Shown: positions 1-64,000 of the stretch, in pieces
How the letters are laid out: each line of letters starts with the position of its first letter
Position numbering within the stretch: the stretch's first letter is position 1
Source of the DNA: Sedimenticola hydrogenitrophicus
Lineage (GTDB): Bacteria; Pseudomonadota; Gammaproteobacteria; Chromatiales; Chromatiaceae
Direction of reading: 5' to 3'
Assembly (NCBI RefSeq): GCF_029017505.1
Contig: NZ_JAQGEI010000001.1
Span: 1 to 64,000 of the forward strand
DNA length: 64,000 bases
Made by a program: the position numbers and the translations under genes
Notes under the pieces: model-generated
The model's database searches: none
What the model was told of the DNA's origin: nothing
What the model saw: only the letters and a program-made list of their open reading frames with translations

Positions 1-83
1 GTTACCCCCCATTATTTTTCCGTTTGTAAGTACCGCGAAAGGTGTACAGGGAGGCATTAGGCCTGCAGTTCCCCGTGGATTCC

Positions 84-97
84 TTGACTTTGGTCAA
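84..97. promoter_or_regulatory. FNR/DNR-type box, distal
   Basis: TTGACTTTGGTCAA is a symmetric TTGAC-N4-GTCAA site, a common variant of the FNR/Anr/Dnr consensus TTGAT-N4-ATCAA. Its centre is 55 bp upstream of a second, perfect site. Both precede the hemerythrin gene, and a Dnr-like regulator is encoded downstream in the same region. Confidence 0.6.
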
Positions 98-138
98 GAG
101 AATATTATGGATCGCTAACGTTTTGAATTTGCTCTGGA

Positions 139-152
139 TTGATTGAAATCAA
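139..152. promoter_or_regulatory. FNR/DNR box, proximal (perfect consensus)
   Basis: TTGATTGAAATCAA matches TTGAT-N4-ATCAA exactly. Its centre is about 81 bp upstream of the hemerythrin start codon, which fits activation from the usual -41.5 position with a transcript start near 187. The obvious candidate regulator is the Crp/Fnr protein at 2800-3507. Confidence 0.75.
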
Positions 153-226
153 GGTGCCGGGGGGCGGGTCTTTCGATACTCTACCGCTGCGGAATATTTT
201 AAACTGACAATGTGAGAATACGAGTA

Positions 227-661
227 ATGACAACGATCACCGAAACCATGGCACGCAATCACCGGCATTGCGATGAACTTTTTGCTGAAGCGGAGGAGTT
301 GATTTCACAGGGAGACTGGGTGCAGGGACGTGACAAGTTTGAGGCCTTTCGTGATACCACCGAAAACCATTTCACGATGGAGGAGGGGGTGCTTTTTCCC
401 GGTTTTGAACAGCGTACCGGCCAGACAATGGGGCCGACCCAGATGATGCGCATGGAGCACGCGCAGATGCGCCAGCTGATGGCGGACATGGAAGCGGCGG
501 TGGCGCATGAGGATGATGAACGTTATCTGGGACTCTCCGAAACCATGATGATGGTGATGCAGCAGCACAATATGAAAGAGGAGCAGATGCTTTATCCGAT
601 GACGGATCAGGCATTCGCCGGCGATGCGGAAGCCACCCTGCAAGAGATGAAAATGCTCTAA
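227..661 (+). CDS. hemerythrin HHE-domain protein
   Basis: A cytoplasmic four-helix HHE-cation-binding protein of 144 residues. Candidate di-iron ligands are spaced as in the family: His12/His14, His48 and Glu52 in HFTMEE, a His in MEHAQM, and the HNMKEEQMLYP motif near the C-terminus. Such proteins bind O2 or NO at a di-iron centre or repair iron-sulfur clusters under nitrosative stress. I chose ATG at 227, after a GAG-rich stretch, over an in-frame GTG at 212 that lacks a clear ribosome site. The stop overlaps the start of the DUF2249 gene (TAATG), so the two are probably translationally coupled. Tandem FNR/DNR boxes upstream suggest induction under low oxygen or NO. Substrate and exact role are not visible. 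Confidence 0.85.
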   Translation: MTTITETMARNHRHCDELFAEAEELISQGDWVQGRDKFEAFRDTTENHFTMEEGVLFPGFEQRTGQTMGPTQMMRMEHAQMRQLMADMEAAVAHEDDERYLGLSETMMMVMQQHNMKEEQMLYPMTDQAFAGDAEATLQEMKML

Positions 662-918
662 TGGAAGTGCGGATCGATGTGAGCATGCTGGAGCCCTGTG
701 AGCCGTTGGAACGAACCCTGGAGACGATACAGCAGTTGCATCCGGGTGATTATCTGCGCGTACTACATCGGCGTGAACCTCACCTGCTCTATCCCCTGTT
801 GGAGAAAAGCGGTTTTTCCTGGCAGTGCCGGGGCGACGAGTCGGCGGGCTATGAGGTATTCATCTGGAAGACGGATGATCTTGCCGCGGCCCTAGCTGTG
901 GAGTCTGTCAGCGAGTAG
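661..918 (+). CDS. DUF2249 domain protein
   Basis: A small 85-residue cytoplasmic protein with the DUF2249 pattern: a short N-terminal strand, a central LRVLHRREPHLLYPLLEKSG segment and a C-terminal strand EVFIWK. The fold resembles TusA/SirA-type proteins. DUF2249 genes often sit with hemerythrins and NnrS-like proteins in denitrifiers, as here. The ATG overlaps the hemerythrin stop by one base, so the two form an operon. No cysteine sits in the position used by TusA for sulfur transfer (the only two are Cys13 and Cys56). The biochemical function is unknown. Confidence 0.75.
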   Translation: MEVRIDVSMLEPCEPLERTLETIQQLHPGDYLRVLHRREPHLLYPLLEKSGFSWQCRGDESAGYEVFIWKTDDLAAALAVESVSE

Positions 919-975
919 CTAGAACCTTTATTTATCACAACGTTCTCCTCGGATATAGATATATAGTATCGTTTG

Positions 976-1182
976 GTAACTACTCGCCCGGTCAGTAAGT
1001 GATTGGCCTGCCTTGTTGGCCGATCTTGATGGCGCCTCGAATCCGGCCCCTTTTTCAGATTAACGCCTGCCCTTGTTTGAGCGAAGCGAGTTTGGGCAGG
1101 CGCTGAAAATGGGGCCGTATTCGAGGAAACAAGCCATCATGTGAGGCCGGCGAGGCAGGCCAATCAACCCCTGAGTATTTAC
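976..1182. mobile_element. 207-bp MITE, long form (IS66-like ends)
   Basis: A palindromic element bounded by GTAACTACTCG and a right end TGAGTATTTAC (imperfect copies of GTAACTACTCAC). It is flanked by an exact 8-bp direct repeat, ATCGTTTG, at 968-975 and 1183-1190. It carries a nested 92-bp palindrome (1035-1126) in its centre. It is the same length as the copy at 63518-63724 and lies in the opposite orientation. It starts 58 bp after the DUF2249 stop and separates that operon from the membrane-protein gene. There is no open reading frame inside, so it is non-autonomous. Confidence 0.85.
1035..1126. repeat. nested 92-bp palindrome inside the MITE
   Basis: It begins CCTCGAATCCGGCCCC and ends with the near-inverse GGGGCCGTATTCGAGG. 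Its centre is another hairpin, GCCTGCCC...GGGCAGGC, around a GAGCGAAGCGAG loop. An insert of the same length occurs at the same internal position in the copy at 63518-63724 and is absent from the two 108-bp copies. Confidence 0.8.
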
Positions 1183-1227
1183 ATCGTTTGATACTTTATC
1201 GTTCGATACTCTATTGTTTGGTTATGA
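1183..1227. repeat. three 15-bp imperfect tandem repeats
   Basis: Units ATCGTTTGATACTTT, ATCGTTCGATACTCT and ATTGTTTGGTTATGA follow each other. The MITE inserted into the first unit, so ATCGTTTG also appears on its left side. They lie directly upstream of the membrane-protein gene and could be part of its control region. Confidence 0.5.
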
Positions 1228-1247
1228 ACTGACGGCTTGGTTAACAG

Positions 1248-2606
1248 ATGCTCAACACCGCGACGCTCTCCCTGGATCAGGCTCCGCCGATTTCGATTCC
1301 CTTCAGGTACTTTCTGACGGCGCCGCTGTTTGGTCTGGCCGCGGCACTGATGTTGCTGATCAACGGTCCCGATCTGTTCCTCACCCGCTGGTCGCCCCTG
1401 ACCCTGGGCCTGACCCATATGATCACGCTCGGCATGCTGGCAATGGTAATGTGCGGTGCGCTGTTGCAGATGCTGCCCGTGATCGCGGGTTCACCTGTAC
1501 CCGGGGTGGTTGCGGTCGGCACGTTGTGTCATATCCTGATCACCCTGGGAACCGGCCTGCTGATTTTTGCCTTTCTATCGGGGAGTGTTGTCGGTGAGGC
1601 GGTGGCGCTGGGCATGATGGGCGTAGGCGTCATCGTGTTTTTTGTGGCCGTTATGATCGCCTTGTGGCGGGTGAAGCACGTCAGCGCCACGATTGTCGCG
1701 ATACGCCTTGCCGTTGTCGCCTTACTGATTACGCTGTTGTTCGGCGTGCTGCTGGGGAGCGGCATTCTCGGCTCCCTGGGGTTCGGGGATATCGCCGCGC
1801 TGGTGGATGTCCATCTTGGCTGGGGCATATTGGGCTGGATCGGGCTGTTGCTGATCGGTATCTCTTATCAGGTGGTCCCCATGTTTCAGGTGACGCCGGA
1901 ATACCCGCCCCGCCTGCGTCGACTGCTGGCGCCCGGGCTGTTTGTCGGCTTGCTGATCTGGACGCTGCTGATGCTGGGGGCGATCTCCGGTGTGGTGAAC
2001 GGTTGGGTAGCGGAGGTTGCAATGTTCATTCTGATCTGCGGCTTCGCGCTCTATGCGGGGGTGACTCTCCGGCTGCAGTCGCAGCGAAAACGCCGGGTCC
2101 CGGATATCACCCTGCTGTTCTGGCGTACCGGCATGCTGTTCATTCCGTTCTGTGCACTGATCTGGATAGCCGGGAGCGTTTCACCCGCTATCGGCAATGA
2201 CCCCCATTACAGTCTACTCCTCGGCGTGGGCCTGCTGTTGGGGGTGGGTGTGGCCGTAATCAACGGCATGCTGTACAAGATCGTCCCCTTCCTCTCCTGG
2301 TTCCACCTGCAGAACCGGCAGATGAGACTGATGTGCATGACCGTGAAGGTGCCGAACATGAAGGAGTTTATCCCTGACAAGGCCGCGCGCCTGCAATTGT
2401 ATCTGTTTCAGGCGGCAATGCTGTTGACCCTGGCGGCCACCCTGTTCCCTGCTTGGTTTACCCACTTGGCGGGACTCTTGTTCCTCGCTTCGAATGCCCT
2501 GCTGATGAAAAACCTGTTGCTCTCCATGCAGCGGTATCGTCAGACCAACGAAGCCCTGTCGGCCTACGCGGAAACCACCGGCGCGTCCAGCGCCGGCGCG
2601 GGTTGA
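1248..2606 (+). CDS. polytopic membrane protein, NnrS / oxidase-I-like
   Basis: A very hydrophobic 452-residue inner-membrane protein with about 12 predicted membrane segments. Conserved-looking histidines sit in helices, for example LGLTHMITLGML near residue 63 and VDVHLGWGILGW near residue 190, as in heme/copper-binding NnrS and subunit-I-like proteins found near denitrification genes. Its position between hemerythrin/DUF2249 and a Dnr-like regulator supports a role in nitric oxide tolerance or sensing. The set of histidines expected for a catalytic heme-copper oxidase was not verified. The start is the first ATG of the frame, with a weak ribosome site (GGTTAACAG). Function is inferred from composition and context only. 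Confidence 0.6.
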   Translation: MLNTATLSLDQAPPISIPFRYFLTAPLFGLAAALMLLINGPDLFLTRWSPLTLGLTHMITLGMLAMVMCGALLQMLPVIAGSPVPGVVAVGTLCHILITLGTGLLIFAFLSGSVVGEAVALGMMGVGVIVFFVAVMIALWRVKHVSATIVAIRLAVVALLITLLFGVLLGSGILGSLGFGDIAALVDVHLGWGILGWIGLLLIGISYQVVPMFQVTPEYPPRLRRLLAPGLFVGLLIWTLLMLGAISGVVNGWVAEVAMFILICGFALYAGVTLRLQSQRKRRVPDITLLFWRTGMLFIPFCALIWIAGSVSPAIGNDPHYSLLLGVGLLLGVGVAVINGMLYKIVPFLSWFHLQNRQMRLMCMTVKVPNMKEFIPDKAARLQLYLFQAAMLLTLAATLFPAWFTHLAGLLFLASNALLMKNLLLSMQRYRQTNEALSAYAETTGASSAGAG

Positions 2607-2629
2607 GCGCCGTAAAACCCGGAATTCGG

Positions 2630-2659
2630 CCGCTCCGCCGCGGGATTGCGGAGGAGCGG
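2630..2659. terminator. weak hairpin after the membrane-protein gene
   Basis: CCGCTCC and GGAGCGG form a 7-bp stem with a 16-base loop, 23 bases after the stop codon and followed by CCTGGCTTTTG. The T-run is poor, so this is a possible terminator only. Confidence 0.35.
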
Positions 2660-2753
2660 TCCTGGCTTTTGCCACTACTGCATTGGCCTCTTATCTAGGT
2701 CCATGTGATTTCCATCAGTTGTTTTCTGCGCTAAAATACCCATTCCTCAAATA

Positions 2754-2772
2754 TTAACTTACTGAAAGTTAA
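2754..2772. promoter_or_regulatory. inverted repeat upstream of the Crp/Fnr gene
   Basis: TTAACTT-ACTGA-AAGTTAA is a perfect 7-bp inverted repeat with a 5-base spacer, about 28 bp upstream of the regulator start. It is a candidate autoregulatory operator. It does not match the FNR consensus, so another regulator is possible. Confidence 0.45.
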
Positions 2773-2799
2773 GCAATTGTTATTATTGATGGTGTGATT

Positions 2800-3507
2800 A
2801 TGCCGACCGAACTGAGTGAGGCCTTCCTTTTTTCCCAGCTTGATGAGGGTCAATTGGAGCGCGTTCGCAAGATGAGCAGCGAGATCCGCTTGCAGGATAA
2901 TGAGGCCCTGTTTGAGGTGGGTGATGAGGCGAGGCGCTTCTTTCTGGTCCAGGAGGGGCAGATAAAACTCTCCCGGCTCTCCATGAACGGCAACGAGAAG
3001 GTGATTGAAGTGGTAACGGCGGGTTATACATTCGCCGAGGCCCTGATGTTCTCGGATAAACCGTCATATCCGGTACGTGCCACATCCATCGGTAAATCGC
3101 GACTCATCGCGGTGGACAGCCGGGGCTTCCTGGATCTGCTCAGGGAGTCGACCGATACCTGTTTCCGGGTCATGGGCGATATGAGCATGCGGCTGCGCCG
3201 CATGATCAAGGAGATCGATGACCTGACCCTGCAGAGTGCCACCGGCCGGGTGGCCGGTTATCTGTGCGGTAAATCCATGTTGAAGGGCCAGACGCGGGTC
3301 GCCTTTGAACTGGCGACCCCGAAAGGGGTGCTGGCCTCACGACTGTCGGTGAAGCCGGAGACCTTCTCAAGAATTCTGCACAACTTTACCGACCAGGGGC
3401 TGGTCAAGGTGAGGGGCGGTCATATCGAAATCCTCGACGTGGAAGGGCTGCGCAAGCATGCCGAGTCATCGGGCGTCTGCGGCCAGCAGATCGGCCCGGA
3501 GAGTTGA
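2800..3507 (+). CDS. Crp/Fnr-family regulator, Dnr-like
   Basis: A 235-residue regulator with an N-terminal cyclic-nucleotide-type beta-roll (about 10-125), a dimerisation helix (about 130-165) and a C-terminal winged helix-turn-helix (TPKGVLASRLSVKPETFSRILHNF). It lacks the N-terminal cysteine cluster of true FNR, so it should not carry an oxygen-sensing 4Fe-4S cluster; this resembles Dnr/NnrR-type NO-responsive members. The recognition helix has the E-T-F-S-R pattern expected for TTGAT half-sites, and such sites occur at 84-97, 139-152 and 10849-10862. GTG at 2794 is an alternative start. It shares a bidirectional terminator with nadA. Confidence 0.85.
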   Translation: MPTELSEAFLFSQLDEGQLERVRKMSSEIRLQDNEALFEVGDEARRFFLVQEGQIKLSRLSMNGNEKVIEVVTAGYTFAEALMFSDKPSYPVRATSIGKSRLIAVDSRGFLDLLRESTDTCFRVMGDMSMRLRRMIKEIDDLTLQSATGRVAGYLCGKSMLKGQTRVAFELATPKGVLASRLSVKPETFSRILHNFTDQGLVKVRGGHIEILDVEGLRKHAESSGVCGQQIGPES

Positions 3508-3530
3508 CGTCGGGATTGCGGACCCCAGGT

Positions 3531-3570
3531 TAAACGAGAGAGGGCGCTTCAGGACGCCCTCTCTCGTTTA
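3531..3570. terminator. bidirectional intrinsic terminator
   Basis: A perfect 16-bp stem, TAAACGAGAGAGGGCG, with an 8-base loop (CTTCAGGA). It lies between the convergent Crp/Fnr gene and nadA. A/T-rich stem ends on both sides fit termination in both directions. Confidence 0.85.
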
Positions 3571-3614
3571 GTCATGATCGATCACCAACCGGATGAGCGG
3601 GTCAGCTTCCCTGA

Positions 3615-4667
3615 CTATTTCTGCCTGCTCCGGGCGAAATCCAGCATCCGCTGTATCGGTTTCACCGCCAGCTCCCTGACGTCCGGATCGATCAGGATTT
3701 CGTTATTTTCCTGTTCCAGCACCTGCAGCAGATTCTGCAGCGCGTTCATGCCCATCCAGGGGCAGTGGGCACAGCTCTCGCAGGTGGCGCCTTCACCGGC
3801 GGTGGGCGCCTCGATCAATTTCTTGTGTGGTGCCAGCTGCTTCATCTTGTGGAAGATACCGCCATCGGTGGCGACGATGAATTCACTGTTGTCCATCTCC
3901 ACCACCGCCTTGATCAGGGCGGTGGTGGAGCCCACCACATCGGCCTGCTCGATGACCGCCTCGGGGGATTCGGGATGGACCAGCACGGCGGCGTCCGGGT
4001 GCAGTCGCCGGACCCTTTCCAGGGCCACCGATTTGAACTCTTCGTGCACCACGCAGGCGCCGTTCCAGAACAGCATGTCGGCACCGGTCAGCTTCTGCAC
4101 GTAGTGACCGAGGTGTTTGTCCGGAGCCCAGATGATCTTTTCACCGCGGGCGGCCAGATGCTCGACGATCGGCAGGGCGATGCCGGAGGTCACGACCCAG
4201 TCGGCGCGCGCCTTCACCTTGGCGCTGGTATTGGCATACACCACCACCGTGTGATCGGGATACTGATCACAGTAGGCGCTGAATTCATCGGCCGGACAGC
4301 CTTCGTCCAGGGAGCAGGTGGCGTCCAGGTCGGGCATCAGAATCCGCTTTTCCGGATTGAGGATCTTCGCGGTTTCGCCCATGAAGCGGACGCCGCAGAC
4401 CACCAGGGTGGTGGCCTCCTGCTGGGCGCCGAAACGGGCCATTTCCAGGGAGTCGGAGACACAGCCGCCGGTCTCCTCCGCCAGCTCCTGCAGGTCGCCA
4501 TCGGTGTAGTAGTGGGCCACCAGCACGGCATTGCGTGCCTTCAGCAGCGCCTTGATGCGCGCCTTGATCGCCTGTTTCTCATCCGCACTGAGGATCGGCC
4601 ATTGCGGATGGGGAGGGACGATGACCGGGTGCGGTCGGATTTCTGCAGGAGCGATTGTCTGCGTCAT
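3615..4667 (-). CDS. nadA: quinolinate synthase NadA
   Basis: This enzyme condenses iminoaspartate with dihydroxyacetone phosphate to make quinolinate in de novo NAD synthesis. The 350-residue length matches the E. coli type. The expected 4Fe-4S cysteines are present: CSLDEGC near residue 114, NGAC near 205 and CESCAHC near 300. The substrate-binding [19 protein letters not shown] and VHPESP motifs are also present. It lies 25 bp downstream of the Nudix-type regulator gene on the same strand, so nrtR-nadA is probably one operon under NrtR control. Confidence 0.95.
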
Positions 4668-4692
4668 GGTGTTCTCTCTGTGGTTGGTCGGC

Positions 4693-5361
4693 TCAGCGTA
4701 TGATATCGACCCGATCCGGGGCGGTTAGTCGGTAGATTTTAGCCGGGCGGTGATTGCCGTTGCGGCGCTTTCCGCCGATCTCTTCCAGGCGGTTGAGGGA
4801 CAGGGCCCATTTGCGGAAATTCCGTTTATCGAGCTTTTCGTTGCGCAGGATCTCGTACACCGATTGCAGTTCGCTCAGGGTGAATGTCTCCGCCATGAGC
4901 TGGAACGCAATAGTGGAGTAATGGGTCTTGGCGGCGAGCCGTTCGCGTGCCAGGTGAATGATCTCCGCATGGTCAAAGGCCAGTTCCGGGAGCCGGCGCA
5001 GTGGAAACCAGGCGGCCTCGGCGGCATCGCTGCCGGGCGACAGGCTGAGCTTGTCGGCCGACACCAGGGCATAATAGGTGACGCTGATGACCCGCTCCCG
5101 TGGATCCCGGTCGGGACGCCCGAAGGTATAGAGCTGTTCCATGTAGAGATCGGCGACCCCGGTCTCCTCCTCCAGCTCCCGTTTGGCACAGCTGTCCAGA
5201 TCCTCGTCGATTTCGAGAAAGCCTCCGGGTAACGCCCAACGGCCCTTGTACGGCTCCTGTGCCCGGCGTATCAGCAGCAGTTGCAGCTGCTGGTCGCGCA
5301 GGGCGAAGACCGCCACGTCGGTGGTGACGGCAGGGTGGGGGTATTGGTACTGAAAAGGCAC
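4693..5361 (-). CDS. nrtR: NrtR-like Nudix transcriptional regulator
   Basis: A 222-residue protein with an N-terminal Nudix domain (about 10-145) and a C-terminal winged-helix DNA-binding domain (about 150-215, including [26 protein letters not shown]). NrtR proteins repress NAD-synthesis genes and sense ADP-ribose. The Nudix box is intact (GFLEIDE then REL-EEETGV), so hydrolysis of ADP-ribose may be retained, unlike some purely regulatory members. It is the first gene of a presumed nrtR-nadA operon. A palindrome at 5376-5395 in the divergent intergenic region is a good candidate for its operator. Confidence 0.88.
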
Positions 5362-5375
5362 GGCTATCCGATTAC

Positions 5376-5395
5376 TAAGTGTTAAAAATACACTA
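5376..5395. promoter_or_regulatory. candidate NrtR operator
   Basis: The sequence TAAGTGTTAAAAATACACTA is an inverted repeat (AAGTGT/ACACTA half-sites around an A/T-rich centre). It lies just upstream of nrtR-nadA and in the leader of the divergent HDOD gene. Location and symmetry fit an autoregulated NrtR site; this is an inference. Confidence 0.55.
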
Positions 5396-5495
5396 TATCT
5401 TGGTCGTTGCGCTGCAACATGTCAAGCGGTCTGTTTATCCGGTTATTCGGTTAGATGCCATAGCCACTAAAGAAAACCAGCCAACCCCCGCTAAC

Positions 5496-6395
5496 ATGGA
5501 TACGAAAATAACCGGGAACACTATTGCTATGGACGCTGAACAAGAGCGCGCGGTGCGGGAACTGCTCAAGGTCAAGCAGCTGCCGCCACTCTCGACCACC
5601 GCCGCCCAGCTGCTGGAGGCCGTTTCGAACGACGAAATCGACTTGAAGGCACTGGCGGCGATAATCAATCAAGATCCGGGGCTGGCCGCGCGCATCGTGG
5701 GGCTGGCCAACTCGGCCTATTTCGCCCAGCCCGCGCCGGTCTACAGCGTGGAGGAGGCCATCATCCGGGTACTCGGGCTGAATATGGTCAAGAGCCTCGC
5801 CCTGGGCATCAGCGTCGCCAGGGTGTTCGACCTGGAAAAGTGTCCTGTTTTCGATCTGCCGGGATACTGGTATAAAGCCTTGGCGGCCGGCCAACTGGCG
5901 CGGTCACTCGCCCTGTTGCTGCCGGCGGTGCGGCGGCCGGATGCGGCAGCGCTCTATCTGGGCGGGCTGTTCCATAATCTGGGAGCCCTGCTGCTGGTGC
6001 ATGTGATGGGCGAGGCCTACGCCGGCGTCCTGCAGCTGGCGGCACAGGAGCCGGCGGGAAAACTGCTGGATATCGAACGGGAGCGGCTCGGGCTGGACCA
6101 TCGGCAAGCGGGGGCCTGGCTGGCCGAGCGCTGGCACCTGCCACCCGTCATTGTGACCATGCTGGGATCTCTCGGCGACGGCAGCTATTCCGGTGCGCAT
6201 CAGACGGCGGTCAATCTGTTGAATTGCGCGGTTGACTGGGTGGGCGCCATTCGTACCGGCGAGGCGTATGCGCTGGTAGACTGCCGCTGGTTGAATAACA
6301 TCGACGGGCTGGATCGGGAGCGGACCCCCCAGATCGAAGAGACCTTGCGCCACCAGTTGGATGATCTGGAACGGGTTGCGGGACAGCTGGCATGA
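5496..6395 (+). CDS. HDOD-domain protein
   Basis: A 299-residue cytoplasmic protein with an HDOD domain over most of its length (LPPLSTTAAQLLEAVSNDEI, then INQDPGLAARIVGLANSAYF, then LYLGGLFHNLGALLL). HDOD proteins resemble HD phosphohydrolases but lack catalytic metal ligands and act in signalling, often beside c-di-GMP proteins. The ATG at 5496 is a guess; the frame is open back to a GTG at 5379 that would overlap the presumed NrtR operator, and ATG 5529 is also possible. A GAF-GGDEF gene follows after a MITE. The MITE's 8-bp duplication includes this gene's stop codon. Confidence 0.75.
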   Translation: MDTKITGNTIAMDAEQERAVRELLKVKQLPPLSTTAAQLLEAVSNDEIDLKALAAIINQDPGLAARIVGLANSAYFAQPAPVYSVEEAIIRVLGLNMVKSLALGISVARVFDLEKCPVFDLPGYWYKALAAGQLARSLALLLPAVRRPDAAALYLGGLFHNLGALLLVHVMGEAYAGVLQLAAQEPAGKLLDIERERLGLDHRQAGAWLAERWHLPPVIVTMLGSLGDGSYSGAHQTAVNLLNCAVDWVGAIRTGEAYALVDCRWLNNIDGLDRERTPQIEETLRHQLDDLERVAGQLA

Positions 6396-6397
6396 AC

Positions 6398-6505
6398 GTA
6401 ACTACTCACGGGGTGATTGACCTGCCTTGCCGGCCTCACACGATGACTCCCCCAAGATCGGCCAACAAGGCAGGCCAATCACTTACAGACCGGGTGAGTA
6501 GTTAC
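6398..6505. mobile_element. 108-bp MITE, short form
   Basis: It begins GTAACTACTCACGGGG and ends with GTGAGTAGTTAC. The 8-bp direct repeat GCATGAAC flanks it exactly (6390-6397 and 6506-6513). Long inverted arms GATTGACCTGCC/GGCAGGCCAATC lie inside the TIR. It is inserted directly at the 3' end of the HDOD gene and upstream of the GAF-GGDEF gene, with no coding capacity. Confidence 0.9.
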
Positions 6506-6539
6506 GCATGAACAAGAATACCAACCAAAGAGATCCAAT

Positions 6540-7727
6540 GTGATATTTGGCCATCAGGACCATTTTTTTTCACTTGTCGATTCACTCTCGGCCATCCGCC
6601 TGCTCTCCCGGATACCGTTGGAGGGTGTCTCGGAAGGGCGGTTGTTGGAGCGGGCACTGGAGGCGCTGATCGAGTACCAGGACCTGGAGCAGTGTTCGAT
6701 TTTTCTGCTCGAGGGTGAGGTGCTGCGTTGCGCGGTGGGGGGTGGCCTGGATACCTTCGGCCGGCGCGTTCCGGAGCAACCCGCAACGGGCGGCGCAGGC
6801 ATGCTGTTCAGCGTCGGGGAAGGGATCATGGGGCTGGCTCTGGAGAGCGGCCAGATTCAGTATTGCCGCAACTGCAAGACCGATCCGCGTTTCAAGCCCT
6901 TCGCCAACACCACCCTGTTCTATGGCGATGGTTCGCTGATCTCCGCCCCCATCGTCTCCGATGACGAGGTGTTGGGCGTGCTCAATGTGTCCCATCATCT
7001 GCCGGAGTTTTTCCAGACCTGGCAGCAGCATTTTCTCATGTTGTTCGCCAATTTTCTCGGCCGGCTGCTGCATCTGCACCGTCTGGTCAACCGGCTTGAG
7101 GAGCGGATCAGCTCACGCACCCAGGCGTTGGCCCAGTCGCTGGAGGAGTCTGAGCGGTTGCGTGCCCGCTACCAGGAACGCTCGATCATGGATGAGCTGA
7201 CCGGGCTGTGCAATCGGCGCTATTTCTTCGCCGAAGGTGAACCGATGCTCGCCCGGGCGGTGCGTTACGGTCACCCGCTGGGGCTGATGCTGATCGATGT
7301 GGATCAGCTGCGAGGGCTCAATGACAAATGGGGGCACCTGGCGGGGGATCAGGCGATCTGTCGGATAGCGGAGACCCTGCAAAAGGAGGCGCGCACGGGT
7401 GATCTGCTGGCCCGGCTGGGAGACAGCGAATTTGCGCTGCTGCTGCCCCATACCCTGCCGGATGGACTGGAGAGTATGGCCGGACGCATCCAGGCGGCGG
7501 TTGCCGAGCTGGAATTGCGGCCGCAGGATGAACCGGTGAATCTCTCCGTGAGTATCGGCATGACCACGTTGTGCCGGCAGCCGGACATCAGGCTTGTTGA
7601 TCAGCTTGAGTTGCTCTATAGCCAGGCTGGTTACGCGCTTGCCCAATGTAAGCAGGCGGGGCGCAACCGGCGGCTGTTCTATGCGGCGGAGCTGGAGCCG
7701 GCCCTCGGACCGTTGCCGGATGAGTGA
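6540..7727 (+). CDS. GAF-GGDEF protein with degenerate GGDEF motif
   Basis: A 395-residue protein with an N-terminal GAF-like sensor (about 20-185, with Cys residues in YCRNCKTDPRF), a short coiled linker (about 190-225) and a C-terminal GGDEF domain starting at MDELTGLCNRRYF. The active-site signature reads RLGDSEF rather than RLGGDEF, with changed glycine and aspartate positions. Diguanylate cyclase activity is therefore unlikely, and it may be a c-di-GMP or partner-binding receptor. The start is GTG 6540, which overlaps a short upstream frame beginning at ATG 6508 and ending at 6543; that ATG lies in the MITE target duplication. It probably works with the upstream HDOD protein. Confidence 0.8.
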   Translation: MIFGHQDHFFSLVDSLSAIRLLSRIPLEGVSEGRLLERALEALIEYQDLEQCSIFLLEGEVLRCAVGGGLDTFGRRVPEQPATGGAGMLFSVGEGIMGLALESGQIQYCRNCKTDPRFKPFANTTLFYGDGSLISAPIVSDDEVLGVLNVSHHLPEFFQTWQQHFLMLFANFLGRLLHLHRLVNRLEERISSRTQALAQSLEESERLRARYQERSIMDELTGLCNRRYFFAEGEPMLARAVRYGHPLGLMLIDVDQLRGLNDKWGHLAGDQAICRIAETLQKEARTGDLLARLGDSEFALLLPHTLPDGLESMAGRIQAAVAELELRPQDEPVNLSVSIGMTTLCRQPDIRLVDQLELLYSQAGYALAQCKQAGRNRRLFYAAELEPALGPLPDE

Positions 7728-7766
7728 TCGGCTGCCGCCGCGCCTGGCTCACAACGCCCTTAGGGC

Positions 7767-7909
7767 TTTCGGGTGAAAGGATTCCAAGATCGTTGGCGGC
7801 AGGAGGAGTGGTACAGGGATGTACCGTTTACGGAGCCGAGGATGCCATGCCGCCATCGAGCCCCCAGGGATGGGTTTACGGCGTTGTCTTGGAATCCTTT
7901 CACCCGGAA
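7767..7909. repeat. 143-bp inverted-repeat element
   Basis: A 23-bp arm pair (left ends GGATTCCAAGA, right starts TCTTGGAATCC) with one mismatch encloses a body containing GAGTGGTACAGGGATGTACC. The same body motif recurs at 28249-28331 and, inverted, at 60846-60957. The element fills most of the 218-bp space between two convergent genes. It may act as a hairpin terminator; no target duplication is evident. Confidence 0.7.
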
Positions 7910-7945
7910 GCTATCCGCACTGCACCAGAATCCGACAAAGTAGAA

Positions 7946-8854
7946 TTAGCCCTGTTCGTCCACAGCCCAGAGCCAGGCGGCGCCGCGCACCCCGCTGGCG
8001 TCGCCGTGCTGCGGTGGCAGCAGGCGGGTACGCACCACATCAGAGAAGATATAGTCCGTCCAGATCCGCGGTACCTGTTGATACAGTCGCGCGACGTTGG
8101 ATAAGCCGCCGCCGAGGATAATCGCTTCGGGATCCAGGAGGTTGATGACCGCGGCGAGACTGCGTGCCAGCCGATCCTCGTAACGCGCCATGACCCGTTG
8201 CGCCGCTTGCTCCTGTTGTGCCAGTCGTTCGGACAACGCCGCGCCACTGATCGATACTCCCGTCTCCCGGTGGTAATCGGCGGCCAGGCCGGCCCCCGAC
8301 AGGAAGGTCTCGATACAGCCCCTTTTTCCGCAATAGCATGCCGCCCCGGGCAGCTCCGCCGCGCCAGGCCAGGGGAGTGGGTTGTGTCCCCATTCACCGG
8401 CGATGCGGTTGGCGCCGGGGATCAGGCTGCCATTGATAACGATCCCGCCCCCGACACCGGTGCCGATGATGACACCGAAAACCGAAGCATAGCCCTGACC
8501 GGCGCCGTCGATGGACTCCGAGAGGGCAAAGCAGTCGGCATCATTGGCCAGGCGCACGGGACGCTCCAGCAGCCGTTCGAGATCCTGTTGCAGGGGGTTG
8601 CTATTCAGGCAGGTGGAGTTGGCGTTTCTGATCAGTCCGCTGGCGGGAGAGAGCGATCCGGGCGAGCCGACGCCGACCGTTCCGCGCCGGCCGGTCTCCT
8701 GTTCGATGCGCTTTATCAGCCCCGCCACCGCAAGGAGGGTGGCCTGGTAGTCACCCGCGGGTGTCGGGATACGCCGCCGGGTCAGGTGCTGGCCCCGCTC
8801 ATCCAGGGCTAGCGCCTCTATCTTGGTACCCCCGAGATCAACCCCGATACGCAT
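7946..8854 (-). CDS. mak: ROK-family fructokinase
   Basis: An ATP-dependent sugar kinase of 302 residues, the length of E. coli Mak, and very similar to it throughout as I remember that sequence. It has the N-terminal phosphate-binding DLGGTKIE motif, the catalytic LANDADCFALSE region, the GTGVGGG loop and the ROK zinc motif GHNPLPWPG followed by CYCGKRGCIETF. Expected reaction: fructose to fructose 6-phosphate in the cytoplasm, with possible activity on other hexoses. It lies 22 bp downstream of the dynamin-like GTPase gene on the same strand, so co-transcription is likely. Confidence 0.88.
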   Translation of the reverse strand: MRIGVDLGGTKIEALALDERGQHLTRRRIPTPAGDYQATLLAVAGLIKRIEQETGRRGTVGVGSPGSLSPASGLIRNANSTCLNSNPLQQDLERLLERPVRLANDADCFALSESIDGAGQGYASVFGVIIGTGVGGGIVINGSLIPGANRIAGEWGHNPLPWPGAAELPGAACYCGKRGCIETFLSGAGLAADYHRETGVSISGAALSERLAQQEQAAQRVMARYEDRLARSLAAVINLLDPEAIILGGGLSNVARLYQQVPRIWTDYIFSDVVRTRLLPPQHGDASGVRGAAWLWAVDEQG

Positions 8855-8876
8855 GGCAGGGACCGTTGCGGGAAAA

Positions 8877-10412
8877 TCAGGAGGGACCGCTGGAAGCCGG
8901 ACTCAATGCCGCCTCCGCATCCGGCTCGATCTGCGCGGCGGCGAGCAGGGGTTGGTTCTCCAGGTGTACCGAGGCGTCCCCCGACGGATTGGTGAAGCGG
9001 TCATTGAGGGTCTGCACGTAGTTGTCGGCATCCTCCTTGACCTGGGCCAGGCGTTTCCTGGCGCCACGTCCCCAGCCGGCCGGGACGCTGCTGAAGATGC
9101 TGCGCCAGGGCTTGGTGTTACGCAGGAAGGCGTTGCTCAGGTTACCGCGGACCGCCAGCTTGTCCGTCTGCCGTTTCAGCTGCCCCAACAGACTGCGGGC
9201 CGCCAGCGAGCGGATCAGGAAATGCAGCCCCAGCACCACGGCCAGGCTGGCGATCGTCGCGCCGATCTGCAGGGGCGGACTGGCCAGGAGGGCGTCCAGC
9301 CAGGGCGGGGCAAAACTGAATCCCTGCCAATAACCCTGGTTCAGGGTGATGGCGACCAGGGCGATCAACAGCAGCCCGAAGGCCAGCGCATCGCCCCAGA
9401 GCACGCGTCTTTTCCAGCGCGCCATCGCCTCCCGCACGGCGGGGATGGCCCGTTCCTCGATGTCCCGCGCGGTTCGTTCCAGTACCCCGACAATACGGTA
9501 GGCGCGTTCGATCTCCACCTCGTGCATGCGGTTGTGGATCTCTTCCAGATCCGCATCCCGTTTGCGTTCGAAGCGCTGGCGGAGATTGTCGTCATCGATC
9601 GGTACCGCGGCGTCCGGGTTATAGATGGTGTAGAAGCGGCCGGCGGTCAGGCCCCTTTCTCCCAGGGCTCGCTGCCAGGCGGCCACCACCTCTTCCGGAT
9701 TGTCCTCCCGCGCGGCGGAATCGATCTGGTTGAGGATATAGAGGAACTTGCCCGCATCATTGCGGCTGATGGTATTGCTCACCAGATGGCTCAGGGTATC
9801 CTGCATGGCGCCCGGTTCCGGATGGCGGGCGTCGAAGAACACCAGGACCAGGTCGGAGAGGTCGATGATGTGATCGGTAATGCGCAGGGTGGAGGTGCGC
9901 TGGGCATCGGCGTCGAATCCCGGGGAGTCGATCAGGATCTTGCCGCGCAGCCGTTCGCTGGGGCAGGTCTTCAACTGCAGGTAGGAGTCGATGCGCTCCC
10001 CCTCGCCCTTGGCAACCCGCTCGATATCCCCGCTCATCTGGTAGAAGGGGAAGCGTGGATCCGCGTCCAGTGCCACCCCCGGCAGGGCGTGTGCCGTTTT
10101 CTCCCGGCTGTAGCAGGTGACGGTGAACTTGTCGTCCACGGCCTGATTTCCGGTGCGCTGGAGTTTGTAGTCGAGGTAGTGATTGATAAAGGTGGATTTG
10201 CCGGATGAGAAGGTGCCGAGCACGGCGATCAGCGGCCACCAGGGTATCTGGGTGGCATAGGATTCATCCGTCCCGAGCAGGCCGGTGCGGTAGGCGATGC
10301 GGTCCAGCTTCTTGAAACTCTGTACTGTCCTGAGCAGTACCGGGTTCTCTTGTTCAAGGTGGGTTTCAAGATGTTTCAGGCGTCCTTCGATGAGTCTTCC
10401 TGCCGTGTTCAT
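8877..10412 (-). CDS. dynamin/EHD-like membrane GTPase
   Basis: A 511-residue GTPase. The P-loop GTFSSGKST sits near residue 66-74, the G3 motif DSPGF near 165 and a G4-like NQID near 230, followed by a helical region. Two hydrophobic segments near 340-360 and 385-405 (LAFGLLLIALVAITL; ASLAVVLGLHFLI) anchor it in the inner membrane. The C-terminus is helical. Bacterial dynamin-like proteins remodel or protect membranes, but the role of this one cannot be told from sequence. It precedes mak in a probable operon. Confidence 0.8.
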   Translation of the reverse strand: MNTAGRLIEGRLKHLETHLEQENPVLLRTVQSFKKLDRIAYRTGLLGTDESYATQIPWWPLIAVLGTFSSGKSTFINHYLDYKLQRTGNQAVDDKFTVTCYSREKTAHALPGVALDADPRFPFYQMSGDIERVAKGEGERIDSYLQLKTCPSERLRGKILIDSPGFDADAQRTSTLRITDHIIDLSDLVLVFFDARHPEPGAMQDTLSHLVSNTISRNDAGKFLYILNQIDSAAREDNPEEVVAAWQRALGERGLTAGRFYTIYNPDAAVPIDDDNLRQRFERKRDADLEEIHNRMHEVEIERAYRIVGVLERTARDIEERAIPAVREAMARWKRRVLWGDALAFGLLLIALVAITLNQGYWQGFSFAPPWLDALLASPPLQIGATIASLAVVLGLHFLIRSLAARSLLGQLKRQTDKLAVRGNLSNAFLRNTKPWRSIFSSVPAGWGRGARKRLAQVKEDADNYVQTLNDRFTNPSGDASVHLENQPLLAAAQIEPDAEAALSPASSGPS

Positions 10413-10471
10413 GAACTGCTCCTGATGTCGGGTATGGCTGTAGGGATGGGGTATTGCCCCGACTGCTGTTT

Positions 10472-10632
10472 AGGGCTCGTGCAAAAATAAGTTCCGGTAT
10501 TCGGTCGCCACTGGACCCCGTCGGCGGCGTTACGCTTTTTGGCAAGGGAACAGCCATTGCCTGCAAAGCGTGCCTTGCCGACATGGCCCAGTGACACCCT
10601 CGGTACTGCGGAATTATTCTTGCGCGAGCCCT
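10472..10632. repeat. 161-bp hairpin element, copy-specific arms
   Basis: Arms AGGGCTCGTGCAAAAATAA and TTATTCTTGCGCGAGCCCT enclose a core reading GGCAAGGGAACAGCCATTGC...CGTGCCTTGCC. Related cores lie at 42656-42949 and 26930-27176, but there the outer arms are different sequences that pair with each other. It lies between the divergent dynamin-like and SCP2-like genes. Confidence 0.65.
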
Positions 10633-10848
10633 TATTTGCCTCAGATCACTGTTACCCCGGATTTATCTAGTGGCCATACTAACGCGCCGCAACGGTGGGT
10701 GGTAGTCTGTCGGTGGGTTTCCGGTCACTAACGGGGCGCGGTATCCCTCCTGCCGTGGCGGGGGGCGGTGGCGACACGGGAAGTGAAAAATACGTATTTG
10801 CCCAAATACTTATAGGTGCTTTTTTCAACCGCGGAGGGTGCGGGGGTA

Positions 10849-10862
10849 TTGATCAATATCAG
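10849..10862 (+). promoter_or_regulatory. near-consensus FNR/DNR box upstream of the 10.9-21 kb cluster
   Basis: TTGATCAATATCAG matches TTGAT-N4-ATCAA at 9 of 10 positions. About 30 bp downstream, TAAACT at 10881-10886 could be the -10 element of a class-II FNR-type promoter, giving a transcript start near 10897. This would place the SCP2-like gene and perhaps the RND cluster under oxygen or NO control. Confidence 0.55.
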
Positions 10863-10888
10863 TATATAAGAGATACTTAATAAACTCA

Positions 10889-10929
10889 TGTTGCCTGTTG
10901 CAGCCGCCGATGGCGGTCATCAGGCGACA
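10889..10929 (+). promoter_or_regulatory. 5'-leader hairpin of the SCP2-like gene
   Basis: An outer stem TGTTGCCTG / CAGGCGACA (one mispair) and an inner stem CCGCC-GAT-GGCGG stack just upstream of the ribosome site. It would be near the 5' end of a transcript started from the FNR-type promoter and could protect the mRNA or modulate translation. Confidence 0.4.
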
Positions 10930-10962
10930 GGGACTTGATCTTAATAAGTGAGGGAGCGTGAC

Positions 10963-11358
10963 ATGGCTGAACTTTTTTCTGAAGAGTGGATGCAGAGTTT
11001 TATGACCCAGTGGAACGCGGAGTCCGAACTGGTCTCCGCCCTTGAGCAGATCGGTTTTGGCAGCGTGATCGGCTACGGGTTTGAGGGCGAAGCGCAGCCG
11101 CGCGGGGTGATCAGCGTGGAAAACGGCCGGGCGGTATCCGCCGGAGCCTACACGGGGGAGCCATTGAACTGGGATATCCGTTGTAGTGAGGCGCAGTGGA
11201 AAAAGTGGATCAGTAAGCCGCCCGGCATAATGGGACTCGGGGTGGCATTTACCTCGGGCAAGATGAAATTCAAGGTGGGTGACTACGCTTCCATGCTGAA
11301 GGATCCGCGTATGGCCGCGCCGTTCATCAAGAGTTTTTCCGTCATGGGCAAGGCCTGA
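10963..11358 (+). CDS. SCP2-like (sterol carrier fold) protein
   Basis: A 131-residue cytoplasmic protein with an SCP2-like fold: an N-terminal helix (LFSEEWMQSFMTQWN), a beta-sheet core (VIGYGFEGEAQPRGVISVENGRAVSAG) and a C-terminal lipid-pocket region (MKFKVGDYASMLKDPRMAAPFIKSF). SCP2-like proteins bind hydrophobic ligands. The start follows a good ribosome site, GAGGGAGCGTGAC; an in-frame GTG at 10948 is less likely. It is the first gene after the FNR-type box and precedes an RND adaptor, which may hint that the ligand is lipid-like. The ligand is unknown. Confidence 0.65.
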   Translation: MAELFSEEWMQSFMTQWNAESELVSALEQIGFGSVIGYGFEGEAQPRGVISVENGRAVSAGAYTGEPLNWDIRCSEAQWKKWISKPPGIMGLGVAFTSGKMKFKVGDYASMLKDPRMAAPFIKSFSVMGKA

Positions 11359-11441
11359 GCACCGGCGAGACCGGTTTTACGGCGACGGGCATCAGCTGAT
11401 AGGCAGAAGGCGGGATAACACGCCTGAAAAACTAAAAGTGC

Positions 11442-11475
11442 CCTGGGGGCTGCCGGTCACGGCAACTTTCCCAGG
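11442..11475 (+). promoter_or_regulatory. hairpin in the adaptor-gene leader
   Basis: CCTGGG/CCCAGG outer stem with an inner GCCG/CGGC stem, about 45 bp upstream of the adaptor start. There is no T-tract, so it is more likely a leader structure or processing site than a terminator. A weaker ACCGG/CCGGT stem with TTTT directly follows the SCP2-like stop. Confidence 0.35.
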
Positions 11476-11520
11476 ATGATATATCAACAGCAGTTCTTAA
11501 TCGGCGGGATAACTAAAAAG

Positions 11521-12675
11521 ATGGAAATACAGGTCCATGCGGTCACGCTGGCGATAGCACTGAGTGTCGCCGCGGTTCTGCCCCAACAGGGTTTGGCACA
11601 GAGCGAGAATGGCGATTATTTCGTCGTCCAGCAGGCGCGCGGCACCTCAACCGTCTCGCTCGGCGGAACGGTGATGCCATACAAGGAGGTGACGCTGTCG
11701 GCCCAACTGCCCGGGCGGGTAAGGCACCTGGCCGGTATCGAGGGGGATACCTTTGAAAAGGGCACGCTGCTGGTGGCCCTGGACGACAGTGAGTTGCTGG
11801 CCACGCGCAATGCCGCCCTGGCCCAGCTGGCCAATGCCGATGCGCAACTGCGCGCCGCCGGGGTGCAGTATAACCGTGAACTCTGGTCGCCCCAGTCCCA
11901 GCAGGCGATGGGTGGCATGGGCTTGCCGAACCTGTTCGACCAGATGTTCACCCGGCCGATGGAGGGCTTCTCCGGCAACCGTAACCAGACTGTGGAACGG
12001 CGCGCCGACCTGTACAGCTCCGGGGTGCAGATCACCCAGGCACAGAATGCCATCCTCTCCGCCCAGTCCCAGATCCAGGCGATCGACGCCAAGCTGCGCG
12101 ATGCCATCAGTCTCGCGCCGTTCGACGGGGTGATCCTGAAGAAGTTCGTCGAGGTGGGGGATACCATGCAGCCGGGTCAGCCGCTGCTGGTGTATGCCGA
12201 TGTGGAGTATCTGCAGATCATGGTGGACGTGCCGGCCAGGCTGCGCCCCGGCCTCTATGAGCAGATGATGCTGCGGGCGGAACTGGATGTTACCGGGCAG
12301 GTGGTGCCGGTGCGGGTGGCACAGATCTTCCCGACCGCCGATTCACAGCGTCACACCGTCAAGGTGAAGTTCGACCTGCCCCAGGGGGTGTCCGCGCCCG
12401 GCATGTATGTCAAGGTCAGGGTGCCGGACCACACCGCCCCGGCGCGCAATCATCCGGTCATTCCCGCCTCCTCCATCCGCTACAACGGGAGTCTGCCGGG
12501 GGTCTATGTGGAAGGCCAAAACGGCCGCCCGGAACTGCGCCTGATTCGGGCCGGCGAAAGCCTGGACAACGGTTTTGTCAGTGTGCTCTCCGGTTTGACC
12601 GCCGGTGAGCGGATACTGCGCGATCCGGCAAGCGGTCTTGCCTCGGGCTGGACCCGTCCGGTGGATCAGCGCTGA
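11521..12675 (+). CDS. RND periplasmic adaptor (HlyD/AcrA-like)
   Basis: A 384-residue membrane-fusion protein with a signal peptide (about 1-27, ending GLAQ-SEN). It has a biotinyl/lipoyl-like half-motif (SAQLPGRVRHLAGIEGDTFEKGTLLVALDD), an alpha-hairpin with a Gly/Met/Pro-rich insertion (about 115-150), the returning half-motif (APFDGVILKKFVEVGDTMQPGQPLLVYAD) and beta-barrel and membrane-proximal domains. It bridges the RND pump encoded next to an outer-membrane channel, which is not encoded here. I chose the ATG at 11521 because the hydrophobic signal sequence follows it; ATG 11476 is an in-frame alternative. Substrate unknown. Confidence 0.85.
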   Translation: MEIQVHAVTLAIALSVAAVLPQQGLAQSENGDYFVVQQARGTSTVSLGGTVMPYKEVTLSAQLPGRVRHLAGIEGDTFEKGTLLVALDDSELLATRNAALAQLANADAQLRAAGVQYNRELWSPQSQQAMGGMGLPNLFDQMFTRPMEGFSGNRNQTVERRADLYSSGVQITQAQNAILSAQSQIQAIDAKLRDAISLAPFDGVILKKFVEVGDTMQPGQPLLVYADVEYLQIMVDVPARLRPGLYEQMMLRAELDVTGQVVPVRVAQIFPTADSQRHTVKVKFDLPQGVSAPGMYVKVRVPDHTAPARNHPVIPASSIRYNGSLPGVYVEGQNGRPELRLIRAGESLDNGFVSVLSGLTAGERILRDPASGLASGWTRPVDQR

Positions 12676-12745
12676 ACGGGCGTGAAACCTCCGGTACCCG
12701 TGGACGCCACCCAGGCCTGTCATAGCGCTGCAACCAAGTGTGAAA

Positions 12746-15700
12746 ATGATGAATCAGGAAGATGCCAATAAAGATGAGCGGAACAACGCGCAACTGACCG
12801 ACGAGCAATTGGGGCTTGCCGGGCGTACCGCGCGCTTCTTCATCAACTCGCCGCTCTCGCCGCTGTTTTTTATCTCCATGATGCTGATGGGACTGCTGGG
12901 TCTGATGATGACGCCGCGGCAGGAGGATCCGCAGATCTCGGTGCCGATGGTGGACATCTTCGTCCAGTACACCGGTGCCTCCGCCGACCAGGTCTCCAAT
13001 CTCGCCATCGAGCCGCTGGAGCGGATCATGAGCGAGATCGACGGCGTCAAGCACGTCTACTCCGCCTCGCAGCGCGGCATGGGCATGGTGACCATCGAAT
13101 TTGATGTGGGCGAGCAGATGGGCCCCTCGCTGGTCAAGGTGAACGACAAGCTCGACTCCAACATGGACAGGATCCCGCCCGGGGTGTCGCCACCCCTGGT
13201 CAAGGCCAAGGGCATAGACGACGTACCGGTGGTCAACATCACCCTCTGGTCCAAGGATCTGGACAACAACGGCCTGCCGGACGTGGATGACGGCCAGCTG
13301 CGCATGCTGGCGCATGATGTGCTGCAGAGCATCAAGGAGATCCCGGATACCGGCAACGGTTTCGTGGTGGGCGGGCGTGCCGAGCAGGTGACCATCGAGG
13401 TCTCGCCGGAGCGGCTCTCCGGCTACGGCATCAGCCTCGACCAGGTGGCCAACCGTATCCAGACCTCCAACAGTGAACAGCAGGCGGGCGGGGTCGAATC
13501 CGGCAATACCCGCTTCACCGTCATGACCGGTGCCTTCCTCAAGACCACCGACGATATCAGTCGCCTGGTGATCGGCACCCACAACGACGTGCCGGTCTAT
13601 GTGCATGACGTGGCGCGGGTGGTGCAGGGGCCGGAGGATGCCCGCCAACTGGTGGCCTACTACACGGGACCGGCCGGCGATCAGGCACAGCCGGCCAGCG
13701 GGATTCCCGCCGTGACCATCGCCGTGGCGAAGAAACCCGGGGTCAATGGCGTCACGGTGGCCAGTGCCATTATCGACCGGGTCGAACACCTGAAGGGGCT
13801 GCGCATCCCCTCCAATGTCGGCGTCAGCATCACCCGCAACTACGGCGAGACGGCCGAGGACAAGGTCAACGAGCTGATCTTCAAGCTGTTCGTCGCCACC
13901 GGTTTCGTGTTCCTGCTGGTGCTGTTTGCCTTCCGCGCCCTGCGCCCGGCCATCGTGGTGGTCCTGGTGATCCCGGTGGTGCTGTTGATGACCATCTTCT
14001 ACGCCTGGGTGACCGGCTACACCATCGACCGGGTCAGCCTGTTCGCCCTGATCTTCTCCATCGGCATCCTGGTGGATGACGCCATCGTGGTGGTGGAGAA
14101 CATCTACCGGCGCTGGCTGGAGAATGGCTCCACCGACGCCTATACCGCGGTGGACGCGGTGCGGGAAGTGGGCAATCCCACCATCCTGGCGACCTTCACC
14201 GTGATCGCGGCGCTGTTGCCGATGGGTTTCGTCACCGGCATGATGGGCCCCTATATGGAGCCGATCCCGGCGCTCGGTTCGGCCGCCATGCTGATCTCCC
14301 TGTTCGCCGCCTTTGTCTTCACTCCCTGGCTGGCCATCTCCCGCTGGCTGCGCCCCAGCCTGGCCTACCTTGAGGTGGCGGAAGAGCGCGAGAAGGTGGG
14401 TACGCAACGCCTGGCACGCTTTTACGAAAAGATCCTCACCCCGCTGATCCGCTCGCGCAACAAGCGCATCCTGTTCCGCGTGCTGTTGTGGGGGAGCTTC
14501 CTCTTCGCCTGTTCCATGTTCTACACCCAGTGGGTGACGGTGAAGATGCTGCCGCTGGACAACAAGCCCGAGTTCTCGGTGGTGCTGGACATGCCGGAGG
14601 GCACGGCCCTGCCGGTCACCGCAAACCTGGCGCACCGGATCGCCGAGCAGCTGCGCCAAATGCCGGAGGTGACGGCGCTGCAGGTGTATGTGGGTACCGC
14701 GCGTCCGTTCGATTTCAACGGCATGGTGCGGCACTACTATCTGCGCCAGGATCCGTGGCAGGCCGAGGTCCAGGTACAGCTACTGCACAAGAGCAAGCGG
14801 GAGCGCAGCAGTCATGAACTGGCGCTGGCGGCGCGCGAGGCGGTCAGGGAGATCACCCGTGAGTCAGGGGCCAGGTTTGCCGTCGTGGAGATGCCGCCCG
14901 GTCCGCCGGTGCTGCAGTCGGTGGTGGCCGAGGTGCATGGCCCTACCCCGGAGATCCGCCGCCAGCTGGCCGCCGATCTGACCGGTATATTCGAGCAGAC
15001 GGAGAGCCTGGTGGACGTGGACAACTACCTGCGAGGCAGCTATGAATACTGGCTGTTCCGCGTGGACACCGAGAAGGCGGTGCGGCGCGGTGTCTCGGTC
15101 GACACCATCAACCGCAACCTCTCCATGGCGCTGGGCGGGATGCGCCTGGGCGACGTCAAGCAGAAGGCGGGGCACGAGCCGATCAATATCCTGATCCAGG
15201 TACCCCTGGCCGAGCGCTCCCAGATCAACCGGCTGGGCGACCTGCCGATCCAGTCCACCAGCGGGGTCACCCTGCCGCTGCGCGAGCTGGGAGCCTTCGA
15301 GGTGATGCAGGAGGAGCCGATCATCTATCACAAGGACCTGCGCCCGGTGGAGTATGTGGTGGCCGACGTGGGCGGTGCACTGGCCGCGCCGGTGTACGGC
15401 ATGTTCCAGGTGCAGGATCTGCTGGCGGCCGATTACACGGCACCCGACGGGATCAAGGTGGACGCCTTCTGGTTCAAGCCGCCGGCCGACGACAACCGTT
15501 CCAGCATCGAGTGGACCGGCGAGTGGACGGTCACCTTCGAGACCTTCCGGGACATGGGGGCGGCGTTCATGGTGGCGCTGGTGCTGATCTATATCCTGGT
15601 GGTGTGGGAGTTCGGCAATTTCCGCATCCCGGCGCTGATCATGGCACCGATTCCCCTGACCCTGCTGGGCATCATCCCCACGCATGCCCTGATGGGGGCG

Positions 15701-16714
15701 GAGTTCACCGCCACCTCGATGATCGGCTGGATCGCCCTGGCCGGCATCATCGTGCGCAATTCGATCCTGCTGGTAGACTTCTCCATCCACGAGATCCAGC
15801 GCGGGGTATCGGTGGAGCAGGCGGTGATACGCGCCTGCACCACGCGGACCCGGCCGATCATGATTACCGCCCTGGCCCTGGTATGCGGCTCCAGCGTGAT
15901 CTTTACCGATCCGATCTTCCAGGGCATGGCCATCTCGCTGGCCTCGGGTGTCATGGTCTCCACCATCCTGACCCTGATCGTGATCCCGCTCGGCTGCATG
16001 AAGGCTAGCGACGCGCTTTGTGAAGTGGCGGCCGCCGGGTATGACGGCGGCAATACCCCGCTGCCTGAACTGGCGGATGGGCCCTCCTGCCCGGCCGCTC
16101 CGCCCACCGTCCGGGGTCCCTCGCTGCTGCTGGTGCTATGGGTCAAGATCGCCAGCCTGCTGCTGATGCTGTTCTACGCCGGACGTGGAATCTTCCTGCT
16201 GCTGGGAGAGCGGCTGCGGCGTGGTAAATCCGCTGCGACGCCGGCCGCCATGGAAGCCGCTGTGGCGCCGCAACCGGTGACCCAGGGCCAGCCGTCACCG
16301 GGAGGTGAAGCCGCCCAGGCGGACGCGCCGAAAGCGGGGCGGGATCCGGGGCCGGGGGTGGGGCAGGCGATACCTGGTGAAGATAGGGGTGAGGATAGGG
16401 GCATAGCTCGGCCGGCAGCGGTTAAGCGTGCCGTCAGGAAGGCCGCGGCAAGGAAAAAACCGACGCCAGAGAAAAAACCGCTGGCCGGGGAAAAGCCAGC
16501 GGCCGGAAAAAAGCCGGCCGCCAAGAAAAAAGCCGTCAAGAAGGCGGCCGCCAAGACCCAGCCCGCGCTGCCACGCAGCGCGCCCGGTTCGGGGCCCGTG
16601 GCGGAGCCGGCGTCCACTGAAGATGATTTGCACACCATGCCGACACCGCCTGGACGCAAGGGGGGGCGGCGCGGGATTCGCCTGAAGGTGGATAATGAAA
16701 GCGGCATTGAGTAA
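12746..16714 (+). CDS. RND-family transporter with extra TM and Lys/Ala-rich tail
   Basis: A 1322-residue inner-membrane proton antiporter of the AcrB/HAE type. Typical members have about 1030-1060 residues, so there are roughly 230 extra at the C-terminus. The proton-relay Asp pair is in TM4 (GILVDDAIVVVENIYRR, about 438-454). After the usual final helix (LTLIVIPLGCMK) comes a linker, then an extra hydrophobic segment (about 1124-1150), then a Lys/Ala/Pro-rich tail resembling histone H1 (about 1229-1275). The periplasmic porter domain also has a short insertion, DLDNNGLPDVDD (about 171-182), which looks like a calcium-binding loop. It follows its adaptor after 70 bp; the next gene overlaps its 3' end by 20 bases. 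GTG 12740 and ATG 12749 are alternative starts. Confidence 0.88.
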   Translation: MMNQEDANKDERNNAQLTDEQLGLAGRTARFFINSPLSPLFFISMMLMGLLGLMMTPRQEDPQISVPMVDIFVQYTGASADQVSNLAIEPLERIMSEIDGVKHVYSASQRGMGMVTIEFDVGEQMGPSLVKVNDKLDSNMDRIPPGVSPPLVKAKGIDDVPVVNITLWSKDLDNNGLPDVDDGQLRMLAHDVLQSIKEIPDTGNGFVVGGRAEQVTIEVSPERLSGYGISLDQVANRIQTSNSEQQAGGVESGNTRFTVMTGAFLKTTDDISRLVIGTHNDVPVYVHDVARVVQGPEDARQLVAYYTGPAGDQAQPASGIPAVTIAVAKKPGVNGVTVASAIIDRVEHLKGLRIPSNVGVSITRNYGETAEDKVNELIFKLFVATGFVFLLVLFAFRALRPAIVVVLVIPVVLLMTIFYAWVTGYTIDRVSLFALIFSIGILVDDAIVVVENIYRRWLENGSTDAYTAVDAVREVGNPTILATFTVIAALLPMGFVTGMMGPYMEPIPALGSAAMLISLFAAFVFTPWLAISRWLRPSLAYLEVAEEREKVGTQRLARFYEKILTPLIRSRNKRILFRVLLWGSFLFACSMFYTQWVTVKMLPLDNKPEFSVVLDMPEGTALPVTANLAHRIAEQLRQMPEVTALQVYVGTARPFDFNGMVRHYYLRQDPWQAEVQVQLLHKSKRERSSHELALAAREAVREITRESGARFAVVEMPPGPPVLQSVVAEVHGPTPEIRRQLAADLTGIFEQTESLVDVDNYLRGSYEYWLFRVDTEKAVRRGVSVDTINRNLSMALGGMRLGDVKQKAGHEPINILIQVPLAERSQINRLGDLPIQSTSGVTLPLRELGAFEVMQEEPIIYHKDLRPVEYVVADVGGALAAPVYGMFQVQDLLAADYTAPDGIKVDAFWFKPPADDNRSSIEWTGEWTVTFETFRDMGAAFMVALVLIYILVVWEFGNFRIPALIMAPIPLTLLGIIPTHALMGAEFTATSMIGWIALAGIIVRNSILLVDFSIHEIQRGVSVEQAVIRACTTRTRPIMITALALVCGSSVIFTDPIFQGMAISLASGVMVSTILTLIVIPLGCMKASDALCEVAAAGYDGGNTPLPELADGPSCPAAPPTVRGPSLLLVLWVKIASLLLMLFYAGRGIFLLLGERLRRGKSAATPAAMEAAVAPQPVTQGQPSPGGEAAQADAPKAGRDPGPGVGQAIPGEDRGEDRGIARPAAVKRAVRKAAARKKPTPEKKPLAGEKPAAGKKPAAKKKAVKKAAAKTQPALPRSAPGSGPVAEPASTEDDLHTMPTPPGRKGGRRGIRLKVDNESGIE

Positions 16715-17198
16715 CCCGGTGGCAGGCGGGGTGGCAGGCAGGATGGTGCTGAGGCGGCTGCTCGCCCTGGGCATGCTGTGCGCCCTGGTGGTGCCGCGGC
16801 TGTTGCTTGCCGAGGGGACCGGGCCGTTGTACGGAAAATTCCGTCCCCTGAACCAAGCGGGGGGCAAGCCCCCGGCCGCGCAGCGGGCGCGGCGCTATTC
16901 CGGCGAGGCGGGGTATCACCTGAGGGGGCCGCTGGCCGATCCCCCCGCCTATGCGCCGTCAGGCGGTCCTTACCCGCAGCGACCGGCGGTGCAGGGCGGT
17001 TTTTTCATGGCCTATCCTAATGGATCGCCGGGGCGGCGATTCGGGCCCGGTCCGCGCAGCGTCAATGCGCCGGCGCAGAGGCCGTCCTTCCTGCGTCCGC
17101 CGGACAAGGGCCGCTACCTTAGACCGGCAGGGCCGCTGTCGGCGCCGCCGGAATTGGGCTACCGCTTCCGGCCACCGGGGCGAGGCCGTCAGGAGTAG
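16695..17198 (+). CDS. exported Pro/Gly/Arg-rich protein
   Basis: A 167-residue protein with a signal-like hydrophobic stretch after two arginines (RRLLALGMLCALVVPRLLLAEG). The mature part is low-complexity, rich in Pro, Gly, Arg and Tyr, without cysteines. I recognise no domain. ATG 16695 has a strong ribosome site (AAGGTGG) and overlaps the RND stop, implying coupling to the pump gene; ATG 16743 is an alternative that still keeps the signal sequence. Its composition resembles the larger exported protein at 18131-19057, so the two may be related or work together. Function unknown. Confidence 0.65.
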   Translation: MKAALSNPVAGGVAGRMVLRRLLALGMLCALVVPRLLLAEGTGPLYGKFRPLNQAGGKPPAAQRARRYSGEAGYHLRGPLADPPAYAPSGGPYPQRPAVQGGFFMAYPNGSPGRRFGPGPRSVNAPAQRPSFLRPPDKGRYLRPAGPLSAPPELGYRFRPPGRGRQE

Positions 17199-17244
17199 CC
17201 CGGTGTTCCCGCGCGGGAAAGCGAAATAAAACAGATAACAGGCC

Positions 17245-17267
17245 CGTCCGGCGACCGCACCCGGACG
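17245..17267 (+). promoter_or_regulatory. hairpin just upstream of a ribosome site
   Basis: CGTCCGG and CCGGACG form a 7-bp stem eight bases before the strong ribosome site GGAGGT (17275-17280) of the next gene. It could serve as an mRNA processing or stability element within the cluster. Confidence 0.35.
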
Positions 17268-17284
17268 CCATTTTGGAGGTATAG

Positions 17285-18076
17285 ATGTCTATCCGTGGTC
17301 AATGCATGTTACTTGGCCTCTCGCTGCTGGTAGCCGGGGTGGTGCCCGGTGTGGCGTCCGCTGCGGCGCTCGGTGTCGCTCGGGGCGAGGCGGCCTCCCC
17401 TGCCGCGGTGGAGTTTTCCGCCGATACTGTTCAGACTGATCCGCAAAAGCGGCAGCGGGTCGGCCGTATCTATGTCGGCACGAGTCGCATACGCAGTGAG
17501 ATGGAACAGAATGGCCAGCCGGTGGTTAATATCATCGATACCGGGCAGCGGATAACCTGGGTACTCTATCCACAGCAGCGAAGTTATATCGAATATCGGA
17601 TGGAGACCGGGGAGACGACAGCGCCGGAGAGCCCCTGTGCCGGTATCCCCGGCGCCCGTTGCAAACGGTTGGGTGATGAGCCTGTCGATGGCCGTCCCGC
17701 CAGCAAATGGCAGGTGATGCTGCCGTCGCCGCGCGGAGTGGTGGAGAGCACCCAGTGGATCGGCAAACAGCGCTCATTCCTGTTGCGGCAGGAGATCCAG
17801 GGAGGGGCGGTGATGGAACAGCGCCTGCTGGCGATGGAAGTGCTCCATGGACGTCCCGTCGAGAAGTGGGAGATGGTCCTGACCCAGGGGGAGCAGCCGG
17901 CCCAGCGCTCTACCCGCTGGTTTGATCCGCAACTCAATCTGGCGATCAAGGAGGCGAATCCGGGAGGCTATGTCCGTGAGCTGCAGAACATCATGGTCGG
18001 GCCGCAGGACCCGGGGCTGTTCAAGATACCGGAACAGTTCAAGCAAATCGTACCCCAGCCGGGTCAGGAACGCTGA
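17285..18076 (+). CDS. exported LolA/DUF4412-like protein
   Basis: A 263-residue protein with a clear signal peptide (cleavage likely after GVASA, about residue 26). The mature part begins with a LolA-like strand pattern (VEFSADTVQTDPQKRQRVGRIYVG) and resembles DUF4412-type periplasmic proteins. Two similar segments follow: one around DGRPASKWQVMLPSPRGVVE (about 137-183) and one around HGRPVEKWEMVLTQGEQPAQ (about 188-234), suggesting an internal duplication. It contains only two cysteines after the signal, in CAGIPGARC. It lies between two exported low-complexity proteins and may chaperone or sort one of them; that is inference. Confidence 0.6.
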   Translation: MSIRGQCMLLGLSLLVAGVVPGVASAAALGVARGEAASPAAVEFSADTVQTDPQKRQRVGRIYVGTSRIRSEMEQNGQPVVNIIDTGQRITWVLYPQQRSYIEYRMETGETTAPESPCAGIPGARCKRLGDEPVDGRPASKWQVMLPSPRGVVESTQWIGKQRSFLLRQEIQGGAVMEQRLLAMEVLHGRPVEKWEMVLTQGEQPAQRSTRWFDPQLNLAIKEANPGGYVRELQNIMVGPQDPGLFKIPEQFKQIVPQPGQER

Positions 18077-18130
18077 CGTACGGGCTGCCGGGAAACCCAC
18101 TGAGTGATCGGATGATCATGGAGTAATACG

Positions 18131-19057
18131 ATGAAGATCAGATTTGGATGGATAATGGCGACGGTCGGTTTGACCCTGGCCGGGATGGCGGGGGGAGTAT
18201 TTGCGACCCCGGCGGGTCTGCCCCAGCAGATGCTGCCCAGCTATGTGCCGGCAGCGCCCGGCCGGGGAGTTGCCAGTTTCCGGCCGCATTATCGCATGCA
18301 GCCGGTGCGCCAGTTGCCGTACTTCGTCCGGCCCGGCGTCAGACCGCCGGTGTACGCGCCGCTACCGCGTACCGCGGCCTGGCCGATACCAGTGAGTTAT
18401 CGACCCATCGCGCCGCTGCCGCCCCCCCGGATGCCCCGCTATGGCTACCCGGGACAAGGGCCGCGCTGGGCCGCTTATCCGCTGCCGGTCCCGGTCAGGG
18501 GGTATGGAGCGCGGCCAACGCCATGGACGGGGTATCCCTATCCGCCACGCCCGCCGGTCGTAGCCTGGGGCTATCCTCGCCCGGCGCCGTATCGCCAACG
18601 CCCGGCCTATCCACCGGTGACCCCTGCCTTCCAACCGCCGCCGTTCTGGATACCGCCGGCCGGGGCGGGTGCGCCGCCGCCCCAGTTCGGGTACCCCGGT
18701 CGGCCCTGGTTCAGGCAGCCGGTGCGGCCGGCGCCACGCGCGGTTGCGGGGCCACTGGCCGGGCGTTACCAGCCCTATGCGGGCTATCCGGGCGCGCGAC
18801 CGGATTATCGATTTCGCCCCCTACCCCAGGCGGTGGCATTTCAGGGCCAGCCTGTCGCAACAGCGTACCGACCCGGTCCGGCTTATCCGCGGGACTCCCG
18901 TTTCCGCCAGGATCCACGTTTTCATCCACTGGCCGGGCAGCGGATGACCACCGCTCCCTATCGGTATAGGCAGCGCCCGGCGCGTGGCGAGGCGGCCTAC
19001 GGACCCGGCCGCCGGGACGCCACCCGTGTGGCACTCGGGTGGCGGCAGGGATATTGA
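18131..19057 (+). CDS. exported Pro/Tyr/Arg/Gly-rich protein
   Basis: A 308-residue protein with a signal peptide (cleavage likely after GGVFA, about residue 26). The mature part is almost entirely Pro, Tyr, Arg, Gly and Ala in irregular RP, YP and PP motifs, is strongly basic, and has no cysteine. I see no known domain. The composition is that of an intrinsically disordered cell-surface or matrix protein. The ribosome site GGAG lies seven bases before the ATG. It sits 54 bp after the LolA-like gene and 52 bp before the MinD/ParA-like gene. Tyrosine density would allow cross-linking or metal binding, but this is speculation. The frame is supported by the signal peptide and ribosome site. Confidence 0.65.
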   Translation: MKIRFGWIMATVGLTLAGMAGGVFATPAGLPQQMLPSYVPAAPGRGVASFRPHYRMQPVRQLPYFVRPGVRPPVYAPLPRTAAWPIPVSYRPIAPLPPPRMPRYGYPGQGPRWAAYPLPVPVRGYGARPTPWTGYPYPPRPPVVAWGYPRPAPYRQRPAYPPVTPAFQPPPFWIPPAGAGAPPPQFGYPGRPWFRQPVRPAPRAVAGPLAGRYQPYAGYPGARPDYRFRPLPQAVAFQGQPVATAYRPGPAYPRDSRFRQDPRFHPLAGQRMTTAPYRYRQRPARGEAAYGPGRRDATRVALGWRQGY

Positions 19058-19109
19058 ATAACCGCTGTAGCGGTCGGCTGAATCTGAACAACAAACATAA
19101 GGGCCTGGC

Positions 19110-19742
19110 ATGATCACTGTCGTGGGTAGTCTGAAAGGTGGCTCGGGAAAGAGCACGGTAACCTTCAACCTGGCCGTCTGGCTGGCGATGGCGGAAGCCG
19201 AGGTACTGGTTATCGATCTGGATCCCCAGGCCACGCTGCGCGACGTGGTGGACGTTCGGGATGAAGAGGGGTATCACCCGCGGATCTCCGTGAAGGGGAA
19301 AAAACAGCTGGATGGGAACAGGCTGAATGGCGTGGACGAGGTGCTGATCGATATCGGTACCGCGGATATCGAGATGATGAAACGCGCTATCCAGCTGGCC
19401 GACCGCATCCTGGTACCGGTTCCGCCCTCCCAGGCGGATATCTGGTCGACCCAGCGGTTCATCCAGTTTGTAAATTCCACCACCGCGGGGAAGAGCCCGG
19501 AGATCATCGGTTTCATCAATCGGGGCGATACCCACCATGCCGTGCGGGAAACCGATGAGGCCGCGGCGGCCCTGGTGTCGCTGCCCGGGATGAAATTCAT
19601 CAAACCGCGACTGTCGCAGCGTACCATTTTTCGCCGCTCGTTCAGCGAGGGGCTGGCGGTGTTTGAGCTGAATCCGCGGGGTAAGGGAAGCCGGGAGCTG
19701 AACGCGCTCTGTGCAAAACTTTATCCCGGGATGCTGAAGTAA
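19110..19742 (+). CDS. MinD/ParA-like P-loop ATPase
   Basis: A 210-residue cytoplasmic ATPase with the deviant Walker A motif KGGSGKST at residues 9-16 (signature lysine at 9), a switch I-like VIDLDPQATL, and Walker B VLIDIG. It is shorter than chromosomal ParA (about 260) and similar in size to orphan McdA/ParA-like positioning ATPases. No ParB or MinE gene is adjacent. Likely partners are the neighbouring membrane coiled-coil protein or the DUF302 protein. A MITE lies directly after its stop codon, with the target duplication beginning on the last base of the stop. Confidence 0.8.
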   Translation: MITVVGSLKGGSGKSTVTFNLAVWLAMAEAEVLVIDLDPQATLRDVVDVRDEEGYHPRISVKGKKQLDGNRLNGVDEVLIDIGTADIEMMKRAIQLADRILVPVPPSQADIWSTQRFIQFVNSTTAGKSPEIIGFINRGDTHHAVRETDEAAAALVSLPGMKFIKPRLSQRTIFRRSFSEGLAVFELNPRGKGSRELNALCAKLYPGMLK

Positions 19743-19749
19743 ATAAGAC

Positions 19750-19857
19750 GTAACTACTCACCCGGTCTGTAAGTGATTGGCCTGTCTTGCCGGCCTCACG
19801 TGATGGCTGGATCAAGATCGGCCAACAAGGCAGGCCAATCACCCCGTGAGTAGTTAC
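19750..19857. mobile_element. 108-bp MITE, short form (inverted)
   Basis: It begins GTAACTACTCACCCGGTC and ends CGTGAGTAGTTAC, in the opposite orientation to the copy at 6398-6505. The exact 8-bp direct repeat AATAAGAC flanks it (19742-19749 and 19858-19865). Confidence 0.9.
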
Positions 19858-19946
19858 AATAAGACTAAATAAGCGGCCAGGGATTCGGCAGATGAACCAG
19901 CCGGCCCGGTACACAGGGCCATTATAGGCCGGGGAGAGGTGTAATC

Positions 19947-20525
19947 ATGCATGTCATCAGAAATCTGTTTGCCCTGATCGGCGTGGTGGCGGTGATCGCC
20001 GCCGCCGTGGCGGTGGTGAAAGCCCGGACCGTGCTGGATGGGTTCGATCCCGGCGCTGTGCAGGTCTACCGGGAACTGGCCGGGAAAATAGTCGAGACCC
20101 GCAATGCCGCCGAGGCAACCGTCTGGAAGGTACCGGTAGAGGAGGGGCTGACACCCGAGGATGTCGAACTGTCCATGAAGACGGTCGCCAATGAGCTCAA
20201 CATCTCCAATGTGGGGGAGCTCCCCCTGTCCAAGGATGTGGAGGCGAAAAGCGGCGCGCAGTACCGCTTCGTCAAGATCTACATGTTCTGCAACTCCCTC
20301 ACCGCCGCGCGGATGCTGGATTACAGCGACGCCTTCTCTGCCTATCTGCCGTGCCGGATTACCCTGGTTGAAGATAAACAGGGGCGACTCTGGCTGTATG
20401 CGCTGAATATGGATCTGATGATTCATGGGGGTGAGCCGCTGCCCGCCGCGCTGAAGGAGGAGGCACTGCAGGTGAAACAGGTGATTCTCGACATTATGCG
20501 GCGTGGCGCGGCTGGCGATTTTTGA
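19947..20525 (+). CDS. DUF302 domain protein, membrane-anchored
   Basis: A 192-residue protein with an N-terminal membrane anchor (LFALIGVVAVIAAAVAVV, about 7-24) and a DUF302-like domain in the second half (FVKIYMFCNSLTAARMLDYSDAFSAYLPCRITLVED, then LWLYALNMDLMIHGG). DUF302 proteins are frequent in sulfur oxidisers and have no agreed function. Two cysteines lie in the domain. The ribosome site GGGGAGAGGTG precedes the ATG. The following coiled-coil gene is 175 bp downstream, separated by a strong hairpin. Confidence 0.7.
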   Translation: MHVIRNLFALIGVVAVIAAAVAVVKARTVLDGFDPGAVQVYRELAGKIVETRNAAEATVWKVPVEEGLTPEDVELSMKTVANELNISNVGELPLSKDVEAKSGAQYRFVKIYMFCNSLTAARMLDYSDAFSAYLPCRITLVEDKQGRLWLYALNMDLMIHGGEPLPAALKEEALQVKQVILDIMRRGAAGDF

Positions 20526-20532
20526 GTGTATT

Positions 20533-20563
20533 ACCGGCTGGCGGCGAATCGCCGTCGGCCGGT
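20533..20563 (+). terminator. strong GC hairpin after the DUF302 gene
   Basis: ACCGGC/GGCCGGT and GCGGCGA/TCGCCG stack around a very short loop, eight bases after the stop. There is no T-tract (TTCCCCC follows), so it may be a Rho-assisted terminator or mRNA 3'-end stabiliser. Confidence 0.4.
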
Positions 20564-20700
20564 TCCCCCGGCTCCGGTACACCAGCCCTAAGGAAAAAAC
20601 AGGGGCCAGGAGAATCCGTATGTGATAGTATTCATTAGTTTATTAAAATATAAGCAAATGATAATTTATCTTGTCCGGGCTCAGCCTGAGGGGGGCGCAG

Positions 20701-21186
20701 ATGGTCGAAGAAAAAGAACGGCAGGATCAGGGGCGGGTTCCGGAACAGGGCCCGGCGTATTCGATGGAGCGTCTCTCGGAAGCGTTCGAGAACAGTGCCC
20801 GACGCTGGGAGCTGATTGTCTATCCCTCCCTGTTCGCCTTTATCATCCTTGCGGCCTACGGTTTTTTCCTGGTCTACAACCTGGCCAAGGACGTGCATTA
20901 TCTGGCGGTCAGCGTGGATACCAATATGACGCGGTTGGCCAGCAATATGCAGTCCGTGTCGGACAATATGGGACGGATGACAGTGGATATCCGCACCATG
21001 TCCGCCCATATGTCCGATATCAACGACAAGATCAGCACCCTTGAGCCGATGCTCGAGACCATCGGATCGATGGATCGCTCGATCCAGCAGATGACCCAGT
21101 CCACCTATATGATGCAGCGGGATTTTGCCCGCTTTAATCACAATATTGCCCGCCCCATGAACTTCATGAACAACATGATGCCGTGA
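20701..21186 (+). CDS. membrane-anchored coiled-coil protein
   Basis: A 161-residue protein with a basic/acidic cytoplasmic start, one membrane segment (YPSLFAFIILAAYGFFLVYNLA, about 42-63) and a long heptad-like coiled coil (about 65-145) of repeated MTRLASNM, MQSVSDNM, MGRMTVDI and MSAHMSDI blocks. It is unusually rich in methionine, with MNNMM at the end. It resembles methyl-accepting-type helical bundles or MCE-associated coils but no domain is certain. The start at 20701 follows GAGGGGGGCGC. It ends 6 bp before the convergent FimX-like stop. It may be a partner of the MinD/ParA-like ATPase encoded two genes upstream. Confidence 0.65.
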   Translation: MVEEKERQDQGRVPEQGPAYSMERLSEAFENSARRWELIVYPSLFAFIILAAYGFFLVYNLAKDVHYLAVSVDTNMTRLASNMQSVSDNMGRMTVDIRTMSAHMSDINDKISTLEPMLETIGSMDRSIQQMTQSTYMMQRDFARFNHNIARPMNFMNNMMP

Positions 21187-21192
21187 CGGCGG

Positions 21193-23280
21193 CTAGGCGG
21201 AGCTGAACTCGTAGGAGATGCTTTCCGAGGGCTCCTGGAGGAAATAGCCCTGAATGTAATTGACCCCGACGGTCCAGAGGATGGCCAGGCTGTTGGCATC
21301 CTCCACCCCCATGGCGATGGTCTTGATGTTGTGTTGCCTGGCCAGCGCGTTCAGTTCATTCAGCTGATCCTGTTGGTCCTGCCTGGAGGCCAGCTCCTGC
21401 ATCAGTTCAAAATCGAACTTCACAAAATCCACCTCCAGATGCTTTAACAGGGTTTCCGCCTTCGGGCTGGCGCCGAACTGATCGATGGCCAGCTGGCACT
21501 TGATCTTTTTCAGGCCCTCGATCAGTTTCTTCGCGGACTGGATATGATTGCGCAGATCCCGCTCATGTATCTGGAAGGTGATCCAGGGGCCCTTGGCCTT
21601 GTGCTTGCGCAGGCAGTCACAGATCCACAGCAGCATGCCGTCATCTTCCAGGCCGGCGCTGGAGATATTGATGAAGAAGTTGACCTTCTTGCCCTCCTTG
21701 CGCTGTTCCGCCAGTTCCTGGATCGCCCTGTTGATGACCCAACGATCCACTTTGGCCATCTGTTCCCCCTGCTTGGCATGGCGGATGAAGTAGTCGGGAA
21801 GGATCTCCTCATTATTGTTGTCCAGCAGCCGGGTCAGCACCGCGTAGTGTTCCCGGCTGTCCCCCTGCAGGCTGACGATCGGTTGATAGACCAGGCGGAA
21901 ACGGTCGTTTTCCAGGGCATGCTGGATCAGCTCATTGATGCGCGCCTCATCGCCGGTATTATCTTCCCCGTAACTGGCCTGCATCTCGCCGGCGTCGTAG
22001 AGGGAGTAGCGGTTGCCGCCGGAATTGCGCGCCGCCTCGTAGGCGTGATAGGCGCGGTTGATGAAATCCTGACTGCCGCTGATCTCCTGATCCAGCAGCG
22101 TGACGCCAATACAGCAGGTGACATTGGTCTGCTGATAGACATACGCCTCGACCAATTGCCGCAACCGCTCCGCCATGGTCTCCGCGTCGACCGGGTTCTG
22201 CTTGTCGCTCAAAATGGTGAAGGTGTGATCACCGAAGCGCGAGAGCAGCTCCTCCTGGTCGATGTGGGTGGCGAGAATCCGTGCCAGCTCCTTGAGCAGC
22301 TGGTCACTGGCGGTGATGCCGATTTCAGCGCGGATCTCGCGGAAGCCATCGATCACGATGTAGAACAGGGAACAGCTGCCCCCGGTTTCACGCCGCGCCG
22401 CGAGCGTCTGTTCCATCTTGGCCATGAAATACTGCCGGTTGGACAGGCCGGTCTGGGAATCCTGGTTGCTCAGTAGTTCAATGGTCTGTTCAAGCTCCTT
22501 GCTCTGCGCCTCATTGCGGATCACCAGTTGGGTGCAGGGTTCGCCGTCGTAGGTGGCGGGCGAGAACTCCAGCTTCGCATCAAAGGTCTCGCCGGCGCTG
22601 TTCTGGCAGGCGATGCTGAGTTCGCTGTGCTCGTCACCCAGGGTTCTGAGGAACGACTTGATCCGTTTATGGTCCTTGGGCGAGACCATGTCGAGGATAG
22701 GCAACCCCTCCAGCTCACCCATGTCGACGAAACCGAACATCTGCAGGTAGGCCGGGTTGGCCTGCATGTGCATCCCTTCGTGTATATAGGCGATGGCATC
22801 CTGGGAGCTGTCGATCAAGGTATTGCAGCGCGCTTCGGCCTCTTTCAGTTTCTGCCGCGTCAGGGCCAGTTCCTGGCGCACCCGCCGATCTTCCGACTCG
22901 CGCCGGATCACCAGTTGCAGATGATCCGGGTCGCCGCTGGAGACCACGTCCCGCGCCCCGTCACGCATCGCCTGGAGAAGGATTTCCGGATCGGTTTCCG
23001 GATCCTTGTAGAGCAGGATATAAGGTGCGTCCTGATAAGCGGCCCGGAACAGCCGGGTGGTGGATGCCAGCTTGTCGCTGGTCTCCGGCAGGGAGAGCAG
23101 GATCAGTTCGGGTTGCCCGCCGTCGACGAGATCGAGCAACGTCTCCTCATCCGCGGCAAATGTGGGATGGATTACCAGACCGGCATTGCGCAATGTACTG
23201 ATGTAGGTCTCGGCCTCATTGAGGGAGGGCTCGACGACCAGAAGGCTTATCGGTATGTCGGTCTCGGAGTATCCATTCAT
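21193..23280 (-). CDS. fimX: FimX-like REC-PAS-GGDEF-EAL protein, degenerate
   Basis: A 695-residue cytoplasmic protein, close to the length of Pseudomonas FimX. Domains: receiver-like (about 10-125), PAS (about 150-265), GGDEF (about 270-430) and EAL (about 445-690). The GGDEF signature reads RFGDHTF and the EAL signature reads YAVLTRL, so neither cyclase nor phosphodiesterase activity is expected. FimX binds c-di-GMP through its EAL domain and controls type IV pilus assembly at a cell pole. I chose ATG 23280 because the receiver-like sequence starts there; the frame is open to 23325. The upstream gene encodes a PilZ-type protein, as in Pseudomonas. Confidence 0.82.
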   Translation of the reverse strand: MNGYSETDIPISLLVVEPSLNEAETYISTLRNAGLVIHPTFAADEETLLDLVDGGQPELILLSLPETSDKLASTTRLFRAAYQDAPYILLYKDPETDPEILLQAMRDGARDVVSSGDPDHLQLVIRRESEDRRVRQELALTRQKLKEAEARCNTLIDSSQDAIAYIHEGMHMQANPAYLQMFGFVDMGELEGLPILDMVSPKDHKRIKSFLRTLGDEHSELSIACQNSAGETFDAKLEFSPATYDGEPCTQLVIRNEAQSKELEQTIELLSNQDSQTGLSNRQYFMAKMEQTLAARRETGGSCSLFYIVIDGFREIRAEIGITASDQLLKELARILATHIDQEELLSRFGDHTFTILSDKQNPVDAETMAERLRQLVEAYVYQQTNVTCCIGVTLLDQEISGSQDFINRAYHAYEAARNSGGNRYSLYDAGEMQASYGEDNTGDEARINELIQHALENDRFRLVYQPIVSLQGDSREHYAVLTRLLDNNNEEILPDYFIRHAKQGEQMAKVDRWVINRAIQELAEQRKEGKKVNFFINISSAGLEDDGMLLWICDCLRKHKAKGPWITFQIHERDLRNHIQSAKKLIEGLKKIKCQLAIDQFGASPKAETLLKHLEVDFVKFDFELMQELASRQDQQDQLNELNALARQHNIKTIAMGVEDANSLAILWTVGVNYIQGYFLQEPSESISYEFSSA

Positions 23281-23327
23281 AGTAGGTGTCGGGTGTCCAG
23301 TGTATTGAATCCACAGCCCATGCATCT

Positions 23328-25154
23328 CTACAGCATGGGCCAGATAGTGTCGAAGTCTGTGTCGTCATCCGCCAGGTCGTCGCCGTTGCCGGTCTGCGCA
23401 TCGAGGTAGCTGAAGTGAAACTGGGCGAAGGCGCCGGTCGTCTCAAGTAGCTGAGTGAGCCTGGCCTTGCGTTCGGCCCCCTCCTCATTGACGATCATCA
23501 CCAGATCACCGGTCTTGAACGGCAGGGTGGGCAATATCAGACAGGCGGGCTGATCCGAAGCCGCCAGTTCCGGCAACAGCAGGGCCTTGTGAGGGTGGCT
23601 GGCCGGGTCATCGCCTTCCAGGTAATGAATCAGCACCGCGGCGGCGCTCGGGGCGATCATCTGCAGGCCAAGCTGTAGCCCCTGGCCGGACAGGTTTCTC
23701 GCCCAGCGGCTGATGCCGATCGCAAACAGCCGCTTGTTGGTGGCCGATTGTACGCCGATGACTTCGCCGATCTTGATCTTCGGTGCATCGATGCCCTGCC
23801 AGTGGATGCAGTAGCCACCGGCGCTCTCGTTGATGGTCTTGCAGGAGTAGGCCTCATGCTGCTGCTCGGATGGCCGGGATGCCCAGAGGGGGGCGCTACC
23901 CTTTCCGGAGCCCGGTTCATTGACACTGCTCGCGATGATGGTCTCCTGGATCGATTCATCAAATCCCTCCAGGCTCAGCTTGTGTCCCGCCAGGGTGTAG
24001 GATGAGCGGTCCAGCAGGTCGCCGGCCGGCTGATCCATCCACTCCAGCCCCCGGCCCGGCCGTTGCGTGGCTGCCGGTTCCTCCGCTGTGCCGTCGCCGA
24101 TCAGCAGGTAGTGGATAGCGGTCACGCCCACGGCCACTTTCAATTCAAAATTGAGCCGGGTGCGGACAAACTCCCGTTTCGGGGCGGAACTCAGGATCTG
24201 GATCAGCCGACGCAGCAGAGGTCGGGAGGGCCGGGGATCCGTCAGCCCCATCTCGGCGGCGGCGTCATCCGCCGGCAGGGTGTCGCAGGTTTCCCGCAAC
24301 ATGTCTACCAGCGGCTGGGTATTCAGCACCCGGCGGGAATCGGCGGCCTCCTCGTTCTCAAGCGCATGGTGGAGGGGCGGGGAGTCCGAAGAGAGCCTGG
24401 CCACAAAGTCGAACTGGCTCAGCGGTTCGGCGCCCGGCAGGCGCAGGGTCGTGCGGTTGCTCCAGTCATCCAGGGCGTGCGACACGCACTCGATCTCCCG
24501 CTGCCGCAGCCGGTAGGGTGAGCAGATGGAGAGCAGCAGCGCCTGTTTATACAGCGTGGCGATGGTGCTGATGGTGTCATCGTTCCTGCCATCCCTGACC
24601 GGCACTTCCTGGATGCCGTTCTGCTCGGCAAAGGCGTAGAGGCGGTGTATCTCTTTCCACACCGTGGCCGGGACCGGGTCATAAACAATCACCGACTGAT
24701 AGATGACCCTGGAGAGCAGACGCATCACCCGGTGAACGGCGATGATCAGCAGTTTGCGATCGAATTTTGCCGAACCGCCCGCGACCATGGTCTCGATGAA
24801 TATCTTGTAAGCGAGGGCCAGTTCGGTATGCAGTTCCCGACAGAGTACGGCGATCTTTCTGCTTTTTGCCGAGAGCGGGAAGGGTGAATCATAATAGTAT
24901 TTGCGCAGGTTGTCGGATATGTAGTCGATCGGGCGGCAGAACAGTTCGGCAATCTTGATACGGTTCAGATTGGGGACTTCAAGCCGGTTGAATTCGACCA
25001 GGGCCTTGAATACCTGGCGCGACGTTTCACCCACATTGGCCACCGGCAGACTGCTGATCCAGGTGGTGGCATCCTTCGGTTTAAGCAGCAGCGAATCTGC
25101 GGGCGCGGCACTGCGCTCAGGCATTTTAAAACCGAGTGTGTTCTTAGTCTCCAT
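23328..25154 (-). CDS. PilZ-type protein paired with fimX
   Basis: A 608-residue cytoplasmic protein whose long N-terminal part is helical without a domain I can name. A PilZ-like region begins near residue 430, with the NxSxxG signature NESAGG and a partially preserved upstream Arg region. In Pseudomonas the gene next to fimX encodes a c-di-GMP-responsive pilus factor (FimW, from memory), and the same order is found here. It should therefore act in type IV pilus or surface-sensing control. ATG 25154 is chosen because the preceding 18 codons lack a ribosome site. The C-terminus is acidic (GDDLADDDTDFD). Confidence 0.7.
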   Translation of the reverse strand: METKNTLGFKMPERSAAPADSLLLKPKDATTWISSLPVANVGETSRQVFKALVEFNRLEVPNLNRIKIAELFCRPIDYISDNLRKYYYDSPFPLSAKSRKIAVLCRELHTELALAYKIFIETMVAGGSAKFDRKLLIIAVHRVMRLLSRVIYQSVIVYDPVPATVWKEIHRLYAFAEQNGIQEVPVRDGRNDDTISTIATLYKQALLLSICSPYRLRQREIECVSHALDDWSNRTTLRLPGAEPLSQFDFVARLSSDSPPLHHALENEEAADSRRVLNTQPLVDMLRETCDTLPADDAAAEMGLTDPRPSRPLLRRLIQILSSAPKREFVRTRLNFELKVAVGVTAIHYLLIGDGTAEEPAATQRPGRGLEWMDQPAGDLLDRSSYTLAGHKLSLEGFDESIQETIIASSVNEPGSGKGSAPLWASRPSEQQHEAYSCKTINESAGGYCIHWQGIDAPKIKIGEVIGVQSATNKRLFAIGISRWARNLSGQGLQLGLQMIAPSAAAVLIHYLEGDDPASHPHKALLLPELAASDQPACLILPTLPFKTGDLVMIVNEEGAERKARLTQLLETTGAFAQFHFSYLDAQTGNGDDLADDDTDFDTIWPML

Positions 25155-25300
25155 GAAATCGTTATAATCCTGACAAATGGAATTCAACAACCGACCAACC
25201 ACACGCATTTTACAGTATTATTATCGGCAGGTTCAGATCCTACTATAGTAAATATTTGATTGTAAGCGGGTTCAGCCCCAGCGGGTGGCGGCGTGGTGGC

Positions 25301-26308
25301 TCAGAATGCCGGCTGCTTGGAGGCCGCGCCCGCCACCTCCCGGACCATTCGGGGGACCAGGTAGCCGGGCAGGTTCGCCTGCAGTGCCTGCTGCAGGCGT
25401 CGCGCCTCGGCGGCCTCCACCTCGAAGTGCGCGGCGCCGGCGACCCGGTCAAGCAGATGTAGATAATAGGGGAGTACCCCGGCCTCGAACAGCGTCAGGC
25501 TGAGTTCGGTCAGGGTGGCGGCGTTGTCGTTCACCCCCTTGAGCAGCACCGACTGATTGAGCAGGCTGACGCCCGCCTGCCCGAGCCGGCGCAGGCCGCG
25601 GGCGAGTTCCGGGCTCAGCTCCCGGGCATGATTGATGTGCAGCACCAGCACCGGTTGCAGGCGTCCGCCGGCGAGCCACCCGGTCAGCTCTGCCGTCAGG
25701 CGCGAGGGGATCACCACCGGCAGGCGGGTATGGACACGCAGCCGCCGCAGGTGCGGGATCGCCTCCAGCCGAGCGACCAGTCCGGCGAGTTTTGCATCAC
25801 TCAGAGTCAGGGGGTCGCCGCCACTGAGGATGATTTCATCGATCTCTTGTGCCTGGCTGATGTGGTCGATCGCCTGCTGCCAGCGCTGCCGCAAGACGGC
25901 GGCCTCCTGGTACGGGAAGTGGCGCCGGAAACAGTAGCGGCAGTTGACCGCGCAACTCCCATTGGCGATCAGCAACAGCCGTCCCCGGTATTTGTGCAGC
26001 ACCCCCGGCACGATCGCCTTCTCCAGGTCACCCACCGGGTCCTCCACGAAGCCCGTGGCCGGCAGGTTTTCCGCGCCGAGCGGCAGGACCTGGCGCAGCA
26101 GTGGGTCGTCCGGGTCACCTTTTACCATCAACTCGGCAAATTCCCGCGGAACTTTCAGGCCGAACCGCCGCGCCGCGGCACGCGCGGCCGGCAACAGCTC
26201 CCGATCCAGGCGCAGAAACCCGAAGAACGCATCGACGTCGCCGAAGGCGTTGGCCAGCGATTGCTGCCACAGGGGAGTCTGACAGACAGGCTCTATTCGA
26301 TGTATCAT
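25301..26308 (-). CDS. epmB: EF-P lysine 2,3-aminomutase EpmB
   Basis: A radical-SAM, PLP-dependent 2,3-aminomutase of 335 residues that converts (S)-alpha-lysine to (R)-beta-lysine for EF-P modification. The radical-SAM motif CAVNCRYC is present, followed by [24 protein letters not shown] and [16 protein letters not shown] match the family. The C-terminal SK motif (AASKQPAF) retains the lysine expected to bind PLP. The start at 26308 (MIHRIEP) is preferred over an upstream ATG at 26350 that overlaps efp. It diverges from efp with 35 bp between starts. Confidence 0.93.
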
Positions 26309-26343
26309 GCGCGTTTTCCAGTCGGCTGTTTGGTGAGGACAAG

Positions 26344-26916
26344 ATGGCAACGTATAGTACCAGTGAGTTCAAGGGTGGGCTAAAGATCATGCTCGATGGC
26401 GACCCCTGCTCCATTATTGAAAACGAATTCGTGAAGCCTGGCAAAGGCCAGGCGTTCAACCGGGTGAAGATCCGCAACCTGAAGACCGGCCGCGTCATCG
26501 AGCGCACCTTCAAGTCCGGGGATTCGGTCGAGGCCGCCGACGTGATGGAGATGGACCTGCAGTATCTCTACTCGGATGGCGAGTTCTGGCACTTCATGCA
26601 TCCGGATACCTTCGAGCAGGTGAGCGCCGACGCCGCCGCGGTCGGCGATTCGGTGAAGTGGCTCAAGGATCAGGACATGTGCACCGTCACCCTGTGGAAC
26701 GGAACGCCGATCATCATCGAGGTGCCCAATTTCGTCAACCTGACCATCACCGAGACCGATCCCGGCCTCAAGGGCGATACCTCGGGTGGTGGCGGCAAGC
26801 CGGCGACCCTGGAGACCGGTGCCGTGGTGCGGGTGCCGCTGTTCGTGCAGACCGGCGAACTGATCAAGGTGGATACCCGCTCCGGGGAGTATGTCTCGCG
26901 GGCCAAAGAGGAGTGA
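26344..26916 (+). CDS. efp: elongation factor P
   Basis: A 190-residue translation factor that relieves ribosome stalling at polyproline. Lys34 sits in KPGKGQAF, the site of beta-lysylation in the EpmA/EpmB pathway. The three-domain fold is full length. Its modification genes epmB and epmA flank it on both sides. The window encodes exported proline-rich proteins (16695-17198 and 18131-19057) whose PP runs would be expected clients. Confidence 0.97.
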
Positions 26917-26929
26917 CTTGGGGCAGCGC

Positions 26930-27176
26930 TTGAACCTAGATTCCTCAGTTGACCGCTTCGAGCGGCATGTAAGCCATTAATATGCAAAAAGTTACTCTGC
27001 AATCGTCGACCCACCCATCGGGTGAAGGCCGCTACGACCGCCAGTGCACGCACCGCGCGGCGTCTGGCTGCGTTATAACTCGTTGCAATAGAATGACTAT
27101 TACGCCTCGTTATGCCTTGCCAGACACCACGCTGCACGCACCCTGGCGGCCGTCCAACTGAGGATTCCAGGTTGAA
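26930..27176. repeat. hairpin element whose arm contains the epmA start
   Basis: The left arm begins TTGAACCTAGATTCCTCAG; the right arm ends CTGAGGATTCCAGGTTGAA, and they pair with three mismatches over the first 22 bases. The core contains GCGTTATAAC and GCCTTGCC, related to the elements at 10472-10632 and 42656-42949. It fills the efp-epmA intergenic region, and its right arm carries the epmA ribosome site and TTG start. Confidence 0.6.
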
Positions 27177-28161
27177 CGACCGTCAGACCGGTTCCGGGGT
27201 GTCTCCGGCGGCGTCCATCGAGACGCTCCGCCTGCGTGCCCGGGTGATTGCGCAGATCCGGGCGTTTTTCCAGCGCCAGGGCGTGCTGGAGGTGGAGACC
27301 CCGGTCTGCTCCCGGGCGGCGACCACCGATCCCGCCATCGAGTCCCTGGTCACCCGCTATACCGGTCCCGGTGCCCCGGGCGGCCTGCCGCTCTACCTGC
27401 ACAGCTCACCCGAATTTCCGATGAAGCGCCTGCTGGCCGCCGGCGCGGGCCCGATCTACCAGATCTGCAAGGTATTTCGTGACGGAGAGGCGGGGCGACT
27501 GCACAACCCCGAGTTCACCCTGCTGGAGTGGTATCGCCCCGGCTTCGATCACCATCGGCTGATGGACGAGGTGGAGCGGCTGGTCGGTGGGTTAATGCCG
27601 GAACCCGCGGTTGCCCGGCGTCTCAGCTACCGGGCGCTGTTTCAACAGCGGTTGCAGATCGATCCCCACCCGGCCACGGCCGAGCAACTGCGCAACTGCG
27701 CCCTGCAACAGGGCGTGCCGGGTGTGGACCGGCTGGACCTGCCGCAGCGCGACGCCTGGCTGGATCTGCTGATGACCCACTGCATCGAACCGGCCATGGG
27801 GCCCGGGCTCTGCTTTGTCTATGACTACCCGGCCAGCCAGGCGGCCCTTGCCCGGGTGCGGCCCGGCAGCCCGCCGCTGGCGGAACGCTTCGAACTCTAC
27901 CTGGATGGTATCGAACTGGCCAACGGCTTTCACGAGCTGACCGATGCGGCCGAGCAGCAGCGTCGCTTTGAGCGGGATCTGCAGGCCCGCACCGCAGCCG
28001 GTCAGCCGGTCGTACCCATGGACCGCCGGTTCATCGACGCCCTGGCCCGGGGCCTCCCCGACTGCGCCGGGGTGGCGTTGGGGATCGACCGCCTGATCAT
28101 GCGCCTGGCCGGCGCGGACCATATCGAACAGGTGATCGCCTTTCCGCTGTCACGCGCCTAG
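27172..28161 (+). CDS. epmA: EF-P beta-lysyltransferase EpmA
   Basis: A class-II lysyl-tRNA-synthetase-like enzyme that attaches (R)-beta-lysine to EF-P Lys34. It lacks the anticodon-binding domain, and at 329 residues is close to E. coli EpmA. Motif 2 (FRDGEAGRLHNPEFTLLEWYRP) and motif 3 (GVALGIDRLIMRLAGA) are intact. I chose the TTG at 27172 because GAGGA lies seven bases upstream and the resulting N-terminus fits the family; the frame is open to an ATG at 27112. The start and ribosome site fall within the arm of an inverted repeat, so translation may depend on RNA folding. Confidence 0.92.
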   Translation: MNDRQTGSGVSPAASIETLRLRARVIAQIRAFFQRQGVLEVETPVCSRAATTDPAIESLVTRYTGPGAPGGLPLYLHSSPEFPMKRLLAAGAGPIYQICKVFRDGEAGRLHNPEFTLLEWYRPGFDHHRLMDEVERLVGGLMPEPAVARRLSYRALFQQRLQIDPHPATAEQLRNCALQQGVPGVDRLDLPQRDAWLDLLMTHCIEPAMGPGLCFVYDYPASQAALARVRPGSPPLAERFELYLDGIELANGFHELTDAAEQQRRFERDLQARTAAGQPVVPMDRRFIDALARGLPDCAGVALGIDRLIMRLAGADHIEQVIAFPLSRA

Positions 28162-28173
28162 TAGTCTTCCAAT

Positions 28174-28208
28174 GTAACTGCTCACTTACCGACCGGGTGA
28201 GCAGTTAC
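28174..28208. mobile_element. 35-bp MITE remnant
   Basis: GTAACTGCTCAC joins directly to CTTACCGACCGGGTGAGCAGTTAC-type right-end sequence, so the whole interior is missing. Flanking 8-mers CTTCCAAT and CTTCCAGT match at 7 of 8 positions. Both arms carry the same A-to-G / T-to-C change relative to the full copies, which keeps the terminal pairing perfect. Confidence 0.75.
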
Positions 28209-28248
28209 CTTCCAGTTTAATATTGCCGGGTAAAGCTGTTTCAGTTTT

Positions 28249-28331
28249 GTAGGGTGGATAAGCCGGTAGGCGCATCCACCATTGCCGCGGTGAGGAGTGG
28301 TACAGGATGCACCGTTTACGGACCTAAGGAT
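28249..28331. repeat. GTAGGGTGGATAAGC-type repeat, half element
   Basis: It starts GTAGGGTGGATAAGCCGGTA and contains GAGGAGTGGTACAGGATGCA. The first part is identical to the start of the 112-bp palindrome at 60846-60957; the second part is shared with the element at 7767-7909. The closing inverse of GTAGGGTGG is missing here. Confidence 0.65.
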
Positions 28332-28345
28332 GGAATGAACGCAAA

Positions 28346-28825
28346 TCAGGGGCCGGGCGGGTCGATATCCAGCAGCGGGGCGGCATCGATACTCTCCGCA
28401 TCCATCATGGTGGCGACGCGCTGCAACGCGGAGAGGATCTGGGTCTTCTCCCAATCCTCCAGCGCCTCGAACCGTTCAATGAACTTCTCGTGCAACAGCG
28501 GCGGGGTGGCGAGCAGGATCTTCAGGCCTGCCTCGGTCAGGCGCGCATTGACCACCCGCTTGTCCACGCTGCTGCGCACCCGCTCGGTCAGTTTTTTATC
28601 CTCGAGACGATTGAGAATGGTGGTGACGGTGGCCTGACTCAGGGACACATCGTCGGAAATCCGCTTTACCGTGACGTCGCCCAGGGCGTTGATGGCGCGC
28701 AGCACCATCACCTGGGGGATGGTCAGTCCACAACTCTTCACCATGCGTTTTGACTGCAGATCGGTTGCGCGAATGATGCGGCGCAGGGAGACGAGCACGT
28801 CATGCCAATACTGATTTTCGGCCAT
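28346..28825 (-). CDS. MarR-family regulator (EctR-like)
   Basis: A 159-residue winged-helix repressor with the MarR layout: N-terminal dimerisation helix, recognition region VTVKRISDDVSLSQATVTTILNRLEDKKL, and wing with the DKR motif (SSVDKRVVNARLTEAG). It diverges from the NAGGN genes, which suggests it controls this osmolyte pathway; EctR of ectoine operons is a MarR protein with a similar job. The frame extends to 28876, but a good promoter (TTGGTT-17-TATAAT at 28859-28887) would start transcription inside that extension, so ATG 28825 (MAENQYW) is preferred. Confidence 0.82.
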   Translation of the reverse strand: MAENQYWHDVLVSLRRIIRATDLQSKRMVKSCGLTIPQVMVLRAINALGDVTVKRISDDVSLSQATVTTILNRLEDKKLTERVRSSVDKRVVNARLTEAGLKILLATPPLLHEKFIERFEALEDWEKTQILSALQRVATMMDAESIDAAPLLDIDPPGP

Positions 28826-28858
28826 GAGTTGGGTCAGGTTGAATTTGAAGGGTGGGGA

Positions 28859-28887
28859 ATTATAGCCAGTTTTCATATTTCAACCAA
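28859..28887 (-). promoter_or_regulatory. promoter of the MarR gene
   Basis: On the minus strand, -35 TTGGTT and a perfect -10 TATAAT are separated by 17 bp. The transcript would start near 28852, giving a leader of about 27 bases before ATG 28825. Confidence 0.6.
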
Positions 28888-28894
28888 TTTTCAA

Positions 28895-28920
28895 CTAATG
28901 GTTTGGACTCTAAACATTAG
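28895..28920. promoter_or_regulatory. candidate MarR/EctR operator
   Basis: CTAATG and CATTAG (with partly symmetric GTTT/TAAA next to them) form an inverted repeat immediately upstream of the MarR -35 and between the divergent genes. It is a likely binding site for the MarR protein and could control both directions. Confidence 0.5.
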
Positions 28921-29025
28921 AAGTGTAATAATAACCTATTAAAATTACCATGAGAAGGGCGCGGCGGAATTCGCCGGGACAGTCGGCTGGCGCGGGCTGC
29001 CGTGTCGACAACAGGAGTTTGTCAT

Positions 29026-30798
29026 ATGTGTGGATTCGCCGGGATATATGCCCCCGGAGTGGCTGAATCGAATGTCGCCCGGGTAGCGAGTATGACCCGC
29101 AAGCTGGCTCCCCGGGGCCCCGACGGCGAGGGGATTGTGACTCGCAACGGGCTGGCCCTGGGGCATCGCCGCCTCAAGGTGATCGACCTGTCGGAACATG
29201 CCCAGCAGCCGATGGTGGATGCCGAACTGGGCCTGGACCTGGTGTTCAACGGCTGTATCTACAACTACCGTGAGCTGCGCGAGGAGTTGCAGGGCCAGGG
29301 CTACCGCTTCTTCTCCCAGGGCGATACCGAAGTGGTCCTCAAGGCCTACCACGCCTGGGGAATCGAGTGTGTGAAGCGATTCAACGGCATGTTCGCCTTC
29401 GCCATTCACGAACGCGACACGGGACGTCTGGTGCTGGCCCGGGACCGGCTCGGCATCAAGCCCTGCTACCTGGCGGAATCGGCCGGACGGCTGGCCTTCG
29501 CCTCCACCCTGCCGGCGCTGCTGGAAGCGGGCGATATCGATACCGGTATCGACCCGGTGGCGCTCAACTATTACCTGAGTTTCCATGCCGTGGTGCCGGC
29601 GCCCTTTACCCTCCTGAAGGGGGTGCGCAAGCTGCCGCCGGCGACCATCCGGGTCTACGAGAAGGACGGCTCGCATCGCAGCGAGACCTACTGGCGGTTG
29701 CGCGTGGGTAGCCGCGAGGAGGACCGCTCGGTGAGCGCCGGGGAGTGGCAGGAACGGGTACTGGAGGCACTGCGGCGCGCGGTGCGCCGGCGCATGGTGG
29801 CGGATGTGCCGGTGGGCGTGTTGCTCTCCGGCGGTCTCGACTCCAGCCTGATCGTCGGTCTGCTGGCGGAACATGGCCAGACCGGCCTGAGCACCTTCTC
29901 GGTGGGTTTCGAGGAGGCCGGTGGCGAGAAGGGGGACGAGTTCCAGTACTCCGATCTGATCGCCGAACACTTCCAGACCGATCACCACAAGATCATTGTC
30001 CCCTCCAGCCGCCTGCTGGAGACCCTGCCGGAGACCTTCGGTGCCATGTCCGAGCCGATGGTCAGCTATGACAACATCGGTTTCTACCTGCTCTCCCATG
30101 AAGTCTCGAAGCACCTTAAGGTGGTGCAGTCGGGGCAGGGTGCCGACGAGGTGTTCGGCGGCTACCACTGGTATCCGCCGCTGCTGGAACCAGGCGCCGG
30201 AGCGGCCGATTACCGCCGCCTGTTCATGGACCGTGATTTCGACGAGTACGCCACCACGGTCCAGTCCGAATATGTGCAATCGGACTTTGCCGGTGCCTTC
30301 ATCGAACAGCAGTTCGCCGATGAGAATGGCGGCAGCGCGGTGGACCGGGCGCTGCGTCTGGATACCACGGTGATGCTGGTGGATGACCCGGTGAAACGGG
30401 TCGACAACATGACCATGGCCTGGGGGCTGGAGGCACGGGTGCCGTTCCTGGATCACGAACTGGTGGAGCTGGCTGGCCGGGTGCCCGCCGAACTGAAGGT
30501 GCGCGACGAGGGCAAGTGGGTGCTCAAGGAGGCGGCGCGGCAGGTAATCCCGCACCAGGTGATCGACCGGCCCAAGGGGTATTTTCCGGTACCGGCGCTA
30601 AAATACATTGAAGGGCCTTACCTGGATTTTGTCCGGGACGCCCTGAACGACAGCCGGGCCATCAATCGCGGGCTGTTCAACCGCGACTACCTGACCAGGC
30701 TGCTGGATAAGCCGAAGGACCACATTACCCCGTTACGGGGTTCCAAACTCTGGCAGGTCGCCCTGCTGGAGCTTTGGCTGCAGACCCACCATCTCTAG
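29026..30798 (+). CDS. asnO: N-acetylglutaminylglutamine amidotransferase
   Basis: A 590-residue asparagine-synthetase-like enzyme that amidates N-acetylglutaminylglutamine to the osmolyte NAGGN. Starting at ATG 29026 leaves Cys2 (MCGFAGIY) as the glutaminase nucleophile. The N-terminal Ntn domain spans about 2-215 and the synthetase domain about 235-580, with the pyrophosphate loop LSGGLDSSL and a downstream GQGADEVFGGY motif. The next two genes are the other members of the conserved NAGGN trio. A MarR gene diverges upstream. Confidence 0.93.
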   Translation: MCGFAGIYAPGVAESNVARVASMTRKLAPRGPDGEGIVTRNGLALGHRRLKVIDLSEHAQQPMVDAELGLDLVFNGCIYNYRELREELQGQGYRFFSQGDTEVVLKAYHAWGIECVKRFNGMFAFAIHERDTGRLVLARDRLGIKPCYLAESAGRLAFASTLPALLEAGDIDTGIDPVALNYYLSFHAVVPAPFTLLKGVRKLPPATIRVYEKDGSHRSETYWRLRVGSREEDRSVSAGEWQERVLEALRRAVRRRMVADVPVGVLLSGGLDSSLIVGLLAEHGQTGLSTFSVGFEEAGGEKGDEFQYSDLIAEHFQTDHHKIIVPSSRLLETLPETFGAMSEPMVSYDNIGFYLLSHEVSKHLKVVQSGQGADEVFGGYHWYPPLLEPGAGAADYRRLFMDRDFDEYATTVQSEYVQSDFAGAFIEQQFADENGGSAVDRALRLDTTVMLVDDPVKRVDNMTMAWGLEARVPFLDHELVELAGRVPAELKVRDEGKWVLKEAARQVIPHQVIDRPKGYFPVPALKYIEGPYLDFVRDALNDSRAINRGLFNRDYLTRLLDKPKDHITPLRGSKLWQVALLELWLQTHHL

Positions 30799-30809
30799 GG
30801 TACAGAGCA

Positions 30810-32561
30810 ATGACCAAACCAGAGAAAGGAATGGATGGTAATCTGAATATCGAGCAGATGGGATCACTGAAACACTGGGGGGAACCCCCCAGTTCGATCG
30901 CCGACGAACTGGACAAGCAGGCGGTGGTCGACTGCGGATGGGGCCGGCTGATCTTCGGTCAGACCTTCCGCTCCAGCCGCCAGCTGGCCGACCAGCTGCG
31001 GGATGAACGTCTGGGGCGCCGTGATGTAGCGCTCTACAGCCGCGACCCCCAGGTGGTGGTCTCCCAGGCGCCCCGGGAGCTGTTTATCGATCCCTCCCTC
31101 ACCTACCGCCTGAACCTGGAATACGCCGAGCTGGCGGATGTGGCGCCCGCCGGCATCGAGATCCGGCCGATAGCCGATGCCGCCGATATCGAACAGGTCA
31201 ACCGCATCTACAAGGCGCGCGCCATGGTACCGATGCGCGAGGAGTTCTTCGACTATCAGCAGTCCCATCCCGAGTTGCGGATTCTGCTGGCGGTGGAGGA
31301 GCAGAGCGACCAGGTGGTCGGCTGCGTCACCGGGGTGGATCACTATCGCACCTTCGCGGATCCCGACAACGGCTCCAGTCTGTGGGCACTGGCGGTCGAT
31401 CCCCAGTGTGAGCACGCCGGTGTCGGCGAGGCGCTGGTGATCGCCCTGATCAACGCCTTCAAGTCCGCCGGCCGCTCGTTCATGGACCTGTCGGTGATGC
31501 ACAACAATGCGCAGGCGATCCAGCTGTATGAAAAGCTCGGTTTTTTCCAGGTGCCGGTGTACTGCATCAAGACCAAGAACGCGATCAATGAGCAGCTCTA
31601 TATCGGCCCGAAAAACGACGCCAAGCTGAATGTCTATGCCCAGATAATTGTCGATGAGGCCTATCGACGGGGCATCGTGGTGGATATTGTCGACGCCGCC
31701 GGCGGCTTTTTCGACCTGAGCCTGGGCGGTCGCACGGTCAGCTGCCGCGAGTCCCTGACCGATCTCACCAGCGCGGTGGCCATGAGCCGTTGCGACGACA
31801 AGGCGGTGACCCGGCGGTTCCTCGCCCGGGCCGGCCTGAACGTGCCGGAGCAGGAGCTGCTGCGGGACGAGGCGCAGGCGCTGGCATTCCTGCAGCATCA
31901 CCAGCGCATCGTCATCAAGCCCGCGCGCGGCGAACAGGGAGTCGGCGTCTGCGTCGATCTGAGCGAGTCCGGCGAGGTGATTTCCGCCTATGCCCAGGCC
32001 GCGTCTCTCTGCGACCGGGTGGTGGGCGAACGTTTCGTGCCGGGTGAGGATCTGCGCATCATCGTGATCAACGACGAGGTGGTGGCGGCGGCGGTGCGGC
32101 GGCCCGCCTCGGTGGTGGGGGACGGTGAGCACACGGTGGCCGAACTGATCCGCAAACAGAGCCGGCGGCGGGCGGCGGCCACCCAGGGTGAGAGCGTGAT
32201 CCCGATGGATGAGGAGACCGAACGCTGTGTCAACGACGCCGGCCTGGCCATGGACCGGGTGCTGCCGAAGGGGCAGCGCCTGAAGGTGCGCAAGACCGCC
32301 AACCTGCACACCGGCGGCACCCTGCAGGATGTCACCGAGCGGTTGCATCCGGCACTGGCCAAGGCGGCCATCCGCGGTGCCCAGGTGCTGGACATGCCGC
32401 TGGTCGGGTTTGATTTCATGGTGCCGGACGTGGAACGCCCGGAGTACGCCATCATCGAGGCCAACGAACGCCCCGGGCTGGCCAATCATGAACCCCAGCC
32501 CACGGCGGAAAAACTGCTGGACATGCTGTTTCCGCAAACCACCCTGGCACATCACAGGTGA
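30810..32561 (+). CDS. ngg: N-acetylglutaminylglutamine synthetase
   Basis: A 583-residue fusion of a GNAT acetyltransferase domain (about 95-265, including LWALAVDPQCEHAGVGEALV) and a C-terminal ATP-grasp ligase of the RimK/cyanophycin-synthetase type (about 320-575, with IVIKPARGEQGVGV and EANERPGL). It acetylates and joins glutamines to form N-acetylglutaminylglutamine, the substrate of the preceding amidotransferase. ATG 30810 lies 11 bp after the upstream stop; the frame is open further upstream into that gene. Confidence 0.93.
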   Translation: MTKPEKGMDGNLNIEQMGSLKHWGEPPSSIADELDKQAVVDCGWGRLIFGQTFRSSRQLADQLRDERLGRRDVALYSRDPQVVVSQAPRELFIDPSLTYRLNLEYAELADVAPAGIEIRPIADAADIEQVNRIYKARAMVPMREEFFDYQQSHPELRILLAVEEQSDQVVGCVTGVDHYRTFADPDNGSSLWALAVDPQCEHAGVGEALVIALINAFKSAGRSFMDLSVMHNNAQAIQLYEKLGFFQVPVYCIKTKNAINEQLYIGPKNDAKLNVYAQIIVDEAYRRGIVVDIVDAAGGFFDLSLGGRTVSCRESLTDLTSAVAMSRCDDKAVTRRFLARAGLNVPEQELLRDEAQALAFLQHHQRIVIKPARGEQGVGVCVDLSESGEVISAYAQAASLCDRVVGERFVPGEDLRIIVINDEVVAAAVRRPASVVGDGEHTVAELIRKQSRRRAAATQGESVIPMDEETERCVNDAGLAMDRVLPKGQRLKVRKTANLHTGGTLQDVTERLHPALAKAAIRGAQVLDMPLVGFDFMVPDVERPEYAIIEANERPGLANHEPQPTAEKLLDMLFPQTTLAHHR

Positions 32562-32564
32562 TGC

Positions 32565-33719
32565 ATGAAGATACTGGATATCGATCGCCGCTACCTGCGC
32601 GAAACCCTGCTGGAACTGCTGCATATTCCCAGTCCCACCGGCATGACCGACATCGTGGTGCAGCTGGTCTGCCACAAGCTTGAGGCGATGGGGGTAGAGT
32701 ATGAGCTGACCCGGCGTGGGGCGATCCGCGCCAACCTGTATGGCCAGGTGCACTCGCCGGACCGCGCCATCGCCGCCCACCTCGACACCCTCGGGGCGAT
32801 GGTCAAGAATCTGAAACCGAACGGCCGCCTGGAGGTGGTCTCGGTCGGCACCTGGCCGGCGCGCTCCGCCGAGGGGGCCCGGGTGACCCTGTATATCGAC
32901 AAGGGGGTGCAGTACCGCGGCAGCCTGTTGCCGCTGAAGGCCTCCGGTCATGTGTTCGGCAAGCAGGTGGATACCCAGGAGGCGAGCTGGCAGAACCTGG
33001 AGCTGCGCCTGGATGAGCCGGTGCACAGCATCGGCGCACTGCAGCAGCTCGGTATCCATCCGGGGGACATGATCTCCATCGATCCGCAGCCGGAGTTTCT
33101 CGACAACGGCTTCTGGATCTCGCGTTTTCTCGATGACAAGGTGGGGGTGGCGGCGGTGCTGGCCGCCGCCAAGGCGATCAGCGATGCCCAGTTGCGACTG
33201 CCGATGGACTGCCATCTGCTGTTCACCATCTCCGAGGAGACCGGGGTCGGCGCCTCGCATATCCTGCATGGCGACGTGGCCGAACTGCTGGCGGTGGATA
33301 ACGGCACCATCGCCCCGGGGCAGAACACCTCCGAGTACGGTGTCACCATCGCCATGCAGGACTCCAGCGGCCCGTTTGACTGGTACCTGACGCGGCGCCT
33401 GATCTCGCTGTGCCAGACCTGTGGTATCGAACACAGCCGCGACGTGTTCCGTTTCTACCGTAGCGACTCGGCCTCGGCGGTGGAGGCCGGCAACGACATC
33501 CGCACCGGGCTGATCTGTTTCGCCCTGGACGCCTCCCACGGCCATGAGCGCACCCATGAAAAATCGGTCCTGGCGGTGGCCCGGCTGCTCGCCATGTACA
33601 TGCAGAGCGGTCCGCTGTTCGAGCGCGACGAACGGCCCCTGGGCCCGCTGGACGATTTCCCGGAAGATCCCACCGACTGGGCCGACGACCTCAGTGTGGA
33701 CAAGCCGGAGTCCGAATAG
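32565..33719 (+). CDS. NAGGN-cluster M42-family peptidase
   Basis: A 384-residue M42-type metallo-aminopeptidase-like protein. Metal-binding signatures include AAHLDTLGAM (first His/Asp), FLDDKVGVAAVL (bridging Asp) and SEETGVGASH (catalytic Glu pair). It is the third member of the NAGGN trio and may recycle or trim the dipeptide osmolyte. It starts 3 bp after the synthetase stop, so all three genes form one operon. The C-terminus is acidic. The exact reaction is not established as far as I know. Confidence 0.88.
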   Translation: MKILDIDRRYLRETLLELLHIPSPTGMTDIVVQLVCHKLEAMGVEYELTRRGAIRANLYGQVHSPDRAIAAHLDTLGAMVKNLKPNGRLEVVSVGTWPARSAEGARVTLYIDKGVQYRGSLLPLKASGHVFGKQVDTQEASWQNLELRLDEPVHSIGALQQLGIHPGDMISIDPQPEFLDNGFWISRFLDDKVGVAAVLAAAKAISDAQLRLPMDCHLLFTISEETGVGASHILHGDVAELLAVDNGTIAPGQNTSEYGVTIAMQDSSGPFDWYLTRRLISLCQTCGIEHSRDVFRFYRSDSASAVEAGNDIRTGLICFALDASHGHERTHEKSVLAVARLLAMYMQSGPLFERDERPLGPLDDFPEDPTDWADDLSVDKPESE

Positions 33720-33765
33720 CCGATTACGCCGGGGGTGGCAAAGCTGCTCAATATGGGGATCCTTT

Positions 33766-33800
33766 GAAACTACCTACTTACAGACCGGGTGAGTGGTTAC
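33766..33800. mobile_element. 35-bp MITE remnant, decayed
   Basis: GAAACTACCTAC followed by TTACAGACCGGGTGAGTGGTTAC-like right-end sequence. Flanking 8-mers GATCCTTT and GATACTTT match at 7 of 8 positions. It is an internally deleted, mutated copy 47 bp after the M42 peptidase stop. Confidence 0.65.
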
Positions 33801-33950
33801 GATACTTTTTGCTATTTTTGATGCGGTCTGATTCCGACTCCAGTGCATTGAAATTCGGGAATTTCCCGAGAAACATTCGATGGCCAAAGGGATCAAGTTT
33901 CCATCCTGCTTGCCGACAACAGGTTCACGTGCACGATTCCTACACCGTGA

Positions 33951-35888
33951 ATGGGGAGTATGGGAACTATATTCGATATCAAAACGGAACAGGTACGGCT
34001 TGTTTACAGCGCCATCCCGTTCTCCACGCTGACCATTTTCATCAACAGTACATTACTGTGCATCGTCCTTTGGTCAGTCACCGACAACAAATTACTCTTC
34101 CCCTGGCTGGCTGTTACCTATCTTTTATCGGCACTTCGATTGGGGTTGTACCGAAAATTCAAGCTCACTAGTCCCGCCCCGGCCAACATCCTGCTGTGGG
34201 AAAAACGGCTCCTGATCACTACCGTTCTATCCGGCCTGCTCTGGGGCATGGCAAGCCTCGTGCTATTTCCCGGTGACGACATCGCCCATCAGGTATTCCT
34301 GGCTTTTGTGGTTGCCGGCATGAGTGCTGGCGCTGTCACCACGCTCTCGGCCCACACCACCGCCTGCCTGGCGTTTATCAGTTTGGCGTTGCTCCCCGTT
34401 GTCCTGCGCTTCTTCTCGCTGGGCGATTCACTCGGATATACCATGGCGTTCATGTCGGCGCTTTTCCTTGTCATGCTGATGATCACCTCAATACGTCTCA
34501 ACCAGACGATTTTGGGGGCTCTTGAGATGCGATACAGACGGCAGGTCGCGGAGGCGACCATCCAGCGCCAGGCACTCTACGACACCCTGACGGATCTCCC
34601 CAACCGACGCATGTTTTTTGATCGCCTGAAGCAGGAGCTGGCCCGATCACAGCGACACAGGCATCTGGGTGTGGTCATGTTTCTCGATATTGATCACTTC
34701 AAGAAAATCAATGATTCACTCGGTCACCTGGTCGGAGATGAACTCTTGATTGCGATCGCTGACCGGCTAAAAGGGCGCCTACGCGACGAAGACGTTATCG
34801 CGCGTCTTGGTGGAGATGAGTATGTGATCCTGGTTCCCGATATTGGGGATGCCCTGGAAGGGGCCACGCGCCGCGCCCAGTTGTTTGCCGAAGAGTTGCT
34901 GACACTCATCCGCGGGCACTTTGATATCAGGGGGCACCATCTGCATGTAACGGCCAGCATTGGCATTACACTCTTTCCCCTGCAACAGAAAAAACCTGAA
35001 GACCTTCTGCAGCAAGCTGATACAGCGATGTACCAGGCAAAGAAAGAGGGGCGCAATAGCGCATGCTTCTTCCTACCCAACATGCAGGAGGCAGCCAACC
35101 AGCGTTTATCCATTGAAAAAGGTTTGCATCAAGCCCTCGCCAGGGATGAGTTTGAACTCTACTATCAGCCTCAGCTGGATAGTCACGGTACACTCATCGG
35201 CGCCGAGGCACTGCTGCGCTGGCATCACCCGGAGCGTGGCGCGGTTTTACCCGGAGAGTTCATCAAGATTGCCGAGGAGACCGGGATCATCCTGGAGATA
35301 GGCGAATGGGTGTTGAGGGCGGCTTGCAGGGCTATCTCGGCGCTCTCCCTGTATCACATGACGATATCGGTCAACGTAAGTCCCAAGCAGTTCAAGGATC
35401 CCAATTTTGTCGAGCGGGTGAACAGGGCGCTAAACGATACCGGTGCGGATCCCCATCGCCTGCGTATCGAGATTACAGAAAGCACCGTCATCGACAATAT
35501 CGAGCAGACTATTGTCCGGCTACAGCAGCTGAAGAGACTCGGGATCAGCTTCTCCATCGATGACTTCGGCACCGGCTACTCCTCCCTTGCTTACTTGAAG
35601 CGCTTGCCTGTGGATGTCATCAAGATTGATCAGTCGTTTGTGCGTGACATCGAGACCGACTCCAACGATGCGGCTATTGTGGAGACCATCATCGTGATGG
35701 CCAAGCATCTTGGTCTGGGTGTGGTGGCGGAGGGCGTGGAGACCGATGCCATGCGCAATTTCCTGCTATCGAAGGGTTGTCACCAGTTCCAGGGCTATCT
35801 GTTCAGCCGCCCTCTGCCTCTCCATGCATTGCAAAGCCGGTACCTGACCGGCCAGGCACAGCCGGTTAAGCCAAATGTTCCTGTTTAG
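33951..35888 (+). CDS. membrane GGDEF-EAL protein
   Basis: A 645-residue inner-membrane c-di-GMP enzyme. About six hydrophobic segments (about 20-185) form a membrane sensor domain of MASE type. The GGDEF domain (about 205-370) has an intact GGDEY site near 285-289 with the inhibitory-site region RLRDEDVIARL. The EAL domain (about 385-635) has EALLRW near 418, DDFGTGYSSL and EGVET, so phosphodiesterase activity is likely and cyclase activity possible. A second ATG at 33960 is an alternative start. Codon use is less GC-rich than the neighbours, which may point to later acquisition. Confidence 0.87.
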   Translation: MGSMGTIFDIKTEQVRLVYSAIPFSTLTIFINSTLLCIVLWSVTDNKLLFPWLAVTYLLSALRLGLYRKFKLTSPAPANILLWEKRLLITTVLSGLLWGMASLVLFPGDDIAHQVFLAFVVAGMSAGAVTTLSAHTTACLAFISLALLPVVLRFFSLGDSLGYTMAFMSALFLVMLMITSIRLNQTILGALEMRYRRQVAEATIQRQALYDTLTDLPNRRMFFDRLKQELARSQRHRHLGVVMFLDIDHFKKINDSLGHLVGDELLIAIADRLKGRLRDEDVIARLGGDEYVILVPDIGDALEGATRRAQLFAEELLTLIRGHFDIRGHHLHVTASIGITLFPLQQKKPEDLLQQADTAMYQAKKEGRNSACFFLPNMQEAANQRLSIEKGLHQALARDEFELYYQPQLDSHGTLIGAEALLRWHHPERGAVLPGEFIKIAEETGIILEIGEWVLRAACRAISALSLYHMTISVNVSPKQFKDPNFVERVNRALNDTGADPHRLRIEITESTVIDNIEQTIVRLQQLKRLGISFSIDDFGTGYSSLAYLKRLPVDVIKIDQSFVRDIETDSNDAAIVETIIVMAKHLGLGVVAEGVETDAMRNFLLSKGCHQFQGYLFSRPLPLHALQSRYLTGQAQPVKPNVPV

Positions 35889-35919
35889 CACTCTGCGGGA
35901 ATAATACTTACCTAGGCTG

Positions 35920-37212
35920 TTAGTTCCTGTATGGGTCGGATTTGCCGCAGGCAATGGCGCGCCGCCGCAGCAGGCGCCGTTCCTGCTCATTGGCGGTGAG
36001 CGAGGCGGCGCGCTGGAACTCCCGGCGCGCCTCCTCCAGGCGGCCGAGCTTGAACAGCAGGTCACCGCGCACGCTCGGCAGCAGGTGATAGCCCTTCAGG
36101 CTCAGCTCGCCGCTCAGGCCGTCGACGATCTCCATGCCTGCCAGGGGGCCGAACGCCATGGCCACGGCTACCGCGCGATTGAGCTCCACCACCGGCGAGG
36201 GGGTCAGCTGGGCGAGGGCGTCGTAGAGCGCGGCGATGCGGCCCCAGTCGGTCTCCTCGGCCAGGGCTGCCCGGGCGTGGCAGGCGGCAATGGCGGCCTG
36301 CAGGCTGTAGGGACCGAGCGCGGCGCCGATGGCAACGGCCCGCTCCAGTGCCGCCAGGCCGCGCCGGATCAGCAGCGGGTCCCAGCGCGCGCGGTCCTGA
36401 TCGAGCAGCAGAATCGGCTCGCCATCGGGGTCCACCCGGGCATGGATGCGTGACGCCTGGATCTCCATCAGGGCCACCAGGCCGTGCACCTCCGGCTCAC
36501 GCGGCATCAGTTCGGCGAGGATACGGCCGAGTCGCAGCGCCTCGTCGCACAACGCCGGACGTACCCAGCGATCGCCCGCGGTGGCCGAGTAACCCTCGTT
36601 GAAGATCAGGTAGATCACCTCCAGCACCGAGCCGAGCCGGCCGGTGAGCGCCTCGCCGCGCGGCACTTCGAACGGCACCCGGGCCGCGCTGAGGGTGCGT
36701 TTGGCGCGCACGATGCGCTGGGCAATGGTCGGCTCCGCGGCCAGGAAGGCGCGCGCGATCTCATGGGTGGTCAGTCCTCCGAGCAGCCGCAGGGTGAGGG
36801 CCACGCGCGCCTCGGGCGACAGCAGCGGGTGGCAGGCGGTGAAGATCAGACGCAGCAGGTTGTCGCCGATATCGTCATCCAGGGCCATGTCGATGGCCTC
36901 CTGAAAATCGGCCTGGGCGGTGGCGTGCCGTACATCCAGTTCGTACCCCAGTTGCCGGTGCTTGCTCTCCAGCAGCGGGTTGCGCCGCAGCTGGTCGCGG
37001 GCGCGGTTTTTCGCCGTGGTCATCAACCAGGCGGCCGGCCGCTCCGGGATCCCGTCCTCCGGCCAGTGCTCCAGCGCGGCCACCAGGGCATCCTGGGCGA
37101 ACTCCTCGGCGCGACCGATGTCGTGGGTCAGGCGGGCCACCACGGCGATCACCTTGGCCGCCTCGATGCGCCAGACGGTCTCGATGGCACGCCGGGTGTC
37201 GCCCGCGCTCAT
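35920..37212 (-). CDS. ECF sigma factor, ECF42 type with TPR-like C-terminus
   Basis: A 430-residue extracytoplasmic-function sigma factor. Region 2 is near residues 10-75 (TAKNRARDQLRR) and region 4 about 110-175 (LTLRLLGGLTTHEIARAFLAAEPTIAQRIVRAKRTL). These are followed by a long helical DUF6596/TPR-like extension (about 180-420). This architecture with adjacent DGPF/YCII genes defines the ECF42 group, in which the C-terminal extension replaces an anti-sigma factor. It ends 31 bp from the convergent GGDEF-EAL gene. The five genes from 39149 down to 35920 probably include its own operon and targets. Confidence 0.88.
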   Translation of the reverse strand: MSAGDTRRAIETVWRIEAAKVIAVVARLTHDIGRAEEFAQDALVAALEHWPEDGIPERPAAWLMTTAKNRARDQLRRNPLLESKHRQLGYELDVRHATAQADFQEAIDMALDDDIGDNLLRLIFTACHPLLSPEARVALTLRLLGGLTTHEIARAFLAAEPTIAQRIVRAKRTLSAARVPFEVPRGEALTGRLGSVLEVIYLIFNEGYSATAGDRWVRPALCDEALRLGRILAELMPREPEVHGLVALMEIQASRIHARVDPDGEPILLLDQDRARWDPLLIRRGLAALERAVAIGAALGPYSLQAAIAACHARAALAEETDWGRIAALYDALAQLTPSPVVELNRAVAVAMAFGPLAGMEIVDGLSGELSLKGYHLLPSVRGDLLFKLGRLEEARREFQRAASLTANEQERRLLRRRAIACGKSDPYRN

Positions 37213-37218
37213 GGTCCC

Positions 37219-37623
37219 TTAACTCTCCACATGGATCATCCAGGGTACGCCGAAGCGGTCCGCGAGCATGCCGAAGGCGGGAGAGAAGAAGGTCTCTTCC
37301 AGCGGCATTTGCACCTGGCCACCCTCGGCGAGCAGTCCGAACAGCTTTTCGGCCTGATTAACGTCCTTGGCATTCAGGGTCAGGGCGAAGCCCTGGAACC
37401 GCGTCTCGCCCGAGCAGTTGCCATCACTGCCCATCACGACGCTGTCACCGATCCTCAGGTTCATGTGCATCACCTTGTCGGGATCATCGACCGGGCAAAT
37501 GGACGGGTCCGGGGCCTCCGAGTAGCGCAGCAGGGCGACGATCTCGGCGCCGAGCGTGGCCTGGTAGAAGTGGGCCGCCTGTTCCGCGCAGCCTTCGAAA
37601 AAGAGATAGGGTTCGATACGCAT
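37219..37623 (-). CDS. VOC-family (PhnB-like) protein
   Basis: A 134-residue glyoxalase/bleomycin-resistance fold protein of the PhnB/3-demethylubiquinone-like subgroup (FFEGCAEQAAHFYQATLGAE, then HMNLRIGDSVVMGSD, then FGMLADRFGVPWMIH). These are common in ECF42 operons; the substrate is unknown. ATG 37623 begins the conserved MRIEPYLFF strand. It lies six bases before the sigma-factor start, so it is in the same transcript. Confidence 0.82.
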   Translation of the reverse strand: MRIEPYLFFEGCAEQAAHFYQATLGAEIVALLRYSEAPDPSICPVDDPDKVMHMNLRIGDSVVMGSDGNCSGETRFQGFALTLNAKDVNQAEKLFGLLAEGGQVQMPLEETFFSPAFGMLADRFGVPWMIHVES

Positions 37624-37648
37624 GGTCTGTCGCTCCTGTGGTTTCCGG

Positions 37649-38062
37649 TTACTCTCCGCCGATCCCCATGTCGCGGAATCGTTCCAGTGTCTCGGAAGGT
37701 TCGAAATCCTCCAGTTCAAACAACTGACGGATCTCGATCTCCGCCCTGCCGCGGTCGATCGACGGGTTGGGGAAGCGGCGCGCCCACTCGATCGCCTCCT
37801 CGCGCGAGGCCACCTGGATCAGGGTATAGCCGGCAATCAGCTCCTTGGTCTCGGCGAACGGACCATCTATCACACTGCGTTTGTCTCCGTCATAACGGAT
37901 CCGCCACCCCTTGGCGCTGGGCTGCAGCCCGGAGCCGTCCAGCAGCACACCTGCCTTGATCAGCTCCTCGTGATAGGCGGCCATCTCGGCCAGCAGCGCC
38001 TCGCCGGGCATCACTCCGGCCTCGGAATCCTTGGTGGCTTTTACAATGATCATGAATCGCAT
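37649..38062 (-). CDS. YCII/DGPF-domain protein
   Basis: A 137-residue YCII-related protein with the hallmark DGPF motif (VIDGPFAETKELIAGYTLIQV). It begins at ATG 38062 with the conserved MRFMIIVKAT strand and GTG/ATG alternatives upstream are unlikely. YCII proteins may bind small molecules or act in stress responses; DGPF genes are the characteristic neighbours of ECF42 sigma factors. The gap to the VOC gene is 25 bp. Confidence 0.85.
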   Translation of the reverse strand: MRFMIIVKATKDSEAGVMPGEALLAEMAAYHEELIKAGVLLDGSGLQPSAKGWRIRYDGDKRSVIDGPFAETKELIAGYTLIQVASREEAIEWARRFPNPSIDRGRAEIEIRQLFELEDFEPSETLERFRDMGIGGE

Positions 38063-38102
38063 CTGGGTACCCTCACGTTTCAGGTGGGCCGGCCGGCGCC
38101 AG

Positions 38103-38456
38103 CTACTCGTCGACAATTATCTCGAAGCCGCCATAGATCATGCGGCTGCCGTCAAACGGCATCGGATTGGCCTCCGGATTCAACCGGGGATCGGCCATCG
38201 CCTTCTCCATGCCCTGGTCGCGCGCCTCGCGTGACGGCCACAAGATCCAGGAAAACACCACCGTCTCCTCCGCTTTGCACTTGACCGCCATGGGAAACGA
38301 GGTGACTTCACCCTCCGGCACGTCGTCGCCCCAGCACTCGACCAGTTTCAGCGCCCCGTACTCCTTGAACACCGCGGCGGCGGTCTGCGCGGTCTTTTTG
38401 TATAACTCTCTGTTCTCGGTGGGTACCGCGAGTACGAATCCGTCGATATATGACAT
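38103..38456 (-). CDS. DUF1428 protein
   Basis: A 117-residue dimeric alpha/beta-barrel-type protein of the DUF1428 family: MSYIDGFVLAVP at the start, ECWGDDVPEGEVTSFP in the middle and MPFDGSRMIYGGFEII at the end. It is 40 bp upstream of the YCII gene on the same strand and often accompanies ECF42/YCII clusters. Function unknown. Confidence 0.85.
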   Translation of the reverse strand: MSYIDGFVLAVPTENRELYKKTAQTAAAVFKEYGALKLVECWGDDVPEGEVTSFPMAVKCKAEETVVFSWILWPSREARDQGMEKAMADPRLNPEANPMPFDGSRMIYGGFEIIVDE

Positions 38457-38671
38457 GATGTTGCTCCTCCGTTCTGATCGGCTGCGTCAGCCGATTTCTC
38501 GATCCTTTCCATTTTGTCCCTGTTATCCTGACGACGGGCGAAGCGGGGTGAAATCGACAGCCTCCGATATTTTTTTGTATTTTGTTAATCAACCCGTAAC
38601 CAGTTGTCCGGACGGTACGGGAGCCGCCGCCCCCCTTCGTGCCGGAGGCGCTATCCGGGTTTACTGCACCT

Positions 38672-38781
38672 GTAGGAGCGGCTCTGCCGCGAAAGGCGAT
38701 CGCGATTCACAGGGGTCGGAGTCAAATCGGTCCAACGGCCGGGGGTGAATCAGACCTTATGGCCGATTTGACTCCGACCCC
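38672..38781. repeat. REP-like repeats between DUF1428 and YCII genes
   Basis: The stretch starts with GTAGGAGCGGCTCTGCCGCG, a REP type common in gammaproteobacteria. It is followed by a perfect 19-bp inverted pair, GGGGTCGGAGTCAAATCGG (38712-38730) and its complement (38763-38781). Similar GGGGTCGGAGTC palindromes are typically linked to RAYT-type transposases elsewhere; no such gene is in the window. It separates the second YCII gene from the rest of the ECF42 group. Confidence 0.7.
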
Positions 38782-38792
38782 GGCATGGTCAA

Positions 38793-39149
38793 TCAACCGG
38801 CGTAACAGGGCGCCAGTTCGCGCACCTCCACCGTCGCCCAGCGGGCCGCCGGGCACTGCCCGGCGATGGCGATGGCCTCCTCCCGGGTGACGTTGTCGAG
38901 CAGAAAAAAGCCGCCCACCATCTCCTTGGCCTCGGTGAAGGGGCCGTCGCGCAGTTGCGGCTGGCCATCGCGTACCTGCACCCGCACGCCCTGGCGGTCG
39001 CCGAGCAGGGATTCGCTGGCGCGCAGCAGGCCGCGGGCGGCCAACCCCTCACCGAAACGCACCATCTCGGCGTAGGCCTGGTACCCCTCCGCCTCCGTGC
39101 GTTGCGCGCGCTGGCCGTGGGGTTCCAGGATCAGCAACAGGTAGGACAT
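38793..39149 (-). CDS. second YCII/DGPF-domain protein
   Basis: A 118-residue YCII-family protein with LRDGPFTEAKEMVGGFFLLDN, the DGPF motif. It starts MSYLLLILEPHG. It is in the same orientation as the ECF42 group but 336 bp upstream of the DUF1428 gene, with repeats between. It may be a paralogue arising from duplication or have its own ECF42-dependent promoter. Confidence 0.82.
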   Translation of the reverse strand: MSYLLLILEPHGQRAQRTEAEGYQAYAEMVRFGEGLAARGLLRASESLLGDRQGVRVQVRDGQPQLRDGPFTEAKEMVGGFFLLDNVTREEAIAIAGQCPAARWATVEVRELAPCYAG

Positions 39150-39305
39150 GGTTCTCCTCCTCTGGAGTTAGTTAACTCGACAAAGCCGAGGGCTTGGTGG
39201 GTGAGTGCCTCAAAGGTGCCACTACATCATGGGCCGCCCAGAGTGGGTGGACGACTTTTCATGCCGGCGGCGCCTTCCCAATCCCGGATCGGTAAAAAAC
39301 CTTTA

Positions 39306-39390
39306 CTCTCGCCAAGGCGCAAAGAACGCAAAGTCAAAAAAAGATCTGTTTTCCTTGGCGTGCTTGGCGTGCTTGGCGTCTTGGCGAGAG
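39306..39390. repeat. CTCTCGCCAAG palindrome with TTGGCG direct repeats
   Basis: CTCTCGCCAAG and CTTGGCGAGAG are perfect 11-bp arms. Inside lie GCGCAAAGAACGCAAAG and direct repeats of TGCTTGGCG. This is a widely dispersed intergenic repeat type. The 150-bp stretch before it holds no gene that I can support. Confidence 0.6.
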
Positions 39391-39420
39391 TTCAACTGTC
39401 ATTAAGAGACACCTGCCAGC

Positions 39421-39450
39421 GGGGCCGGAGTCGGCTTTGACTCCGGCCCC
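39421..39450. terminator. GGGGCCGGAGTC hairpin after the RND gene
   Basis: A perfect 12-bp stem GGGGCCGGAGTC/GACTCCGGCCCC with a 6-base loop lies seven bases beyond the 3' end of the minus-strand RND gene. It is of the same family as the 38712-38781 repeat and may function as a terminator. Confidence 0.5.
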
Positions 39451-39456
39451 GGCATG

Positions 39457-42400
39457 TCAATCCGCCTCCGACCCCTGCGGGCGCAGACCGCCTCCCGGGT
39501 GGTGACTGGGGGCGTGGGGTGACCGGTGCGGTGCCAGGTGGGGCCGCTGCTCGAAATCTTCCGGACTGGTGCGCAGCCGGTGATCGGTGACCAGCCGGTA
39601 GAACAGCGGGATGAAAAAGATCGCCAGGAAGGTCGCCGCCAGCATGCCGCCCACCACCCCGGTGCCCACCGCGTGGCGCGCCCCGGCACCGGCGCCGCTG
39701 GAGATGGCCAGCGGCAGCACGCCGAGGATGAACGCCAGCGAGGTCATCAGGATCGGCCGGAAGCGCAGCCGCGCCGCCTCCATGGCGGCGGCGGTGGCGG
39801 AGTAGCCTTCGCCCTTCTTCAGCAGGGCGTACTCGACGATCAGGATGGCGTTTTTCGCCGCCAGGCCGAGCAGGGTCACCAGGCCGATCTGGAAATAGAC
39901 GTCGTTGCTGAGCCCGCGCAACCAGACCGCGGCCAGCGCCCCGAAGGTGCCGAACGGCAGCGCCAGCTGCACCGAGAGCGGCAGCGACCACTTTTCGTAC
40001 TGGGCGGCGAGGATCAGGAACACCATCAGTACCGCCAGGCCGAGCGCCAGGTTGGCGGTGCCGCCGGAGCGCTTCTCCTGGAACGAGGCGGAGGTCCACT
40101 CGTAGCTGAACTCCGCGGGCAGAGTGCGGTCGGCGATCTCCTCGACGATCTGCAGCGCCTGCCCGGAGCTGATGCCGGGTGCCGCATTGCCGAAGATCTT
40201 TACCGCCTGGACGTTGTTGTAGCGGTCCAGGGTCTCCGGCCCCGAGGTGTAATCGACCCGGGCCAGCGCCGACAGCGGTACCTGGTCGCCGTTGTTGGTC
40301 GGCACATAAAGCGCGCCGATGTCCCGCGGGGTGGCGCGATAGCCCGGTTCGGCCGACATCTGCACCTGCCAGGTGCGGCCGAACTTGTTGAAATCATTCA
40401 CGTAGAGGGTGCCCAGGGTGGCTGCCACGGTGGTGAACAGCGTGTCGATGTCGACCCCCAGCAGTTTCGCCTTGGCCCGGTCCAGATCGACATAGAGCTG
40501 CGGCACCCGCGAGCGCCACAGCGACAGCGGCTGGACGATGCGCTCGTCCTTGCGCAGCTCCGCCAGCAGCTGTTCGCTGGCGGCCGCCAGTGCCTTGGGT
40601 CCGTCCTCGCCGCGGTTCTGCAGGTAGAGCTCGAAGCCGCCGGCATTGCCGAGACCGAAGATCGGCGGCGGCCCGAAGGCGATCACCAGGGCCTCGCGGA
40701 TGCCGCCGCTCTTCGCCATCAGTTGGCCCACCATGTCGTCGGTGGAGCGCTGGCGCTGGTCCCAGTGGCGCGCGGCGACGAAGATGGTGGCGGCGCTGTT
40801 GCGGAAGCCGCCGCCGAGAAAATCCAGTCCGGCGAAGGCCACCACGTGTTCGGCGTCGGGATCGGCGCGCATGATCTCGATCACCTCCTGCGTCACCGCC
40901 TCGGTACGGCTGAGGCTGGAGCCGTCCGGCAGGTAAACGGCGCCGATGTAGTAGCCCTGGTCCTCGTTCGGCACCAGGGAGCCGGGGGTGATCTGCCACA
41001 GGAACACGGCCGCGCCGACCATCAGCAGGTAGAGCACCACGGCCAGCCCGGCGCGCCGCAGCAGGAAGCCGACGCCGGCCAGGTAGCCGTTGGTGAAGTG
41101 GGCGAAACCGCGGTTGAATGCAGTGAAGAAACGCCCCGGGTGGCGGCCCTGGTTCTGCAGGATGAGCACCGACAGGGCCGGGGTCAGGGTCAGGGCGACG
41201 AAGCCGGAGAGGATCACGGCAATGGTGATGGTGACGGCGAACTGGCGGTACAGCTCGCCGGTCAGGCCGCCCAGGAAGGCGATGGGGATGAACACCGCGC
41301 ACAGCACCAGGACGATGGCGATGACCGGCCCGGTCACCTCGCGCATCGCTTTCAGCGCCGCCTCGCGCGCCGCCAGCTTCTCTTCGTGCATGATGCGCTC
41401 GATGTTCTCCAGCACCACGATGGCGTCGTCCACCACGATGCCGATGGAGAGCACCATGCCGAACAGGGTGAGGGTGTTGATAGTGTAGCCGAGCAGGTGC
41501 AGGCCGACGAAGGTGCCGAGCAGCGACACCGGCACCGCGATTACCGGGATCAGGGTGGCGCGCCAGTTCTGCAGGAACACGAACACCACCAGCACCACCA
41601 GCACGATCGCCTCGCTCAGGGTCTTGATCACTTCACGGATCGACACCTCGACAAAGCGCGTGGTGTCGTAGGGGATCGAGTAGGTCAACCCCTCCGGGAA
41701 CTGTTTTGCCAGTTCGGCGACGGTCGCCTTGACCTCGTCGCCGACCGCCAGCGAGTTGGCCCCGGGCTGCAGGAAGATGCCCACCAGGGTCGCCGGCTTG
41801 CCGTTGTAGAGGCCGGTGAAGTCGTAATCCCGGGAACCCAGTTCGATGCGTGCCACATCCTTGAGCCGCAGCAGGGCGGTGCCCTCGCCGGCACGCAGGA
41901 TGATGTCACCGAACGCCTCCGGGCTCGACAGGCGGCCGCGGGCATTGATTGTATAGACCAGATCCTGGCCGTCGCCGATCGGCGGCTGGCCGATCTTGCC
42001 GGCGGCAAACTGGGCGTTCTGCTCACGGATGGCATCGGCGATCTCGTTCGCGGTGACGCCGAGGGCGGCCATGCGGTCCGGCCGCAGCCAGATGCGCATG
42101 GCGTAATCCTTGGCGCCGAAGATCTGCACGTTGGTGGTGCCGGGGATGCGCTTCAGCCGGTCCAGCACATTCAGGGTGACGTAGTTGCTGGTGTAGAGGT
42201 CATCGAAGCGGCCGTCCGGCGACAGGAAGGCGAGCACTTGGAGGAAGGCCGAGGAGCCCTTCTCCACCGTCACCCCCTGGCGGCGCACCTCCTCCGGCAG
42301 GCGCGGCTCGGCCTGCTTGACCCGGTTGTTGACGTTGAGGGCCGCCTGGTCCACGTCGCTGCCGATCTCGAACGTGGCCTGGATCTCCAGCACCCCGTTG

Positions 42401-42654
42401 GAGGCGGAGGTGGAGCTCATGTACATCAGGTTCTCGACACCGTTGATGGTGTTCTCCAGCGGCGCGGCCACCGTCTGCTCGATGGTCTCGGCCGAGGCGC
42501 CGGGGTAGATCGCCCGTACCGTCACCACCGGCGGGGCGATCTCCGGATACTGGGCGATGGGCAGGATGCGCATCGCCAGCAGGCCGGCGAGCACCAGGAA
42601 TATCGACAGCACGGCGGCGAAGATCGGCCGGTCGATAAAGAATCTGGACAACAT
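39457..42654 (-). CDS. RND multidrug efflux pump (MexF/AcrB-like)
   Basis: A 1065-residue HAE1-type inner-membrane proton antiporter, standard length apart from a short His/Pro-rich C-terminal tail (HLAPHRSPHAPSHHPGGG). N-terminal MLSRFFIDRPIFAAVLSI and the VVDDAIVVLENIER relay in TM4 are typical. It forms an efflux pair with the lipoprotein adaptor encoded upstream (42946-44193). The 5' end lies directly against an inverted-repeat element that supplies its ribosome site (GGAG). No outer-membrane channel is encoded nearby. Substrates are not predictable; the family exports antibiotics, dyes and solvents. Confidence 0.93.
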   Translation of the reverse strand: MLSRFFIDRPIFAAVLSIFLVLAGLLAMRILPIAQYPEIAPPVVTVRAIYPGASAETIEQTVAAPLENTINGVENLMYMSSTSASNGVLEIQATFEIGSDVDQAALNVNNRVKQAEPRLPEEVRRQGVTVEKGSSAFLQVLAFLSPDGRFDDLYTSNYVTLNVLDRLKRIPGTTNVQIFGAKDYAMRIWLRPDRMAALGVTANEIADAIREQNAQFAAGKIGQPPIGDGQDLVYTINARGRLSSPEAFGDIILRAGEGTALLRLKDVARIELGSRDYDFTGLYNGKPATLVGIFLQPGANSLAVGDEVKATVAELAKQFPEGLTYSIPYDTTRFVEVSIREVIKTLSEAIVLVVLVVFVFLQNWRATLIPVIAVPVSLLGTFVGLHLLGYTINTLTLFGMVLSIGIVVDDAIVVLENIERIMHEEKLAAREAALKAMREVTGPVIAIVLVLCAVFIPIAFLGGLTGELYRQFAVTITIAVILSGFVALTLTPALSVLILQNQGRHPGRFFTAFNRGFAHFTNGYLAGVGFLLRRAGLAVVLYLLMVGAAVFLWQITPGSLVPNEDQGYYIGAVYLPDGSSLSRTEAVTQEVIEIMRADPDAEHVVAFAGLDFLGGGFRNSAATIFVAARHWDQRQRSTDDMVGQLMAKSGGIREALVIAFGPPPIFGLGNAGGFELYLQNRGEDGPKALAAASEQLLAELRKDERIVQPLSLWRSRVPQLYVDLDRAKAKLLGVDIDTLFTTVAATLGTLYVNDFNKFGRTWQVQMSAEPGYRATPRDIGALYVPTNNGDQVPLSALARVDYTSGPETLDRYNNVQAVKIFGNAAPGISSGQALQIVEEIADRTLPAEFSYEWTSASFQEKRSGGTANLALGLAVLMVFLILAAQYEKWSLPLSVQLALPFGTFGALAAVWLRGLSNDVYFQIGLVTLLGLAAKNAILIVEYALLKKGEGYSATAAAMEAARLRFRPILMTSLAFILGVLPLAISSGAGAGARHAVGTGVVGGMLAATFLAIFFIPLFYRLVTDHRLRTSPEDFEQRPHLAPHRSPHAPSHHPGGGLRPQGSEAD

Positions 42655-42655
42655 G

Positions 42656-42949
42656 TTAGTGCTCCGTCAATGTGATAATTGCGATTTCAGTGAGCTTGTC
42701 AGCGTTCATGGCAAGGCGCGCCTCGCCGGCAATGGCCGGCTCCCTTGGCAAGAGGCGCAACGCCGTCCATGGGCGCTGACAAGCTCACCCTTCGGGCGTC
42801 CCTGTGGCGTCCCTGTGGCGTCCCTGTGGCGTCCCGCAGCCGCGTTGCAGCGCTTGACAAGGGAGCCCGCCATTGCCTGCGCACTGCGCCTTGCTGCGAA
42901 ACGCCACAGGGGCGCTGAATCCGTAATTATCACGTTGACGGAGCACTAG
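42656..42949. repeat. 294-bp hairpin element between adaptor and pump genes
   Basis: 28-bp arms (left starts TTAGTGCTCCGTCAA, right ends TTGACGGAGCACTAG) pair with three mismatches. Inside are further hairpins (TGAGCTTGTCAGCG with its inverse), four tandem GTGGCGTCCC-type units and the core GACAAGGGAGCCCGCCATTGCC. The right arm overlaps the adaptor stop codon; the left arm contains the pump ribosome site. It could tune the ratio of adaptor to pump. Confidence 0.7.
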
Positions 42950-44193
42950 TACCCCTCAGCGGGCTGCGCCAGCGCCGCCGTCGGCGCGCTGTTGGTGGCG
43001 GGCGTTGCCGGCGCGGGGGGCTGGGTCTGGATCGGCATGCCGGGGAAGAAGATGCGCGCCGTGCCCTCGATCACCACCCGGTCGCCCGCCGCCAGCCCGG
43101 AGCGGATCACCCAGAGGGATTCGCCTTCGGCCATGTCGGGCTGCTCCACCCACTGGCCGACCTCGACCGGCCGGGGTTGGGCGGTGGCGGCGCCGTTTTC
43201 GCCCTGGCCGACCACGTAGACAAACTTGCCCTTGGCGTCCTCCTGCACCGCGCGTTGCGGCACCGCCAGGGCGTTGGGGAGGATACCCCCGGTGATCCTT
43301 ACCCGAACGAACTGGCCGGGACTGAGCCGGGCCGCCGGATTGGGCAGGATGGCCCGTACATCGTAGGCGCCGGTGCGCGGATCGGTCCGGTAGTCGCTGA
43401 AATCGACCTGTCCGGCGTACGGATAGGCGGAACCGTCGGCCAGCCGCACCTCGACCCGGGTCTGATCCGGCGGCGGCAGTGTCAGGGTGCCTTCGGCCAG
43501 CTGGCGGTCTATTTCCAGGCGCTCGTTCTCGGCGATGGAAAAACGCACGTGCAGCGGGTCGACCTGGGCCAGCCTGACCAGGGGGCCGCTGGTCGGCGAG
43601 ACCAGCGAGCCCTCCACCTGCAGGGCACGGCCGATACGGCCGTTGATCGGCGCCTCCACCCGGGTATAGTCCAGGTCCAACTGGGCCTGGGACAGTTCCG
43701 CCTCGGCAGCGGCCACCCCGGCGCGGTGCAGGTCACGGTTGGAGCGGGCATCGTCCAGGTCGCGCTGGCTCACTGACAGGGACTTGACCAGCGGGGTCAG
43801 CCGTTTCACCTCCCGCTCGGCCTGGGTGAGGCGCGCGTGGGCCTCGGCCAGGTTCGCTTGCGCCACCCGCTTGCGCGCCTCGAACGGGGCGCGGTCGAGC
43901 TGAAACAGCGGCTCGCCGGCCTTGACTCGGCCACCCTCGTCGAACAGCCGCTGCTCGATCAGCGCGGTGACCCGGGGACGGATCTCGATCTCGCGCGACG
44001 CCTCCAGCCGGCCAACGTACTCAAACTCCGCCGGCAGGTCCCGGGGCTGCAACGCGACCACCGTGACCTGCTGCGGCGGCATGGCGCCATCCGCCGGTTG
44101 CGATTCGCTCTCGCTGCAGCCGGTCAGCTGCAGCATCAGCACGCCGATGGCCAGGCCGACGCAGGCGGGGCGGATCTGCCTGGTTATGCTCAT
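42946..44193 (-). CDS. RND adaptor lipoprotein (MexE/AcrA-like)
   Basis: A 415-residue periplasmic adaptor with a lipobox (LMLQLTGC, Cys at about 26), so it should be anchored to the inner membrane by lipidation. Domains are in the usual order: lipoyl-like half, coiled-coil hairpin with a periodic A/L/E pattern (about 110-180), second lipoyl half, beta-barrel (VSPTSGPLVRLAQVDPLHVRFSI) and C-terminal membrane-proximal part. The tail is Pro/Ala-rich. It is transcribed before the pump, from which it is separated by a hairpin element. Confidence 0.92.
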   Translation of the reverse strand: MSITRQIRPACVGLAIGVLMLQLTGCSESESQPADGAMPPQQVTVVALQPRDLPAEFEYVGRLEASREIEIRPRVTALIEQRLFDEGGRVKAGEPLFQLDRAPFEARKRVAQANLAEAHARLTQAEREVKRLTPLVKSLSVSQRDLDDARSNRDLHRAGVAAAEAELSQAQLDLDYTRVEAPINGRIGRALQVEGSLVSPTSGPLVRLAQVDPLHVRFSIAENERLEIDRQLAEGTLTLPPPDQTRVEVRLADGSAYPYAGQVDFSDYRTDPRTGAYDVRAILPNPAARLSPGQFVRVRITGGILPNALAVPQRAVQEDAKGKFVYVVGQGENGAATAQPRPVEVGQWVEQPDMAEGESLWVIRSGLAAGDRVVIEGTARIFFPGMPIQTQPPAPATPATNSAPTAALAQPAEGY

Positions 44194-44880
44194 GCGGCCT
44201 GTACCTCGGGCCGATGCGGGAAGGGGTGGGTTGTCATGACGGAAACTCCATATCTATCAGTTGTGTATGTTGGGGGCGATGGCGGGTCGGGGCAGCCGGC
44301 TATGGCGTCGCTCACTTCAATGTTAATCGCTCTCCGGGCCTCACCGGTTACCCGACTCCGCCCCGATTGCCCGTAAACCGCCGTATCTTCCTGGTAGACG
44401 AATGAATCAGCGCCAGATCGACACCGGCTGTCGCATCGGTTCTGTCATGCCGGCGGTGTTTTCAGTACGGGGGGAGCCGATCGATTTGCGAGGCTGGCTG
44501 CCGATCCCGATGTGAGGCGGTGTGGTCAACAGGGAAGCTGTCGTGTCGGATGGTCGTGTAGGGTGGCTCCTCATGATTTCCCTCTGTCTCGCGCGTCGCT
44601 CCATGTCGGGCGCTGCCCGATGTTCCTGTTACGGCCCCGTCGAGCAATGATACAGAGTGATAATAGTCCATATATCGGAACTGCACGCGGATTCTACCTC
44701 ATTGTTTAAATAGGAAAAAAGCACAAGAAATACCGGCTTTTTGTGGAGGGGCGGTTGCGTCCGAGGAGGTGGAATCAGGCTGATTGAGTTCGGGTTTTTG
44801 GTGAATGCGGGAGAAACCACGGATGGACACGGATAAGCACGGATTGCTATTCGGGGGAGACAACCGGGATTTGGGGCGGA
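44194..44880. other. 687-bp intergenic region without a supported gene
   Basis: Short open frames here have no ribosome site or family signature. The A/T-rich stretch 44640-44730 could hold promoters for the adaptor gene. Near 44815-44847 lies ACCACGGATGGACACGGAT, a dispersed repeat type seen in many genomes. Otherwise I see nothing. Confidence 0.6.
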
Positions 44881-45615
44881 TTAGTTTGCATCCGAACCCT
44901 GAACGTTATCGTCCAGGGCGATCGGGAGGGCCAGCCGGTAGCCGACCCCTTGCACGGTGATGATAAAGCGTGGATGGGCCGGGTCATCACCCAGCTTGTT
45001 GCGCAACTGGCCGACCAGTACCCGCAGGTAGTGGGTCTCCTCCTGCTGTGCTGGGCCCCAGACGGTGCGCAGGATCTGTTGGTGGGTGAGCACCTGGCCC
45101 GGTGCGGCGATCAGCAGACGCAACAGCTCATACTCTTTTTTGGTCAGGTGGATGGGGCGATCGTCGATAGTCACCTCGCGTTGGGAGAGATCCACCCGCA
45201 GCCCCTGTGACTCGAACAGGCGTTGGCTCGCCGACGGCTGCCGGGCATCACGCAGCACCACCCGGATGCGCGCCATCAGTTCACTGATGCCGAAGGGTTT
45301 GGTGACATAGTCATTTGCGCCGGCATCCAGGGCCGCCACCTTATCGGTTTCGTCGGCGCGCACCGACAGGACGATGATGGGGACCGGGGACCACTCCCGC
45401 AGGCGGGCGATGAACTGCTGGCCATCCAGATCGGGCAGCCCCAGGTCGAGAATGATCAGGTCCGGTGGCCGGGCCGCGCACAGCGCCAGGCCCTCCTCAC
45501 CGAGGCGCGCCTCGCACACGGCGTAGTGGTGCGCCTCCAGGCTGATGCGGAGAAATTTGCGGATCTGTGCCTCGTCTTCAACGATCAGGATGGTCTCTTG
45601 CGGCATCGCTGTCAT
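44881..45615 (-). CDS. kdpE: KdpE-like response regulator
   Basis: A 244-residue OmpR-type regulator with a receiver domain (about 7-120; phospho-acceptor Asp in LIILDLGLPDLDG) and a C-terminal winged helix (about 140-235; RQPSASQRLFESQGL linker, then LTKKEYELLRLLIAAPGQVLTHQQIL). It closely resembles KdpE. Its ATG at 45615 overlaps the kinase stop (ATGA), so translation is coupled. No kdpFABC genes are in the window; instead trkH diverges from the kinase gene. Confidence 0.87.
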   Translation of the reverse strand: MTAMPQETILIVEDEAQIRKFLRISLEAHHYAVCEARLGEEGLALCAARPPDLIILDLGLPDLDGQQFIARLREWSPVPIIVLSVRADETDKVAALDAGANDYVTKPFGISELMARIRVVLRDARQPSASQRLFESQGLRVDLSQREVTIDDRPIHLTKKEYELLRLLIAAPGQVLTHQQILRTVWGPAQQEETHYLRVLVGQLRNKLGDDPAHPRFIITVQGVGYRLALPIALDDNVQGSDAN

Positions 45616-47123
45616 TCTCCCGGTTCCGGCTGTCCGACCGGCAGCCGGATGCACATGCAGGTGCCGTGGCCATCCGGCCCATCCCCGGCGGTGACGCTGC
45701 CGCCATGCGCCATGATCATGCCCCGGACAATCGCCAACCCCAGGCCGGTGCCCTGGCGGTTGCCGCGATCCCCCTGGCGCGCGGTGTAGAACATATCGAA
45801 TATCTTTTCCCGCTCCCCGGGCGGGATGCCGGGGCCCTGGTCACACAGGCGGATCTCCACCTGACCATCGGCATAAGCGGCGCCGAGGAGGATACGTCCG
45901 TCGGCCGGTGAAAAGCGCAGCGCATTGTCCAGCAGGTTGACCAGCGCCTGCTCGATCAGTACCCCGTGTACCCAGAGCAGTGGCACATCTGCAGCGATAT
46001 CGATCGACAGGGGCCACCCCTCCAGGGGGTCGCGCATCCGCTCCACGGCGCTGGCGACGATATCGTGCAGATCGACCCAGTCGCGCCGCAGACTCAGGGT
46101 GCCCTGACCCAGGCGGGTCATATCCAGCAGGTTCTGAATGTGACGGTCCAGCCGCTGCGCCTCTTCGACCACGGTTTTCAGTAGTTCGATGCGGTTCTCG
46201 CTGCTGAAACTGTCACCGTACTCCAGCAGGCTGGTGGTGGAGCCGATGATGGAGGCGAGGGGGGTGCGCAGATCGTGCGATACCGACGACAGCAGGGCGG
46301 AACGCAGCTGTTCGGTTTCCGAGACCAGTCGCGCCTGTTCCAGGTCCGCCACCAGCTGGGTGCGGTGCAGGGCGATCGCTGCCTGATCGCACAGACTGCG
46401 CGACAGTTGCAGCTGCTCATCCTCCAGCTCCTCGCTGTGGACCGCCAACAGGCCGACCGGCTCGCGGTCGGCGATCAGTGGCAACAGTTGCCAGGGGCCG
46501 TGGGTGACAGGATCGGATCGCCCTTCTACCCAAGCCTGGGTCATGTCGATGGCTGGCGGTGCGGCGAACAGCGCGGTGCCCGCTCGCGGAGTCGCAACGC
46601 CCTGGCTGTCCGGGAGATAAACCGCCACCGGGCAGTCGAGGGCGTGCGCAAAGTGATCCACCAGGGTGTCCAGCACCGCTTCGGTATCGGTAGCCGACGA
46701 CATGCGCCGGCTGAACTCATAGAGGTTGGAGATGCGCTGCAGGGAGAGCCGGCGCTTGAGCATCTCCTGGTGCATGCGGGCCGCCAGCTTGCCGGTAATG
46801 GCAGCCATCAGCAGGAAAAAGATCAGGGTGGCCACATCGCCGTCGTCGGCCACGTCGAAGGTGTAGAAGGGCGGGGTGAAAAAGAAGTTGAAAGTCAGAA
46901 AACTGAGCACGCTGGCCACCAGCGACGGCCCCAGGCCGGTGCGCGCGGAGATGATCAGTACCCCGGTCAGGAACAGCAGGGAGAGGTTGGCATGGGGCAT
47001 CAGACGATGCAGCAGGAAGGCCAGGCTGGCCGACACCAGGACGATGAGAATGGCCTCGGCATAGGCCATCGGCTTCCGGGTGAACGGATGATCGGGGCTG
47101 CTGTTGTCGATCACTATGGGCAT
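45612..47123 (-). CDS. short KdpD-like sensor kinase
   Basis: A 503-residue kinase. It begins with four membrane segments (DUF4118-like, about 20-110), then a GAF-like domain (about 125-255), HisKA with the phospho-acceptor His in SVSHDLRTPLASIIG (about 285) and an ATPase domain (NALRF, GPGIPPGE, GTGLGLAI). E. coli KdpD has about 890 residues; the N-terminal KdpD and Usp sensing domains (roughly 390 residues) are absent here. The signal it senses is therefore probably not the one that acts through those domains. It forms a two-component system with the coupled kdpE-like gene and diverges from trkH. Confidence 0.87.
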   Translation of the reverse strand: MPIVIDNSSPDHPFTRKPMAYAEAILIVLVSASLAFLLHRLMPHANLSLLFLTGVLIISARTGLGPSLVASVLSFLTFNFFFTPPFYTFDVADDGDVATLIFFLLMAAITGKLAARMHQEMLKRRLSLQRISNLYEFSRRMSSATDTEAVLDTLVDHFAHALDCPVAVYLPDSQGVATPRAGTALFAAPPAIDMTQAWVEGRSDPVTHGPWQLLPLIADREPVGLLAVHSEELEDEQLQLSRSLCDQAAIALHRTQLVADLEQARLVSETEQLRSALLSSVSHDLRTPLASIIGSTTSLLEYGDSFSSENRIELLKTVVEEAQRLDRHIQNLLDMTRLGQGTLSLRRDWVDLHDIVASAVERMRDPLEGWPLSIDIAADVPLLWVHGVLIEQALVNLLDNALRFSPADGRILLGAAYADGQVEIRLCDQGPGIPPGEREKIFDMFYTARQGDRGNRQGTGLGLAIVRGMIMAHGGSVTAGDGPDGHGTCMCIRLPVGQPEPGE

Positions 47124-47211
47124 GGTTACCGGTTTTCCGCGTTTCGGATCCTGGATGGATGGGCGTCATTGTGCGGCCTGCCGTGATCGCAATAAATAAA
47201 AAAAGCATAAA

Positions 47212-47230
47212 ATTTTTACACTCTTTTTAT
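47212..47230 (+). promoter_or_regulatory. T-rich KdpE-like box upstream of trkH
   Basis: ATTTTTACACTCTTTTTAT closely resembles, from memory, the T-rich KdpE operator of the E. coli kdpFABC promoter (TTTTTATACTTTTTTTAC). It lies 67 bp upstream of the trkH start and about 90 bp upstream of the kinase start. It could serve both genes. Confidence 0.5.
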
Positions 47231-47296
47231 GTGACCAGGCAGGAGGCGGTTCCGATAATAGGGCATTGCTTGGTTGTGGCGTTACCGCTTGGTCCT

Positions 47297-48742
47297 ATGA
47301 ACCCCTCCATCATTGCCCATGTCCTCGGAATCTGGCTGCTTCTGTTCAGCGGCAGCCTGCTGCCGCCGCTGATCATATCGCTACTCTATCACGATGGCGA
47401 GACGCTGCATTTTTCCCTACTGGTGCTGTTCAGCCTGATCAGCGGGTTGGTGGTCTGGTTGGCATCGGCAAAACACCGGACCCAACTGCGCACCCGCGAT
47501 GGTTTCATTATTGTGGTGTTGCTGTGGCTGGTGACCAGCCTGCTGGGCATGCTGCCGTTTATCTTCGGCCTCGATTTGAGTGTTGCGGACGCCCTGTTCG
47601 AATCGGTGTCGGCCTTCACCACCACCGGTGCCACGGTGATCACCGGCCTGGATGATCTGCCGCCCTCGATACTCTTTTTCCGCCAGGAGATGCAGTGGCT
47701 CGGCGGCATCGGCGTGGTGGTCTCGGCCATCGCCCTGCTGCCCATGCTGGGTATCGGCGGCATGCAGATGTTCAAGGCGGAGACCCCGGGGCCAATGAAG
47801 GATGAGAAGCTGACCCCGCGTATTGCCCACACCGCCCAGGCGCTGTGGAAGCTCTATCTGGTGATGACCCTGGCCTGCGCGCTGCTCTACTGGGCCGGCG
47901 GCATGTCCCTGTTCGATGCCGTGGCACACAGCCTGACCACCGTCTCCACCGGCGGTTTCTCCACCCATGATGCCAGCCTGGGTTACTTCGACAGTGTCTT
48001 TATCGAGAATGTGGCGACCCTGTTCATGCTGCTCGGCGGGATCAGTTTCAGCGTCCATTTCCTGGTCTGGAAACAGCTCTCTTTTCGTCCCTACTGGCAG
48101 AGCGTGGAGGTCCGGGTGTTCCTGTTACTGGTCCTCGCGGTGATCCTGGTGACCAGTGCGGTACTCTATTTCGAGGGGGCCCGGGACAGCCTGCTGGAGT
48201 CCCTGCGCTACGCCTCGTTTACCGTCGCCTCAGTGGTGACCAGCACCGGGTTCGGTATCGACGACTTTTCCGTCTGGCCCACCATGCTACCGCTGCTGCT
48301 GATCCTGATCAGCTTTGTCGGCGGCTGTGCCGGCTCCACCGCCGGCGGCATGAAAGTGATCCGCTTCGTCATCATGGGCAAGGGGGCTGGACTGGAGATC
48401 CAGCGGCTGATGCACCCCTCCATGATCAGATCGCTGCAGCTGCAGGGCAAGGTGATCGACGTGCGGGTCGCCGACGCGGTGCGCAGCTTCTTCAGTGTCT
48501 ATGTCGCCACCTTCGTATTGTTCATGCTGTTTCTCATGGGCCAGGGCCTGGATCACGTGACGGCCTTCAGCGCGGTGGCCACCTGCATGAACAATCTCGG
48601 CCCCGGGCTGGGTGACGTGGCCAGTAACTTCCAGTCGGTGTCCGATTCGGCCAAGTGGATACTCTCCTTCGCCATGCTGCTGGGCCGCCTGGAGATCTTC
48701 ACCCTGCTGGTGGTGTTGAGCCCCGCGTTCTGGCGCCGCTGA
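47297..48742 (+). CDS. trkH: Trk potassium transporter subunit TrkH
   Basis: A 481-residue inner-membrane K+ transporter, equal in length to E. coli TrkH and similar along its whole length. The four selectivity-loop regions are visible: FTTTGATVITG, LTTVSTGGFSTHD, ASVVTSTGFGIDD and CMNNLGPGLG, and the GGCAGSTAGGMKVIR motif is intact. The frame is open to 47159, but homology starts at MNPSIIAHVLG, so ATG 47297 is used. trkA is not in the window. Divergence from a KdpDE-like pair suggests regulation by K+ limitation or osmotic stress. Confidence 0.93.
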   Translation: MNPSIIAHVLGIWLLLFSGSLLPPLIISLLYHDGETLHFSLLVLFSLISGLVVWLASAKHRTQLRTRDGFIIVVLLWLVTSLLGMLPFIFGLDLSVADALFESVSAFTTTGATVITGLDDLPPSILFFRQEMQWLGGIGVVVSAIALLPMLGIGGMQMFKAETPGPMKDEKLTPRIAHTAQALWKLYLVMTLACALLYWAGGMSLFDAVAHSLTTVSTGGFSTHDASLGYFDSVFIENVATLFMLLGGISFSVHFLVWKQLSFRPYWQSVEVRVFLLLVLAVILVTSAVLYFEGARDSLLESLRYASFTVASVVTSTGFGIDDFSVWPTMLPLLLILISFVGGCAGSTAGGMKVIRFVIMGKGAGLEIQRLMHPSMIRSLQLQGKVIDVRVADAVRSFFSVYVATFVLFMLFLMGQGLDHVTAFSAVATCMNNLGPGLGDVASNFQSVSDSAKWILSFAMLLGRLEIFTLLVVLSPAFWRR

Positions 48743-49089
48743 ATCCCCGGCCTTCCACAGACTCCTGAGAACAGGCGATACACCGTCTGAAAACGTAGGA
48801 TATTTCCGCAAATGGGCTATCTGTGACCGATGTCTGATTCGCGCCCCGATTCTTGACTAAAATACTAATATATTTCCGGTGGTGATCTATAGTTGAGGTC
48901 TGTTCCCCTATGAAGGCCGTTCTGTTACCCCGCTAGGGCCATGGCGTCGGGTTCGCGGCGGGCCTGGGGAGCCATGCCGGGTGGAAACCTCTGAAATAGC
49001 GGCAAATGGGGCTATTTGGGTCACTTGTTTCGAAGGATTGATGATCGGATCGAGATGATCCGGGCAGGTGCTGGATTAACGTATTGGTC
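48743..49089. other. 347-bp leader region of the Cache-PAS kinase
   Basis: No gene is supported. Two related segments occur: CCGCAAATGGGCTATCTGTG (near 48814) and GCGGCAAATGGGGCTATTTG (near 48998), each with CAAAT/ATTTG-like symmetry. They may be paired regulatory sites. I considered a c-di-GMP riboswitch and found no match to its conserved core. Confidence 0.35.
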
Positions 49090-51636
49090 ATGTGGAATTG
49101 GCGCTTCGTATACAGACTGCTGGGTATATTGGTGCCGTTGTCACTGGTGCTGGCGGTGGTGCTGTGGTTGCTGTTCAACGCCGAGGCCAGCGGGATACGG
49201 CAGATCGCGCGCGCCGATGAGCAACATGTGATTCAACTGGCGGTCCAGCTGATAGAGGCGGAACTGGATCGGGTTCGCGGCGATGCCCTCTATCTGGCCG
49301 AACAGTCGTCGCTGCAGCAGTGGCTTGAAACCGGCGATCCCGCGGCGCAGGCCCGCCTCGGCGAGGACCTGCTCACCTTTACCCGGCATCGCGGTCTGTA
49401 TGACCAGGCCCGGTTCCTCGATGAGGTGGGTCGGGAACGGGTCCGTGTCGACTGGAATGGAGGCATTCCCCGGACTACCCCGCCCGAGCAACTGCAGGAC
49501 AAGGCGGACCGCTACTATGTCCGGCGAACCCTGGCCCTGGACAAGGGCGGGATCTACGTCTCGCCCTTCGATCTCAATATCGAGCACGCCAGGATCGAGC
49601 GACCGCTCAAGCCGATGATCCGCTTCGGCACGCCGGTGTTCGACCAGACGGGCAAGCCGCGCGGACTGATCATGCTGAACTATCTGGGGCGGCGGCTGCT
49701 CGACCGGCTGCGCAAGGTCACCACCAGCTCCGGCAATCATCCGTGGCTGCTTAACGCGGACGGATACTGGCTGCTGGGCCCGACGCCGCGGCAGGAGTGG
49801 GGTTTCATGTATCCCGATCGTCGGTCGCTCAGCTTCGCCAGCGAATACGCGGAGATCTGGTCGGCGATGCAGGGTGGCCGGGTGCAGGATCAGCTGACGC
49901 ACGATGACGGGATTTTCAGCTACCGGCGGCTGGAACCGGAGACCCTGCCCCTCGGCTTGAACGCGGAACGCTGGTATCTGGTCAGCCGCCTGCCGCGGGC
50001 GGTGGTCGCCGGCGAGCTGGCCGGGCGCAGCCACAACTACCTGCTGGTGTTCCTGATACTGACGCTGCTGCTGGCCCTGGTGGGTGGCGTCATTGTGCGC
50101 AAAGACCTGCAGCGGCGACTTGCCGTGGCCGGGATCAGTGACAGCGAGGCGCGTTTCCGCGGGCTGTTGGATTCCGCGCCCGACGCTATCGTGATCATCG
50201 ATCGGGCAGGGCAGATCAATCTGATCAATAACCAGGCCGAGAAGTGGTTCGGTTACAGCCGCGATGAGCTGATCGGGCAACCGGTTGAACAGCTGATCCC
50301 GGAACGCTTTCGCGGCCGCCATACGGTTTATCGGCAGGACTATTCGGAAAAACCGGTGGTCAGGCCCATGGGGGCCGGCGTTGAATTGTTCGGTCGCCGC
50401 AAGAATGGCACCGAGTTTCCGGTGGAGATCAGTCTGAGTCCACTGAAATCCGCCGGCGGGCTGCTGGTGACCGGCATCATTCGCGATATCACGTCACGCA
50501 AGCGGGCCGAGGAGGCGCAGCACCTGATCGAGGCACGCTATCGGGAGCTGGTGAACAACCTGCCGGTGGGGGTGTATCGCAGCAGCGGGGATGAGTCAGG
50601 CTGCTTTCTCGAGGTGAACCAGGCCATGCTGGAGATGTTTGAGGCCGAGTTCCCGGATGAGTTGATGAACTGCGCCCTGGGGGATCTGTTTTGTGACCGT
50701 GCCCGACAGCGGGCATTCAGCGACCGACTCCACCGGCAAGGCCGTGTGAACGGTGAAGAACACCACATGAAGACGTTGCGGGGAAAGAACTTTTATGCGG
50801 CGATAACGGCGGTAAAGAAGCAGGATTTCACCGGCCGGATCTATTTTGACGGTGTCATAGAGGATATCAGTGAACGCAAGGAGAGTGACCTGCAGATCCA
50901 GCAGCTGAATGAGGTGTTACGTGCCAGGACCACGGCGCTGGAGTCCACCAACCGGGAACTGGAGGCCTTCTCCTATTCCGTCTCTCACGACCTGCGTGCG
51001 CCGCTGCGGGCCATTGACGGTTTCAGCAGCACCCTGCTGAGTGACTATGCCGGGTCGCTGGATGAGCGGGCCCAGGACCGGTTGAAAAGGGTACGGGCCG
51101 CGGCCCAGCGCATGGCGGCACTGATCGATGATCTGCTCAAGTTGTCCCGGGTCAGCCGTACCGAACTCAAACAGGAACTGGTGGACCTGACCCGGCTGGC
51201 CAGCAAGGTGCTGGAGGAGTTGCACCAGGCGGAACCGCAGCGCCGGGTCCGCCTCACGGTTCAGCCGGATCTGTATGTCCAGGGTGATGTCCGGCTGTTG
51301 CGCGTGGTGATGGATAACCTGTTGGGCAATGCCTGGAAATTCACCGGCCAGCGCGCGGAGGCGCTGATCGAGGTCGGCGGCAGTGCCGGCGAGGATGGCG
51401 CCTGTGTCTTCCATGTCCGGGATAACGGGGCCGGTTTCGATATGGCCTATGTCGACAAACTGTTCGGCGCCTTCCAGCGGCTGCATGACAGCGGTGAGTT
51501 TCCCGGCACCGGTATCGGCCTGGCGACGGTGCAGCGGATCATCCATAAGCACGGCGGGCGCATCTGGGCCGAAGGCAATGTCGGCGAGGGGGCGACTTTC
51601 TATTTCACTATCGATCGGACAAGGAGCGCGACATGA
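49090..51636 (+). CDS. Cache-PAS-PAS sensor histidine kinase
   Basis: An 848-residue inner-membrane kinase. A first membrane segment (about 8-30) is followed by a large periplasmic dCache-like sensor (about 32-315) and a second membrane segment (about 316-338). Two PAS domains follow (about 355-475 and 490-610), then HisKA with SYSVSHDLRAPLRAIDGFSS and an ATPase domain (NLLGNAWKFT, DNGAGFD, GTGIGLA). The sequence after the second PAS domain is of the phytochrome-like kinase type. Its stop overlaps the following response-regulator start (ATGA), so the two are coupled. ATG 49090 is preferred over an in-frame TTG at 49084. Signal unknown. Confidence 0.88.
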   Translation: MWNWRFVYRLLGILVPLSLVLAVVLWLLFNAEASGIRQIARADEQHVIQLAVQLIEAELDRVRGDALYLAEQSSLQQWLETGDPAAQARLGEDLLTFTRHRGLYDQARFLDEVGRERVRVDWNGGIPRTTPPEQLQDKADRYYVRRTLALDKGGIYVSPFDLNIEHARIERPLKPMIRFGTPVFDQTGKPRGLIMLNYLGRRLLDRLRKVTTSSGNHPWLLNADGYWLLGPTPRQEWGFMYPDRRSLSFASEYAEIWSAMQGGRVQDQLTHDDGIFSYRRLEPETLPLGLNAERWYLVSRLPRAVVAGELAGRSHNYLLVFLILTLLLALVGGVIVRKDLQRRLAVAGISDSEARFRGLLDSAPDAIVIIDRAGQINLINNQAEKWFGYSRDELIGQPVEQLIPERFRGRHTVYRQDYSEKPVVRPMGAGVELFGRRKNGTEFPVEISLSPLKSAGGLLVTGIIRDITSRKRAEEAQHLIEARYRELVNNLPVGVYRSSGDESGCFLEVNQAMLEMFEAEFPDELMNCALGDLFCDRARQRAFSDRLHRQGRVNGEEHHMKTLRGKNFYAAITAVKKQDFTGRIYFDGVIEDISERKESDLQIQQLNEVLRARTTALESTNRELEAFSYSVSHDLRAPLRAIDGFSSTLLSDYAGSLDERAQDRLKRVRAAAQRMAALIDDLLKLSRVSRTELKQELVDLTRLASKVLEELHQAEPQRRVRLTVQPDLYVQGDVRLLRVVMDNLLGNAWKFTGQRAEALIEVGGSAGEDGACVFHVRDNGAGFDMAYVDKLFGAFQRLHDSGEFPGTGIGLATVQRIIHKHGGRIWAEGNVGEGATFYFTIDRTRSAT

Positions 51637-52070
51637 GCGACAAGGTGATTCTGCTGGTGGAAGACAATCCGGATGATGAGCTGCTGACACTCGATGCGCT
51701 GGCCGCCAACCACGTCGGCAACCGGGTGGTGGTGGCGCGCAACGGTGTCGAGGCGTTGGACTATCTGTTCGCGAACGGGATTTACAGCGGGCGCGAGGTT
51801 AGCGATCTGCCGGCGGTGGTGCTGCTGGATCTGAAGCTACCCAAGATCGATGGCCTGGAAGTGCTGCGGCGCATCCGCGCGGATGCACGTACTCAACTGC
51901 TGCCGGTGGTCATCCTGACCTCTTCCAACGAGGACGAGGACCGACTCAAGGGTTATAGCCTGGGCGCCAACAGCTATGTCCGCAAGCCAGTGGATTTTGA
52001 TGAATTTGTCAGGGCGGCCGGACAGTTGGGACTGTACTGGCTGTTGCTCAATCAGGCCCCGCCTGATTGA
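51633..52070 (+). CDS. Rcp1-like single-domain response regulator
   Basis: A 145-residue receiver with DNPDDE acidic pocket, phospho-acceptor Asp in VVLLDLKLPKIDG (about residue 68), the conserved Thr/Ser in ILTSSNEDED and the Lys in VRKPVDF. It has no output domain, so it relays the phosphate from the upstream kinase to a partner, possibly the next protein. The overlap ATGA with the kinase gene makes the pairing firm. Confidence 0.92.
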   Translation: MSDKVILLVEDNPDDELLTLDALAANHVGNRVVVARNGVEALDYLFANGIYSGREVSDLPAVVLLDLKLPKIDGLEVLRRIRADARTQLLPVVILTSSNEDEDRLKGYSLGANSYVRKPVDFDEFVRAAGQLGLYWLLLNQAPPD

Positions 52071-52091
52071 TGCCGGAAATGGAGATCACCC

Positions 52092-54185
52092 ATGACGCGA
52101 TCCGAAACCCCCACCCCCCTTCTGCACGTACTGATCATTGAGGACGTGGAGGACGATGCCTTGCTGCTGGCGGATTCTCTCCAGGCCGGCGGGCTTACGT
52201 TCGACTGGGAATATGTGGACTCGGAAGCGGCCCTGACAGCGGCGCTGCAATCCCCCTGGGACATTATCTTTTCCGATTTTTCCATGCCCAATTTCAGCGG
52301 TACCCGCGCCCTGGAGCTGGTGCGTCGGCATGATCCGGATATCCCGTTCATCTTCGTCTCCGGCACCATCGGCGAAGCGACGGCGGTGGAGGCGATGAAG
52401 CGGGGCGCCCAAGACTTCGTCATGAAGGGACAGTTGGCGCGGCTGCTGCCGAGCGTCGAGCGCGAACTGCGGGACGCCAGAACGCGCCGCGAACGGCGCC
52501 AGGCCGAAGCGGCGCGCAACCGGCTGGCCGCGGTCCTGGAGGCGACCCCGGACCTGGTCGCCATCCATGCGCCGGACGGCAGGCTGCGCTATCTCAACGG
52601 CGCCGGCCGCCGGCTGTTGGGGCTGGATACCCAGCAGCAGATCGAGGGGCGCAGCATGCAGGATATCTTCCCGGAGGATATGGCCCAACAGCTGCTGGTC
52701 GATGTGATCCCTTATGTGCGTGAGCATCACTCGTGGAGCGGGGAGACCGTATTGCAGATCGCCGAAGGCGATGAACTACCGGTGTCGCTGGTGGTACTGG
52801 CGCGCCACAACCCGCAGGGGGAGCTGGAGGATCTGTCGATTATCGCCAGGGACATATCGGAACGGAAACGCTTCGAGGCGGAGCTGCAGCATCGCGCCAC
52901 CCATGACGCGCTGACCAGTCTGCCGAACCGCTACTTCCTCATCGATCGTATGACCTCGGCGCTGGAACGGGCCCGGCGCCACGACAGCTGCGTAGCGGTG
53001 CTGTTCCTGGATCTGGACAATTTCAAGCGCATCAACGACACCCTGGGGCATGCCGCGGGAGACACGCTGCTGCAGCAGGTGGCGCAGCGGCTGACCAGCT
53101 GCCTGCGGCCCAACGATACGGTGGCGCGGCATGGGGGGGATGAGTTCACCATTATGGTGGATGACCTGTCGGGCGTCGACAACACGGTGCTGGTCCTGAG
53201 CAAGCTGCATGCGGCCTTCGAGAGCCCGGTGAACATCGGCCTGCATAAGGTGTACGTCACCTTCAGTACCGGCATCGCCCTCTACCCGCATGACGGGGAG
53301 AGCGTGGAGGATCTGTTACGCCACGCCGACACGGCCATGTACCAGTCCAAGTCTTCGGGACTCAACCAGTACCGTTTCTATGCGCCGCGCATGAACGCCC
53401 GCGGCCACGAATACCTGGCCATGGAGAGCGATCTGCGCCAGGCGCTGGCGCAGGAGCAGTTCCGCCTGCACTGTCAGCCCCAGGTGAGTCTGCGCAGCGG
53501 CCAGATTGTGGGCATCGAAGGATTGATCCGCTGGCAGCATCCGCGGCGCGGGCTGGTGTCGCCGGCCGACTTTGTCCCCCTGCTGGAAACATCGGGACTT
53601 ATCATTCCGGTCGGCGAATGGGTGCTGCGGCAGGCCTGCCGGTTGCATCGCCAGTGGCGCGAGGCGGGGTTTGACGGGCCACGCATCTCGATCAATGTCT
53701 CGGCCATCCAGTTCAACGACCGGGACCTGCTGGACAAGGTGCGTCGCGCCCTGGAGGAGGAGCAGATGCCGGCCGGAAAACTGGAGCTGGAGATCACCGA
53801 GAACATGGTGATGCGCGACCCGCCCGGTGCGGCGGAGATCCTGAAGGCGCTGCATACCCTGGGGGTGCGCACCGCCATCGATGATTTCGGCACCGGCTAC
53901 TCCTCCCTGGCCTACCTGAAGCGGTTCCCGGTCGACGTGTTGAAGATCGACCAGACCTTCGTGGCGGATCTGGGCCGGGACCTGGGCGATGAGGCGATTG
54001 TCGAGGCGAGCATCTCGCTGGCGCGCAAGCTGGGCCTGGAGATCGTCGCCGAAGGCGTCGAAACCCTGGAGCAACTGGAATTCCTGCGCGCCTGCGATTG
54101 CGACCTGGTGCAGGGATACTACCTGAGCAAGCCGGTGACCGACGCGGCGCTGATTGGACTGTTGCCGAAGGTATGGCACTGGTGA
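52092..54185 (+). CDS. REC-PAS-GGDEF-EAL c-di-GMP protein
   Basis: A 697-residue cytoplasmic protein with receiver (about 12-130; DFSMPNFSG), PAS (about 145-260), GGDEF (about 265-430; intact HGGDEFT near 346-352) and EAL (about 440-690) domains. The EAL signature reads EGLIRW, a conservative change at the middle position; other catalytic motifs (EITENMVM, DDFGTGYSSL, KIDQTFV, EGVET) are intact. Both activities could be retained. It follows the kinase and receiver genes by 21 bp, so this forms a three-gene signalling operon linking a periplasmic signal to c-di-GMP. Confidence 0.9.
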   Translation: MTRSETPTPLLHVLIIEDVEDDALLLADSLQAGGLTFDWEYVDSEAALTAALQSPWDIIFSDFSMPNFSGTRALELVRRHDPDIPFIFVSGTIGEATAVEAMKRGAQDFVMKGQLARLLPSVERELRDARTRRERRQAEAARNRLAAVLEATPDLVAIHAPDGRLRYLNGAGRRLLGLDTQQQIEGRSMQDIFPEDMAQQLLVDVIPYVREHHSWSGETVLQIAEGDELPVSLVVLARHNPQGELEDLSIIARDISERKRFEAELQHRATHDALTSLPNRYFLIDRMTSALERARRHDSCVAVLFLDLDNFKRINDTLGHAAGDTLLQQVAQRLTSCLRPNDTVARHGGDEFTIMVDDLSGVDNTVLVLSKLHAAFESPVNIGLHKVYVTFSTGIALYPHDGESVEDLLRHADTAMYQSKSSGLNQYRFYAPRMNARGHEYLAMESDLRQALAQEQFRLHCQPQVSLRSGQIVGIEGLIRWQHPRRGLVSPADFVPLLETSGLIIPVGEWVLRQACRLHRQWREAGFDGPRISINVSAIQFNDRDLLDKVRRALEEEQMPAGKLELEITENMVMRDPPGAAEILKALHTLGVRTAIDDFGTGYSSLAYLKRFPVDVLKIDQTFVADLGRDLGDEAIVEASISLARKLGLEIVAEGVETLEQLEFLRACDCDLVQGYYLSKPVTDAALIGLLPKVWHW

Positions 54186-54201
54186 GCCGCCGGGGTACCC
54201 G

Positions 54202-54237
54202 CCCCGTGGCCGGGCCATTTTCCGCTGCCCGGCGGGG
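54202..54237 (+). terminator. GC-rich hairpin after the signalling operon
   Basis: CCCCG/CGGGG and CCGGGC/GCCCGG form nested stems around a loop, 16 bases past the stop codon. It lacks a T-tract downstream, so intrinsic termination is only possible. The rest of the 181-bp gap up to the CHAD gene shows nothing else. Confidence 0.4.
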
Positions 54238-54366
54238 TGGGTTGGGCCGCTGCGCCGGCGCTTGAAACCCGTCCCGGCAACTGTAATGGTATTTTTATGC
54301 CCGCTTGATTAGTATCTAGCCCCTGAGCGGACCCTACCGCGAGCCCTGAGGGCAGGATACAACCAC

Positions 54367-55977
54367 ATGAAGGCACCAGAGCTCCAGTATCAGCTGCGGG
54401 ATGCAGGGTCGATCGGTGAGGTGATGACGGCCCTCTCCTCACGGTTTCAATTGACCAGTGAGCCGGAACAGAGTGTGCGCCACACCCTCCATGACAGTTT
54501 CGACTGGCGCCTGTTCCAGGCCGGCCTGCAGCTGGACGAAGTGCAGGGACAGGGCCGGCATGAGCTGACCCTGCGCAAGCTGGATGACGGCGCGGCTTGC
54601 GAGACGATACGTCTGGAGGGTCCGGTCGAAGGGTTTTACCAGGCGTATCCGCCCGGACTGTTGCGTGACCGGCTGGCCGCCGCGCTGCAGATGCGCAGCC
54701 TGCTACCCCAGGTGGAGGTCCGCTGCCGCGAGCGACTGCTCAGCGTCCTGGATGACGAGCGCAAGACGGTAGTCAGGGTCACCCTGCAGGAGCACGCCGC
54801 CCGACCGCCCGGACGCGGCGAGTACCGGCCGATGGCCGCCCTGGTCCGGCTGTTGCCGGTGCGCGGCTATGCCAAGCCGCTCACTCAGCTCGGCCGGTTT
54901 CTCGCCGACACCCTCGAACTGCAACCGCAGCGCGAGCCGCTGATTGTCCTGGGCCTGGCGGCCATCGACCGGCAGCCACTGGATTACAGCTCCAAGCTGG
55001 ATATCGAATTGCAGCCGCGAATGCCGGCGGGGGAGGTGGCCCGGCAGATTCACCTTACCCTGCTGGAGACCCTGGAGGCCAATCTGCCGGGTACCCGGGC
55101 CGACCTGGATTCGGAGTTCCTGCATGACCTGCGGGTGGCGGTGCGGCGCACCCGCTCGGCGCTCAGCCAGATCAGTGGGGTGTTCCCCGAGGCGGAGGTG
55201 GAGGCGTTCAAGGAGCGCTTCGCCTGGCTGGGCCAGCTGACCGGCCCAAGCCGCGACCTGGATGTCTACCTGCTCGGTTTCGACGAGTACCGCAACAGTC
55301 TGCCGGAGCCGTTCCGCCACGACCTGGAGCCGCTGCACGCATTTCTCGTCCGCCATCAGCAGGCCGAGCACCAGGCCATGGTGCGCAAGCTCAACTCGCC
55401 CCATTTCCACCGCCTGATCAAGGAGTGGCGCGCCTTCCTGCAGGCAACGCCCGGCGCGGAGCCCAGTCTGGAACAGGCCGCGCCCCTGGTCGGCAAGCCG
55501 ATCGCCAAGCTGGCGGGCAAGCGCATCCATCGCACCTTCGGCAAGGTGTTGAAGGAGGGCCTGGCGATCAATCCCCGCTCCCCGCCGGAGGCGCTGCACG
55601 GGCTGCGAAAGCGCTGCAAGAAACTGCGCTACCTGCTGGAGTTCTTCCAGAGCCTCTATCCCGCGGACCAGGTGAAGCCGCTGATCAAGCGCCTGAAGGG
55701 GCTGCTGGACAACCTGGGCGAGTTCCAGGACCTGGAGGTGCAGGCCGACAAGCTGCGCGAGTTTGCCCACCAGATGGTGGCCGAGGGCGAGGTGCCCGCC
55801 GATACCCTGCTGGCGATGGGCATGCTGGTGGATGGCCTGCTCCGGCGGCAACAGGAGAGCCGGCTGGCCTTCGCCGAGCGCTTCGCCCGGTTTGCCGATG
55901 CGGAGCAATTGGCCACCTTTGAGCAGCTGTTCGGCAAGGCGGGGAAAAAGCGCGCCGAGTCCGGGGGGGCGGCATGA
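54367..55977 (+). CDS. CYTH-like / CHAD domain protein
   Basis: A 536-residue cytoplasmic protein. The N-terminal half (about 1-215) has a degenerate CYTH fold (HDSFDWRLFQAGLQL resembles the family, but the ExExK triphosphate motif is missing). The C-terminal CHAD domain (about 225-520) is rich in conserved His/Arg/Lys: HDLRVAVRRTRSALSQI, SRDLDVYL, LHGLRKRCKKLRYLLEFF. CHAD domains bind polyphosphate and target granules. The stop overlaps a ParA-like ATPase gene (ATGA), which suggests the two products work together. Confidence 0.88.
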   Translation: MKAPELQYQLRDAGSIGEVMTALSSRFQLTSEPEQSVRHTLHDSFDWRLFQAGLQLDEVQGQGRHELTLRKLDDGAACETIRLEGPVEGFYQAYPPGLLRDRLAAALQMRSLLPQVEVRCRERLLSVLDDERKTVVRVTLQEHAARPPGRGEYRPMAALVRLLPVRGYAKPLTQLGRFLADTLELQPQREPLIVLGLAAIDRQPLDYSSKLDIELQPRMPAGEVARQIHLTLLETLEANLPGTRADLDSEFLHDLRVAVRRTRSALSQISGVFPEAEVEAFKERFAWLGQLTGPSRDLDVYLLGFDEYRNSLPEPFRHDLEPLHAFLVRHQQAEHQAMVRKLNSPHFHRLIKEWRAFLQATPGAEPSLEQAAPLVGKPIAKLAGKRIHRTFGKVLKEGLAINPRSPPEALHGLRKRCKKLRYLLEFFQSLYPADQVKPLIKRLKGLLDNLGEFQDLEVQADKLREFAHQMVAEGEVPADTLLAMGMLVDGLLRRQQESRLAFAERFARFADAEQLATFEQLFGKAGKKRAESGGAA

Positions 55978-56720
55978 GGATTATCGGCGTCTACAACATC
56001 AAGGGCGGGGTGGGCAAGACCGCCTCCGCGGTGAATCTCGCCTACCTGTCGGCCCGCGCCGGGCTGCGCACCCTGGTCTGGGATCTCGATCCGCAGGGCG
56101 CGGCCAGCTACTACTTCCGCATCAAGCCGCGCGTCAAGGGGGGCGGCCGCAAGATGATCAAGGGCAAGCGGGACCTGGACGGGCTGATCAAGGGGAGCGA
56201 TTTCGACAACCTGGACCTGCTACCGGCCGATTTCTCCTACCGCAACATGGACCTGGTGCTGGGTGAGGCCAAGGGTCCGGTGAAACAGCTGCTGCGGCTG
56301 TTGCGGCCGCTCTCCGAGGAGTACGACCGGATCTACCTGGACTGTCCGCCGAGCATCTCGCTGGTCTCGGAGAACATCTTCCGCGCGGCCGATGCCCTGC
56401 TGGTGCCGACCATTCCCACCACCCTGTCGCTGCGCACCTATGAACAGCTGGTGGCGTTTCTGGAGGGTCACCAGGTGGGCGAGGTGAAGCGGATGCCGTT
56501 CTTCTCCATGGTCGACCGGCGCAAGCGCATGCACCGGGATCTGATCGAGCAGCTGCCGGCGCGTTTTCCGGAACTCCTGGATGCCCACATCCCCTATGCC
56601 AGCGATGTGGAACGCATGGGCTTTTTCCGCGCCCCGCTGGGGAGCTTCGCCCCGCGCAGCGCCGCCGGCATCGCCTACGAGGCGCTGTGGCGGGAGCTGG
56701 AGGCGGCGCTTGCGGGCTGA
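55974..56720 (+). CDS. ParA-family ATPase coupled to the CHAD protein
   Basis: A 248-residue ATPase with the ParA-type deviant Walker A KGGVGKT at residues 10-16, switch DLDPQGAASYYF, Walker B YLDCPPS and the C-terminal helix region. A basic insertion, KPRVKGGGRKMIKGKR (about 50-65), could bind nucleic acid or polyphosphate. There is no ParB-like gene. Translational coupling to the CHAD gene suggests it positions or segregates CHAD-bound polyphosphate granules, as other orphan ParA-type ATPases position cargo; this remains a hypothesis. Confidence 0.88.
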   Translation: MRIIGVYNIKGGVGKTASAVNLAYLSARAGLRTLVWDLDPQGAASYYFRIKPRVKGGGRKMIKGKRDLDGLIKGSDFDNLDLLPADFSYRNMDLVLGEAKGPVKQLLRLLRPLSEEYDRIYLDCPPSISLVSENIFRAADALLVPTIPTTLSLRTYEQLVAFLEGHQVGEVKRMPFFSMVDRRKRMHRDLIEQLPARFPELLDAHIPYASDVERMGFFRAPLGSFAPRSAAGIAYEALWRELEAALAG

Positions 56721-56817
56721 TTGGGTGTTCGCAACAGGACCGAAGGATCGTTGGGGTGAGGAACAGATCCCATCCCACGGATCGCCGTCCCGGCCGGATG
56801 GCTCCGCCGGAAGGTTA

Positions 56818-57159
56818 TCAGTTCACCAGGCCGTGGTTCTCTTCGTAGGGTTTATAATGCTTGACCTTGCGGCGGATATTGCGCTGGACAATTACCCCCT
56901 CGACCTTATGATGGGTGCCGTCCAGGGGCAGGCCCGGGTATGCCGGGTTGAGCGCCACCAGCCGCACCTGGCCCGACGCATCGCGGACCCATTGGCGGAA
57001 CAGCCGCTCGCCATCCACGCTGATGATGACGTAGGCACCGCTGGCGCACACCTCGGAGGGCTCGATGACGATGATGCAGTTGAGCGGAAATTCCGGCTCC
57101 ATGCTGTCATCCAGCACCTGCAGGGCGTAAAGTTCGTTGTAACTGCAATCTTGTGTCAT
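56818..57159 (-). CDS. S24/LexA-like domain protein, possibly non-cleaving
   Basis: A 113-residue protein that is only the S24 (LexA/signal-peptidase-fold) domain. The nucleophile Ser is present in DDSMEPEFP (about residue 19). The expected general-base Lys, normally about 35-40 residues later in a DGE...KR motif, appears as Arg in DGERLFRQW, so catalytic cleavage is doubtful. There is no DNA-binding domain. It diverges from the ABC exporter gene with 55 bp between starts. Function unknown. Confidence 0.7.
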   Translation of the reverse strand: MTQDCSYNELYALQVLDDSMEPEFPLNCIIVIEPSEVCASGAYVIISVDGERLFRQWVRDASGQVRLVALNPAYPGLPLDGTHHKVEGVIVQRNIRRKVKHYKPYEENHGLVN

Positions 57160-57214
57160 ATCGGTTGGCTCAGGAATTCTGCTGTATTAGTAAATTATTA
57201 AACAGTCTCTCTAT

Positions 57215-59023
57215 ATGACACACACTCGTCAAGCCCAGGCGCGTCCCCACAGTGACCGGCGCGACTGGAAAAACATCAGGAATATGCTTCCCTATCTTTG
57301 GGGTTACCGCTGGCGCGCCCTGCTGGCCCTGGGCTGTCTGGTGTTGGCCAAGGTGGCCAATGTCGGCATTCCCGTGGTGCTCAAGGGGATTGTCGACGGT
57401 ATGGATCGCGGCCAGGAGACCCTGCTGGTCCTGCCGGTGGCCCTGCTGATCGGCTACGGCGCCCTGCGGGTCAGCAGTACCCTGTTCAACGAGTTGCGCG
57501 ACGTGATATTCGCCCGGGTACGCTATCACGCCATGCGCCGGCTGGCGACCGAGGTGCTGACCCACCTGCACCGGCTCTCCCTCAGTTTTCATCTGGGACG
57601 CCAGACCGGCGCCATCAGCCGGGATCTGGATCGCGGCACCCGCAGTGTCAGCTCCATCCTCAACTACATGGTGTTCAGCATCATCCCGATGGTGGTCGAG
57701 TTCGCCCTGGTGGCGGTGATCCTGCTCACCCACTACGACCCGATCTTCACCCTGGTCACCTTCGGTACCGTCGCGGTCTACATCGTCTTTACCTTTGCCG
57801 TGACCGAGTGGCGCATGGATTACCGCCATACCATGAACCGGCTGGAGTCCCAGTCCAATGCGCGCGCGGTGGACAGCCTGATCAACTACGAGACGGTCAA
57901 GTACTTCGGCAACGAGCGGCTCGAGCTGGAGCGCTTTGACGGCACCCTGGACGGATGGGAAGAGGCGGCGGTGAAGAGCCAGAGCTCCATGTCCCTGCTC
58001 AATTTTGGGCAGGGCGGGATCATCGGTCTCGGCGTCACCGCCATCATGTTCTTCGCCGCCGGCGGGGTGGTGGACGGCAGCATGTCCATCGGCGACCTGG
58101 TGCTGGTCAACGCCTTCCTGCTGCAACTGTTCATCCCACTCAATTTTCTCGGCATGGTATACCGGCAGATCAAGTACTCCCTGGCGGACATGGACCTGAT
58201 CTTCAAGCTGATGGAACTGGAGCCGGAGATCCAGGACCGCGCGGACGCACCGACCCTGCGGCTGAGCCGGGGCGAGGTGCGCTTCCAGCACGTCTGCTTC
58301 TCCTACCAGCCGGAACGGGAGATCCTGCGCGATGTGGATTTCACCATCCGCCCCGGCCAGAAGCTGGCGGTGGTGGGCCACAGCGGCGCCGGCAAATCGA
58401 CCCTGTCGCGGCTGCTGTTCCGCTTCTACGACGTGACCGGCGGCGCGGTGCTGGTGGACGGTCAGGATGTACGCGAAGTGACCCAGGAGAGCCTGCGCGA
58501 GGCGATCGGCGTGGTGCCCCAGGATACGGTGCTGTTCAACGACACCATCTATTACAACCTCGCCTACGGCCGCCCGGATTCGACCCGGGAGGAGATCGAG
58601 GCGGCCGCCGGCATGGCCCATATCCGCCAGTTTATCGAGTCCCTGCCGCACGGCTACCAGACCCTGGTGGGGGAGCGCGGGCTGAAGCTCTCCGGCGGCG
58701 AGAAGCAGCGCATCGCCATCGCCCGGGCGATCCTCAAGCGGCCGCGAATCCTGATTTTTGACGAGGCGACCTCGTCCCTGGACACCCAGACCGAGCAGGC
58801 GATCCTGGAGACCATGCGTGAGGTGGCGGAGGATCACACCACCCTGGTGATTGCCCACCGCCTCTCCACCGTGGTGGACGCCGACCAGATCCTGGTGATG
58901 GACCAGGGACGGATTATCGAACGCGGCAGCCACCGCCAGCTGCTGGCCAAGGCCGGGGTGTACAGCGAGATGTGGCAACTGCAGCAGGAGGAGCGCAAGA
59001 TGCAAGTGGAGCAGGCGGTATAA
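57215..59023 (+). CDS. Atm1-type ABC exporter
   Basis: A 602-residue half-transporter with six membrane segments (about 25-310) and an ATPase domain (about 340-580): Walker A GHSGAGKST, signature LSGGEKQR, Walker B ILIFDEATSSLD, H-loop AHRLST. The membrane-domain sequence (NYETVKYFGNE, and FNELRDVIFARVRYHAMRRLA) matches the Atm1/HMT1 family, which exports glutathione-linked sulfur or metal compounds. It is transcribed away from the S24-like gene. GTG/ATG alternatives are not evident. Confidence 0.88.
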   Translation: MTHTRQAQARPHSDRRDWKNIRNMLPYLWGYRWRALLALGCLVLAKVANVGIPVVLKGIVDGMDRGQETLLVLPVALLIGYGALRVSSTLFNELRDVIFARVRYHAMRRLATEVLTHLHRLSLSFHLGRQTGAISRDLDRGTRSVSSILNYMVFSIIPMVVEFALVAVILLTHYDPIFTLVTFGTVAVYIVFTFAVTEWRMDYRHTMNRLESQSNARAVDSLINYETVKYFGNERLELERFDGTLDGWEEAAVKSQSSMSLLNFGQGGIIGLGVTAIMFFAAGGVVDGSMSIGDLVLVNAFLLQLFIPLNFLGMVYRQIKYSLADMDLIFKLMELEPEIQDRADAPTLRLSRGEVRFQHVCFSYQPEREILRDVDFTIRPGQKLAVVGHSGAGKSTLSRLLFRFYDVTGGAVLVDGQDVREVTQESLREAIGVVPQDTVLFNDTIYYNLAYGRPDSTREEIEAAAGMAHIRQFIESLPHGYQTLVGERGLKLSGGEKQRIAIARAILKRPRILIFDEATSSLDTQTEQAILETMREVAEDHTTLVIAHRLSTVVDADQILVMDQGRIIERGSHRQLLAKAGVYSEMWQLQQEERKMQVEQAV

Positions 59024-59103
59024 ATCTGAATTCCTCGACTCCGCGAAAACGGTAGATTTATAATTTCTATCTCCCTAACCTGTGGTGAGCTCCAAAACCG
59101 TTC

Positions 59104-59240
59104 GTAGGGGCAGGTTCCGTGTCTACCCTGGGTCGGTGCAACCGGAGGTTTCGGGCAACCACGGGGGGTTGCCCCTACGGGGACGGTGAACACCTGAGGG
59201 GCAACGCCATTCGTAGGGGCAGGCCCCCGTGCCTGCCCTG
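59104..59240. repeat. GTAGGGGCAGG repeats
   Basis: GTAGGGGCAGG at 59104 and again at 59213, with an inverted CCCCTAC at 59172, form palindromic pairs (GTAGGGGCAGGCCCCCGTGC type). This is a widely dispersed intergenic repeat. It fills much of the 408-bp gap between the exporter and cca; the rest shows no gene. Confidence 0.65.
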
Positions 59241-59431
59241 GGGCGGACTGCATACAAGGATGGGAGATGCCTGGTTCTGGAATTTCAGAGGCGGCCTTGG
59301 TTTATGTAATTGCACAATCCCTGTAGGCTCCACTATGGCATCCCTGCCATAGAGGCTCTTTCCACAAACACCCCGTTCTAGCTAGGGCTGAATAGTTACC
59401 AATCCCTAAGAGATACAATGAGGTTTTCAGG

Positions 59432-60622
59432 ATGAATATATACTTGGTAGGCGGCGCGGTACGCGACCGGCTGCTGGACATCCCGGTCAAGGACCGCGAC
59501 TGGCTGGTGGTGGGGGGCAGCGAGGCGGAGATGGTGGAGCGGGGCTTTGTGCGTGCCGATGGACAGTTTCCGGTGTTCCTGCATCCCGAGACGGGCGAGG
59601 AGTACGCCCTGGCGCGGCGCGAGGCCAAGACCGGGCCCGGCTACAAGGGGTTCAGCGTCGAATACGGCCCGGATGTCACCCTGGAGGAGGACCTGCAGCG
59701 GCGCGACTTCACCATCAACGCCCTGGTGGAGAATGAGGCCGGCGAGGTGATCGATCGGGTGGGCGGCCTGGACGATCTGGCACAGCGCCGACTGCGCCAC
59801 ATCACCCCCGCCTTCAGCGAGGACCCGGTGCGGCTGCTGCGCGCGGCGCGCTTCATCGCCCGTCTGTCCAAACACGGCTTCTCCCTGGCCCACGACACCT
59901 TCAGCCTGATGAAACAGATGGCGACCGGCGAAGAGCTGGCGGCGCTCAAGCCGGAGCGGGTCTGGCAGGAGCTGAAACGGGCCCTGCCGGAGCCGGAGCC
60001 GTGGCGCTTTTTCGAGACCCTGCAGCGCTGCGGGGCGCTGGCGTCGCTGTTGCCGCCCCTGGCCGAAGCGATGACCGAGGCGACGGCCGAATCGGAAGCA
60101 AGCGATGCCGCCCACGGCGAGCAGCCGGACTGTGAGCCGATCCGGGCGCTGAAGCGCGCGGTGGCGGCCGGGGCCGATCCGCAGGTATGCTTCGCCGCGC
60201 TGTTTCATAGCCTGTGCCAAGGGCTCGCCCGGGCCAGCTGGCTCAAGGCGGCGCTGCCGGTGGAGCGGGAGTATCTGGACCTGCTGGCCCAGTTGCAGGG
60301 GGTGGCCCGCTTCTATCCGGGCACCGTGCGACAGGAGGCCGCGGCCACCCTCGATCTGCTGATCCGCGGGCGGGCACAGCAGCAGCCGGAGCGCTTCCAT
60401 CGGCTGCTGCTGCTGTGCGGCGTGGTCTGGCCCGCGCCGCCGGAGCAGCTGGCCGCCTGGCTGGCCGAGGCCGGGCGCGCCATGGCCTCGATCTCCCCTG
60501 CCCGCCTCAGCGAAGAGGGGTTGCAGGGGGCGGATCTGGGCCGGGTGCTGCGCGAACGGCAGATCCGCGCCATCGCGGCGGTTGCTGACGAGGTTAAGTA
60601 TATAAATCATACCTGTGGGTAG
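59432..60622 (+). CDS. cca: tRNA nucleotidyltransferase Cca
   Basis: A 396-residue class-II CCA-adding enzyme. The N-terminal motif is MNIYLVGGAVRDRLLD, the catalytic DRDW follows at about 22-25, and the RRDFTINAL, RLLRAARF and ERVWQELKRAL motifs match the bacterial family. The C-terminal HD domain seen in E. coli appears degenerate: the expected LLHDLGK reads LFHSLCQ, so phosphohydrolase and phosphatase activities are probably lost while CCA addition remains. The start has GAGG upstream. Confidence 0.93.
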   Translation: MNIYLVGGAVRDRLLDIPVKDRDWLVVGGSEAEMVERGFVRADGQFPVFLHPETGEEYALARREAKTGPGYKGFSVEYGPDVTLEEDLQRRDFTINALVENEAGEVIDRVGGLDDLAQRRLRHITPAFSEDPVRLLRAARFIARLSKHGFSLAHDTFSLMKQMATGEELAALKPERVWQELKRALPEPEPWRFFETLQRCGALASLLPPLAEAMTEATAESEASDAAHGEQPDCEPIRALKRAVAAGADPQVCFAALFHSLCQGLARASWLKAALPVEREYLDLLAQLQGVARFYPGTVRQEAAATLDLLIRGRAQQQPERFHRLLLLCGVVWPAPPEQLAAWLAEAGRAMASISPARLSEEGLQGADLGRVLRERQIRAIAAVADEVKYINHTCG

Positions 60623-60626
60623 GCGA

Positions 60627-60689
60627 TAGGGCGCCCCGTGGGCGCCGTGAAACAGTGCGTGGTTGTGGTGGCGGGCACGGCCCGCCCTA
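60627..60689. repeat. TAGGGCG palindrome
   Basis: TAGGGCG and its complement CGCCCTA bound a GC-rich hairpin, starting 5 bp after the cca stop. It could act as a terminator for cca. A further dispersed repeat type, GCGAATGTACGCAAATG, lies at about 60753. Confidence 0.55.
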
Positions 60690-60845
60690 TGACTACTGAA
60701 TTCCTTATGAGAACCCATCTGACTCAGCCCTACCGGGAGAAATATGTGCCGCGAATGTACGCAAATGAACGCGAATAAGGTTACTGGGGTATTCGGTTGA
60801 GTGAAGTATCACTACCTGTGGTGATCATCTCCATCCCCAGCAATC

Positions 60846-60957
60846 GTAGGGTGGATAAGCCGGTAGGCGCATGCCATCCTCAGGTCCGTAATCGGTACAT
60901 CCTTGTACCACTCCTCACCATGGGCGTGGTGGATGCGCTGTCGCTTATCCACCCTAC
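60846..60957. repeat. 112-bp GTAGGGTGGATAAGC palindrome
   Basis: GTAGGGTGGATAAGC at the left pairs with GCTTATCCACCCTAC at the right, and the interior carries the inverse of the GGTACA/GAGGAGTGG motif seen at 7767-7909 and 28249-28331. It is a complete copy of this repeat type. The remainder of the 584-bp gap before the NarX-like gene has no supported gene. Confidence 0.75.
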
Positions 60958-61140
60958 GGCTCCTCTCAATGACAGCAGAAAGCCCGTTCTGGATCCAGGT
61001 CCGTAACGATCGCGTTGGGGGCGTGAGCCGGAAGTGGCTTTGCCTAGTGGATTTTTTCGTATTTTTTATCGCATGCGCGGTTCAACTGGGCTAGTCGGGA
61101 TGATGCGCCGATGGCCAGTTTCCTCCACCACGGAAAATCA

Positions 61141-61153
61141 TGCTAAATTAGCA
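61141..61153. promoter_or_regulatory. 13-bp palindrome upstream of the NarX-like gene
   Basis: TGCTAAATTAGCA is a perfect palindrome with a one-base centre, 53 bp upstream of the kinase start. It is a candidate operator; no family assignment is possible. Confidence 0.35.
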
Positions 61154-61206
61154 ACTTCGAATACTGAGTGCTGAGCAACCCGGTTCGCATCCACACAAGG
61201 TGAAAA

Positions 61207-62862
61207 ATGACTACGGCCATGACGAACGATGAGAAGACGCCTCGTTCCCCTGCGCCCGAGGCCGGCGGCCCGCTGATGAACGTGGTCGGCCGCTACCCCT
61301 ATCTGCAGGTGCTGGTGGCCGCCCGCCTGATCGGCCCGCTCATCACCCTCGCCTCGGCGCTGCTGTTCAGTCTGCTGCTGGTGCTCTGGTTCATCCGCGG
61401 CACGGCGCCGGACCCGATCGGTGTGCTGTTTCTCGCCACCATCCTGGTGGCGATCGCCGCCTTCATTGTCGGCGTCAACCGCCTGCGTAACCGCCTGCTG
61501 GCGCCGTTGGTGCAGCTGGAGCGCGCGGTGGGGGATGTCTGCCAGGGCGAGCCCTGGACCTCGCTGCTGATCGATGACGTGGGGGTGCTGGGGCCGCTGG
61601 CCAGGGATCTGGACAGCCTCAGCAGCGAGCTGATCGACCTCTACGAGGACATGGACAACCGGGTGGCGCGGCAGACCCGCCGCCTGGCCCAGCAGACCAC
61701 CGGACTCAAGGCGCTCTACGATGTGGCGGCCAGCATCAATCAGGTCGATGACATGGACGAGCTGCTGCTGCGTTTTCTGCGGGTGCTCAAGGAGATGGCC
61801 CATGGCGTCGCGGCCACGGTCCAGCTGACCACCGCGCAGGGGCTGATGCGCCTGGTCGGCAGCATCGGCCCGGATGACCGGATCCTGACCGAGAGCGAGC
61901 AGCTGCCGGTGCCGCTGTGCCAGTGCGGCAAGACGCTCTCCAGTGGCGACGTGCTCTGTGAACACGATGCGGTCGCCTGCTCCAGGCGCAACGGCCGGCA
62001 CATGTACGGCAGCGACGAGCTGGAGCAGATCACCATCCCGCTGAAATTCCATGGCGATGTGCTGGGGCTCTATCGCCTGCTGATCAAAAAGTCGGGACTG
62101 GAGGGGCGCGAGGAGACCTACGACCTGCTCTATACCATCGGCAGCCACCTGGGCATCGCCATCGCCAAGCACCGCTCGGACGAGGAGGCGCGGCGCCTCT
62201 CCATTATCGAGGAGCGCACCGCCCTGGCCCATGAACTGCACGACTCCCTGGCCCAGACCCTGGCCAGCCTGCGCTTCCAGGTGCGCATGCTGGACGAGAC
62301 CCTGGAGCAGGAGCCGGGCGACAACTCCCTGGCCCGCAACGAGCTGGAGCGGATCAAGAACGGGCTGGACGAGGCGCATACCGAGCTGCGGGAACTGCTC
62401 AACAACTTCCTCGCCCCGGTGGACCAGCGCGGCCTGATCCTGGCGCTGGAGAAGATGACCCAGCGCTTCCGCCAGGACACCGGGATCCCCATCTTCTTCC
62501 AGTGCGGCTGTCGCCAGGTCAATATGGGGGCCAGCGAGGAGATGCAGCTGCTGCGCATCGTACAGGAGAGCCTGGCCAACATCCGCAAGCATGCCAAGGC
62601 GCATACCGTGCGCGTGCTGCTCACTTGCAACGCCGACGGCGAATACCGCTTGCTGGTGGAGGACGACGGCGTCGGCTTCGACAACGTCCGGCCACACGGC
62701 AATCCGGGGGAACATATCGGCCTCTCGATCATGGAGGAGCGGGCCCGGCGGGTGGGGGCCGAGATCAGGATCGAGAGTGAACCGGGTGAAGGTACCCGGG
62801 TTGAACTGACCTATAGCCCGGGCCTGAGCGCCCGCAAAAGCGAGCAGAAAGAGAGCGGCTGA
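61207..62862 (+). CDS. NarX-like sensor histidine kinase without periplasmic domain
   Basis: A 551-residue HisKA_3-type kinase. Two membrane helices (about 45-90) have only a short loop between them, so the nitrate-binding periplasmic domain of NarX is missing. A HAMP-like segment (about 95-145) and a GAF-like domain (about 165-325) follow, then HisKA_3 (HELHDSLAQTLASLRFQ, His near 342) and an ATPase domain. The GAF-like domain contains a CxC-x10-C-x6-C cysteine pattern (residues about 238-258). It should pair with the NarL-like regulator, whose start overlaps its stop (TGATG). ATG 61207 follows AAGGTGAAAA. Confidence 0.88.
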   Translation: MTTAMTNDEKTPRSPAPEAGGPLMNVVGRYPYLQVLVAARLIGPLITLASALLFSLLLVLWFIRGTAPDPIGVLFLATILVAIAAFIVGVNRLRNRLLAPLVQLERAVGDVCQGEPWTSLLIDDVGVLGPLARDLDSLSSELIDLYEDMDNRVARQTRRLAQQTTGLKALYDVAASINQVDDMDELLLRFLRVLKEMAHGVAATVQLTTAQGLMRLVGSIGPDDRILTESEQLPVPLCQCGKTLSSGDVLCEHDAVACSRRNGRHMYGSDELEQITIPLKFHGDVLGLYRLLIKKSGLEGREETYDLLYTIGSHLGIAIAKHRSDEEARRLSIIEERTALAHELHDSLAQTLASLRFQVRMLDETLEQEPGDNSLARNELERIKNGLDEAHTELRELLNNFLAPVDQRGLILALEKMTQRFRQDTGIPIFFQCGCRQVNMGASEEMQLLRIVQESLANIRKHAKAHTVRVLLTCNADGEYRLLVEDDGVGFDNVRPHGNPGEHIGLSIMEERARRVGAEIRIESEPGEGTRVELTYSPGLSARKSEQKESG

Positions 62863-63509
62863 TGCGTATCCTGTTAATCGATGACCACGCGCTGTTTCGT
62901 ATCGGCCTCCAGGAGCTGTTGCAGCGCCGCGGCATCAACGTGATCGGTGCCTTCGGCAATTGCCGGGAGGGGATCGAAATGGCCGCGCGCGAACGGCCCG
63001 ACGTGGTGCTGCTGGATATGCGCATGCCGGAGATGAACGGCATCGAGGTGCTGCGGGTGCTGCGCGAGCAGGGGCTGACCATGCCGATCGCCATGCTCAC
63101 CACCAGCCGCGAGGAGAGCGACGTGATCAACTCCCTGCAGGGGGGCTCCCAGGGTTATCTGCTCAAGGACATGGAGCCGGACGACCTGGTCAATGCCCTG
63201 CACGCCATCGTTGGCGGCGCCACCATCGTCGCCCAGGAGCTGACCGGCATCCTCGCCAAGGCGGTGCAGGGCGAGGGCCAGGCCAGCACCGCCCGGGATG
63301 TCTTTGCCGACCTCACCCCGCGCGAGGCGGAGATCCTCTGCCTGCTGGCGGATGGCCAGAGCAACAAGGTGATCGCGCGCAACCTGGGCATCTCCGACGG
63401 CACCGTCAAGCTGCACGTCAAATCCATCCTGCGCAAACTCAATGTGCACTCGCGGGTCGAGGCGGCGGTGATCGCCGTCGAACAGGCGCTCTGCTCCCGT
63501 GAACAGTAA
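62862..63509 (+). CDS. NarL-family response regulator
   Basis: A 215-residue regulator with a receiver domain (about 1-120; phospho-acceptor Asp in VVLLDMRMPEMNG, switch Thr in MLTTSREES, Lys in YLLKDMEPD) and a C-terminal LuxR/NarL helix-turn-helix (about 150-210; LTPREAEILCLLADGQSNKVIARNLGISDGTVKLHVKS). It is coupled to the NarX-like kinase gene. A MITE lies immediately after its stop, and a rhodanese gene follows; the targets of the system are outside the window or not evident. Confidence 0.93.
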   Translation: MRILLIDDHALFRIGLQELLQRRGINVIGAFGNCREGIEMAARERPDVVLLDMRMPEMNGIEVLRVLREQGLTMPIAMLTTSREESDVINSLQGGSQGYLLKDMEPDDLVNALHAIVGGATIVAQELTGILAKAVQGEGQASTARDVFADLTPREAEILCLLADGQSNKVIARNLGISDGTVKLHVKSILRKLNVHSRVEAAVIAVEQALCSREQ

Positions 63510-63517
63510 CCCTCATC

Positions 63518-63724
63518 GTAACTACTCACGGGGTGATTGGCCTGCCTTGCCGGCCTCACGTGATGGCTTGTGTCCTCGAATCCGGCCCCTTTTTCAGCGC
63601 CTGCCCAAACTCGCTTCGCTCAAACAAGGGCAGGCTTGAATCTGAAAAAGGAGCCGGATTCGAGGCGCCATCAAGATCGGCCAACAAAGCAGGCCAATCA
63701 CTTACAGACTGGGTGAGTAGTTAC
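63518..63724. mobile_element. 207-bp MITE, long form
   Basis: It begins GTAACTACTCACGGGG and ends GGGTGAGTAGTTAC. The exact 8-bp direct repeat CCCTCATC flanks it (63510-63517 and 63725-63732), starting on the base after the narL-like stop. It carries the nested 92-bp palindrome at 63574-63665 at the same internal position as the copy at 976-1182. Confidence 0.9.
63574..63665. repeat. nested 92-bp palindrome inside the MITE
   Basis: CCTCGAATCCGGCCCC at the left and GGAGCCGGATTCGAGG at the right, with GCCTGCCC...GGGCAGGC nested inside. It is the second copy of the insert at 1035-1126. Confidence 0.8.
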
Positions 63725-63767
63725 CCCTCATCAACGATAAACCAAGGTAGTCACAGGACTTATCCCT

Positions 63768-64000
63768 ATGATGCGATTTATTGAACTGATCCGCAGCTGT
63801 CTGACGGATGTAAAAGAGATCATGCCGTGGGATCTGGAGGAGCGCCAGCTGGCCAATCCCGATCTGCTGATAGTCGACGTGCGCGAGCCGGAAGAGTTCG
63901 CCGCCATGCACATCCCCGGCTCCATGAACGTGCCGCGCGGCATCCTCGAATCGGCCTGCGAATGGGACTACGAAGAGACCGAGCCGGAACTGGTGCGCGC
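63768..64000 (+). CDS. rhodanese-like protein (partial, runs off the window)
   Basis: The first 77 residues of a rhodanese-domain protein. The start of the domain is clear: LLIVDVREPEEFAAMHIPGSMNVPRG matches the DVR and GxxPGxxNxP family motifs. The catalytic Cys loop lies beyond the window edge, so activity cannot be judged. ATG 63771 is an alternative. Rhodaneses of sulfur oxidisers move sulfane sulfur. Confidence 0.75.
   Translation, partial: MMRFIELIRSCLTDVKEIMPWDLEERQLANPDLLIVDVREPEEFAAMHIPGSMNVPRGILESACEWDYEETEPELVR

Follow-up and report, generated by a model that had tools for sequence, protein, structure and literature searches.

A conserved pump tail probably lets a ParA-type ATPase position sulfur-storage machinery in the cell

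Introduction

Sulfur globules are known mainly through their coat proteins. Passages of PMC10386293 name four globule proteins in Allochromatium vinosum, SgpA to SgpD, and none of the literature passages drawn on here assigns machinery to globule assembly, to a globule membrane or to globule inheritance. For other cell inclusions, positioning by ParA/MinD ATPases has been described. The partners of these ATPases use a positively charged, disordered N-terminus, according to passages of PMC10241942, and passages of a preprint (PMC12204374) report that McdB can bind McdA with no more than its first 20 residues.

The gene block described below combines such an ATPase with a transporter, candidate carriers and exported low-complexity proteins. 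An earlier note on this DNA, made from the sequence alone, had stated that it knew of no described system with this composition, and no description of such a cluster turned up in open-licence PMC papers. The passages of PMC11267869, PMC6509183, PMC11172852 and PMC3397948 describe no such system, and nothing was found in the open-licence literature on Alvin_177x-179x, the tags estimated for the neighbourhood of the A. vinosum cluster.

Layout of the gene block

The window, which is the whole 64-kb stretch of DNA that was analysed, belongs to the genome of a Sedimenticola-like sulfur oxidiser, which carries two dsrA genes, soxB and genes for sulfur-globule proteins (SGPs). All nine co-directional genes claimed earlier were found at 10849-21186, and Pfam confirmed the identities given for the RND pump, its adaptor, the ATPase and the DUF302 protein. 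Signal peptides were assigned by eye, as were all membrane segments, including the single one in the coiled-coil protein.

The first gene (10948..11358, + strand) encodes a lipid-carrier-type protein with a predicted SCP2 fold. It has zero matches in Pfam and NCBIfam; the fold comes from an AF2 model (AF2 on A3, pLDDT 92.9) whose best PDB match in Foldseek was 2cx7 (E 1.7e-7, TM 0.78). ATG 10963 is more likely to be its start than GTG 10948. Downstream lie an RND periplasmic adaptor of the HlyD/CusB type (11476..12675, +; HlyD_D23 1.8e-13 in Pfam, RND_mfp 1.8e-40 in NCBIfam), for which ATG 11521 is a possible alternative start, and the RND pump itself (12740..16714, +). The pump is 1324 aa long, ends in a long Lys/Ala/Pro-rich C-terminal tail and matches ACR_tran at 1e-142 (477.5 bits vs a Pfam cut-off of 28); its best PDB match by sequence is 6vej, which we take to be TriC.

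Exported protein A (16695..17198, +) is P/Y/R/G-rich, contains one YRFRP copy and gave no Pfam match to 0.01 and no NCBIfam match to 1. The overlap that had been reported between the pump gene and this gene is present, at 20 nt, if ATG 16695 is the start, and it disappears if the start is the in-frame ATG 16743, which sits right before a normal-looking signal peptide. The next gene (17285..18076, +) encodes an exported protein for which AF2 predicted a beta fold like that of the LolA/RseB superfamily (pLDDT 88.5). The model scored VIA Z values of about 7-11 (maximum 11.1) and did so equally for RseB, LolA and ependymin-related chains, and its Foldseek TM-scores over the query were low, at 0.16-0.37 among the first 38 matches; in an alignment of 38 sequences, C118 and C126 form an invariant Cys pair. 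Sequence searches of the PDB with the SCP2-like and LolA-like profiles returned nothing useful.

Exported protein B (18131..19057, +), which is P/Y/R-rich, is encoded directly before the gene of the ParA/MinD-type ATPase (19110..19742, +), hereafter ParA. ParA is of ParF-like size, matches CbiA in Pfam (3.8e-14) and ParF in the PDB (3.1e-14), and carries KGGSGKST, which agrees with the deviant Walker A pattern KGGxxK[TS]; K9, G10, G11, G13, K14, S15 and T16 are invariant in 25 aligned sequences. ATP-dependent dimerisation, DNA binding and a partner-stimulated ATPase are features of the family and are putative here. The last two genes encode a DUF302 protein in which a hydrophobic segment was seen by eye at the N-terminus (19947..20525, +; DUF302 1.1e-11, 44.8 bits vs a Pfam cut-off of 23), and a coiled-coil protein with one transmembrane segment (20671..21186, +). 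The coiled-coil protein has a weak Pfam match to DUF948, below the cut-off, and a consensus over 98 sequences of sarRwelIVYPsLfAFIiLAaYGF; its Met-rich coil is probably periplasmic.

Conservation of the gene set

The gene set was compared across 87 full loci, meaning distinct ParA loci with enough flank. The pump gene is present in 74 of the 87, the adaptor gene in 72 and the coiled-coil gene in 68, all on parA's strand, and the DUF302 gene in 27. These counts bear out the idea of one linked, conserved system. They also mean that most loci do not show the scattering of genes in relatives that the earlier note had named as grounds for giving the idea up; no pump lies nearby in 13 of the 87. The comparison also assigns to the set a gene outside the span first considered, at 8877..10412 on the - strand, which encodes a dynamin-like (EHD-like) GTPase (Pfam Dynamin_N 7.9e-12, 46 bits vs a cut-off of 27; PDB EHD4 2.7e-7) in which a membrane hairpin was recognised by eye. 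It occurs in 59 of the 87 loci, in 25 of these on parA's strand.

Association with sulfur-globule genes

ParA orthologues were found in 68 of the 370 sampled genomes of the class, and 66 of those 68 carry dsrA or soxB. Judged by this sample, ParA tracks SGP (PF17228) genes more tightly than it tracks sulfur oxidation. It is present in 52/56 SGP-positive vs 16/314 SGP-negative genomes (P 4e-44) and, within the 172 genomes positive for dsrA or soxB, in 51/55 vs 15/117 (P 3e-25), although both P values overstate independence because the sampled genomes are related. By family labels, counted by hand, 25 of the 26 families with SGP also contain ParA. The possibility that ParA is merely a sulfur-oxidation gene was rejected, since it is missing from 106 of the 172 dsrA-or-soxB genomes; the genomes without it include 67 that carry dsrA. 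Sixteen ParA-positive genomes have no SGP detected by Pfam, but for at least three, namely G283, G409 and G507, a local SGP model found SGP-like genes beside parA.

The slot that protein B occupies is the slot of the SGP gene in other lineages. Of 110 distinct loci whose upstream sequence was long enough, 29 had an SGP gene by the local model no more than 3.2 kb upstream of parA and on the same strand, and two SGP matches lay elsewhere in ParA loci; Pfam SGP matches lie directly upstream of parA in, for example, G194, G285, G346, G355 and G497. In 24 loci the parA-upstream slot is taken by YRFR-type exported proteins (24 of 788 ORFs inside the slot, 0 of 7455 outside). Neither NCBIfam nor Pfam recognises the SGP-like proteins that fill the slot in L122 and L144, and the one in L151 matches SGP only below the cut-off (E 0.035). 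The presence of SGPs in the exported-protein slot of other lineages points to a periplasmic storage inclusion. Both exported proteins of the window match 0 Pfam families at E up to 0.01, hence not PF17228, and they were rejected as direct SGP members, with no SGP model matching them. The SGP genes found in the window's genome lie outside the cluster, as they do in A. vinosum.

Altogether, the gene comparison shows a set that is conserved in order and tracks SGP genes, and by this comparison the block represents one form of a cluster conserved among SGP-carrying sulfur oxidisers. The cluster might instead serve another membrane structure of sulfur oxidisers, such as intracytoplasmic membranes, with the SGP co-occurrence reflecting a common life style. 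Function is not demonstrable from co-occurrence alone, and the cluster is carried by the Chromatiaceae, which are phototrophs with intracytoplasmic membranes. However, ParA is also present in Parabeggiatoa, Thiothrix, Acidithiobacillus and Thiomicrorhabdus, which are non-phototrophs, SGP genes lie physically within the cluster, and the SGP association persists among dsrA/soxB genomes, so that we consider this explanation very unlikely. A sulfur-globule cluster remains the preferred reading, and it is not a cluster needed for every globule, going by passages of PMC6509183 in which Ca. Thioglobus autotrophicus is described as having periplasmic sulfur globules and four putative sgp genes, and SUP05 genomes as being without dynamin.

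The block had first been read as a polar, oxygen-regulated machine that exports lipid-like cargo and builds a surface layer. The SCP2 fold, the LolA-like fold and the RND pump would suit hydrophobic cargo, but the gene set follows the sulfur-globule genes, the exported-protein slot holds SGPs in other lineages, and there are zero S-layer families among the block's Pfam matches. The FNR consensus is TTGATNNNNATCAA, and the near-consensus box that had been noted ahead of the genes, TTGATCAATATCAG (10849..10862, no strand assigned), is present with 9/10 consensus bases vs 7/10 in the nearest relative, L052. Scores of 9 or 10 were seen in 4 of 36 SCP-led upstream regions and in 0 of 51 HlyD-led ones, so the box is not conserved among the relatives compared and oxygen regulation is unsupported. 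The word polar gives way to a model of ParA-type, nucleoid-based positioning, and we regard the surface-layer reading as a whole as highly improbable.

The pump tail and ParA

The tail of the pump is Lys-rich, and among 92 distinct pumps encoded in ParA loci, 89 end in an RRGIRLK-type motif. In the window the codons for RRGIRLK, proposed from motif comparison as a ParA-contact peptide, lie at 16667..16687 (+). The pump is retained and the motif absent or degenerate in 3/3 readable SGP-positive genomes without ParA, which are three cases only, two of them from one family. Across these loci the motif is shown to go with ParA, and the conserved tail probably lets the ATPase position the sulfur-storage machinery.

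It is also conceivable that the cluster makes and loads globules, exporting coat and cargo, and that the role of ParA and the RRGIRLK tail is not ParA-driven positioning but, for instance, tethering the pump to DNA or recruiting the dynamin-like GTPase. The case for the SGP link does not depend on the tail, and the tail has a weak Pfam match to the histone H1-like HC2 (E 0.0078, below the cut-off), so direct nucleoid binding is possible. On the other hand, two of the ParA-less genomes (G219 and G332) lose the entire tail, the motif and ParA together, yet keep the adaptor, pump, SGP, LolA-like, TPR, coiled-coil and dynamin genes, and in the third (G015) the motif is degenerate and reads RKSVRIK. 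Export without positioning seems unlikely to us.

We think it likely that this block is Sedimenticola's version of a dedicated periplasmic sulfur-globule cluster of sulfur-oxidising Gammaproteobacteria, working as follows. The pump and adaptor would sit in the inner membrane at the growing globule and, together with the LolA-like and SCP2-like carriers, move hydrophobic cargo, which may be lipid, polysulfide or material for the coat. Exported proteins of low complexity would contribute to that coat, and the dynamin-like GTPase and the coiled-coil membrane protein would shape or hold membrane around the globule. The Lys-rich cytoplasmic tail of the pump would engage nucleoid-bound ParA through its terminal RRGIRLK peptide, and pump-globule units would therefore be distributed across the nucleoid and, at cell division, shared between the daughters, much as McdA acts on carboxysomes via McdB. 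By this analogy we infer that ParA positions both the pump and the sulfur globule through the tail. The fuller proposal, in which a dedicated bacterial machine both segregates the globules and builds them as membrane-remodelled periplasmic organelles, with cytoplasmic ParA acting on periplasmic cargo across the inner membrane through its grip on the pump's C-terminal RRGIRLK, has in our judgement about an even chance of being right.

If true, this would to our knowledge be the first transporter to act as the partner of a ParA/MinD ATPase, giving ParA/MinD positioning a new cargo and a new type of partner, and the cluster would serve as a genomic marker of the ability to store sulfur in many bacteria. 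Finding the pump, the carriers, the dynamin-like GTPase and ParA in one conserved cluster makes the question of globule machinery testable in A. vinosum, for which sgp mutants and mCherry fusions exist (passages of PMC10386293).

Comparison with known systems

The SgpA-D proteins and the window's exported proteins are alike in being exported and of low complexity, and PF17228 members fill the same slot in other lineages, but the window's proteins lack a PF17228 match. The cluster's exported protein in A. vinosum is not among SgpA-D as given in passages of PMC10386293, and sgpD and the two PF17228 genes taken as sgpA and sgpB lie outside the A. vinosum cluster. SgpD was rejected as a cluster member: its gene is 0.8 Mb away in A. 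vinosum, beside an exporter 24% identical to the pump, and the A. humboldtianum locus has none of the terminator and promoter motifs published for it.

Like the tripartite RND pumps TriC and MexK, the block pairs an ACR_tran pump with an HlyD-type adaptor. Unlike them, it has no outer-membrane channel among its Pfam matches, its pump has the long Lys-rich tail with terminal RRGIRLK, and its neighbours are ParA, dynamin and coiled-coil genes. The GTPase shares the Dynamin_N domain and EHD4 similarity with the EHD/dynamin remodelling GTPases, from which it differs in being bacterial, in its membrane hairpin (by eye) and in being encoded with sulfur-globule genes.

Another close parallel is McdA/McdB of Halothiobacillus neapolitanus, where, in passages of PMC10241942 and PMC12204374, a ParA/MinD ATPase is likewise encoded with genes for a cell inclusion and contact with the partner is made by a short, basic, flexible peptide, as is proposed here. 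Zero carboxysome families occur among the block's Pfam matches. The literature passages on the Halothiobacillus A/D ATPases, which were also considered, name no cargo of the kind proposed here. The partner peptide is N-terminal in the known ParA/MinD systems, whereas the one proposed here forms the C-terminal end of an RND pump in the inner membrane, and its cargo would be periplasmic.

Genes of the block and their conservation

The nine genes that the earlier note read on one strand at 10849-21186 were all found there. Family scans of this block matched ACR_tran, HlyD, CbiA/ParA and DUF302 and, weakly, a coiled coil of DUF948 type. No match above the Pfam or NCBIfam cut-off came up for the SCP2-like protein, the LolA-like protein or either exported protein. 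Although the scans missed it, the first gene's product has the suspected lipid-binding type of fold, SCP2, in its AlphaFold2 model (pLDDT 92.9; match to 2cx7, E 1.7e-7). The LolA-like protein is modelled by AlphaFold2 (pLDDT 88.5) with a beta fold like that of the LolA/RseB superfamily, with Z of about 7-11 to RseB, LolA and ependymin-related chains and low Foldseek TM. Signal peptides and transmembrane segments were assigned by eye. Two further details stood in part: the pump gene overlaps the first exported-protein gene or not according to the start codon taken, and the FNR box is present with 9 of 10 consensus bases but is not conserved.

A ParA-profile scan of named genomes, from which the best 80 of 460 loci were kept (further loci exist), reached Sedimenticola, Allochromatium, Thiocapsa, Chromatium, Thiodiazotropha, Thiosymbion and tubeworm symbionts, as well as Parabeggiatoa, Thiomargarita, Thioploca, Thiothrix, Acidithiobacillus and Thiomicrorhabdus. 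Among these best 80, the ParA closest to that of the window (97% identical) is from Sedimenticola hydrogenitrophicus. With further genomes the set came to 150 loci, 134 with distinct ParA, including some paralogues, for example L275 in genome G015, with a ParA of only 24% identity. The neighbourhood check was made on the 87 of these 134 with at least 7.5 kb upstream and at least 3.5 kb downstream, and it bore out a linked set: an RND pump in 74, adaptor in 72, coiled coil in 68, dynamin-like GTPase in 59, LolA-like protein in 41, TPR protein in 34, SCP2 in 31, DUF302 in 27 and sulfur-globule protein (SGP) in 20. No pump was nearby in 13 of the 87, including Thiomargarita and Parabeggiatoa loci.

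The dynamin-like gene (8877-10412, minus, in the window) is transcribed divergently in loci of Sedimenticola and of Chromatiaceae, but comes after the coiled-coil gene, co-directional with it, in loci of the Thiothrix and Thiomicrorhabdus kind and others like them. It is therefore a member of the set; the earlier note linked the block genes correctly, but its coordinates leave this gene out.

Several loci have features of their own. In many lineages the gene after parA codes for a TPR protein whose N-terminus has a hydrophobic segment (L132 10644-11285, L127 10692-11678, L144, L151); none was seen in the window's block. L148, on a contig titled Phycisphaera mikurensis, has the same arrangement as the Acidithiobacillus contig L149, perhaps through a binning error. 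The dynamin-like gene of L096 (Chromatium okenii) is broken into several frames, perhaps by sequencing errors, and L082 (Lamellibrachia symbiont) has two ParA matches 1.4 kb apart.

Around the block, a NadA gene and an NrtR-type regulator lie upstream (3618-5361, minus), and a NadA-like gene, recognised by eye, adjoins the dynamin gene in Allochromatium too (L077 467-1534). Convergent with the block, at 21193-25208 (minus), are genes for a GGDEF-EAL protein and for a large protein that has no Pfam match at 1e-5. EAL-protein profiles match near parA in 30 of the 87 full loci, only 5 on parA's strand, and the large protein was seen in 6. A second RND pump, AcrB-type (39460-42654, minus; ACR_tran 1131.8 bits), lies far from the cluster.

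Co-occurrence with sulfur oxidation and sulfur-globule proteins

A sample of 370 genomes of the class (at least 90% completeness requested) was searched for ParA (E below 1e-45, 68 genomes; 69 at 1e-30, with G347 at 9.5e-31 left out), dsrA (124 genomes including the partial G382, 123 over cut-off), soxB (E up to 1e-60, 162 genomes) and SGP (E up to 1e-3, 56 genomes, 55 over cut-off). Among the 68 genomes with ParA, 57 have dsrA, 64 soxB and 66 either; for the remaining two, relatives with dsrA or soxB exist in the family of G427 and in the genus of G457. SGP and ParA occur together in 52 genomes, SGP only in 4 (G015, G219, G332, G465), ParA only in 16 and neither in 298. Within the 172 genomes with dsrA or soxB the counts are 51, 4, 15 and 102, genomes of one family not being independent in any of these counts. 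By hand count of family labels, genomes with ParA are present in 25 of the 26 families with SGP. From these gene counts it follows that the cluster probably goes with sulfur globules. The window's genome (5.13 Mb) has two dsrA genes and soxB; contigs C6, C22 and C41 carry its SGP genes, and the window's contig, C1, has none.

The slot just upstream of parA was compared across loci. A local SGP model placed an SGP gene at most 3.2 kb upstream of parA, and on its strand, in 29 of the 110 distinct loci whose upstream sequence is no shorter than this; elsewhere in the loci the model matched twice (L077, L248). By the Pfam model, an SGP gene immediately precedes parA in G194, G235, G285, G346, G355, G382 and G497. 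P/Y/R-rich exported proteins with [YFHL]RFR[PGD] motifs take this place in other loci, chiefly those of the family to which the window belongs. At least two motifs occur in 24 of 788 slot ORFs versus 0 of 7455 outside; the window's two exported proteins have one full copy each and so fall outside the 24. The two types are mutually exclusive in this position, and only L077 has both, its SGP gene 10 kb off.

The pump tail as a candidate ParA contact

The window's pump ends in a long Lys/Ala/Pro-rich extension with RRGIRLK (16667-16687) and then eight residues. Among the distinct pumps from ParA loci that are 1000 aa or longer, 89 of 92 have RG[IL][RQK][LI][KRN] 0-21 residues from the end, 61 being exactly RRGIRLK; ORFs not called RND contain 16 occurrences, all ORFs together holding 2.79 million residues. 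As for the other three, L095 is N-masked, in L257 the motif lies out of frame behind an apparent frameshift, and the only pump found in L271 is on the opposite strand.

Pumps were sought in all four genomes with SGP and without ParA; three are readable, the contig of G465 ending within the gene. Those of G219 and G332, which share 59% and 58% identity with the pump of the window, end before the tail. Each lies in a single run with adaptor, exported PPGPYG-rich protein, SGP, LolA-like protein, TPR, coiled coil and dynamin (L288 4700-15796, L289 234-11298), and no ParA was found in that run or genome-wide at 1e-30. These are ParA-less sulfur-globule clusters with all other main parts, in two genomes of one family. 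G015, also without ParA, has a 64% identical pump whose tail ends RKSVRIK; of the other parts, adaptor, coiled coil and SCP2 alone could be recognised next to it. The window's own genome also encodes a paralogue of the cluster pump together with an adaptor (L292, contig C43, 6248-10565; one stop within the whole-genome match); this paralogue is 43% identical to the cluster pump and has no such tail. Mainly because tail and ParA are lost together, we propose that the tail contacts ParA, on three cases, two of them of one family.

Proposed mechanism and comparison with known systems

In the genome sequences, the set is conserved, SGP genes are linked to it, and tail and ParA go together. Nucleoid-bound ParA-ATP would be released by the basic tail peptide, and this release would allow globules attached to the pump to move and spread out. 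The coiled coil and dynamin-like GTPase may shape the membrane around the periplasmic globule, and the pump, SCP2-like and LolA-like proteins could handle hydrophobic cargo. A. vinosum globules are extracytoplasmic according to a passage of PMC10386293. The set is not universal among globule formers; PMC6509183 describes Ca. Thioglobus autotrophicus with periplasmic globules and states that SUP05 genomes are without dynamin.

In the open-licence literature, partly in its top matches only, sulfur globules were not described with ParA, MinD, dynamin, RND or the cluster, nor did any system of such composition turn up, in agreement with the earlier note. A pump tail as ParA partner and sulfur globules as cargo were likewise not found described there, and positioning of inclusions by ParA is of an already known kind. 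Known ParA/MinD partners make contact through a positively charged N-terminus, as a section of PMC10241942 has it, and the first 20 residues of McdB suffice for contact with McdA in a portion of a preprint (PMC12204374). The contact peptide of these partners is N-terminal, whereas the one proposed for this pump would be C-terminal.
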